A stretch of 64,000 nt of DNA, taken from Ptychodera flava (taxonomy: Eukaryota > Hemichordata > Enteropneusta > Ptychoderidae). Shown here in pieces: positions 1-64,000 of the stretch. Each line of letters starts with the position of its first letter. Position 1 is the first letter of the stretch. The notes beneath the pieces are model-generated. The model saw only the letters and a list, made by a program, of their open reading frames with translations, was not told where the DNA came from and did not search any database. The translations under genes were made by a program, and so were the position numbers. The stretch lies in the NCBI RefSeq assembly GCF_041260155.1, contig NC_091930.1, forward strand, positions 40,423,523 to 40,487,522. The letters are read 5' to 3'.

Positions 1-3000
1 GAATACGTTTTGTTTCGCTTAGATTCGAGCAGGTTTTCAGCAAAGGTATACTAACAAAGAGCGAACAAAGGTCAATTGCAGTTGTTGACAAGTTATTTTA
101 ATACTAGCCTGACATGGCAGGTGACGCAGAGGAAATGACGTACATGTAGGAATGGTGGATAGACTGTTTTACTATAATGGCTAGAATAAAGATTTTGAAT
201 CAAAAGGATGTAGACTGATATGCGTCTTCATAATATGATGATAATTTTAATACACAGTAAAATTGTCATCAATTTTCTAATTTTGTTTTCAACCCTTTTA
301 TGTATTTATTTCACGGTTATTACATACTTAATGATAAGGGTGCTTGAGTTTTCATAAGCCAGAGATTCATAAAATTACCATGATTATATTTGATTCAACT
401 TTTCCATTCATGACACAATGACATAGGAAACAAAACTTAATAAAAACGCGAAAAGATAGTAGAATATTAACATTATTTTATTATTCTCTCTTACTCAAAA
501 CTAAGGCAATCATATTTTTGGTTTCTATGATACTTGATGTACACCTTAGTGATTTTAATTTGGCCAATAGTTCAGCTGCAGGGGTTGTCTGTTGATGACT
601 CTGGTTGTAATATGCAGAGAAAAAGAACATGGGCCATGATCAATAGAGGACACGACAGGGGTCAAGTGACACAACGGTGTCTTGTATTGTATCGATTGTG
701 GGCAGCTAGACAAAAGTGAGCACAGATGTTTACTCCATTTCATGAAAAATAATCAATGCTATTTCCCGGAATAAAGAAATACGAGCAATCCATTGCATCG
801 TTTCTGTAAAGCAACAACACTATCATTATTATTATTATTAATTCTTTATTTCGGACGATGAGCATGTCCATATATATAAATGATTACAGAATTGGGAAAA
901 AATGATTCAAAAATGGTGACATCAAGAAAATTCATTTATAGCTAGACCATGAAGATATATTTCTGTACAAAGAAACTCAGATTAGAAGACTGAATTTATC
1001 CATCTTCTCCTCAAGTCTGAAGTGAAGTACACAACACCATAAACTTTACGTATACATGTGATTAAGTTTTCACTCACGGAAACCTTTTCATCAAACTGTT
1101 GATTGCTTTCGAAGCAAAGCGTCAAAAGTGTCAATCCTATTATATACAAACATAGTGTAAATACTATCCAGATGCACAAGTGTTTTTACACATATTAGTT
1201 GTCAGTGCTGTCTTGTTGCACTCATTAACGAGAAATTAAAAATTGTATTTCAAAACTGTCAATCTATATTTAAGATTTTCATTCCATTCGACAGGAGCAA
1301 CTGATCCAAATGTTTTGTTTCTTGACATCTATATAAAATGTAGTTACGTTTTGTGTTGACAATATGGACAAATTTCAAGCGAACATGGCGAATCGATATA
1401 GAAAGCTACAGGAACAATTTTCCTTTTGAATTAAAGATTTATTTATTCTTTGAATACGCTCAATGATGATGCGTATTTGTATGTTTACTACAACTGACTG
1501 CAGAAATGTTGAAAAATTACAGAGGAATTGTTTTACGAATTAAGAATACAGAAAAGAAGAACAATCCTTGCAAGCACAGAACGTGTTTTTTCAAATTAAT
1601 TTTAAAAATCAATGATTATAATACGCATGGGTTCACAGCACTGCCAGAATTAATAGGTTATGATCTGTCTACAGCCGAAAGGTGGGCAGCAGTGCATTTA
1701 AAACATGGTGCTCGTGTACAAAAAAATCAAGATTGATAATGGTGTCATAATAGTGTTCTGGATTTATTTTGAGTCGATAATTATATATTTCCAATACTTT
1801 ACACAGGCACTGTCTTAAAGATAGAATTATTGAATTTGCGAACATGAGGGTGACAAAATGTCTTCCCTCTAGTACAATACATTTGGCTAGTTTGATTGAC
1901 ACCAGCCCGACTCTCATAGTACACTAATTGTTTGAAAAGTCAACATGACAGGCCAGACCTCAAAGTTTCCGGAGGTAAAATGAAAAGTTGCATCCTAGTC
2001 TGTGCATTTATTCACAATCCATTCCGAACTCGTGTCCTATTTTAAACGTTTTGTTATCCTCATTGTTAGATGCACGTAACTGTCAGAATGTCTAAAGAAT
2101 TTTGACATATAATACTTAGCGGTTATTACACGCATAGCATGTATGATAAAATGGCCGAAAAAAAACTTGAAATATAAATTCAGTTGATGGATACAAATGT
2201 ACCTGAGTTCTCTTTCATGACAAACAGTAAACTGATATACCAGTACAAATTTGGTTCAAAAAATCATAATTCAAATGGCTGATCAGAGATGTTGGGGATA
2301 AACTCTTTCTTTGCCTAGCAATTACTTTCATTCGGGATGTTTGCCTTTTGTTGATGTGTAGTTAGAATAAACGACAACCGACCTTTAAAAGAAAAGAGGG
2401 AACCAAACTTTTGGTTTATTCATGGTCGCTCACTCGCATGCCAACTGAATGATGTAATTGAGTTTCGGTTGCTATAATTGGGTACAATTGACATCGACCT
2501 AATACGTCCTAATATGTTGTGGAGACAAATAGCTATCAAAAGCATGAACAATGTGTATAGGAATGCGAACGTACTAATCATCTCTAAATTTTGTATTTTG
2601 TCCTGTTATTTTAACGTTTTCAAGATATTTAAATAATACTATAGGTGTTTCATTTGCCTTATAGCATTGTGCATGTCAAAGTACTCTGGTTAGCATAGAA
2701 AAACGTTTTGACCTCCTTCGTGAAAAGTTCATTAGAACCGGCGTTGTTGAATGGCAGTCAATTGCGTTGCCTAGTAACGCATATTTTACCTGGAAGCGTT
2801 AAGTTTTGAGCCAGGTTGAAGACAGACATCACAGCATAGCAAATAGATGCAACGGAACAACTTAAAAGAAGATACAAACTACCTCTGCAGGGGATAAAAC
2901 TGCAACAAGTGACGAATGATTGCAATAAAATACTAACTGACCAGCGGGAAATAAACGTTTTTATGAGCATATGATAATAACGGGAACGAATGGTTGTATC

Positions 3001-6000
3001 CAAAACGTTCGTTTGTTTATCCGCTACAATCATGACAAGTGTTTTTATCTCCTGCTCGTCGGATCGTATTTTATCCATTCTGGTTTGATGAATGACTCGG
3101 GTCACAATCTACGGTGACTGTGTGTTCGAGTGAAGCTTAGGTCAACAAAAAGTTAGGGTACGAGTGGTAACGGAAGTTGAGTTCTAAACCAGAAATAATG
3201 TCCTAAGACGAGTATCGACAAAAGTAAGCAATATCGAGAATACGATCTTTGGGCTTGATTCGTTGAGTTGTGGGGTCCGCTTCACTAATTTTGAAAACGT
3301 CCGCATTCGACTTCATGCCTCCCTCAATTGCACCCGACGTCATCGAATTCATATTGCTATAATGAATATTCATTCACTTTGCTATTCTGCCATCGCATTA
3401 TATTTATAGATTTATGTTTATTTTTTGAGAAATTTAAATAGTCATGTTACCACGGTAACGCGACAAATTAACATTTTGGCGCAGCGAATTAATGTTCATG
3501 CGTGAGTGATTGTCGTGTTAACAAACTTATGTGTATGAATGTATTTTTAACACTGTTTTCGTTCTAAGTGAGGTTAAATACAGAGAAACATTGATTTTGA
3601 TACAATATCACATACCAACACGAAATAGCTATTGCATATAAACTCCATAACAGCTTACACGGCATTTGGACTTCAACAGGTAAACGTGTTGTGTTTGATA
3701 ACCGCATGAGATAAAGGTTCAGCTACTTCTTAGACGTCGTTTTGGCAAAGTGCCAAGGTAATTAATCACATTGCTGCGCGTGATCGTCATGTGAGTTGAT
3801 GTTTTGTGAAATCGACGATTTAATCACTGACATCATTTCAAAGACAAACAAACAAGTGAAACGTTATTTCCAGCCAAAGACAGCTACCGCCTTTTTTTTG
3901 ATTCTTATCAATAGCGAATAAACATTCAGCTATGAGGCTGATACAAGCTTCGTTTGCGTGGCCTCTTAGCGACTTATGTCGCAGACTTGTATACATAGCT
4001 TCAGATACAAAATTCAAAGTAGGAACCTGAATAAGAACTACATTTCCAACCTAAGGAAGGAATTAATGTTTGCGGGTGCAAAATAGTGTTAGGACAAATC
4101 CTCAATATTTATTTCCACAATGCTTCGACAAGAAAAAAGAACCTGTAAAAGAACCGACAAGCACTATGTGCTAAAGGTAAAAAAAATCAAGTAAAACATA
4201 AATCAAGTACGTATTTGCCTCAATTTCAAAACAACACAAAGTTGCTAGTGTGGAAGCGACGATTTCGAGAATCAATTTATGTCTTCTTTCTGGTCTGACT
4301 TTGATTTTGACAGATTTCTTGAACATGCCAAGGCAACTTTAGTTTACTTGTCCTTTCCTGACTTTACATAATTTGTGGATAATCGTTTTAACAAATTTAT
4401 TCTGCCGAACTATTTAACATGAAACTCTTTTAGGCATAATGTAAAATTGTTAAAAAGTTAGTTTTATATGCAAAATATTGCTTAAAGAATACATTTTGAT
4501 AATATTTCTTTGTCAACATAATCAAGCATTTGCCTAGCGATAAGTACTGTACCTTTACGGAGGATTACAAGGAGGAAAATGAAATATAGCTGTTAATATA
4601 CTCTGTATTCTGCATAGTAAAATGAGAATATATGTAATGAAAAAAGTTGTGCTGTCTTAACGTTTGGGATACATAGTATTGAGCAAGGTCATACCCTTGG
4701 ATTTGTGCTGTTGGCACAACTGAGTTGATGGCAATTTACAGTTTTTACTACAATGAGTTTTGAAATATTCCTTTACAAATATTAAAATCATGACAGAAAT
4801 TCGGCAATATATACATTGCTAGATGCGAAATTTATAATGCAGATATACAAATGATTCATCTAAGCACAAGGAAAACTGCTGTCTCATCATTTTTGGTGAG
4901 ATCTCAGGTACAACGAGGAATGAATGATCTAAGCATTGTGTTGTGTAATCTTGCTTGATGACATCACCGTATATTATTTTGGTTTTCAAAATAATATCTT
5001 CCCAAGGCGTTTTTGAAAACGTCAAGAAAATGAAAATACTTTAACAAGGATATTTTCGTGTAATTGAATATGTAAACGAGCTGAGTTCGATGATATTGCA
5101 ACTATTGTTGATATCCATATCAATTATGGCAAATGTTTATCTTCTCTCATCTTAGAGGTTGTTATCGATACGTCACATCTCTGCCGTAAGACTGTCATCG
5201 AATATGCTGTGGGGTCGTATAAACCACGATTTCAGGAGCGGTTTTTGCTTAGAGTGGCTACATCATTTCATAATCAGACTTCGCACTAGACTTGAACCTG
5301 GTCATCGTTCCGAACCTTGGAAAATGACGTCAACCCTCTTGCGTTGATTTTAGTTAAAACTGTTTAACTTTAAAACTGCGCAAACGAGTGTAAAAGGGCG
5401 CTGACACCACATAGATCATTAAAAAGGAGCTACATCTTTTTCATGTGACCAGTATCCAGGAGACTTAACCACGTGCAGAGATTGGTCATGTTCATTATGA
5501 ATTGAGTATTCGCATGGCAATCGTTTACAATTACCACTTGCAATTGTGGACAATTACAGTATATTTATCACCGGGACATGGATGGTGTAATTTTTCTCGG
5601 CCAGAATATCCATTTACAGTGAAATATGAACCTTTGTGACTTTGACTAAGAAATCATAGCACGACGGTACACACGAGTTCTAGCTGTTCAGTCCTCGAGG
5701 CTAACTTTGTAGTTGCACATCGCTTTTTCCCTAGACATCTGTTTGGTGACGTTTTAACTCAAACCGTCCTCGACACATCTTCTCTCGGCCGGATACGCTC
5801 GGCGACACATGATAGTTGTTCATGCCGTAGGCCTGGTTTCACAATTGTCCTGGCCAATCGCGCCTGCGGATGCGATCACTGGCGAACGTTGGGTGTAGTA
5901 GAAGCCTATATACAATCTTGTACTTCTTTATTGTCAGTTCTAAGATTTTTGAAGCTCACGAGCTGCATCTGCCAAAAAAAGCAAAGTGTTGAATTAAAAG

Positions 6001-6178
6001 TTTTAGATGCTGTTACAATTTTTTATAAATTATTCGACAGAACGGGATGTATGACTAAAGTGTAAACAGTGTCAAATAAATAGAAAATGAAAATTGTAAA
6101 AGTGATATACTAAACAAGCAAACAAAAAAAACGAAAGAAAGAAAGAAAATCAATCGAAGAGAAGAAGACTAGTTCATA
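1..6178. other. Intergenic stretch, no supported gene
   Basis: I see no exon with a recognisable domain and good splice sites on either strand. Short open frames, such as one at 5,159-5,347 on the plus strand, have no recognisable family. A patch near 5,640-5,930 is richer in GC and CpG than its surroundings but reads through stops in all minus frames within about 30 codons. A TTATT-rich stretch near 820-860 resembles the tail of a dispersed repeat, but I cannot assign it. Confidence 0.5.
5927..5932 (-). terminator. Candidate polyadenylation signal of the RRM-pseudokinase gene
   Basis: An AATAAA on the minus strand lies about 250 bases past the proposed stop codon (6,179-6,181). The distance is plausible for a 3' UTR. 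Such hexamers are common in AT-rich DNA, so the assignment rests on position only. Confidence 0.3.
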
Positions 6179-6644
6179 TCAGCTATTGCAAAGAGCCTTA
6201 AGTGCCCACAGAGAATCAGATTCTGGCTGCAACAGTCATTGCCATGTGTATGAATACTCGAATTAAGGAAATATCGCCTTTCTACTTTTAAAATGTTCCT
6301 TTATCTTGCACGCCTTTCCTGTTCTTCGTCTAATTTAAGTCTTTTAAGTGTTTTTATAATATTATAATATATAATATATTTTAATTCTATGCTCACTCAA
6401 CTTTGAAAATAAAATCTTGATATTAGTTGTTAATTACAAATAAAACACAAGCAAATACAGAAACACTTGCACATGTTAATCACATCCTTTGCTGAACATA
6501 CCTTTCATGGCCATTCTCTTGGAACGGTCTGGTTCTTGAAGTCCTCGAATAACTTTGTGAAATGGGTCGGGGTAGACTTGTTGCGAACGGATGGCTAAAA
6601 TAGTATTAAAATCATAACATTAAAAGCTTCAAGTCGAGATAAAA

Positions 6645-6684
<40 letters not shown>

Positions 6685-8857
6685 ATATATGATGAAGCAG
6701 TAAAACACTAGACTGATAGATCTGCGCATACCCATATTCAACCATGTTATGACATTTCTCATAAATTTTAATTAAATCATCACGATTATGTGCAATATTA
6801 ACTCAAGCATAAAAATTGTATAAACATAATCCTCCATTAACGTTTTTCATCTAGCAATCCAAACAACATAATCAAGAAATATCATACCTTCACTTGGAGA
6901 CTTGCAAGTGACAATTTCCATTAAAATTATGCCCACTCTGGATGAAAAAGACAAATTTGTAGAATGTTATTATTGTGTAGTTTTAACTGCTTTGAGAAGA
7001 ACAAAACATTTGCAGTTGTATATATATCTTAATGAGAAGAGGATTCATCCCTTTTCTCGTGCAAATGCTTTTTCCTCAAGAGTCCAGGTATTTATTGGGC
7101 CACCGACTGAAATTACAATGATAATAATGAATAAACATATGTACAAAATCACAGAAAGTGCTGTCCTTCTCAACCATGTTACCAAGACACTCACATGAAA
7201 CATTCCGTCTTCTCGTCATAGCTCCCTTCAATCGCAACGATATTATCAGAAGGCATATACTCTCTGTTTTTGCCTTTAAGATATCTAGCTGCCATTTCAG
7301 GTTTACCACAGTAAGCGAGGTCGTACATCTAAGGATGAAAAAAAGACGAGATTAAGTTTTTGCTGGTAAATATCTTTGTAGCATATTTTACACGAGTTTC
7401 TTACGCAGGAACCTGTATAGTATGCTTTGTATTTTTCAAGTTAGACAATCAAGTGAGAAAAGAACTATAACAACAAACATCGGAATGGTATATTCTCAAA
7501 AACATAATTGTACAATGATGTAAAGCGCATTTAATGCACGAATATTTGAAACCAAATACCTTAACTCTCATGTCTTCTCCAACAAGGAATTTGTTGCTGC
7601 TGATTTTCCCCAAGATGAGAGGAATGTCTGCGTCGTGTAACATCTGCACGCATTCGCATAAACTTAAAGCTAGCTTCCGTTTGTCTTCCAAAGAGAGCCC
7701 CGTAAAGTTTACCCTCAGCATCTGTCGCAAGGACTTGTGTTTTACGTATTCCATTACAAGCAAATGTGTGCCTGTAAATAATAAACGAATGCATTTATTC
7801 CACTAATCCAACAGAGCAATGCAAATGACAAAAATACCCAGCAAAAGCTCGAGAAAATATCCTCGCGTTTAAGCATATTCCCTTCCTTGTAATGATCCTT
7901 GTAATATATGTTGTTCATTTAATTACCACTTACGACTCACAGACACAAAGTGGTTTAAAATTCTCTTCAGTGTTTACGCGTAATATTTTATGACAGGTAC
8001 AGCATACCATGAGTGTGTGCGTCTATGAGTGTCTGCGTGAGTTTCTCTTTGAAAAGTGTACATAAAAGTGTACGACATACATGCCATGGTTGCTTCATCA
8101 ATATCTTATACAGTAATATCTTAGGGGATTTTCGTCAACAAGAGCATTTTAATTAAACAAAATTCGTGGTCTAATCTCTTTTTGCGATTACCTACCGTTG
8201 GCTTGGTCATACACAATGCCAAACGTTTTCACACAGTTGCTCCCGGAAAATGAAGTGATTTTGTTGTAGCAGTTGAAGAGACTTGTAGCACCATCAAATC
8301 CCGATGTACTTGTAATAAACAAAAGTGTCATAAAATGTTTTAACGATCACCATTTAACAACACAGAACGAACGGGGCAGCGGATGATGATTATTGGTGAA
8401 TAAAATTAGCATTCAAAAGCCTATACGTTGGAAGCGGAGATTGACCAAAGACAGTGTCTAGATTAACCAAAGTAACTTAAGAGGAAAATATACACCTATG
8501 TAGAGCATGAGAGACTGTTATTTTCAGCTTGAGAGTTGAGAGTAGAAAATATTTTGTATGAAATTTGAGATTTGTCTACAATATCGGGCATTTACAATTG
8601 TAGGAATTGCTCGTCTCTCTGTTTATGATAGGAATTTATCATAGATTTGCCCGTCATGCGTGTTGCTTTCAATATGCAATCGATCACAAGCGGCCTATTG
8701 TGACTATGAAAAGGCAAACCTGCGAGGGGTGCCAAAGTCCTTTACAGCAACATCTGCGCCATTGTACTTTGCTCTGTGTATACCCCGTCGGCTGTGAGTC
8801 CAACCAAGTCTTCTGTAGATAAGTGTCTGCCATCAACTTCATGATGAACTGGTCCTC
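6179..8857 (-). CDS. Pseudokinase module, MLKL-like (about 7 exons)
   Basis: Kinase-fold landmarks appear in order. The exon 8,720-8,857 has YNGADVAVKDFG, with the ATP-binding lysine of VAVK kept. The exon 8,196-8,308 has NCVKTFGIVYD. The exon 7,560-7,771 has LLVMEYVKHKSLRQML and then LILGKISSNKFLVGEDMRVK where an active kinase has HRDLKxxN. The exon 7,195-7,328 begins MYDLAY where DFG is expected. The exon 6,888-6,937 has GIILMEIV (subdomain IX). The exon 6,502-6,594 has QEPDRSKRM (subdomain XI). GKIxSxxFLV in place of HRD is the pattern known from MLKL, so catalysis is unlikely. The glycine loop is poor. A two-base surplus near 8,771-8,781 and an unreadable activation-segment exon ending at 7,106 break the frame. 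The last exon, ending LCNS-stop, is tentative. Another TKL-group pseudokinase is the alternative. Confidence 0.72.
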
Positions 8858-11800
8858 CTACAAAAAGAAAAGGACCCAAAGGCGAAATGTCACTATTGGA
8901 TATAAACAAGCAATTTATATGTAAATTCAAGTGGCTTTTTCTACTTGAAAATTATACATCATCGAAAAGAATTACTTTTAACAATCGCTTGCAGAACCAC
9001 TTTTTGAAGAGAATTATAGTTTATATCTGTGTAACAGCGCAAAATCAGATCCTTCTTTGCCAAAGAGATAGTTACCGCTCAACGTACGCGTACGGTATTG
9101 AATTTCATCAAATGTTGACGTAATCATTGATGGGATAGGTTACTTGCTTTACTTTATGTAAGAGCTGTCTGTCTGTCTGTCTTGATTGAAAGGCAACTTG
9201 CGCAATATCATGTCACAATTCTTCTCCAACAATTGAGTTTCCTCTCTATATGATAAACTGAAATGCGAATTGTTTTTTATTAGTTAATTACTGTACATTT
9301 TTCCACGGTATATGAATTAAAATTGTTGCTTACTTTTCGTTCCAGTGCCGCCCATACACAGCAACGTTGTACGCCGTTCTTCCATATTTTCGTTTTGTTC
9401 TTTTCCTCTGCATATTTTGCTTCAAGGTCACGTATCGCGTTTTCGGCTTGCTTGAGGTTCTGTTCAAGGACCGCCGTTTCTCTTTTGCCATCTACGAAAC
9501 ATAATTATTTCATGTGAATCATCACTACGGATCTGTTCTTAATGAGTATTTACAGCACCACTTATCTGAAACGATTATGTGCGTCATACGATCTCCTGTC
9601 ACTGAAGAGACACCTATCGTTCATACTGCCGTTCATTTTACTTACTGACTTTCAGGTCACTCATCGAGTTTTGGACTTGCTGTAGCTCCTCTTTCAGGTC
9701 CTCTTTCTCGTTTTTAACTTGATTTAGTTCCTCTATCAGGTTCTCTGTTTGTCTTAGGGCTTGCTCCAGTTCCTCTTTAAGGTCCCCCGTCTCTCTCTGA
9801 GCTTGCTGTAGTTTCTCTCTCAGGTCCTCGTTCTCTATCTCACTATCTCTCTTCTCTCGTTTCAACCATTGCGCTGGGAAAAATATACAGTTAAAATCAA
9901 ATCTTATAATTAAAAAAGATGTCGAATACGTTTTATATTTTATTCGTGTGTTCGTATTTGTCTGTGCAAACCAATGTCTTCTAAAACTTTTCAATCTCTG
10001 GGGTACATTTTTGCTTGAGTCTCACCCATTCATTGTTCATGCGTTCGTTATATCGGCCTCACTAATTACTTAAAGTTCACTTTTTCTTGTTCTCTCTTGT
10101 GTCAATTTCGCTTTACCATTCCCTTGAAATAGTCATGTCAGTACTAAGCATAGCTTTAAGAGTTTTCATGATCACAGTGAAGTCAGCTATGTCAAATATA
10201 TCAGATGTCTTGAAAACATGGTATTGATAACATTTAACGATGCAATATGCAAATAGTATGACTCCATCAGTGGAGATAAAGCAACGTACATGTATCTTAT
10301 GATGCCTTGGCATATCTAATCTTTACATCTATCTTTACATAGTTTTACGAAATACTGACCTGAAAATATGACCAATCAACTGCACTGAAAATGCTTTCCA
10401 GCAGATACTAAAACTAAGACACATTGATACATGATATCCTGATGTGTATTTACCTAACCCGAGATTTTTAGAAATCACTTTGTCGCGCGTTTCAAGATGA
10501 TGCATACTTATTATTTGTCTTTTTATTCCCACAGACAAATATTCATAATTAGCATATACCATATTCTGATCAATATCACTGACACAGGATCCTGTTGCTT
10601 TATGCAAATGAAGTGTATTGATTTCCAAGCAAATAGCAACTTCATTTTCTATTATTTAGAACTGGTGAAAAACACAATCTATTGAAAACATTGACCACTG
10701 TTTTAGTTAGATGATGTCGGCAGGGTCTTTTCTCGGTTTCAATTTTTTACTATAGTTCACCCCTGTTTGAAGTTGGCGCGAATCAGTGATTGAAATGATG
10801 TTTGAAATTTGTGGTGAGAGGACAAATGTATTCGTCAAATAGAATTTAACAACCAATTTCAGATGACAGCATGAAAACTATATCTATTTCCACTGCAGAC
10901 ATTTATTTAGTATTAGTGTCTACCTACCGTAGTCCGTCTGATCTTTCAAAATCCTTTCGTAGAGGTGAATTCTTTCTGCAGCTGATCATACCATTGCTGA
11001 AGCTCGGATATTTTGGACTGTTGATTCTCACACTTTCTCGATAATTCATCAACTTCACCCTCGATTTCTTTCTTTTCAATTGCAGTTTTTCAATTATTTC
11101 TTGTTCTAATGAGTTCAAAAGTAGCGATCAGAATCTGACTACCGAAATACAGGTGCCAAAACGGAAAGTAATACATAATAATTTGGCTGCTTGAGCGACA
11201 CGCTCTCCCTGAAATTGTGCTTGATAATATCGTTGAAGTATTTTGACATATGTTTCTTACTATTATCAAAATAAAAGTAGTAGGAAATTGTAGTCAGTGA
11301 ACGTTGGTGAACATGAACAAATAAAAGCACTATTTGTAACTCTAGCATAGTGAATTTTATCATAGTTACCACGATTATTGTCTTCGTCTTGTAACTTTCC
11401 AGGTTACCCAACTGAGCCCGAAGCTTGTCGTTGTCTTCTGCGCTTTTGCTAACTCACGTTCTTTGCGCTCCGCATATTCCCCGAACTGTTCAGATTTTTC
11501 TTTACTGTCCGCTGTATGCCTTTCAAAATCCAGTACTAGGCGACATAAATAATTAATACTACATAAGTTTTCATATACCTAAAGTTTGTATACAATAGTT
11601 GGCACACAATGGTATTCTAAGTTGGTGTGAGTAGATGAGCTGTAAAAACCATGGATGAAAAACAAGACAAGTATTGCTGCTTGTATTAAAAATTGAAATT
11701 TCATTACCAAATATGTGCAGCCTTTTAGAGTTTTCCATTGAACTTTTATTGCGAAGCCCGGTTTTACTACGTCTGTAAATCAAGTGCAATGTGAAATCAT

Positions 11801-14800
11801 TATCCTCTTCCAACACCCTAACAAGCTTAAGTCTGTGGCATCAATTACTTTTGTGTTAATGTTTGATTCCAGTAAACGATGAGCAGGTGAATGAATGCAA
11901 TAAGAGAATGAATAAATTAAGGGATGGCTGACTGACTGACTGACTGACTGACTGATTGATTGATTAATTGATTGGTTGATTGAATGAATGAATGAATACA
12001 AAACTGAATGCATAAATGAATGCATGAATCACTCGCAACAATAAATGAGTCGATGAAATAATAAATTTATAGACATGTTATGGATGATGGCTCGGAAACG
12101 GGAATGATGAATGGATAAATACATTTTATAAGTCATAATAGGTTGATCAGTACATTATCACATCACATCATTACATGCATAGAAGTACCAATACTATAAA
12201 CGGAAATGTAAGTGAATTTCTGATCGGTCAACCACATTTACCGTTAGAGCTGTGCTTTAAATATATCAAACGGATACATGCATAGTGATTATTCACTGTT
12301 AATTACCAATATCTTTTATTTGATCTTCCAACTGACGAACTTCCATCTGCAGTTTCTGTATCAAAGTCTCTTTGTATTCGCAGAGACTCTCTGATTCCAT
12401 CAGCATTTCTTGTAACCGTTCAATTTCTTTTGTCTTACTTATCAAAGTATCTTTCAGGTTTTTCTTGGCAAGGAAATACTTTTGTCTGTAGTTCTTGCTT
12501 TCTGCCTCCGTATCTTGTGCTGAAAAGATGTAAAATGTTATCAGATTAAGACTCTAATTTAAACTTAAGCGACAAAAAAATTGCCTGTTGATATATTTAA
12601 CTACAAAGTTGACACTTTTTCTTTCTTCTACCCACTTCTAGATTTCCTTTGTAGTTTCGATAACATTTCCCTGTATTTTAGTAAAATGGATGTGGTATTT
12701 GACATAATAAAATAACAAGAAGCCGTTTTCATTTCGTTTTCATTTCATATCTTTTTCACCTGAATTTTCGCTGCCATCAGTATCGGTCCCTGAAGATGAA
12801 GCATTGTCTGTTTCCAAGTCCTAGTTCAAAAGAGAGAGAAAAGGGGACACTTAAGTTTTCTCACGGTAGCTTTTTCCTCTTCGAATGTATTAATGATTTG
12901 GATATTATCTGCGAAAGGTATTTAGTATGGAGGGCCTAGGGCGACAGGTACAACTCATTGCTATAAGTAAGAATTGCTCTGGTATATAATGTGAAGTAGT
13001 TTACACAATCATGTGCTCATTGTAAAGCCTTGTAGTCATCAATCAAACGCAGGATTTAAGTGCACAAGTTTACAGACATTTCAACATGCACCACCCTACT
13101 CAAAAGAACGGATTTTGATTTTTTAACTTGTGCAATCGATCCAACGAAAATTGCAAAACATAGCCATATGCCTACAAGTTATCTTTCAGAAATGCAATTG
13201 AGACTTAATCTGGATAATTAAATGGATGTAGTTATAGGGAAAATATCATGAAGGCGTAATTTTACAGCTTAAATCTTACAATACGAGAGAAAAGTGTGAA
13301 AATCGAAATATGCTTCCATCGATCTAAACAACACACACACAAACACACACATAACACGTACGCTTTATTTGGAAACTATGCAAACTGCATAAAAAACATT
13401 ATAATTAATAACTTGTCAGGCCCTTTTGAAATGTCTCTAACTTTATCGAATACTCGTCTCTTATCACGCGATTGATTTTTGTTTCATTATACGAGTTGTC
13501 CTGAATGTTAATCTTCATGGCCAAACGCTTAAAAATTACTTTAAGTATAATCAGATTTCACTCTTTCCTCTCTTGCAATGAAATGATAGGGAAAATTTAT
13601 TTTTTTTATTCCGCCCTCGTGTTCGCACGAGTCAGGGTGATGGCAATACACTCAGATCCCTTATTTGAGAGTATACCCAGATAGTTTGCTGCTTTTGCGC
13701 ATATATGTCGCAATCATCGGAGCAAAAAAAGAGATCAGCAGATATATCAGGGATATTCATACCTTTCATCAACAAAGAAATTGTAGGGCTCGACTTGCAA
13801 AGGAATCCCATCCAGCTGGTGTGTTTGCAAAGAACGTTGCTGGTCACTAAATGACAAGTAGATAAAATTCATTTAGGAGAGAAACTCAAGATAAAATATT
13901 TCTCACCAAGCTCGAAGAATGACATCGCCAACAGAGTGCTACAATGTTTATGTAGATAACTTCTAAAATACTATCGTCTTATTTATTGTCATTTTTACTT
14001 ATGTTCAGAGAAGAGCTTCATCTTTAATTATATCGAGTGGTTAGTTTCTTATAAAGGACATTCAGCACTTGATTTTAAAGTACGTATAGCTATATGAAAG
14101 AGAATAACTTCAGAAGAAAGTAAAAGTGTCCAAAATGCAGGTTTTATGTCTTTAAACTACTTCTAGACCAATAAGATCGGTGCTTTTCTCGAAAGGTTGT
14201 TTAGAGAGCTAAAGAAGATAGTTCGGTTGGAAATAGTGTTGGTCTCTTTGTTTGAATTGCAGCTCATCAGCACTCAAAGATAGACAATGGGCTAAAAGGA
14301 GATTTAAGAGGTGAACAGGACATTCATTCATTCAAAAATCAGATCAGCGTGGCAGAATGTGAAGTAATTGAGTTTTAATCCATTTAGTTATGAGGCCCAC
14401 CAGAAGTGTATGAAGGAAATTCGATTTTTGCTACGTAACCACAGGAGCTGCTATTGGGGTCTTTGTTCAACGATTAGATGGGTTTCCCAGATCATTTTCA
14501 GTTTCATTAGAGACATTAAAATAGTTTATTTTGCTTTTGGCTCTGTCACGTATACTGGAACCGGTTAACATATTTTTATCCAGTATTGGCATATGCATCC
14601 CGCCAAGTTGTCAGTTTTGATAAAATCACTATCGATTTATTGTTACTGTGGGCGTGACCCTTTTTGCTAGGGAGATATAAGTAGATTTTAAATTACCTAG
14701 AGCAACCGTAATCATATTTACTTTTTCAAAAACAATTTTGACAAACGTCTGATAGTTTAGGCTATTTTACTCCTTCAATTATGTATTGCAATGGGTTTAA

Positions 14801-16453
14801 GAGATCGATTGAATCCAAATTCCAGACCCTGCCTGTCTGCGGGCATTTTGTTGCCTGTGAGAATATACGAAACTGCAAAAAGTAGGTAGTCGGTCAACCA
14901 TATGTGACGAGGACAAATCTAATCCCGAAATAACCTTTTCCTTGAAAACCTAAACTTTCTAAATAGACTAAATTTGGCAATGTGAATAAAAATGAGCTGA
15001 ACGAAAATGAGATATTGCTTCGGAACTGCAGGCTGGATCATTTTCTCCTTGGCAAACTACACAGGGGCATGTATTCTAATTTTTTTCCAATTCAAATCTA
15101 TCCGGCCTGGAGAAGAAGATTTAAAGGTTTTCATGGAAATGCAATAAAACTTGGGGAAATTTTGTAGAATCAAAAATTGCCGTAGAACGCCAAGTTTAGT
15201 GATTTGTATAAGTCAAACATCAATGAGGTTTATAAGCAAACATATGCTATGTGCAATTTTGAAGTAGATTTGCTTTTTTAAATAACAATTGTTGGCATAA
15301 TTTAAGACAGGAGGCTAGTTATGTGAGCGATCACAATTTGCTAGGTCACGTGCACAACTTTACATGTCTGGTATGTCTGTCATGCCTGGCAAGTTCGGGG
15401 AGTTTACATGTATATGCTACGATTTCTCAATTTAGTTTAAAAATAATTTATGGTAGAATATATGAAAAATAAAGGTAAAGAAAGTAAAGAAAAGGCAAAA
15501 GTATAAGCAATGGGGCCCCAAGCCTTTGAGCTTTGGTCCCAAAATGACAATTTGATACTTTGCTCCTGTCACGCTGCTTTATGAAATATGATATATTCCG
15601 GTTAGGACTCTCTTCAGAATAGTAAAATAAATACCTTCATAATTTTCGAACTGGATTACCGCTTCTTTTGTGTCATTGTCTAGATGGATGTGTTCCACAT
15701 CACCTCCGCCGACAGCCGGACGATTGAAGTACAATTCAAGCGCTTCCTGGTCGATTCTCTCGTCAATATTTTTAACATGGACAATCGTTCTGCAGAACAC
15801 TCGCGTAACGACTACATTAGGAAGACTGGTCTGGATACGATTTCTGATCGACGTGAAATCTACAGAGAATTAACGACAATTAAATGTTATTATCGTGCTA
15901 TCAATACTTTTTGAAGTGGAAGAAAACAGTGTACCAAATGTTGACACTTTAAGATAATCAGTGAACTAAAAGAATGGATCAAAGTATATATCTCCTATAT
16001 GTATTCTTGAAGGATTAAGTTAAAATATTCTCGATTATTATTGTTTTGTCGCAAGTAGACATAAAGAACACAAACCTTTAATTTTCTCTGCACAGGTAGC
16101 TAATACTGAGGTTTCACTTATCCACTTTAAAGTTATCTTTACGTTGCGTAGTTCTTTTGTTGCTTTTAGTTCTTTCATAACGTCGTCAGTTGAGGCACTC
16201 CGCAAACCCATAATCAGTAGTGAACGCTCGTCTTCTCGACCCTTGGCTAAGAACTTTGAGGTGAATTTTTTCACGGTGAACCCATACTTTTTCAGGCAAT
16301 TTGCCTCAGATAGAAGACGATGGACAGCTATTGCGAGTTAAAAAAGAAGACAATCATAAGTCGTAGTAATCGTAAAATGGAAATATTTATATACGTCAAA
16401 TAAATTGCATAATCGTTACATGAATGTTATTATTTAATGTTAGTGATAATAAA

Positions 16454-16511
<58 letters not shown>

Positions 16512-19500
16512 AACAGAGAGAGAGAGAGCTTGATATAATAGCTTTTAAATAATAGTAAGATACTATGGCCTATGAATGTACTATTAATGTTAAATATGAC
16601 CTGTGAAGCGTGATAATTGGGAAAATGTTAATACGGCCCTTTATTATTTTACTCTGTTCGTTAGTGTATTATGTCATGTTGAATATTGTCACTGTGCACA
16701 ATTGGAAACTACTTTGAAGAATGTAAGTTAGATTTTGGTCCTACTATTTGTTGTCACTGCAATATGTGGCTTTGCTGAGGAGTGTACTATAAAATGACTA
16801 CCTCCCATGTCAGGCTAGTTCATCAAGTGTAAACATAAAACGTAAAAGCTAAAGGTCAGAACAGTAAACTCCGGTACTAATAAACACATGACTTGCCTGA
16901 CATGGCATGTTGGTATGATATTCTAATATTTTGTCGACTACCTCTCAGTGGCGATATGCCTAACACATTTTTGTTTAATTATGTGTTTTTACCTCGATGT
17001 GCACATTTGTGCTCGCCCGTGTCTCTTGTACAATTTAATCTGACGCTCGACAGATGTTTATTCCTTTCACTGAGCAAACTGTAGTGTTATTTTTGTCTAA
17101 GCTCATGATTATTTAACAATTTTTGACATATTCGAACTGATGTCATTCAATCTTGATACAAGAACAGTCACAATACTGGTATTTTACACGCATTTTACCG
17201 TTTGACATGATACGATTTATGACGACCGACTTTCAAAAACTAATATTTATGTTCTATGATCTTACGCTGAAATGTTCATCGGCTATTCATCCGTTTAGAT
17301 TAATATAACATGGAATCTTAACGGTATCAAGGGATCACTGATAATACTATACTAGATAGTTTACTCAATTAATTTTATGAAAAAGAGTAATACTTAATTG
17401 ACTCTGACTTACTTTCTTCTTTTGCGAATTGCACGACTATATTCTTCTCCCTGAAGATATACCGGATTTCTGTGCCGATGCCTGTCGGATCATGTGACGT
17501 AAGTTCTGTAATCAATTGGCGGATGCTTACACTCCTTCGTCTATCCCTCTGATTCGAATGATCTGGATGCATATGGGTCCGCTCGTGTCATCTACACATG
17601 GAGAGCGGAGGGAGTGTAAAAACAAGTAGCCTAACCATTGCTACACGGAAATAAGCTGTCATTATACTGTGGCAATATATAGCTTGATCATGTTATGTGT
17701 ATAACAATAGCACTCATCGCAAAGTTAAAGATGTGGACGGGATATAACATTAACTCCCATTCTTGATAAATATCACTTTTGTTGCTGTGCCGTAAAATAT
17801 TGCTGCCGGGCAGCGATATAAGAATGATGTTTGTTATGTTCAGATCCACAAGACGTGTATAAACTATTTTCTTTTTTTTATTAAATTTTGCAACCATGTT
17901 GCTCTGAGATATCAATATGTACGTAAATGGTTGTTTCCATAATAACAGAATCGAACTTTATATACGGCTACTTGGTGGCCGTTCTCTTTCGACTTTTCAT
18001 GCCTAGAGTCATTACTTTGACATATTCGAACTGATGTCATTCAATATAGATACAAGAACAGTCACGATGCTGGTATTTTCACATTCATTTTACCGCTTGC
18101 CATGCTACGATTAAATACGGTGGCTGTTATTGTGATTGTTTTCGTTTTTGTACTCTCCTCGTACATGGACGGACTCCGCGTAAACTCTATACATATATGG
18201 CATCTTTTGTCGTTAAACAAACAAGCGTGCCCGATTAGCAGCCATCCTGTGATGATATTTTTATTATGTCAGAACAGGTAATCTTCAATTAACCTTTGTA
18301 TTAGGACAATGTGCTGTGATATCTATTTCAGTCTGTGTTGTGAAATAATCGATTTACGGTGAAAATATAGCAATAACGTGTTGCAACCGTTAACACAACA
18401 AACTTTGCCGTACATTTTAAAGTGCCTCCATATCAACAGCTAAACTGCAACAAGTCAGCAAAATGGGGAATCTCTTCGTAAGTCGGGTTGTCACACGCTG
18501 AACTACGGCATTATTGAAAGACGACATTTAATTTTATGTAAAAAAAACGAGAAGGCCTAGCTAGTGACGGAAAATAATTAATACACGCCATTTGTAATTA
18601 ACATGGGTAAAACGACAGCGAGATTAATTTAGGAAAGTACTTAAAAGCTGTGATTGTCACCTTTGATCAGAAAAAGTAAAATAAGAAACAATTTTCAACA
18701 TATCAATCTTGTATGCAGGTAACTGTTTATTTGACCGTTCATTTATCTGCCCCGGATTGGTGTTAACGAGTTATTTCTAACTCCTTTACCGCGACACTCT
18801 AAAAGTCGCTCATCTTTAGACTTTTTTTGAACGATGCCACAAACTTTTTGATATGCTCTAACGGTTCTTTCAGAATCTGATTCTTTTCAAATACTACCAA
18901 GAGCGTTTCAAAACGCGATAGCGTTACTTAACCTTATCATCAAACAAAAACGCGCAATTGACGCCATCTTGAAAGACCTTGCACCGATACATAGCAGAGT
19001 TGTCGCGCGACACAATCTACTGTAATCAGGCAGTCTAACGAAAGTCATTATCTTTTAAACATTTAAGGTGTCGCGTACATACAATGTAGATTTGTGTACA
19101 CTCAAACGCCAAATGTTTATGTTCAGATAGCTCCACACACAGCTGCAAGTGTGAACATCCTGAGGGACTTTAAAGGCCAAATAAACATTTCAGTATGAAC
19201 ACAGAAATATTTTTGTTTACCTTTCGATGTGTCGTTAATCCCTGTGCCTTCGGAAGGTGCTTTTGTACTTCTCGCCATCATTGCATGTTCAAAAGGTGCA
19301 CGCAAAGTTAGTAATGAACACACTGTGGGAGACTAAAGATATAGTTGGCTTTGCATGCCTTGTGATTGGCTGACTCTGTCGGCGCTGTATGTCGGTGTTG
19401 TATAACAGAAACTTCTGGAAATGATGACGTGTCAGACTTGACCAAAAAAGGCCGATGAGTCATTTGGGATTTTCCATGAGTGGTTTTGTAAACCTTTACA

Positions 19501-21915
19501 ATCTAAATTGATAACAAAGGTTAGATTTGGCAAATATACTTAATCTCAGGTAGACTACTTGTAGAAGACATCGGATAAAGGCATCATATGTAACACCAGT
19601 TTGAGTCTCATTCAAAGATGACATGTTGAATTTTAACATGCCTCTTAAACACCAAACGAAAGAAATTTCCACTGATGCAGGGGTATGAAAGACTGAGATT
19701 TTAAAATACGTGATTAAAATCGTGATAAGCGAAATTAAAATGCCTCTCATTCAAACCGTAAGAATTTTGTTGTCAAGCAAAAACGTCGTTTTGTTAATGG
19801 TATATAATTTGCAAATTTCAGAAATTTAGACAAAGTCAGACTGGAGTTCAGAAAATTCGACAAAGTCAGATTGGAGTTAATCGTTTGGAGATATTGCAAT
19901 AGGAAAAAAAGAGAAACCAGGAAAAAGGATGATTTGTATACATTTGCATAATTTTAACTTGTTTCTAACCCAAATTACGACTTCCTGACTAGAACCCAAT
20001 CAATATTTCAATCTTAGGTTAACAAATCATTTGAAATTGAATGAATATTTGCCAAAACCCCCGTGATTTTGAGCAAAATTCGCGGTGTTATATGCAACGC
20101 TACTTTAAGCTACTGTTTATCACTTCCGTACGATGATCAAGAAATTGAAGTGCCTTTTTATTCTTTTACCTGTGCTGCTTTGAAACTACTATACCTTTCA
20201 ATCCCATCAAAGGGGCGGAATAAATCAATAATATTATAAAAGGGCCAGTCTAAACGTCGAGTTAATAAAGTCTTTTGCGTTTTTATTCTTGAATTGTTTT
20301 CCATTTCGTTTACTTTTACGGAAATGTTCAGTATACCAATGAAGTTAAAATGTAGCTGTGAACTAGTTATTCACAAATAAAAATATATCATCCTTATCTT
20401 TACACATTACATTTTCATGGCCGCTCTTGTCTTTTGATGAAGTGTTAGATATCTCAACCAACGCCATTTTCGCTTGGTCACTTGAAGATTGGAACACACA
20501 GTTGCTTCTGGTGCAATACACAGCGATGGCTTCTGCAATATATATTTTCAAATACATACCACAGCGGCCTACACCGTGCGAACCACAAGTGACTGTATTT
20601 GAAGACACCTCCGAAACGTTACCAATGTGCGATGAACACATACAACAGTTTTTAGGGCGGTCCTCCTTTCTGGTATTTTTCGATGAAAAAATGAATATTC
20701 TAGTTTGTTTTGCCTTTTGTTAGTTTTTGAATACACGAATTAAGAGTGTCCATTAGGTGTACGGATCACCTCTGGACGCAGCTTTTCATAGTTTCTCTCC
20801 TTTCATCTGTGCTGGTTGTTGACTTTGTCAAGTTAATCCGATTGATAATCTTGTGACAACGTCCACAGATTATTTATTCCCCCTTGCTTGTTTTACCGTG
20901 TCAGGCAACCGAACGCATCAGATAATAGACGCAACACAGTGATCAAACTTCGCATAGGATCGTCAAATGACAAATTCATGACACAGCGAACGATAAAAAG
21001 AAGTCTTTGAAAAACCAGTGCTTACATAAGACCACGACACCAAACGATCGTTAATAGAAATCTTTATTGACAATACAAATATAATATAATCGCAATCATA
21101 CCAATCCATAATCCAATAACACTAGGTCAGAATTCGTAAGACAATAGATGTAAACATAGACACAAAACAGCACAGAACAGATAGTAAATAGACGGTACAC
21201 AAACAAAGTCAAATTCATGAAAGAAAGATATTTGGACCTCTGGCCAAAAGACCAAGAAGTGATGTCAGGTGTTTAATCATAATCATAGTCAAACATGTTC
21301 AAACAAAATAAACAATGGCAACAAAAAATCTTTGCTTAGACCAGGACATCCCTACTCTCGTCCCTATACCTGGAGCCAGACATGTAAACAGCCCCTATGG
21401 TTCCATCCTAGAATAAACAGACGACTACATGATGCAATGTTATCAGTGGATGAAGATGTTCAATTTTAGTGCAAGGAGTGCTGAAGGTTTAAGATATGCA
21501 CTTGGCCTTATTATGATCACAGAAATATGTTTAAATAGTGAATTAGCCGTAACACTTATTTTTGAAATATAATTAAATTAGCTACTTTTGAGAAAAATGT
21601 TTTATAACGTTGCCTGCAGTCCAAAAGGGGTGGTCGTCGATACTGCGCTAGTGTAACTTACTCGTTTACAAAAAACTATAATCTAGATGCATCAAGTCAA
21701 CATAGCTTCAACATTTAAAATTTAGAATATCCATGATTACCAAACATGTTTTAACTGTCGTCAATCACAAAAGTACCATAGATACAGTGTAGGAATCCCT
21801 GCAGAGTTCCGACGGCCCCCACCCCCCTTAACTGAGTTCTACAGTGCGGCATATGCTCAATGCACTAATAAAGCAGTCTTCCTATTGGTTCTGCATCAAG
21901 GAGATGTACTTAAAT

Positions 21916-21980
<65 letters not shown>

Positions 21981-24674
21981 TTTCCCCTTCTCTATAATTA
22001 TGTTATTACTTACCAAGTAAATATTGTCATACCTTAATTAAAACAGTCGATATCTCTTCTCTTTATGAAGATATTCAGAAATAAGAGTGAATAATCGTGA
22101 CATCACCAAGTCAAATATTGATATGAAATATGATCATTTTATTGGGCAAAGATAAGGAGACATGTCATAAAATTGTGTTTTTCGAACACAAACAAGTATT
22201 TTACCGTAAATATTAGCATCGAGAGATTAGGTCTCGGTTAAGATATTCATAAAGATTGTTTTGCGCACAACAAGTTGAATCGCAGTTTTTAGAAAGCAAA
22301 CGTTAGATTAAAAGTCATGATTGACAGTACTGTAAATTTCCCATAACTCATTGCGATTTATATCCTCAGAGATTCCCCAGAGAAATCTACCAGGTCTCCC
22401 ATGTGTAGACAAATTCATAGACTAGTTGTAAATATTCTGAAAACGTACATTTAAGAACACCATTCTTCTCAAATATCATTTTAAATGATTTGGAAAATTA
22501 TGCAAGATTGAGAGAGGAGATAGAATTTTTGTAAAATTTTCCACTCATTGTGTCTTCAGCCATACAGAATAATTTGATGGAAAGTAGGGAGACCAGTTGC
22601 ACCTGTTTTTTTAAACAAAAGGATATTGATTTTTCCAATGGAAATGACGAAAGAAATTTGCATTTTAAGTTTTCTCAGAGAATGACATCTTCAGTTCGTC
22701 ATAACTTGCTGCCTAAAAGTATGGCATTTGTAGTACCTGCAGAACATGACTTCCATGGTTGTTTAATTGTTGTTTGAAACTTTTGCTGAAATTTCTAAAC
22801 GTACTTTTACTGGATATTATTTAACAATTATTCTGATGCTGAACATTAGTGCTTACATGCAGAACTGAAAAAGTTTTTAGAAAAGTAACCTTCATGGATA
22901 CAAATCAAAGAGAATTGTGGGTAATTTATTGTACTGTTTGATGGTTTACAGTTAACGTCGCTAATAGTGAACATGTTAGATAAAATTAACGCCCATGGCT
23001 GTCAAGATTGCTTTCCTACACATTTATGTTACCGATGTAAAATCATACAAACAGATTTAAGACATCCTCTATGGTTGAGAGAAAGACGTTTAAGATATCT
23101 AATGTTCAGCGATCGAATACGGTTGCAACCGTAGGCGACCTTGTGTCGCCCACTGCTACACTTCTTTCCATTATCAGCCGGAAAGAGGCAATTCAATGTA
23201 AAGACTTCAACCCTCTCAACGACAGCTCTCTGGGTGTTCCGCTGGCACTCTCTCTATAGAGACCCTTGCGTGATTTAAAGTTTTGCTTTCGATCCTTTTT
23301 TTCAGATTGTCGAAGTCTGCATATAAATAATACAATAAGTTGTTAGATGTGATGGGAGGTAGTCTACTTCTTAAAGTGTCACACTGATGCTTATTATATA
23401 TACCGAAGCTTATTCTTCAAGCAAAATAGACACTTCCTGAGATATTCCCCCTCGTCTCAATCGTTTCTTTCGTGTCTATTCATATCAAGTAATTGAAACG
23501 GTAATAACTTGTCATCACCTCTTTGTGACTTATCCCCCATGAATCATACTGCAACTATTACATCATTTCGGCAGTTCAATAATTGCATAGTGACAACGCT
23601 AACAATGATGATAGTGGTGTTTTCTTTTGGTATGCAATGTTGTGATTGCTTTGCAGAAAAGAACATGGATAAGTAAAATTCTATTGATATCGAATGCTTA
23701 AGATTAATTAATGCTTTTAATTTAACCATTAGAGTTATTATTTCAGACATATTTACCTTTGACGTCATCAGCGAACTTGAAAGATACAGATACTGATTCC
23801 AAAGTTGGTGGGTTTGGCGTCAGTGCTCTTCCTTCGAGATAATATTCAATCAGTTTCGAAGGAGTATCTGGAGCTACATTTCTCAGGATAAATCTCCTTC
23901 TGTCCAGTTGTTCAGATTCTTCGTCATCTGAAAGACAATTTTTACAGACTGAAGAAATTCGACAGGGCCACATTAACAGCAAACCTGAAAACTGTATAAA
24001 ATGGAGTGATATTCTTACTTACTACGTATATCACAATTGTCAAATTTTTGCGTGTGGTTCCGGTTAGTTGTATGGTTTTCATGTCAAGATACCTTATCAG
24101 AAACACTTTCTGAAGAAGGTTTCATGGTATTCTCGCGTTATTTTTAGTTCTAATTGCGATGTTGATAGTCTACACTATGAAATATATAAATCAATTATGA
24201 CAGTGGTGGAGTATAAAAATTAAAACACTCAGTGCCATTTGGCTACAGGTTCACACATACATTTTCATCGCATCATGACCAACGTTAATATTTCGGAGTA
24301 TTCGGACGGGATCTAAAAGATTAAGTTAAACATCATACCTTCAATATCATTTTGCAAGTATTTCCATTTTGTAGTCTTTTTCCTCGTGAATAGTTTCAGC
24401 AGATAACGTACCCTCGAATAAGACGGAAGAGTCTCTGCAAAATGACAATGTACACATACCATTTAACAGCGAAAATACTGAACAAAAACCTATGCAGTTG
24501 TCACAAGTGTTTGTCTTGGCGTTTTTCTAAAATCATACGTTAAACACTTTAAGAAAACGTGTCTTATATTTCTGGGACTAAATGTCTTCGATATTAATGT
24601 GTGAAATGTACAGAAAAGATCGACACTTTAGTACAATGTTGTTACTGACCTATGGACTGCTGCTCACCGTCCAT
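6179..24674 (-). CDS. Multi-exon gene: RRM-like domains, coiled coil, MLKL-like pseudokinase
   Basis: Gene-level entry; modules are listed separately. The start is an ATG at 24,672-24,674 opening MDGEQQSI, followed by a GTCAGT donor. Most exon junctions agree in phase (nearly all phase 1), which supports one continuous gene: exons 24,650-24,674, 24,339-24,434, 23,757-23,927, 20,500-20,532 (tentative), 19,221-19,322, 17,413-17,591, 16,076-16,327, 15,635-15,859, 13,763-13,846, 12,760-12,820, 12,307-12,519, 11,370-11,535, 10,928-11,105, 9,646-9,873, 9,334-9,491, 8,720-8,857, 8,196-8,308, 7,560-7,771, 7,195-7,328, one ending at 7,106, 6,888-6,937, 6,502-6,594 and a tentative last exon 6,179-6,222. 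The 13,763 to 12,820 junction does not match in phase, so a small exon may be missing. Several exons carry single-base frame breaks. The N-terminus is of PARP14 type and the C-terminus resembles MLKL. It could instead be two adjacent genes. Confidence 0.65.
6650..6680. repeat. (TA)n microsatellite
   Basis: A run of about 15 TA units in the intron after the subdomain IX exon of the pseudokinase module. Confidence 0.95.
9334..12820 (-). CDS. Acidic linker and long coiled-coil module (6 exons)
   Basis: The exon 12,760-12,820 encodes an acidic Ser/Thr/Asp linker (DLETDNASSSGTDTDG). Five further exons, 12,307-12,519, 11,370-11,535, 10,928-11,105, 9,646-9,873 and 9,334-9,491, are rich in E, K, Q and L with heptad spacing. 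Examples are EIERLQEMLMESESL, KISELQQWYDQLQKEF and DLKEELEQALRQTENLIEEL. The exon 9,646-9,873 shows internal repeats of about 14 residues (EDLREKLQQAQRETG / DLKEELEQALRQTE). The length, roughly 270 residues, implies a rod used for oligomerisation, with no sign of the four-helix bundle of vertebrate MLKL. Exons 11,370-11,535 and 10,928-11,105 change frame near 11,440, 11,397, 11,085 and 10,965, while the coiled-coil pattern continues in the new frame each time. Confidence 0.7.
11931..11997. repeat. Tetranucleotide microsatellite (CTGA, then TGAT, then GAAT)
   Basis: Three successive tetranucleotide runs, each a one-base variant of the last, lie in an intron of the coiled-coil module. They create a long open frame of INQS-type repeats that is not a gene. 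Confidence 0.9.
13763..15859 (-). CDS. RRM-like domain (third), PARP14/PARP10 type, 2 exons
   Basis: The exon 15,635-15,859 reads IVHVKNIDERIDQEALELYF, then a glycine-rich turn (GGGDVEHIHLDND) and AVIQFENYE. The exon 13,763-13,846 completes the fold with THQLDGIPLQVEPY. The signature V-x-V-x-N-I, A-LELYF, GGG and L-G-x-x-L-x-V-x-PY matches the RRM-like domains of PARP14 and PARP10. The junction is phase 1 to phase 1. In the second exon the frame shifts by one base near 13,824, where an A-run seems one base short; both sides of the break fit the domain. No separate RNA-binding residues can be asserted, since RNP motifs are weak in this family. Confidence 0.75.
16076..16327 (-). CDS. End of one RRM-like domain and start of the next (single exon)
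   Basis: This exon is open throughout 252 bases and phase 1 at both ends. Its first part (VHRLLSEANCLKKYGFTVKKF) is the second helix and last strand of the preceding RRM-like domain. Its second part begins a new one with RSLLIMGLRSASTDDVMKEL, then VKITLKWISETSVLATCAEKI. The neighbouring exon starts DFTSIRNRIQTSLPNVVV, which closes this second domain. Splitting RRM folds across phase-1 exons in this way matches the rest of the gene. Domain identity rests on strand/helix pattern and context more than on strong motifs. Confidence 0.65.
16457..16528. repeat. (GA)n microsatellite
   Basis: An almost pure GA run in the intron between the exons 17,413-17,591 and 16,076-16,327. Confidence 0.95.
16801..16907. 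mobile_element. Small inverted-repeat element (CCTGCCATGTCAGG family), intronic copy
   Basis: The element is bounded by CCTCCCATGTCAGGCTAGTT on the left and the inverse motif GCCTGACATGGCA on the right. Related pairs occur at 25,142-25,233 and 26,703-26,834, and single arms at 106-121 and about 26,909-26,930. Internal words (GGTCAGA, AATAAACA) are shared with the 25,142 copy. The size and ends suggest a MITE-like non-autonomous element; no target duplication was resolved. Confidence 0.55.
17122..18106. repeat. Pair of about 90-bp direct repeats
   Basis: The segments 17,122-17,211 and 18,016-18,106 share TTTGACATATTCGAACTGAT and most of the following 70 bases (GATACAAGAACAGTCAC, CTGGTATTTT, CATTTTACCG). 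They differ by scattered substitutions. The first copy is in an intron of the RRM-pseudokinase gene, as is the second. No terminal inverted repeat is visible, so this is either a local duplication or two copies of an unknown repeat. Confidence 0.8.
17413..17591 (-). CDS. RRM-like domain exon (first strands)
   Basis: The exon opens DDTSGPICIQIIRIRGIDEG (first strand) and continues VSIRQLITEL (first helix), GTEIRYIFREKNIVVQFAKEE (strands two and three). It joins in phase to 19,221-19,322 upstream and 16,076-16,327 downstream. The two halves are in different frames, changing near 17,530; the exon is one base shorter than the phase pattern demands, so a base is probably missing there. Confidence 0.65.
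19221..24674 (-). CDS. N-terminal leader and first RRM-like domain (5 exons)
   Basis: Exon 1 (24,650-24,674) encodes MDGEQQSI. The exon 24,339-24,434 is basic (LLKLFTRKKTTKWKYL). The exon 23,757-23,927 holds an acidic turn, then RRRFILRNVAPDTPSKLIEYYL and LESVSVSFKFADDVK, an RRM-like start. These three join in phase with good GT/AG sites. A 33-base exon at 20,500-20,532 (AIAVYCTR, third strand) and the exon 19,221-19,322 (LLTLRAPFEHAMMARS) also fit the phase and would finish the domain, but the small exon is tentative. Alternatively the gene starts at one of the methionines in 19,221-19,322 and the first three exons belong to a separate short gene. Confidence 0.55.
19823..19878. repeat. Short tandem duplication of about 28 bp
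   Basis: Two adjacent copies of a unit containing GACAAAGTCAGACTGGAGTT, with one or two differences. It is intronic. Confidence 0.7.
20990..21470. other. Unassigned dispersed-repeat-like stretch
   Basis: Read on the minus strand this A/C-rich stretch ends in a segment with CAATAAAG, as the 3' end of a non-LTR element might. The plus strand has a 66-codon open frame at 21,269-21,469 with no recognisable domain. It lies inside a long intron of the RRM-pseudokinase gene. Confidence 0.2.
21627..21826. mobile_element. MITE-like element, diverged copy of the 34,788-35,022 family
   Basis: Starting GGTGGTCGTCGATACTGCGC and ending CAGAGTTCCGACGGCCCCC, it has imperfect inverted ends. The interior aligns with the reverse complement of 34,788-35,022: shared words include TCTAGATGCATC, ACATGTTTTAACTGTC and TAGATACA. 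The copy is older or more diverged than the one in PARP-A and sits in an intron of the RRM-pseudokinase gene. Confidence 0.75.
21917..21975. repeat. (CT)n microsatellite
   Basis: A pure CT run of about 29 units, intronic. Confidence 0.95.
23033..23280 (-). other. Unassigned GC-richer open stretch
   Basis: A minus-strand frame stays open for about 80 codons here (containing RAVVERVEVFTLNCLF), and the plus strand has a 62-codon frame from 23,071. The stretch has more CpG than its surroundings, including the palindrome CGGTTGCAACCG. I recognise no family. It lies in an intron of the RRM-pseudokinase gene, so it may be an unrecognised exon, a repeat, or nothing. Confidence 0.2.
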
Positions 24675-25141
24675 GTTGCTCAGTCGACCGTTTGGAAGTT
24701 CAGTTGATCATTTGCTGAACGGAAATCCCCAACTCATGAGACAGTCACGTGAACAAAGTAAAGATGATTCAGCGAATCATGAGTGTGAGCTAAGTGTGTA
24801 TGCATTGGCCTTATGCTCTTTGCACTACAGCAACAAAGATGTTTGTATTTGATACCGACACGTCCTCAACTATTTAATTGACTTCCCCTTAAGGCCCGTT
24901 CATAAACAATCCCAAGCAAAACATATTTTTTTTCAGTGTGAATATTGAATATGATTGGAAGTAAGCAGGTTTCTGACACTCATTTATCATTACGTATTAT
25001 TCGAGAATGCATAAGGTAATGTTCATATATTAACTGTATATCACTGAGTAGTAAGAAGACCTCTAACCTCTGTCACATGGAGCATTTAGGAATTTATGGT
25101 TTAGCTACATGCTTCATTTGTTGATTTAAGTAACAAACATA

Positions 25142-25233
25142 CCTGCCATGTCAGGCTACTTGCTTGACGTGGTGGGTCAGAGAAGGTAACTTAGCGGCAA
25201 ATAAACAAGGGAGTAGTCGTCTGGCATGGCAAG
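25142..25233. mobile_element. Small inverted-repeat element (CCTGCCATGTCAGG family)
   Basis: The left arm CCTGCCATGTCAGGCTACTT and the right arm GTCTGGCATGGCAAG face each other about 90 bases apart. The interior shares GGTCAGAG and AAATAAACA with the 16,801 copy. Confidence 0.55.
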
Positions 25234-26702
25234 ACGACATGTGCTCTGTATTACACAGTTCTAAAACAACAATCTCTTCATATTCAAATAAGTGTACCCT
25301 TGAAATTTGTAATATTGATGGATTCTAGGTTTATTTGTGTGACCCATAAACAAAACGCGCGTTTCGAGCAGCACTGCAGATAAGTCAAGGGGTCAGGATA
25401 CTGTCGAAAATTGTATACACGTATGGAGGAAAGGAAAAAATGGAAAACACAAAGTGCATTTAAGGATTATATGGAGCTCATTCGAAACAAGGTGCGCACT
25501 CGCACTCTAAGGGCATATATGAGAAAATATTAATTTGCAAGGAGTTACTAATCACTTGACCGTGTCTGTTGGTGAATAGATCCAGGGCACTTTTAAGGCT
25601 TACAATTGTATTATCATAGCGTTTTCAATTTTTCTGGGCACACAATCAAAACATAACCTCCGCCTGATGTTTATTTTAGTCACTGTAAATATAGGGAAAT
25701 TTCATTAAGTAAAACTGCATCAATCAAACTACACTCTTTGTAACCAAAATGACCAAATACAGCTTTGATGTGTTACAAAGCATTGCAATCTGCTTGAAAT
25801 GAAAGAACATTTTGAAAGTACCTAGCTTGGCTAAATGCCTGCCTAAACAAATAACTTTTAAAATGTTAAAGACAGCTTTCTTTTGTTATTGCACTTGATA
25901 TGAGATAGAAGAGTGGCAAAAATGATTAAGTCTTTTCTTCAAGAAATGAGCGTAGAGATGTTCTTTCATGGGCTTAAAAGCTTAATTGCGTGCAATTTCT
26001 ACCATTCCACTTGCCACTTTATACGTTGTATAACTCTCAACTCTATTCTTTATTTGCGATAAAACAATCAGTTTTCTGTGCATACTGTAGAAATGCGATG
26101 AATTTTGTAAAGTTCAATTCACTTTTCTTATATTTGGCTCGTATATGTACGTTTTCTGCAGCCATCATCAAAAAATCATGGTAAGGAGTTTTGAAAATTG
26201 AGAGCTACCAAGTCAGATGACACATACATTGTAAAGATCCAGTGATCATCTTTGCGTTCTTTAACGATCATTTTTGAAAGTTTTGGTTTTTAATTAAAAC
26301 ATTATTTGTAACATAATTTTATTTTGAACTAAAATGACGTGAGGTAGAGGAAACTTTTATGTGCTTGTAATCGAAAGGGTCATTCCAAAAGCAAATAGCT
26401 TGATCGTTTCCCCGTTCCTAGTTAAGTATACTGACGTATTGCCTTTTAGTGTATGAGTATTAGTTGGTGGAAATTTCCAATGTAATATTTATTGCTATTC
26501 TAAACCTGGTAAAAATTTACATTGGATTGCTCTATGTAGCAAAAATTGTGTGTGGATTTATGAAAATGGTCAAAGGGTTAAACACAGTGATGCGTTCTTT
26601 TATTTGCGCAGTGGCACTTTTCGAACAGGTCAAAGAGACTGGATAGTAAATTTCTCAGAGTGACTGCATTTGCACCGAACAAAACCGATTCAAATATAGC
26701 GA

Positions 26703-26834
26703 CCTGCCATCTCAGACCAGTTGTTTGTTTAGCTAAATGTGGAGCTGCCGTCAGATGGGTCAAAAGGTTATCTCGGCCTCGATTTAAAAATAAGATGCCT
26801 GCATTTATTTATCTCTATGGCCTGATATGGCAGG
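26703..26834. mobile_element. Small inverted-repeat element (CCTGCCATGTCAGG family)
   Basis: The left arm CCTGCCATCTCAGACCAG pairs with the right arm CCTGATATGGCAGG. An extra single arm with CTGCCGTCTCAGGCCACT follows near 26,909. This is the longest of the three paired copies. Confidence 0.5.
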
Positions 26835-27228
26835 TTTCGTACTGGTCAAGTGGTTACAGCTGTAGTTTGTTGATTTGTATTATCAACTGACAAAAATCGT
26901 TTTAAATATACCCATCTGCCGTCTCAGGCCACTGCAGGTAAAGATGTGCAAATTTAAAACCGCAAGTTGCCTTGGCGAGAAGAATTTGATGTTGCTTAAA
27001 ATAAAATATTCAAACTTTCCTAGATTTTACCGGTATCACCCTGCAATATTTAAACCAAATGTGATGGTTAGTCTTCTTTATTAAAATATAATTTTTGTTT
27101 TTTTCGCACTATTGCTGTTATCACATATTTTTCAATATCGTCACACGTACAAGAACTGTTTATATTTCAGTATGGAAATAACTGATTTTATCAGCTTTGA
27201 AATATTTATTTTACTAGAAAATTAACAC

Positions 27229-27433
27229 GATTGGAACTAATTTTGGTCAATTGAATTTTCATATTTTTCAAATTTCTCAAAAGTGTTCGATGCCATGTAG
27301 CTGAATGTTGCAATATCGTAAATTACTCATAAAAACAAGTGTGTAATATCAAAAAAGAAAAGCAGATTATATAACATTTGTAGATTAAATCGACATAACT
27401 TTACCATCCAATTATCCCACATTTGTTCCAATC
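27229..27433. mobile_element. MITE-like element, about 205 bp, copy 1 of 3
   Basis: The ends are inverted: GATTGGAACTAATTTTGG on the left and ATTTGTTCCAATC on the right, with TCAATTG / CCAATTAT just inside. The interior words ATTTCTCAAAAGTGTT and AAAACAAGTGTG recur at 28,641-28,844 and 32,394-32,596. It is non-coding. Confidence 0.8.
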
Positions 27434-28140
27434 GTAATATTTTGTTTAACGAAATTAAGATACCTTACCTCTTTGGTATATGAAAATTCAATTTTCCCAA
27501 AGTGTATTGGCGCATCTTGTTCCTCTAACAATTTCATATTCACCAAAGAAAACCTGTAACTACTTACAGTAAAGGAAGGGTGTCATCACTCACGTTTTTC
27601 TATTAATGTTAAATTTAAGTAATTTCAAGTAGAAGGACTACTTATGAGATATTACCTGTTCTTTCAAGATAAATTGACGTTTAAAACTTATACAGTAATA
27701 GTCTTCTTTCTGCAATGTTTTACCCGTTCTTTCTCTGACAATATTGTTAAAGGTGTAAATTAACAGACTGTACACAGTAAAGGTGAGGTGCTTACATGCC
27801 AAATAATATAGCGCCCCTTACGTCGTGGCCGAGTTATTAATTTGTATTGTAATATTGAATTCTTGAATGCTTCTCAATGTTGAGATAAAAGGTAAAAGCT
27901 GGCAGTATTTTAACTTGTGTTTGAAAAGCTTCATCATAGTCTCTGTATAGCCTCTCTATAAATATTGATGAAAAAGTTAATACAAAAACAATTTTGTCTA
28001 ACTGGGTAAAGTATGACTGGATTACGTACTATATCTTTTGTTTTCTCTGCATATCAATTAAAATTGTTGCTGCAGACCAAGCCAGGAAGAGGTTCTAGAT
28101 GGCAAAGGCATGAACTTCGTATTATTCTGGTATTATATAT

Positions 28141-28255
28141 TATTGCCTGAATACATGGGTTTATGTGCCCGAGAGCAGGTGACAATTTGCCCGACGCCAG
28201 GAGGGAAAATTGTCTCTTCCTGCGAGGGCACATAAACCCATGTATTCAGGCAATA
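28141..28255. repeat. Long near-perfect hairpin
   Basis: The arm TATTGCCTGAATACATGGGT and nine further bases (28,141-28,170) are repeated in exact inverse at 28,226-28,255. Inside, GAGAGCAGGTGACAATTTGCCC pairs imperfectly with GGGAAAATTGTCTCTTCCTG. The whole 115 bases could fold on itself with a loop of a few bases. It may be a foldback element or the source of a hairpin RNA. Confidence 0.85.
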
Positions 28256-28577
28256 GTATTTTCCTTACATGCCTCTTCAAAGTTCATGCTATTTGACATT
28301 TTGTTACGCGCAGGGCATTTTCAAACAATGTTACCATTATCGACCAGCATCAAACAGACGAAAGTCAAAATAGCAGTGCACGCAAGGATATTTTACATTT
28401 AGCGTTAAGCGTCTACTTTGACGTCGAAAACATCGAAGGGCTTCTGGGTGACCATGGAAACTTTTCAGGACATCGTTTACCGGCCCGCTGCCCGGATGTT
28501 CCTATGTAAATCGATGCACTGATTTGCACTCACATCGAGGCATGTAATAAATGCATTTTCCTGTCATTTACAGTTTA

Positions 28578-28624
28578 CCAATCAATCAATCAATCAATAA
28601 AGCAATAGATCAATCAATCAATTA
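28578..28624. repeat. (CAAT)n microsatellite
   Basis: An interrupted CAAT/ATCA run. Confidence 0.85.
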
Positions 28625-28640
28625 TTATTCATACAACACA

Positions 28641-28844
28641 AATGGAACTGATTAAGGATAATTTGATATTCATATTTTTTGAAATTTCTCAAAAGCGTTA
28701 GGTTCCCTATTACTCAGTGAATGTTGCAATGCTACAAAATTCTCATAAAAACAAGTGAATAACTTAAAAAAACAAATGAGATTACATTTGCTGATCAAAC
28801 CAAAATTACTACACCATCCAATTATCAAAAATCATTTCCAATCC
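28641..28844. mobile_element. MITE-like element, about 205 bp, copy 2 of 3
   Basis: Same family as 27,229-27,433. The left end is AATGGAACTGATTAAGGATA and the right end ATTTCCAATC. It shares GAAATTTCTCAAAAGCGTT and the CCATCCAATTAT inner end. Confidence 0.75.
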
Positions 28845-31800
28845 TGTTACACATAAGGATAGAAGGGTTTCTGCTGTCAAAACTAAAATAAAGGTTATGA
28901 GCTTGGTTTCTGCTTTATTACTTTCAAGAACATAAGAAATGCATTGAAAGCGCAACAACAAAGTCTAAAACTTTCAATGACATCGGCGTCAATATGATAT
29001 TTTATCTAGTTTCGAATCATAGAAAATCAAGGGATCAACAATCCTCTTTCGGGTTCGCCCAGAATTAACTTACCAATTCTAGTAATGCATGGCATATAAT
29101 CATGCTGCAATGTTATTTGCTATAGAGGGATTTTAGTCTGTACAAATATTCTGCAAACATATGAACATTTGTGCAAGGCATTAAAAATCAACTGCTTCTC
29201 ACCTATATTGGACTAAATCGCTAAAAAATAAGAGCTTGGCAATGATTTTTTTCTTAAAACAGAAATACCATCTCTTTTACCATGACCTGTGGTCTATCTG
29301 AATTATTATTTCTTCTTATCTTTTTCCTTGCATTTGTCATCATCAAACCCAAATCAGCTGTAATCCTCAAACTGCATTGTAGTAACTTACAACAGATTTA
29401 ACTTATTTCAACAATTTCTTCTAAGAACAGGTTGAATAAAGAAATCCTGTTAATGGTAGCGGAGCAGTTGATTTATTTCTTACTGTACCACTGTCTGTAG
29501 AAAAAAGGAAGGTGTCATTCCATTTAGACCGACAAAAGAAATTCATTCTTTATTCTTTATTTGTTCTTTATTGCCATCTGTAGTGAAAGTCTTTCTTTGT
29601 GAGCATTTGAGGATAAAGCAGGATGCATTGTTATACATTGTAACACTTTGGCAAAGCTTATACATGTCAATGCAATTGAAATTTAGATACCTGCCATTTT
29701 CCTTGATTTTCGGAGCAGAACTTGAAACTCGACTAAAGTTCGGGCAAATGAGACACGCGTGAAATATTAAGATTGCAAAGTCTACAAATGTCATTAAAGC
29801 CCAAAGGAAGACAAAGTGGAGAGAATTTTGTTTTACGAAAAATATAAGCATTACAAGCTAAGAACATTTGATCAGCTTTAAGCAATGACATCCACCACAG
29901 GCGGTTATTCACGAGAGTTTGGTCCTATTAGCGCCATACAGGACGAGCCGATAGGCAAATGCTACCCGATTGCGGTGTGGGGATTATTACTATTATATAT
30001 CAACGTGTGTGTCTTTGTCGTCTTATTGGGGTGTCCCTAGAGCAGAAAACAGACGTCTGAGAGATCGACAGTCAGAAATACAGCGCCCGGGACCGAGCAT
30101 TTTCAAAAGTTAGTAAAACATTGGCAACATATTCATTGGCATTGCATTATCACAACCCGAACACTAACTTCTAAAAACGACGTGCTGCAGACCCAGAAAA
30201 CTGGCCAAGATTTCAAAGCAAAAGAAAATATAATATTTTTTTTCGTAAACTTAATATAAAAAGAATAATCCTGGCTTTTTGGCAGATTTGCCTCACTATG
30301 TACCGTACACGTCAACTGTCGCAACATTCAGAGGTGGCACAGTGACGTCATGGTTGATGTTTGTGGTGGATAATCCAAAAATATTACAAGTGTGATGATC
30401 AGTTACCCGATTCGGCGAGAGTTGAAGGCTAAAACTGCTCGTTGCATCTAATGTCAACTTTCGTTGCAGTCGCAGGGTCCTGAAGTCATCGCATTGTTAT
30501 TTTTAAATTATTGCTTAACATTGCTGGAACACCCTTGTCGGGTATTTTCCAACTTAAGGAAAAATACCTGATATTCTTTACTCCGAGGAAGTGTTAACTT
30601 ATTTGTTTATGAACGAACACAAGCTTTAATTTTATGAGCGGTGAAGTAAATTATCAGTCGTGTCTCGGCTCCCACTGAATCATTCAAAGTGCATGCTTTT
30701 CACCGTAATCCAATGAGTATGTGCTGCCTTTGAGATTTCTTACATAATCGACCCCGACTTATTTCCAGTGAGAGTTGAGTTAAGAAAGTATGCTTTATCT
30801 GTGTATCGAAATAAGGTCTTTGCTTTTTTCAAAACAAGGCGGTTTGTTTTGGATTAAGTTTACGTAGGTACAGTTCAAGTTCACCGTTTGAGCAGTTGTC
30901 GCTACATGTTGGTTAAGGGGTCCTTTAAGCATTGTTAAAACAGTATTTTAGCATCCGTGGAATGAATTCTAGTTCAATTATAATGTTGCATCGTAGCATG
31001 ATAAAATATAATATATCACTATGTCACAATATTCAACTCGAAGCTTTTTTCCGTTAATGACACAAGACCAATAAAACGCCTTGCATGTGCGAAACAACTT
31101 AAGGGACAGCCCTTAGATAAAAACTCCTAACATCGATCTATTAAATATCTACTAGTATATCATGTGAAAGATAACATACGTCTTTACTGCTGTGGTCAAT
31201 ACATTATATAACAACTGTGTGCGATCTTTGTGTGATAGGTTTAAAACATGTTAGTTTTCTCCTGTTTAGTTTCAACCTATTATAATAGCCAGACGAAACT
31301 CTTATTAGAATATTAGCAATGGCATGATAATGCGGTTTGAACTGCCATGGCTGTCTTAAAGATTAAGTTAATCTCACTTTTTGAGCAGCGAGGACGCTTT
31401 TCCTTGGTAAGTAAAGTGTGTCAAATCATGATTAGTACACAATTATAGGGGTCAAGTACGGCTTAACAACTAGTATGGTCTGTATTCTTCATCAATTTGC
31501 AACTAATGTTGAAGAATTGATATTCAGTCGTGATTTCGTTCAACCTGTGTTGGTCAGGTGAAATTACAATTTTCAGGAAAAACTTGTGTACTTCACCTCC
31601 GGTGTTTTCAACTGTTATAGTCCTAGAAAGACAATGATCGATTTGAAGAAGATTTACGAAACGGGCGTGCTTTTAATTTTACCTTTGTTGGTATAATTTT
31701 TCGTCACCATAAGTGCTTATTGAGAATGGTAAGGTTTGCATTGTTTCACTTCGAGGCCCGCTTGACTTGTTATCAACATCCACACACTTCATGTAAACCA

Positions 31801-32393
31801 CGCATATCATTAAGTCTACGAGGCATTATCCAAAATATTTGTCTTTGCTTGTGATCTCTATGGCAACAAAAGTAGTAATGTGGTGCGGTTTCAGTTTTCT
31901 GCTTGCAAAGCAAAGCGTAACCGTTCATAGCTGTTTTGAACACCTCTGCCTAATATTTTGCTTCAACTGAGTACTTACCCAAGTCAATTTGAAACCATAC
32001 GTGACACCTTTGTCGCGGTAATAGTAAGTTAAACAGACAAATGTATCAATAGCTGTCTACTTCTTTATTTAATCATTGATCGCATAAAACATATGTGCAA
32101 AGTTTTAACGATGAAACACTATTTAATTTTCTTGATATTGTCGTTATACAAAAGGATAATATACGAAAATGACAAGCTATGCGTTTAAAAGCTTTGTTGT
32201 ATTGATAAAGCAAACAATAAAAAAACGCTTTGCGACCTTTAATGTGACCTTGTGCTCTAAATAAAAACTACTTTGATCGAACTTCCAGTGAAGTTTCATA
32301 ACACAAGTATATGTCTTCAACAAATTATTAATATAGAGCATTATAATAATATAATCTATATATATATATATTAATAATATAATTATTAATATA

Positions 32394-32596
32394 GATTGGA
32401 ACTTATTTGGGATAATTGGATCCTTATACTTGTCGAATATCTCAAAAGTGTTAGGTGCCCTATAGTTGAATACTGCAATATTTCAAATAACACAAAAAGC
32501 AAGTGTGTAACGTAAAGAGACAAGCAGATGAGGTTACATTTGCAAAGTAAATCGACAATTACTTCACGATCCAATTGTCCCTAATTAGTTCCAATC
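32394..32596. mobile_element. MITE-like element, about 203 bp, copy 3 of 3
   Basis: This is the best-kept copy: GATTGGAACTTATTTGGGAT on the left is the inverse of ATTGTCCCTAATTAGTTCCA on the right with few mismatches. It is inserted in AT-rich DNA downstream of PARP-A; the matching flank of the next tandem unit (near 42,650) lacks it. Confidence 0.8.
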
Positions 32597-33237
32597 GTGT
32601 TATAGGATTTATAATCATATTTATCAGGCATTCTTTTGAACAATGATATTGTCTCCTTAGGTTATTTCGAGTCTGAAAATTAGTTGACTCATTTAGAATA
32701 ATGTACGAAAAGTCCAAACAGTGGATTCGAATCATCCCGTGATTTCAGATTGTTTCCTTTTGCAGCAATAAGCTGAAGTCCATAAAATATATAATCGTAA
32801 CCGAGACAACGAAAAACCCAACAAGAAAAGAAAGCAAAAAAGGGGGAAATGCAAACTTAATGTGTAAGACAGTGGCGAATGTATTGTATTAAGCTCATAT
32901 AATCCGAAAAGTATGATACGAGCACTGCTATTTGTGTTGATTGTCCAGTGTCATTGTGCCCTTCTTTGTTCTATCGTTTCCCAACAAAATTTTTACCATG
33001 TGCTTGTTGTTGTTTTTAATGAGCGGATGACATTATCAAGTGCATGAATATTTTGGACGAAATCTATAAGTGCGAAGTAATTATTCGTGTTCCAATTTGC
33101 TAATAATCATAAGATATCGATTATCTTTACCTGCAAAACAACAGAAAGTCCAGAGGATATTCATAAGAGCAATTTGAAATAATCAAACAGTTGCGAGTGG
33201 CTCTCGTTTATAATAAATGTCTACATCATTAAATGAA

Positions 33238-33523
33238 TTATTTAAACGTTATAAGATATTCTGGATAGGCCATAGCATCGTAGAAAATGACAAATATGGT
33301 CGGGTTTGCAGTGTTATCCACGACACTGTCGTAATAATCAGTAGAATTGTTTGGATTCTCGGATGGAGAAACCAGCATCTCGCTTCTACCCCGGTGTATT
33401 CGCCAGTCAGCACTTTGCAGAGGTACATGTGCTTGTGACCGTTGGTGTCGCGTTGTGAGAACCTATCCGCTGATGAGTAGTTAGCGTTGAGGGCGGAGTA
33501 ACATCCTCGTCCGTACACAGCAG
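33238..33523 (-). pseudogene. PARP-A last catalytic exon
   Basis: VYGRGCYSALNANYSSADRF opens the exon (the usual phenylalanine of YFA is serine), and FVIFYDAMAYPEYLITFK-stop closes it in a different frame. The one-base shift lies where PARP-C reads EYTQGRRD. Confidence 0.8.
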
Positions 33524-33793
33524 CTGGAAGCAAAGAACAATGAACAGGAATTACGTGCAAAAGCACACATAACAAATAAATACAGTGTCTGTAAATATGC
33601 CTCTCGAAGGTCATTGATGCCAATTTCTCACAGTTTTCGCGACACATTCAGTCGAAAGTGATTTGTCATCATGCACTCTAAGTACACAACGTGGAGAGAG
33701 CAAGAGGATGTTCCTTGCTTTGGCTCAGATTGAATAAGTTTGAGTAATACAGTACATTCTCTCCCCATGCCCTATCAGAGCAGACAGCTTAGA

Positions 33794-33851
33794 TGGTTTG
33801 CTTCTTTAGCACCACTTGTCGATATAATTGCTTATTCTGAATTCTTTTTAT
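33794..33851 (-). pseudogene. PARP-A truncated first catalytic exon
   Basis: Only the start of the exon (RIQNKQLYRQVVLKKQT) remains. It runs straight into sequence that in PARP-B and PARP-C lies about 500 bases further on in the next intron, so an internal deletion removed the rest, including the catalytic histidine. Confidence 0.8.
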
Positions 33852-33918
33852 CTAAAAAGCGAAAACACGTTTCAAAATATCCTTTGAATTAACTTGTTCA
33901 AAATGAGGCTCTGATGCA

Positions 33919-34346
33919 TGCATACATACATACATACATACATACATACATACATACATACATACATACATACATACATACATACATACATACATACATA
34001 CATACATACATACATACATACATACATACATACATACATACATACATACATGCATACATACATACATACATACATACATACATACATACATACATACATA
34101 CATACATACATACAATACATACATACATACATACATACATACATACATACATACATACTACATACATACATACATACATACATACATACATACATACAAC
34201 ACACCACAACACATACATACATACATACATACATACATACATACATACATACATACATACATACATACATACATACATACATACATACATACATACATAC
34301 ATACATACATACATACATACATACATACATACATACATACATACAT
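33919..34346. repeat. (CATA)n microsatellite, about 430 bp, PARP-A intron
   Basis: A nearly pure tetranucleotide array with a few slips. It is open in several frames on both strands (IHTY, YVCM repeats), none of them genes. The same intron of PARP-B and PARP-C carries an array at the matching place. Confidence 0.97.
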
Positions 34347-34787
34347 GCTTCCATGAAGGCATACATATAAACTGAAATGCGTTTCCTTTTATTAATTTGT
34401 TTTGTGTTTTTTCGTGTTATCCTGAATTACCTCTACAATTTCTCTCACTGTTGGTAACATCGATATCTTGAATTCATCTGCAATGTTGATATATATTCTC
34501 CCCTCGACCTGATGAGGGACACTTGCTTAACTTCCTCAGAATCATGCATTGGAGCCCAATGCTTGGGAAGAGAAATACCACCTAAAATGATATAAGCTTT
34601 CTTTGTTAATGAAATTTATTTTCCATTAAGTTGTTTGCTTCCTAACTCTAAGCAACCGATCAAAAACTAAAGATAATAATGGACCGATAAAAATATAATA
34701 AGTGTATGACTTTGTCAGCTACACATATAAGCATTGTAGAAACCGTAGATGCCCCTTGAGAGACCAAATGGCATTCTTAACTAATAC

Positions 34788-35022
34788 GGATATAGTCGTC
34801 GGAACTGCGCTCAAAGGTCGTATGGGACCCATACGACCCATGGCAACAATGTATCTAAGGCACAATGGTGACTGATGACAGTTAAAACATGTCTGTCATA
34901 ATCTATCATCGTATAATTTAAACGTTGCAGCTATGATGATGAGATGCATCTAGATATCGTGCACGAAATACATTGTTTGTAAACAAGAAACTCGCACAGG
35001 CGCAGTTCCGACGATTATATCC
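34788..35022. mobile_element. MITE-like element inserted in a PARP-A intron, with target duplication
   Basis: The ends are inverted over about 23 bases: GGATATAGTCGTCGGAACTG on the left, CAGTTCCGACGATTATATCC on the right. TTAACTAATACGG flanks it on both sides (34,777-34,789 and 35,025-35,037; the left copy overlaps the element edge by two bases). PARP-B and PARP-C have an uninterrupted site at the equivalent place (ATGCCATTCTTAAAAAAATA near 56,590). The element is non-coding and has a diverged relative at 21,627-21,826. Confidence 0.88.
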
Positions 35023-36783
35023 CTTTAACTAATACGGTTTCAAGATAATTCACGTATATTATACATTTTAGTGGTTATCGACTTAGTTGCTACATCTGCA
35101 CTTTCAAGCAAATTATTTGTTTTTATTTTGAACCAGATTGATGTCCATTACCTTACCTTCTTTTAAATCTCTTCTTACAGGAACTTTGGACCCGTCCGTC
35201 AAATCGATCTCTTCCATGGAGTTGAAACATACTTGGTATGAACAGTCATCCAATTCAATAAAGGCGTCAGCATTGCAGGCCTTAAACTCTTGCTCGATAT
35301 GACCAGCAAGTTCATCCTCGTACTCCTAAAAGCCATCCTCGTTCCAGTACAGCCAAGCTACGTTCTTTTCCAGCGCCGTTGCTTCAGACACTCGCCTGTG
35401 CTCTTTTTGCATTCGCTTTAGAAACTGGGCTACTTTGTCATTGAGCCTCATGACAGCTTCTGGCATTCCTGTCAACTTGAGTCGACAAACGCGACCTGTA
35501 TCGACTACCTCTACAGATGCCTGCATGTGAGAAACATTAAGTGGAGAAATAACACGGATAGCTAACTCTTGTCTATAAAACAAAGGTGCACACAAAAAAG
35601 AGAAAATGTGATGAACAAAAAGCGAATATATGCGACTGAAAATCTCCTTACCAGTATATTAATAATGTTGTTCACAAAACTGTGATTCAATAAAAGCCGC
35701 AAATAGAACACTTAACTACCAGCGCTATAGTTCTTACTTCCCTGACACCTAAAAACTCCGTAAATTACACATGAATCACTAATTCTCTAGCCTTACCTGT
35801 AATGATGATGCCAGTTCCTTTTTTTGCACCATGTCTCCGTCTGTCAGACCACTTACATCAGAGTCATCAACAACCTTTGGATAACGGACAAACAAAAAGC
35901 CCTTGCTTAATCTCTGAGTCAATAAACAATGTGCTCTAAATAAAGGCATATATTGACGAATCTCACAACCGAATTAAAGGCTACAATTAGAAGATTGTTG
36001 TTAACTTACCTTTTCGATGACATGCTTTTCGGCGTGATTATGAAGTTGTTGAAATGCCGACTTAACATCGTTTTGAGTGCCAGCATAAATGTCAAAGCAC
36101 ACCACAGGAAAAGAATTCATTCCTCCAGAAGCATCTGTATCTTTTCTGTTAAGTTGAGGAACCATGTGTCTCCCTTTGCGTTTTGCAACTTTCCCTTAAT
36201 TACTAAACAACGTCAGAAATTAATCATTTTGTTAGGAAGTGTGGCTGCGACAAAAAGCTTCCGTATGAACGTTTTTCACCATCGTGAGTAATGTACAGGG
36301 TACATATTTATGCACGCTGGCTTTTCCGGTGTAATGACGATCATGGAACTATCGACATTTTCAATTTTTAACTTGATGGTCAAATATGATTAGTAACTAT
36401 TTTGTGTCTATGTATACGGGACTGTCAAGAGGATTTGCATTCTTACTTTTACTTTTTCTATATCTTTAAGTTTGAAGGTTTACGCAATTAAGTCAAGACG
36501 GGTACATCCCTGCAGCTAACTGGTTTTTACTGTGATTTTTTTTTCATCTCGGTGGGAAATTGATGAAGAATTGTTGGATCAGTAAAATGTTATTAATACA
36601 CAACCTCCTTAATTCAGCATTTTAACGAAGGAAATTTTTTGCTGTGAATTAGGTTCTCGGAAACACATAATAGACTCACTGAACTTCCTCTTCAGCTTTT
36701 TCCTCGGTGAGGGATCACAATAATCTTCCATTGCCTTCTTGAATACGTCCATCATCTCTGGGTTGTAGATAACTATCCAAACA

Positions 36784-37552
36784 GAATTCCAGTCCAACTG
36801 CAACTATTGAAGTCATCAGGAAGAAGCGGGAGTACAGCAAAGTCTTGACACAGTGTGGAGAAATGAAGGGCGTACTCGACCAATTTCTTCAATCTTCAAA
36901 CGATCTTTATTAATAAAACCGACGTTTCGGCAATACACAGATTGCCTTCCTCAGGGTAAAAACTAATAGATAAAAGCGGATAAAATAGAACGTGTCAAAG
37001 GAAGGTGGAACGACTACAGGAATGTAAAATCATGATGACAAATCCTCACAAAAACTAAAAAAGGCAATAAAAATACAGTACTCAGAATAAAAACACTGGA
37101 ATGATGTAAAATACAGGAATAAAAATGAGAATGTGAAAATCAACATAGGTAAAATGGAGAAGGGACTCTACTAACCTAGATCTTGTGAGGTCTGGATGGA
37201 AACTGAAATGTCATTCTCAAGGGAACCCTTAGGTACATGTTGAAGAGACAGAGCAACAAGACCCCCTAACTGGAGAACAAAGAGCGGGGGGGGGGGGCTT
37301 ACAGAAAAGTAGAAGAGAAATCACCCTTCTTTACGGTTGAATCCAATGGGTGACAGCGTTTCAAGTGTAGTAATGTATGAAAGTTCAGTTTTTCTTCTGA
37401 GTTGGGTACTAATAGAGTGCATTTTACAAATGCCACTTACTTGAAAATGAGTAAGATTGTGGCCGGGTTTGTTGAAGTGTTCAGAGACCGTAGTGGTTTT
37501 TCTCTTGCGAATAGTGTAGACATGCTCATATATACGTCTTTTAAACTCTCTT
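36784..37552 (-). mobile_element. 5'-truncated Penelope-like retroelement in PARP-A
   Basis: Read on the minus strand, the element begins in the last part of a GIY-YIG endonuclease-type reading frame (VYTIRKRKTTTVSEHFNKPG, later TLETLSPIGFNRKEG), then an untranslated tail with a G-run, then a terminal segment with a hammerhead-like motif. Flanks TCCAAACA / TCCGAACA (36,776-36,783 and 37,553-37,560) look like an 8-base target duplication, now with one mismatch. Penelope-like elements are known to end this way. It is a fragment, not an active copy. Confidence 0.8.
36919..36957 (-). ncRNA. Hammerhead-ribozyme-like motif of the Penelope-like element
   Basis: On the minus strand, CTGAGGA is followed by the stem GGCAAT / ATTGCC and then GAAACGTC. 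CUGANGA, a helix, then GAAA is the hammerhead core, and Penelope-like termini are known to carry minimal hammerheads. Self-cleavage is not shown by sequence alone. Confidence 0.6.
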
Positions 37553-37901
37553 TCCGAACACTGTTGACTATTTAATATTTAGGTGACGCTTTGATGCCTC
37601 CAGATATTTTTGGCGATTCCTTGGCATGTTTGTAAAGGTATCCTATGTGATAATTCAAAATCTTAAAACCAACCTGGTATTTTGCGCTATTTCGCGCTCA
37701 TTCAACTGATAATATCTACACCACAAGTCACTTTTAGGGCAAAATTATCATAACAAAGGACCTTAATCTAGAACATGTCATATCTCTCACAAACAAGAGA
37801 AGAAATAGTTGTCCTTGCTGCAACCAGTTACTTCGATAGTTAAAATATCGTGATTTATGAAAAAGGTTTTCTACGGACCCGACGTGCATATGATCAAAGT
37901 G

Positions 37902-38005
37902 TCAGGACTTTATTGTCTTGTCGACAGGACAAGACTAAAGCTCAGCCCTACGGCCTAAAGACTGCCTATCGGGACGCAGTCCATCGTGCCATGCTATCCT
38001 TGATG
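37902..38005. repeat. Unassigned conserved repeat segment, PARP-A intron
   Basis: It contains the palindrome GTCTTGTCGACAGGACAAGAC and, on the minus strand, CAATAAAGTCCTGACAC. Matching segments are at 49,327-49,430 and 58,677-58,790, so it predates the tandem duplications. It may be the 3' tail of an old non-LTR element. Confidence 0.4.
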
Positions 38006-38865
38006 TAAATATTTAATCATACTTATACAGAGTTGAAGTGATCGAATACATTAGACAACCTGAAAAGAATACTGCCTGCATGAAGCGTGTCACATTACTA
38101 CTTTTTAAAAACCCCAAACTTAGAAAACATCGAGATACCTTACAGTTACATTTCTTGCAGACTGATTTTCTCCACTTGTCAATGTATGGGCTGACCATTT
38201 TCTATTTTTGCGTTAGGTATATTTATGTATACTGTGTGACTTTCCAAGCTATGCGTATGCCTTAATTGCGTCGGCATTAAAATTAAAATTAAAATTATGT
38301 CGAGCTGAAATTAGGTGTTAGCAAAAATTTTGAATGACATTTATTTATTGATAAAATATGAGAATGTATTAAATCTTAGGCGCCCAGCGTGCATACCCTC
38401 TAGTGAGAATTTTAGAAGGCTGTTTCAAACAATTCAAGAAAATGGCGGAATCTTGAAATCTTCCGATCTCCTTCATTTTGGCAGTTGATTTCATCGCCAA
38501 ATACTAAATGCCGTCCATTATTGGTTCAAATCTGATGGCAAATTTACCAAATATGACGCCTGGAAATTGGTCATGATTAATCTGGAACTTTCATGAGTAT
38601 TCCCCTACCTGTAACTATCGTTGGCATGACTATTGTAGAGAACCGGCACATGTCGGCAAATTTCAAAACTTCTTGTACACTGCCTTTCATGTTTTCTGGA
38701 TATGACACAAGGTGTATTATTTTCCTGCATTTCAGACTACCAGCACTGGTCAACGTAGCTTCGCCAACCCGCGGTATTTCTGAATAATCAAATTGAAGGC
38801 CATATTCACCGATTATATGCTATTGAGGAGGACAGTAATACACCAGATCAATAAAAGCTTAGGTG

Positions 38866-39410
38866 ACAGCCCCTGTATAGACCCTGACACAACCCTGTGG
38901 TACAGGTCTGTGTCAGTAAAGACCTTCCATTGCTGTGACAGGGGCTGATATACAGGTCTGTGGCCAGTCCTGTATTGGCATGGCTATATACATTGCAGTA
39001 AACACAGTGATGTGACAGGGCCTGAAATGTCTGCCTGTCCCATCACTGTATTTGCAGGACTGTACACAGCAAAGTGAATACAGACCTGTAAAAGGGTCAA
39101 ACATCTATTAATGAGCACTCAATTATGTCTGTATTCAGTTCTGTCATCACAAATGCCTCATTTTTCTGAATAGGCCCTGTACATTAACCTGACAGTCATT
39201 TGATCACAGCACTCGATAAACTCAGAAATTACATCACTGTATACATTCCTGTAATGCCAGGCCTGATACAGACGTGTTCATACACCTCTGATATCTGACC
39301 ATTTACCGGGCCTGTAACAGCTTGGTTCTTAGGAACGTTTACAGGTACTGATCAGACCCTGTTACAGGCATGTACAGCAATCGGACTGTAGTTTTCTTGC
39401 TATGTAAGGG
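38866..39410. repeat. CTGT/ACAG-rich cryptic repeat, PARP-A intron
   Basis: About 540 bases are packed with variants of CCTGTACAG, ACAGGTCTGT and CTGTAACAG without a fixed period. It is present in the same intron at 50,283-50,828 and 59,620-60,187. There is no open frame of note and no regular spacer structure. Confidence 0.7.
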
Positions 39411-42400
39411 ATTCCGTCAGTCTACAAGTCCAGCAAACAAACTGTCATAGTACAGGGTTATACGTATCATAAGTCAAATTTTGTGCAGTGTAATAAAGAC
39501 GTTATTAAATGAAAAATTGGTATTGATGTCGCACCGCACTATCACAAAATGAGGAAATTAGCATGCATGCTAATGGTTCTGAGTTCGGATTTAACTTCAG
39601 GTCCAGCTGCTTCAATGATTGCTTTAGAAACACCTCCTGTAGAGAACGAGACAAATCCCATTACCTATGATTATTTTTTTAACATACAAATATTTATAAG
39701 GCATTCTTTCATGACGACCATGCAATATATGTCATGCAAATGAAAAGTTGACAAAGATATCTATTGTTAAACTTGCAACACCGTGATAAATGCTGATTAA
39801 AGGTAAGGTAATAACTTGTGATTTGAATAACTTACTGTCACGAGTCAAATTGGTGTCAGCGCAGTTCACAATTATCTCCTTGAATGATTCAACATGAACG
39901 TTCCCTATTGTCTTGCTGACGTCAACGTCACATCCAAGGTTGAAAGGGAAGTATATAAATCCTACGGCCAAAGGGTCTATATTGTTCATACACCTTTTTT
40001 TGGAATATGCTGCCACCAGAGATTCGCTCTGCAAAATATGTTGAATGTTTTGAACGTGTTTTGAAGACTTATCTTGTTATCGAGTTTTATTAACGATGAA
40101 TTTTACTCATTTCTCACACATTGCGCAGTATTTTCTTCCTTCCTACATTTCTATCATTTTTGCTTAGATCATTGTTTATAAAATTGTTTTACAAATAATG
40201 GGTCTCTTTCCTAGTGGTACCTGTCCCGAGTGACGTGAACGACGGTTATATGATGATCTGTCTTCGATTTATCTTTTCTTTCCTGTTTCATTCTTATCAT
40301 TTTAAAAGTGATGTTATGCGGCTGGCCTATTTTACTAAATGTATCAGTTAACCGGTGTTTACTGGTCGTACTTTCGTTTTTCCCGGTCCGTTATCGCCAC
40401 GAGGGCAAACACTTAAATCATAATTTCATCTTCCTTCATCAATTGAATTATATCATTGAATTATATTAAAAAACGAATATTATTTTGGTTTCCCCGGTCC
40501 AAAGTAAACTACGAAGTATTACAAAGTCAAAAAGACATAAAATTTGTTAAGATGAGAAAGATGTATGGTTCAAAACCAAGCCAAAATTACTACTTTCGTT
40601 TTTTAATATACTGAATAAAATTTTACAACTCAACATTTCTCTTAAATTGCGTATTACTATTCTGTATTCAAGTTACAACTCGATTTTAGGTATCTCTGTT
40701 TACATTCTATTTTGCATTCCACTACTCGACCGGCTACTTCACCATTTCACAGTTTCACTACTGTTACTCTCCATTTTATTTTCATTTTAAAATTCAACAT
40801 AAAAATTCCAAGAAGATTGCCAACAAGATTGAATCTGATGACAAAATATTTGCATAAGAAGAAGTCATTCAACTTGAAAATTGTAATCCTTCATGTTAGA
40901 GCGACCTCTTTCGGTGGAGGTTCGAATTTTCAGAACTTCCGACTAAAACCCAGAGTCAGACGTACCAGATTCAGTAGTGCTTAGCATTACAAAATATACA
41001 ATTTGAAAATAGATGTTAATGTTCGTGATCTTTTGCCTTTCCTTTACCCTTTGTCACAAATCAACAGTAGAATTTACCATTAAAGATCTTAAACCAAACA
41101 TTGAGTATATTTTTCTTTACATTTTTACATTTTGTTCACTGCATACTTTGCCGTCAAAGCTTACATGTCATTTACACATATTTTCAAACCAAAGGTATAT
41201 GTTTGCATATTTTATACTGCAAGCTCTTGAATAACGATGCTGCGAGAATCATTATGCAAGATAAATCTCTGAGAACAAATTATTCCCTACAGACAATCTA
41301 TTTTTAAATATTCCCCAACTTCTTTGTATGAGTATCAGTTTTATTCTTTGCTTATGATAAAATATTAAGTCTTCTGAAAATTTTGTACAAACTTATAAAC
41401 TTTTGTACAGTTCCGTTCCCTCTTGATAGACCTGGATATTACATGTACTTTTTTGTACTATTAAGAAATTTACGAGCTTTGAAAGTTGAGATCTACCAAA
41501 TAAGGCTATTATTCTTGACATATGTTATGATAAACGAAGCAATTCAAAATAGATCAAACTGACGTTATCTACGTGAAAAGTGTTCTTAGTGCATGCAGTT
41601 TTCCATAGTTATTTTGAACCAAGTAATGGCCAGACAAAACACTGATTAGTCCACGGAAAGTTATTTGAATGTGATCTAAGTTGCTATGGTTGCCTTTAAG
41701 AGGAAGTTAATCTCGTCACTTTTTAGCAGCGAGGGCACTTGTCCATGGTAAGTAAAGTTTCTAATCTGAAATGAATTCTACATAATTATCGAGGTCAAGT
41801 GCAGCTTAAGAATCTTTTACATGATATCATTCGTCACCATAGGTGCTTAGGTCAAAAGGGACTGATTGACAGTGTGGTGCGAGGCCTTAGTGACTTCAAA
41901 TTTATCAACATCTACGTATATTACTTATGCAACGAATTAATATTTTCCAAAATTATCAGTGTACTGCAGTGCACACGGTGCAAAACAAATGCATTTGCTT
42001 GTGATCGCTATAGCAATAAAAGTAATCATTTGGTGCAGTTTTTGCTTGAAAAAGCAGATCTATTCGCAGTCTTTTCGAACACACCTGTCAAAATACTTAT
42101 TTTATTAGCACAGATTATTGCCTGAAAAGCGCTTATACAGATGAACACAGTTAACAATCCATTGCTTGCGTTCAGCAAGCCTATATTCATACGGATTCGT
42201 GTGAATTCAAGTGTATTATTCTGCGATACAGGCAACTTATTTGTGTGAATTTATCTATATTATTGCATTTTGTTGCAATGAAGTTCGTTCTGACGGACTA
42301 CTTACCGCAGTCAATTTTAACCTATTAAGAGAAACTTTTGTTGCGGTAATAGTAAGTTAAAACAGACAACTCGACCCTCAATGCATCAGTAGCTTTCTGA

Positions 42401-43281
42401 TTCTTTATTTAATCATTAATTGCATACAGCATATGTGCAACATTGAAACACAGTTAAATTTTCCTGATACTGCCATACCAGAAATGAATAATATAATACC
42501 AAATGACAAGCTATAGGTTTAAAATGTTTGTTAATATTGATTGTTCTAACTTCAAGTGAAGTTTCATAACACTTATATATGCCCTCAACAAATTATTAAT
42601 TCCGCCCACAATTTTATTACAGTGCACAGTTGAGTTAAGTGTCCTCAACAAATTATCAATATAAGATAAACAATCATGTTGATAAGGAATACGTTTGAAA
42701 AATGACCTTTTCTTCTTAAGTTATTTGAGTCTGGAAATAAGTTGATTTGATTTACAAAGGCGTGTAAAATTCCTGTAATGAATTTGAATCATCCTGTGAT
42801 TTTAGATGGTTTTCATTTGCAGCAATACGCTAAAGTCCATTTTGAAGCACATGCGAAAGCTATGATTATAACCGAGTCAACTAAAAACAACAATAAGTAA
42901 TACAAAGTTGATGCGTAAAACTGTTGCGCATATAATGTAAAAGCGCATATAATCCGAAAAGTATGATAAGAGCACTGCTATTTGTATTGATTGTCCAATG
43001 TCATTGTGCATTGTTTTTGTCTTTGTTTCATGATTAGATTTTTGCCATGTATTTGTTGTTGATTTACTTTGATTAGCGGGTTATATTATTAAATGCATGA
43101 ATATTTTGCTGGAAATCTATAAGTGCGAAATAATTATTCGTTTTCCAATTTGCTAATAATCATAAGATATCGATCATCTTTACCTGCAACACAACAAAGG
43201 ATATTTATAATAGCATTTTGAAATAATCAAACAGTTGCTAGTGGCTCTCGTTTATGATAAGCGTCTACATCACTAAATGAA

Positions 43282-43565
43282 TTATTTAAAAGTAATCAGA
43301 TATTCCGGATAGGCCATTGCATCGTAGAAAATGACAAATATTGTGGGATTTGCAGTGTTATCCACGACGCTGTCGTAACAATCAGTAGGATTGTTATGAT
43401 TCTTTGATGGAGGAACCAGCATATCGCGTCTCCCCTGGGTGTATTTGCCAGTCAGTACTTTACAGTCATAGATGTGCTTGTGACCATTGGTATCGCGTGG
43501 TGAGAACCTATCCGCCGACGTGTATTTAGCCTTGAGGGCGAAGTAACAACCTCGTCCGTACACAG
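43282..43565 (-). pseudogene. Extra copy of the PARP-B last catalytic exon
   Basis: It encodes VYGRGCYFALKAKYTSADRF through AYPEYLITFK-stop without a break. A block of about 580 bases (about 42,985-43,570) is a second, more diverged copy of 43,566-44,155. The copy join falls right at the exon's acceptor, so the polypyrimidine tract upstream is not the original one. It could act as an alternative last exon or be silent. Confidence 0.75.
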
Positions 43566-43863
43566 CTGATGGTCCAATGTCATTGTGCATTATTTTTTGT
43601 CTTTCGTTTCATAATTAGATTTTTGCCATGTATTTGTTGTTGATTTACTTTGATTAGCGGGTTATATTATTAAATGCATGAATATTTTGCAGGAAATATA
43701 TGAGTGCAAAATAATCATTCGTTTTCCAATTTGCCAATAATCATAAGATATCGACCATCTTTTCCTGCAACACAACAAAGGATATTTATAAGGGAAATTT
43801 GAAAATCATCAAACAGTTGCTAGTGGCTCTCGTTTATAATAAGCGTCTACATGACTAAATGAA

Positions 43864-44946
43864 TTATTTAAACGTAATAAGATATTCCGGATAGGCCATA
43901 GCATCGTAGAAAATGACAAATATTGTGGGGTTTGTAGTGTTATCGACGACGCTGTCGTAACAATCAGTAGGATTGTTATGATTCTTAGATGGAGGAACCA
44001 GCATATCGCGTCTCCCCTGGGTGTACTCGCCCGTCAGGACTTTGCAGACATAGATGTGCTTGTGACCATTGGTGTCGCGTGGTGAGAACCTATCCGCAGA
44101 TGAGTATTTAGCGTTGAGGGCGAAGTAACATCCTCGTCCGTAAGCAGCGGCTGGAATCAAGGAACAGTGAACATGAATGAATTACAAAGGCACACATTAC
44201 AAATTCACACCGTGTCTTTAAATATGCCTCTCGAAGGTCACTGATGCTAACCCTCACAATATTCTCGATCATGCACTGTGTAAGTACAGGGCGTTGGAAT
44301 AGCGCAGGATTTTCCTTGCATTGTCTCAGATTTAATAATCTTGAGTAACACAGTGCATTCCCTCCCCATGCCATATAGAAGCAGACAGCTTAGCTTCTTA
44401 CCGAGAAGAATAGAGAAATTCAAGGTAACCAGCAACTACCCGTAAATTCCCCTTAACTTTAAAGTTTATACGATTCGAAACCAGAGAAAGACAACTCTTC
44501 ATCTTTAATAAAACTACTTTATCTTAATGTTCAATTTTTCACGGCAGCTAGTTAAAATGAGACAGCAGAGAGTGCATTATCAATTTGAAACTACTCTATA
44601 CTCATTTACTAGTGTGTCACAGTTGCTACTGATCATTTGGAATTGCCCATTTGCATGAAAAAATAATGCTGCAAAGATATGTTTCATCGACTGAACAAAG
44701 TAGGAATGAAGGTTAGTATTGAGTAATCTTTCCAGTAGTCATATACATTGAATGTATAATGAAACATACCATGTTTTCCTGCGAAGTTCCTGTTAAAAAC
44801 CTGGGCGTTTATTTTGGCGCAGGTTTCGAATGATGTACCATGGTAGAGTTTTCGCTCTATTTGGATCCCAGGTATACTTCTATATTGCATTGTTTGCTTC
44901 TTGAGCACCACTTGTCGATATAACTGCCTGTTCTGTATTCTTTTAT
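43864..44946 (-). CDS. PARP-B catalytic domain exons
   Basis: The exon 44,770-44,946 reads QLYRQVVLKKQTMQYRSI and LYHGTSFETCAKINA, with the NAD-binding histidine in YHGTS. The exon 43,864-44,150 reads AYGRGCYFALNAKYSSADRF, with the tyrosine-bearing YFA motif, and ends AYPEYLITFK. The position of the PARP1 catalytic glutamate is hydrophobic here, as in mono-ADP-ribosylating PARP10/14/15. The last exon is identical to PARP-C's in the stretch I compared. The first exon is one base shorter than in PARP-C at an A-run right after its acceptor. Confidence 0.75.
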
Positions 44947-45089
44947 CTAAAAAGAGAATAATTCCAATGAGTTTTAAAATGTCCTATGAATTAACTTGTC
45001 CGAAATGAGGCTCCAATCATCTGATTTCATTGAACCTCATAACTCAACATTAAAGAGTTGTGGGTTACTAATGTGCAACATACCATACT

Positions 45090-45395
45090 ATACATATATA
45101 CATACATATATACATACATACATGCATACATACATGCATGCATGCATACATACATACATACATACATACATACATACATACATACATACATACATACATA
45201 CATACATACATACATACATACATACATACATACATACATACATACATACATACATACATACATACATACATACATACATACATACATACATACATACATA
45301 CATACATACATACATACATACATACATACATACATACATACATACATACATACATACATACATACATACATGCATGCATACAAACATGCATATAG
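45090..45395. repeat. (CATA)n microsatellite, PARP-B intron
   Basis: Same position as the arrays in PARP-A and PARP-C, between the linker exon and the first catalytic exon, with CATG variants at both edges. Confidence 0.97.
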
Positions 45396-46814
45396 ACAGA
45401 AATACTCTTCCTTTTCTTTATTTGTGTTTGTGTTCTTTCGTGTTTTCCTTAAATACCTCTACAATTTCTGTCTCTGTTGGTAACATCGATATCTTGAATT
45501 CATCTACAATGCTGATGTATTCTTCACTAGACCTGATGAGGGGCACTTCCTTAACTTCCTCAGAATCATGCATCGGAGCCCAATGCTTGGGAAGAGAAAT
45601 ACCATCTGTGGTGACAAACGGTTTCTTTGTTAATGATATTTATTTTGTCTGAAGTTGTTTGCTTCTTAACTCTAAGCAACCGATCAAACACTAATTTCAA
45701 AATATAATGAGTATATGACTTTGTCAGCTACACAGATAAGCATTGTAGAAACCACAGACGCTCTTTGAGACATTGTTGAAAAAATACGAGCCGAATAGAA
45801 TTTGGTTGATGATCAAGACAATTATATATTTTCGGTGCTTAATGCACTATAAGACGAATCATGGTTTGTTATATTTTGAACCAGAGTGAAGTCCTTATCT
45901 TACCTTCTTTTAAATCTCTCCTAACAGGAACTTTTGATCCGTCGCTCAAGTCGATTTCTGTCATGGAGTTGAAACAGACTTGGTATGAACATCATCCAAT
46001 TCAAAAAGGCGTCAGCATTGCCGGCCTTATACTCTTGCTCGATGTGACCAGCAACTTCATCCTCATACTCTTCAAAGCCGTCCTCGTTCCAGTACAGCCA
46101 AGCTACGTTCTGTGCCAGCGCCGTTGCTTCAGCCACTCGCCTGTGCTCTTCTTGCATTGGCTTGAGAAACTGGTTACTTTATCATTGAGCCTCATGACAG
46201 CTTCTGGTATTCCTGTCAATTTGAGTCGACAAACGCGACCTGTATTGACAACCTCTGCAGATGCCTGCATATGAGAAACAATAGGTGTGGAAACAACACG
46301 GATAGCTAACTCTTGTCTGTAAAACAAAGTTACACCCAAAACGGAGAAAATGTGATGAACAAAAAGGCAAATATATCGGACTAAAATCTCCTCACTAGTA
46401 TATTAATTGTGTTGTTCATGAAACTTTGATTCAATCAAACCGAAAATAAAATACTAAACTTCCAGCACAATATTTCTTACTTCCTTGAAACCTTAAACTC
46501 CATAACTTACTCATGAATCACTAATTCTCTAGCCTTACCTGTAGTGATGATGCCAGTTCCTTTATTTGCGCCATGTCTACGTCTGTCAGACCACTTACAT
46601 CAGAGTCATTAACAACCTTTAGATAATGGACAAACAAAAAGTCCATGCTTAATCTCTGAGTCAATAAACAATGTGCTCTAAATGAAGAAATAGTTGTGAA
46701 GTTGACGATTCTCACAACCGAATTAAAGGCTAAAATTAGGAGATTGTTGTTAACTGACCTTTTCGATGACTTGCTTTTCGACGTAATTATGAAGTTTTTG
46801 AAATGCCGACTTAA

Positions 46815-47495
46815 GGTTTCAAGACAAGAAATTGACCATTTTAAACTAACAATTCTCTAGTGTTTAATAAGCTCAGAACCCCCATAAATTGTATATTTTC
46901 GGAAGCCTAGATATAGGGGAACATGTTGGTTACCATAGTGTCAACATTGTTTACATAACTGTCACGTGACAGGTAATTTGCATAACCTTTCAAAACTCGG
47001 TTTTCCCTATGTTTTGTTTCAATGCTTTGAGATATGTGGCTGAAATTTGTGTGAGTGCAAGCTGTCCTAAGGGTCTTTAAAAGAGTGTCTCAGAATTTTT
47101 TTAAACCTTCTTAAACAGTTTTTATGCCAGAAAAACTTCCAGAGCAGTGAACTTAACCGTAGTTGATTTCTTTAAAATTGCGCTCCTAAAAAACTAAGCG
47201 AGATATAAAAAATCTGAGACACACTTTGGAAGAGCGTTGTGACTGCTCGCACTCCAGCAAGTTTGAGTCAGATATTTTGAAGTATTGAGAGGAAACATAG
47301 GGAAAACAGATTTTTGAAAGGTTATGCAAATTACCTTGTCACGTGATAGTTATGTAAACAATTGTGACACTGTGGTTACCAAAATGTTCCCGTATATCTA
47401 GGCTTTCAGAAAATGTATACTTTACGGGGGTTCTGAGCTTATTAACCGTTAGAGAATGGTTAGATTAAAAAGGTCAAATTTCTTGTCTTGGAACC
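46815..47495. mobile_element. TTAA-flanked foldback transposon in a PARP-B exon
   Basis: The ends are GGTTTCAAGACAAGAAATT and AATTTCTTGTCTTGGAACC, and the inverted arms run on for over 200 bases each (for example ACATAACTGTCACGTGACAG / CTTGTCACGTGATAGTTATG). TTAA at 46,811-46,814 and 47,496-47,499 is the target duplication. PARP-A and PARP-C have a single TTAA at the uninterrupted site (GACTTAACATCG). TTAA targeting is typical of piggyBac-related elements, but the end sequence is not the usual CCC, so the superfamily is open. No transposase is encoded. Confidence 0.88.
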
Positions 47496-48234
47496 TTAAC
47501 ATCGTTTTGAGTGCCAGCATAAATGTCAAAGCAGACCACAGGAAAAGGCTCCACTCCTCCAGAAGCATCTGTATCTCTTCGGTGAAGTTGAGGAACCATG
47601 TGTCTCCCTTTGCGTTTTGCAACTTTCCCTTAATTAATAAACAACGTCAGAAATTAATCATTTTGTGAGGAAAGTGTGGCTGCGACAAAAAAAAAACTTC
47701 CGTATGAACGTTTTTCACCATCTTGAGTAATGTACAGGGTACACATATATGCACGATGGCTTTTCCGGTGTAATGACGATCATGGAACTATCGACATTTT
47801 CAATTTTTAACTTGATGGTCAAATATGATTATTAACTATTTTGTGTATAAGTATACGGGACTGTCAAGGGGATTTGCATTCTTACTTTTACTTTTTCTAT
47901 ATCTTTAAGTTTGAAGGTTTACGCAATTAAGTTAAATCATCAAGACGGGTATATCCCTGCAGCTAACTGGTATATACTGTGATTTTTTTTTCATATCGGT
48001 GGGAAATTGATGAAGAATTGTTGGATGAGTAAAATGTGATTAAAACACAACCACCTTAATTCAGCACTTTAACGAAGGAAATTTTTGCTGTGAATTAGGT
48101 TCTCGGAATGGAAACACATAATAGACTCACTGAACTTCCTCTTCAGCTATTTCCTCGGTGAGGGATCACAATAATCTTCCATTGCCTTCTTGAATACGTC
48201 CATCATCTCTGGATTGTAGATAACTATCCGAACA

Positions 48235-48982
48235 GAATTCCAGTCCAACTGCAACTATTGAAGTCATCAGGAAGAAGTGGGAGTACAGCAAAGTCTTGAC
48301 ACAGTGTGGAGAAATGAAGGGCGTACTCGACCAATTTCTTCAATCTTCAAACGATCTTTATTAATAAAACCGACGTTTCGGCAATACACAGATTGCCTTC
48401 CTCAGGGTAAAAACTAATAGATAAAAGCGGATAAAATAGAACGTGTCAAAGGAAGGTGGAACGACTACAGGAATGTAAAATCATGATGACAAATCCTCAC
48501 AAAGACTAAAAAAGGCAATAAAAATACAGTACTCAGAATAAAAACACTGGAATGATGTAGAATACAGGAATGAAAATGAGAATGTGAAAATCAACATAGG
48601 TAAAATAGAGAAGGGACTCTACTAACCTAGATCGTGTGAGGTCTGGATGGAAAATGAAATGTCATTCTCAAGGGAACCCTTTGGGGTGCATGTTGAAGAG
48701 ACGGAGCAACAAGACCCCCTAACTGGAGAACAAAGAGCGGGGGGGGGGGCTTACAGAAAAGTAGAAGAGAAATCACCCTTCTTTACGGTTGATTCCAATG
48801 GGTGACAGCGTTTCAAGTGTAGTAATGTATGAAAGTTCAGTAAAAGAATTCATTTTACAAATGCCACTTACTTGAAAATGAGTAGGATTGTGACCGGTTT
48901 GTTGAAGTGTTCGGAGACCGGAGTGGATTTTCTATTGCGAATAGTGTAGACATGCTCATATATACGTCTTTTAAACTCTCTT
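48235..48982 (-). mobile_element. 5'-truncated Penelope-like retroelement in PARP-B
   Basis: Same insertion as in PARP-A at the same exon site, flanked by TCCGAACA at 48,227-48,234 and 48,983-48,990. A hammerhead-like motif lies at 48,370-48,408. Being at the identical site, it was duplicated with the host DNA rather than inserted twice. Confidence 0.8.
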
Positions 48983-49326
48983 TCCGAACACTGTTGACTA
49001 TTTCATGTTTAGGTGACGCTTTGATGCCTCCAAATATTTTGGCTATTCCTTGGCATGTTTATAAAGGTATCCTATGTGGTAATTCAAAATCTTTAAACCA
49101 GCCTGGTATTTTGCGCTATTACGCGCTCATTCAACTGATAATATCTATGCCACAAGTCACTTTTAGGGCAAAATGATCATAACAAAGGAATTTAATCTAG
49201 AACATCTCATATTCTCACAAACAAGAGAAGAAACAGTTGTCCTTGCTGCAACTAGTTACTTCGATGGTTAAAATATCGTGATTTATGTAAAAGATTTTCT
49301 ACGAACTCGACGTGCATATGATTAAA

Positions 49327-49430
49327 GTGTCAGGACTTTATTGTCTTGTCGACAGGACAAGACTTAAGTTCAGCCCTACGGCCTAAAGACTGCCTATCGG
49401 GACGCAGTCCATCGTGCCATGCTATCCTTG
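49327..49430. repeat. Unassigned conserved repeat segment, PARP-B intron
   Basis: Duplicate of 37,902-38,005, with the same GTCGACAGGAC palindrome. Confidence 0.4.
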
Positions 49431-50282
49431 ATGTAAATATTTAATCATACTTATACAGAATTGAAGTGATCGAATACATTAGACAACCTGAAAAGAATAC
49501 TGCCAGTATGAAGCGTGTCACATGACTACTTTTAAAAACCCCAAACTTAGAAAACATCGAGATACCTTACAGTTACTTTTCTTGCAGACAGATTTTCTCC
49601 ACTTGTCAATGTATGGGCTGACCATTTTCTATTTTTGCGTTAGGTATATTTATGTATACTGTGTGACTTTCCAAGCTATGCGTATGCCTTAATTGCGTCG
49701 GCATTAAAATTAAAATTATGTCGAGCTGAAATTAGGTGTTAGCAAAAATTTTGAATGACATTTATTTATTGGTGAAAATATGAGAGTGTATTAAATCTTA
49801 GGCGCCCAGCGTGCATACCCTCTAGTGAGAATTTTAGAAGACTGTTTCAAACAATTCAAGAAAATGGCGGAATCTTGAAATCTTCCGATCTCCTTCATTT
49901 TGGCAGTTGATTTCATCGCCAAATACTAAATGCCGTCCATTATTGGTTCAAATCTGGTGGCAAATTTACCAAATATGACGCCTGGAGATTGGTCATGATT
50001 AATCTGGAACTTTCATGAGTATTCCCCTACGTGTAACTATTGTTGGCATGACTATTGTAGAGAACCGGCACATGTCGGCAAGTTTCAAAACTTCTTGTAC
50101 ACTGCCCTTCATGTTTTCTGGATATGACACAAGGTGTATTATTTTCCTGCATTTCAGACTACCAGCACTGGTAAACACAGCTTCGCCAACCCGCGGTATT
50201 TCGGAATAATCAAATTGAAGGCCATATTCACCGATTATATGCTATTGAGGAGGACAGCAATACACCAGGTCAATAAAAGCTT

Positions 50283-50828
50283 AGGTGATAGCCCCTGTAC
50301 AGACCCTGACACAACCCTGTGATACAGGTCTGTGTCAGTAAAGACCTTCCATTGCTGTGACAGGGGCTGATATACAGGTCTGTGGCCAGTCCTGTATTGG
50401 CATGGCTATATACATTGCTGTAAACACAGTGATGTGACAGGGCCTGAAATTTCTGCCTGTCCCATCACTGTATTTGCAGGACTGTACACAGCAAAGTGAA
50501 TACAGACCTGTAAAAGGGTCAAACATGTTGTAATGAGCACTCAATTATGTCTGTATTCAGTTCTGTCATCACAAATGCCTCATTTTTCTGAAAGCAGGCC
50601 CTGTACATTAACCTGACAGTTATGTGATCAGAGCACTCGATAAACTCAGAAATTACATCACTGTATACATTCCTGTAATACCAGGCCTGATACAGACGTG
50701 TTCATACATTCCTGATATCTGACCAATTTACCGGGCCTGTAACAGCTTGGTTCTTAGGAACTGTTACAGGTACTGATCAGACCCTGTTACAGGCATGTAC
50801 AGCAATCGGGCTGTAGTTTTCTTGCTAT
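50283..50828. repeat. CTGT/ACAG-rich cryptic repeat, PARP-B intron
   Basis: Near-identical duplicate of 38,866-39,410. Confidence 0.7.
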
Positions 50829-53800
50829 GTAAGGGATTCCGTCAGTCTACAAGTCCAGCAAACAAACTGTCATAGTACAGGGTTATACGTATCATAAGTC
50901 AAATTTTGTGCAGTGTAATAAAGACGTTATTAAATGAAAAATGGGTATTGATGTCGCACCGCACTATCACAAAATAAGGAAATTAGCATGCATGCTAATG
51001 GTTCTGAGTTCGGATTTAACTTCAGGTCCAGCTGCTTCAATGATTGCTTTAGAAACACCTCCTGTAGAGAACGAGACAAATCCCATTACCTATGATTATT
51101 TTTTTAACATACAAATATTTATAAGGCATTCTTTTATGACGACCATGCAATATATGTCATGCAAATAAAAAGTTGACAAGAGATATATTGTTAAACTTAC
51201 AACACCGTGATAAATGCTGATTAAAGGTAAGGTAATAACTTGTGATTTGAATAACTTACTGTCACGAGTCAAATTGGTGTCAGTGAAGTTCACAATTATC
51301 TCCTTGAATGATTCAACATGAACGTTCCCTATTGTCATGCTGACGTCAATGTCACATACAAGGTTGAAAGGGAAGTATATAAATCTTACGGCCAAAGGGT
51401 CTATATTGTTCATACACCTTTTTTGAAATATGCTGCCACCAGAGATTCGCTCTGCAAAATATATTGAATGTTTTGAACGTGTTTTGAAGACTTATCTTGA
51501 AATCGAGTTTTATTAACGGTGAATTTTACTCATTTCTCACACATTGCGCAGTATTTTCTTCCTCCCTACATTTCTATCATTTTTGCTTAAATCATTGTTT
51601 ATAAAATTGTTTTACAAATAATGAATCTCTTCCTAGTGGTACCTGTCCCGAGTGACGTGAACGACGGTTATATGATGATCTGTCTTCGATTTATCTTTTC
51701 TTTCCTGTTTCATTCTTATCATTTTAAAAGTGATGTTATGCGGCTGGCCTATTTTACTAAATGTATCACTTAACCGGTGTTTACTGGTCGTACTTTCGTT
51801 TTTTCCGGTCAGTTATCGCCACGAGGGCAAACACTTAAATCATAATTTCATCTTCCTTCATCAATTGAATTATATCATTGAATTATATTAAAAAACGAAT
51901 TTTATTTTGGTTATTACAAAGTCAAAAAGACATAAAATTTGTTAAGATGAGAAAGATGTATGGTTCAAAACCAAGCCAAAATTACTACTTTCGTTTTTTA
52001 ATATACTGAATAAAATTTTACAACTCAACATTTCTCTTAAAGTTGCGTATTACTATTCTGTATTCAAATTACAACTCGATTTTAGGTATCTCTGTTTACA
52101 TTCTATTTTGCATTCCACTACTCGACCGGCTACTTCACCATTTCACAGTTTCACTACTGTTACTCTCCATTTTATTTTCATTTTAAAATTCAACATAACA
52201 AATTCCAAGAAGATTGCCAACAAGATTGAATCTGATGACAACATATTTGCATAAGAAGAAGTCATTCAACTTGAAAATTGTAATCCTTCATGTTAGAGCG
52301 ACCTCTTTCGGTGGAGGTTCGAATTTTCAGAACTTCCGACTAAAACCCAGAGTCAGACGTACCAGATTCAGTAGTGCTTAGCATTACAAAATATACAAAT
52401 TTGAAAATAGATGTTAATGTTCGTGATCTTTTGCCTTTCCTTTATCCTTTGTGACAAATCAACAGTAGAATTTACCGTTAAAGATCTTAAACCAAACATA
52501 GAGTACCTTTTTCTTTACATTTTTACATTTTGTTCACTGAATACTTTGCCGCCAAAGCTTACATGTCATTTACACATATTTTGCAAACCAAAGGTATATG
52601 TTTGCATATTTTATACTGCAAGCTCTTGAATAACGATGCTGCGAGAATCATTATGCAAGATAAATCTCTGAGAACAAATTATTCCTTACAGACAATCTAT
52701 TTTTAAATATTCCCCCTACTTCTTTGTATGAGTATCAGTTTTATTCTTTGCTTATGATAAAACATTAAGTCTTCTGAAAATTTGTACAAACTTATAAACT
52801 TTTGTACAGTTGAGTTCCCTCTTGATAGACCTGGATATTACATGTACTTTTTGTACTATTAAGAAATTTACGAGCTTTGAAAGTTGAGATCTACGAAATA
52901 AGGCTATTATTCTTGACATATGTTATGATAAACGACGCAATTCAAAATTGATCAAACTGACGTTATCTAAGTGAAAAGTGTTCTTAGTGCATGCAGTTTT
53001 CCATAGTTATTTTGAACCAAGTAATGGCCAGAAAAAACACTGATTAGTCCACGAACAGTTATTTGAATGTGATCTAAGTTGCTATGGTTGCCTTTAAGAG
53101 GAAGTTAATCTCGTCACTTTTGAGCAGCGAGGGCACTTGTCCATGGTAAGTAAAGTTTCTAATCTGAAATGAATTCTACATAATTATCGAGGTCAAGTGC
53201 AGCTTAAGAATCTTTTACATGATATCATTCGTCACCATAGGTGCTTAGGTCAAAAGGGACTGATTGACAGTGTGGTGCGAGGCCTTAGTGACTTCAAATT
53301 TATCAACATCTACGTATATCACTTATGCCACGAATTAATATTTTCCAAAATTATCAGTGTACTGCAGTGCACACGGTGCAAAACAAATGCATTTGCTTGT
53401 GATCGCTATAGTAATAAAAGTAATCATTTGATGCAGTTTTTGCTTGCAAAACAGATCTGCTCGCAGTCTTTTCGAACAAACCTGCCAAAATACTTATTTT
53501 ATTAGCACAGATTATTGCCTGAATAGCGCTTATACAGATGAACACAGTTAACAATCCATTGCTTGCGTTCAGCAAGCCTATATTCATACGAATTCATGTG
53601 AATTCAGGTGTATTATTCTGCGATACAGGCAACTTATTTGTGTGAATTTATCTATATTATTGCATTTTGTTGCAATGAAGTTCGTTCTGACGGACTACTT
53701 ACCGAAGTCAATTTTAACCTATTAAGAGAAACTTTTGTTGCGGTAATAGTAAGTTTAAACAGACAACTCGACCCTCAATGCATCAGTAGCTTTCTGATTC

Positions 53801-54691
53801 TTTATTTAATCATTAATTGCTACAGCATATGTGCAACATTGAAACACAGTTAAATTTTCCTGATACTGTGGTACCAGAAATGAATAATATAATACCAAAT
53901 GACAAGCCATAGGTTTAAAATGTTTGTTAATATTGATTGTTCTAACTTCAAGTGAAGTTTCATAACACTTATATATGCCCTCAACAAATTATTAATTTCG
54001 CCCACAATTGTATTACAGTGCACAGTTGAGTTAAGTGTCCTCAACAAATTATCAATATAGGATATACAATCATGTTGATAATGAATACGTTTGAAAAATG
54101 ACGTTTTCTTCTTAAGTTATTTCGAGTCTGGAAATAAGTTGAGTTGACTTATTTACTATGATTTACAAAGGCGTGAAAAATTCCTGTAATGAATTTGAAT
54201 CATCCTGATTTTAGATGGTTTTCATTTGCAGCAATACGATAAAGTCCATTTTAAAGCACATGCGAAAGATATAATTATAACCGAGTAAAAAAACAACAAT
54301 AAGTAATACAAAGTTGATGCGTAAGGCTGTTTCGAATATAATGTAATAAGCGCATATAATCCGAAAAGTATGATAAGAGCACTGCTATTTGTGCTGATGG
54401 TCCAATGTCATTGTGCATTATTTTTTGTCTTTCGTTTCATAATTAGATTTTTGCCATGTATTTGTTGTTGATTTACTTTGATTAGCGGGTTATATTATTA
54501 AATGCATGAATATTTTGCAGGAAATATATGAGTGCAAAATAATCATTCGTTTTCCAATTTGCCAATAATCATAAGATATCGACCATCTTTTCCTGCAACA
54601 CAACAAAGGATATTTATAAGGGAAATTTGAAAATCATCAAACAGTTGCTAGTGGCTCTCGTTTATAATAAGCGTCTACATGACTAAATGAA

Positions 54692-64000
<9,309 letters not shown>

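Follow-up and report, generated by a model that had tools for sequence, protein, structure and literature searches.

A candidate gene joining PARP14-type RRM-like repeats, a coiled coil and an MLKL-like pseudokinase beside a PARP array in Ptychodera flava

The window analysed here is a stretch of 64,000 nucleotides from the hemichordate Ptychodera flava. RRM-like repeats, coil-like exons and kinase exons all lie on its minus strand between positions 24674 and 6301 (exons A to V). This arrangement on one strand had been claimed in a preliminary description of the locus and is supported by Pfam matches and composition. As read from the sequence, the domain types, their order along the strand and the loss of catalytic residues are firm, and equally so is the finding that no four-helix bundle and no macro, WWE or PARP domain is recognisable. 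The chances stand even that the interval 24674-6301 is predicted correctly as one minus-strand gene giving one working protein, in which RRM repeats are followed by a linker, a coil and a pseudokinase.

Layout of the locus

Exons were called by reading the three minus-strand frames and seeking AG/GT borders (Table 1). The splice-site percentiles come from approximate weights. The chosen chain takes the short form of exon K and omits exon L, which gives 20 junctions. Exon A is the weakest of the 5' exons as predicted and lacks homology support. Upstream of exon E the frame stays open as far as 17562, where a weaker acceptor lies (68th percentile), and the 3' continuation of exon K to 11370 is coil-like with changes of frame. 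G+C content is 33-38% across the window (4-kb windows). Around the candidate gene, Pfam gave no match on the minus strand at 24.6-33 kb, on both strands at 1-5 kb or on the plus strand at 6.1-15.6 kb, and only sub-threshold matches, one low-complexity family, on the plus strand at 15.6-24.7 kb.

Table 1. Exons of the candidate gene and neighbouring features, with positions in the window.
Feature	Positions	Strand	Description
Exon A	24650..24674	-	Possible first coding exon, MDGEQQSI; ATG, donor 97th percentile, phase 1 out
Exon B	24339..24434	-	Basic segment, fold unassigned; open, phase 1-1; acceptor 97.0th, donor 99.1th percentile
Exon C	23757..23927	-	RRM-like repeat 1, first half; phase 1-1
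Exon D	23224..23316	-	RRM-like repeat 1, second half; uncertain 3' end, donor 18th percentile, then stop
Possible alternative first exon	19221..19286	-	MMARSTK..., two ATGs, donor 98th percentile, phase 1 out, fits exon E; without homology
Exon E	17413..17505	-	RRM-like repeat 2, first part; phase 1-1; acceptor 90.6th, donor 99.8th percentile
Exon F	16076..16327	-	Last part of repeat 2, beginning of repeat 3; phase 1-1
Exon G	15635..15859	-	End of repeat 3 and RRM4 strands 1-3; RRM_PARP14_3 1.3e-9 unspliced
Exon H	13763..13846	-	Last part of RRM4, QTHQLDGIPLQVEPY; completes RRM_PARP14_3 match; RRM frame discontinuous from exon G
Exon I	12760..12820	-	Acidic/Ser linker, DLETDNASSSGTDTDGSENS; acceptor 99.7th, donor 97.6th percentile; phase continues into J but does not follow from H
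Exon J	12307..12519	-	Coiled coil, fully open; phase 1-1
Exon K	11458..11535	-	Coiled coil, 78 nt in frame to inner GTGAGT donor (97.7th percentile)
Exon L	10928..11105	-	Coil-like, internal frame changes; omitted from in-frame chain; acceptor 89th, donor 99th percentile
Exon M	9646..9873	-	Coiled coil, fully open; 42/84-nt internal tandem repeat
Exon N	9334..9491	-	Coiled coil; phase does not match O
Exon O	9153..9257	-	Short pre-kinase segment, 76 nt from N; in phase with P; acceptor 58th percentile
Exon P	8720..8812	-	Kinase N-lobe: degenerate Gly loop, VAVK
Exon Q	8196..8308	-	Alpha-C to beta-4; both sides in phase
Exon R	7560..7771	-	Hinge to catalytic loop; LGKISSNKFLV replaces HRD...N
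Exon S	7195..7328	-	Activation segment; DLA replaces DFG
Exon T	6888..6937	-	Alpha-F region
Exon U	6502..6594	-	C-lobe end
Exon V	6301..6329	-	Final codons and stop; weak acceptor, 47th percentile
Tandem macro/WWE/PARP array	32600..64000	-	Neighbour, outside the gene; same strand

The pseudokinase, the RRM head and the coil

When spliced, the kinase exons match Pfam PK_Tyr_Ser-Thr at 3.8e-14. The unspliced frame over the exon R region matches a Pfam kinase model at 0.0014, under the curated cut-off. Searched against solved structures, the whole kinase returns MLKL in the top 11 rows (4.4e-12 to 1.7e-9), followed by CTR1 (2.2e-7 and 3.1e-7), others from 1.6e-4 and RIPK1 from 6e-4, all among the best 60 of 325 matches. 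For the C-lobe alone (exons R-V; best 60 of 209 matches), the top nine rows are MLKL (9e-8 to 5e-6), CTR1 follows at 4.5e-5, and two MLKL rows (4m68 and 4btf) rank under CTR1 at 9e-4 and 0.002. With exon R alone and unspliced, MLKL takes the top 7 of 16 rows (0.007-0.011), followed by two short chains at 0.2, presumed to be designs, and by other kinases at 0.76 at least; four other MLKL sequences found in the whole-kinase search are missing from these rows. Since this exon was searched unspliced, its MLKL ranking is independent of the splicing choices. The domain is thus by sequence a pseudokinase closest to MLKL among solved structures, and the MLKL-like pseudokinase of the preliminary description is upheld for the whole domain, the C-lobe and unspliced exon R.

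In the structure-search alignments, the catalytic loop reads GKISSNKFLV here and GKIRSSNFLV in MLKL. The VAVK lysine is retained. At the HRD position the sequence is LGK, where MLKL has HGK, and at the DFG position it is DLA, with the Asp retained, where MLKL has GFE. The alpha-C glutamate is absent by eye. With these changes, catalysis is predicted to be unlikely.

It seems unlikely that the domain is an ordinary fast-evolving pseudokinase of TKL/RIPK type with no particular tie to MLKL, its likeness being explained by shared degeneracy. The scores are low for assigning a family, exons S-V put only two MLKL rows (0.0027 and 0.054) ahead of LIMK1 (0.35) and Aurora (0.59), with further MLKL at 0.7-0.9, and the N-lobe alone gives MLKL, the sole kinase among 13 rows, at 0.8-1.9 only, behind chance matches to lactate oxidase (0.0016 up). 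Such a domain would nevertheless have to account for MLKL chains of several sequences heading the whole-kinase search with a lead of 15 bits over CTR1 (best 60 of 325), and for MLKL also topping the search with unspliced exon R.

The head of the candidate protein has been linked to PARP14 by three matches to Pfam RRM_PARP14_3, obtained with spliced exons E-H (1.1e-17), with RRM4 alone (3.5e-15) and with exon G unspliced (1.3e-9). These agree with the PARP14-type head proposed earlier. Four RRM-like repeats were called and the last one alone passes Pfam; RRM2 alone reaches 0.067, RRM1 alone has no Pfam match and RRM3 alone has no RRM match. Unspliced frames across exons A-E likewise gave no RRM match in Pfam, and exons A-D found nothing better than 0.59 in the PDB. 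In a shuffle test on the repeats, six pairs were compared and two were reported alike. RRM1 aligns to RRM3 with a z of 6.7 (0 of 500 shuffles as good), and repeat 2, taken with part of the stretch upstream of exon E, aligns to repeat 4 with 6 of 500 shuffles as good. The C-D intron also has the same position and phase as the F-G intron. Together, the likeness of RRM1 to RRM3 and the matching introns tie the distant 5' exons to the rest of the gene. A single-sequence AlphaFold2 model of exon G reached a pLDDT of 79.7 with the order a2-b4-b1-a1-b2-b3; that of exon F was uninformative (pLDDT 44).

Macro, WWE and PARP domains went unrecognised by Pfam both in the spliced parts and in the minus-strand frames at 6.1-15.6 and 17.4-24.7 kb, and the minus strand at 15.6-17.6 kb gave only RRM and NID matches. 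KH domains had no Pfam match in the scanned minus-strand frames and spliced parts; those of the PARP14 family are divergent, possibly too much so for Pfam. RING and DTC had no Pfam match in exons I-O or in the minus-strand frames at 6.1-15.6 kb.

Exons J, K, L, M and N are strongly charged and Leu-rich. The best 35 residues of each exon (33-34 for K and N) were compared with 4085 background windows elsewhere for richness in E, K, Q, R, D and L, and the number of background windows as rich was 17 for J, 22 for K, 17 for L, 14 for M and 28 for N. The eight top-scoring background windows printed are simple ER repeats. Pfam returned 14 families on the coil, every one below its cut-off and most of them families of coiled-coil proteins. 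Against solved structures, exons I-O gave five rows, the best at 0.024, with MLKL absent; the coil-like exons precede the pseudokinase, and the MLKL brace was unmatched in this search. Pfam includes a model of the MLKL N-terminal bundle. That four-helix bundle was unrecognised by Pfam in exons A-H, in exons I-O and in the minus-strand frames, where a very divergent bundle is possible. The solved structures compared include full-length MLKL chains, and neither exons A-D nor exons I-O matched the N-terminal part of MLKL among them. Positions 9649-9829 in exon M form a 42/84-nt tandem repeat, and because of this repeat the length of the coil may, as a guess, vary between individuals.

One gene, several genes or a decaying gene

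The preliminary description had reported mostly matching splice phases. This holds at 17 of 20 junctions, a count that is no independent test since exons were picked partly by phase, and fails at G-H, H-I and N-O, while exon L and the tail of exon K break internally. All six junctions from A to G are in frame, D-E only via a weak donor, and so are all seven from O to V, six of which belong to P-V. Several features speak against one gene. Exon D meets a stop and has a weak donor, the acceptors of exons O and V are poor, and RRM1 and RRM3 are without Pfam support. The distance between exons D and E is 5.7 kb. The AATAAA motif occurs in 25 copies on the minus strand over 19 kb, a frequency at which poly(A)-like motifs decide nothing.

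A division into two or three genes is rather unlikely but has a definite form. One or two RRM proteins would end after exon D or exon H, and a separate gene would encode the coiled coil and pseudokinase, or a bare pseudokinase starting at the Met in exon O. Two of the three broken junctions do coincide with module borders, H-I between head and coil and N-O between coil and kinase. Exons D and H reach stops soon after if their donors are unused, two ATGs mark a candidate first exon at 19286, and exon O offers its Met. However, G-H is also broken though both of its halves make up one RRM, which means that a break is no sign of a gene end and does occur inside a coding unit. The N-O intron, of just 76 nt, could hardly hold the end of one gene and the beginning of another, and exon P is without a Met. 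The likeness of RRM1 to RRM3 also argues against a division, although a different gene with a like repeat is still conceivable.

The same breaks could be those of a once-intact fusion gene that is now decaying into a pseudogene, which is judged improbable. This reading would account for the frame breaks in exons H, I, L and N and in the tail of K, and for the weak donor after D. Each of these off-frame parts can be read as single bases short (N also as one too long). Against decay, exons A-G (955 nt) and O-V (829 nt) are uninterrupted by stops or frame breaks over 1784 nt, but openness was itself a reason for choosing them. Breaks of one base are also common in the neighbouring PARP genes, which makes sequence error a live alternative to decay. 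Three-way alignments of the array (2469 and 952 columns) hold 15 one-base deletions in single copies against 5 one-base insertions; of the deletions, copy 1 has 2, copy 2 has 10 and copy 3 has 3, and 7 of the 15 fall in runs of at least three like bases and 8 in runs of one or two. Such gaps resemble consensus error of the deletion type, or decay of copy 2. The array breaks are due either to decay that differs between copies or to a consensus of varying quality, poorest in copy 2. For the candidate gene, consensus error of the deletion type explains the breaks as well as decay does. Frame breaks alone were rejected as proof of a pseudogene, the same type of break being present in the array. 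Doubt about the MLKL label cuts across the one-protein, separate-gene and decay readings.

Proposed mechanism, known relatives and the neighbouring array

If the exons encode one protein, it would carry PARP14-type RRM-like repeats first, then an acidic linker followed by a long coiled coil, and a pseudokinase of MLKL type at its C terminus. In MLKL, dimerisation of the pseudokinase releases the brace helix, which then assembles into a tetrameric coiled coil, as is argued from structures and a model (PMC10603135). By analogy, the pseudokinase here would act as a switch, and a signal on it would turn the coil into an oligomer. The coil would serve as the oligomeriser and gather RRM heads in place of killer bundles. 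The clustered RRM repeats, as output or sensor, could then act as a multivalent scaffold that binds RNA or partners involved in ADP-ribosylation signalling of PARP14 type, beside the PARP array. The protein itself would not be expected to form pores. The single protein, its oligomerisation, its binding of RNA or partners and an immune role are all inferred by analogy. It is possible, though we lean slightly against it, that the pseudokinase-plus-coil switch of MLKL has been detached from its killer domain and re-used to cluster PARP14-type RRM heads, which would wire a switch of necroptosis type to RNA and ADP-ribose signalling next to an expanded PARP array.

One protein of this kind would separate the pseudokinase/coil switch from the membrane killer, two features that jointly define MLKL, and would mean that a switch of MLKL type can serve other outputs. 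It would also connect PARP14-type antiviral modules with control of necroptosis type in a way that can be tested, and would bear on the origin of MLKL. The candidate shares with MLKL a C-terminal pseudokinase with VAVK kept and HRD lost alike (GK), preceded by a helical or coiled segment. It differs in that no four-helix bundle was recognised, an RRM head stands instead, and DLA takes the place of GFE. MLKL is further characterised by its phosphorylation by RIPK3 and by permeabilising membranes. According to one survey, MLKL is present in deuterostomes and among protostomes in rotifers only; a protein was retained there only if both its N-terminal and its C-terminal MLKL domain were intact (PMC11476962). 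A survey demanding both domains would overlook a pseudokinase fused to a different head. MLKL has been dated to after the protostome-deuterostome split in another report (PMC11932488).

The likeness to PARP14 lies in several N-terminal RRM-like repeats, the last of which matches the third RRM of PARP14 (one of four by profile). It differs in that macro, WWE and PARP domains are unrecognised in this gene and present in the adjoining array. One study assigns three RRMs plus eight KH domains to PARP14, and to DTX3L an RRM at the N terminus followed by KH, RING and DTC domains (PMC13224862). On this description, DTX3L is alike in carrying an RRM head of the PARP14/PARP9 circle on an effector other than a PARP, and its precedent makes the present layout a new combination and not a new principle. 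The effector of DTX3L is a ubiquitin ligase, whereas here it is a pseudokinase, and RING and DTC found no match. A likeness to NMI/IFP35 (NID) is suggested by a Pfam NID match of exon G at 4.5e-4, whose 21.1 bits fall short of the cut-off of 25, and by a weak match to a chain of N-myc-interactor (0.19); we know of no kinase in NMI/IFP35 proteins. UHMK1 (KIS) has an active kinase first and the UHM, an unrelated type of RRM, behind it, whereas here the RRM comes first and the kinase last. What the two share is a kinase and an RRM-type (UHM) domain in one protein (PMC9061793). Oyster proteins have been described that join DED-TRADD-N, KH, RRM, macro and ART domains, which likewise recombines PARP14-like modules in the immunity of a marine invertebrate; they end in the ART domain, and the accessible portion of that report mentions no pseudokinase (PMC8195603). 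No protein of the RRM-coil-MLKL type stood among the matches listed from the open-access literature, which is a weak negative.

The neighbouring array has Pfam matches to macro (1.8e-14), WWE (8.8e-9) and PARP (3.3e-6) domains, and its units share blocks of more than 500 columns that are 79-95% identical. The preliminary description had supposed that the array shared the RRM head by duplication, and this did not find support. Pfam found no RRM in the array at 49-64 kb (three of three frames), 39-46.9 kb (three of three) or 32-39 kb (two of three), and the same kind of scan detects unspliced exon G. The head exons found no second place better than 0.17 by tblastn over the whole window. A derivation of the head from the array in the window was rejected, as no RRM was found there where scanned (Pfam, tblastn). 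With a loan of the head from the array unsupported, the tie to the PARP14 family stands.

Several further observations were made in the array. The array copies at 34955-57665 on the minus strand differ in their one-base breaks; in one and the same WWE exon, copy 2 has three one-base gaps, copy 1 has a stop and copy 3 is open. The final portion of the PARP catalytic region is doubled in tandem at 43285-44181 (tblastn 44181-43867 and 43590-43285). A stretch of 0.7 kb at 46811-47499 matches its own reverse complement at 79%, as a palindrome or an assembly fold-back. At the upper edge of the window, 63553-64000 is macro-like by eye (GGALKC..., YHVFCGPW) with a single tblastn match, and on account of this stretch the PARP gene family may extend past the edge. 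Long tetranucleotide arrays lie at 33917-34346, 45078-45392, 55933-56201 and 62832-63434; the first three are of CATA/ACAT type and stand about 11 kb apart, a spacing like that of the array units.
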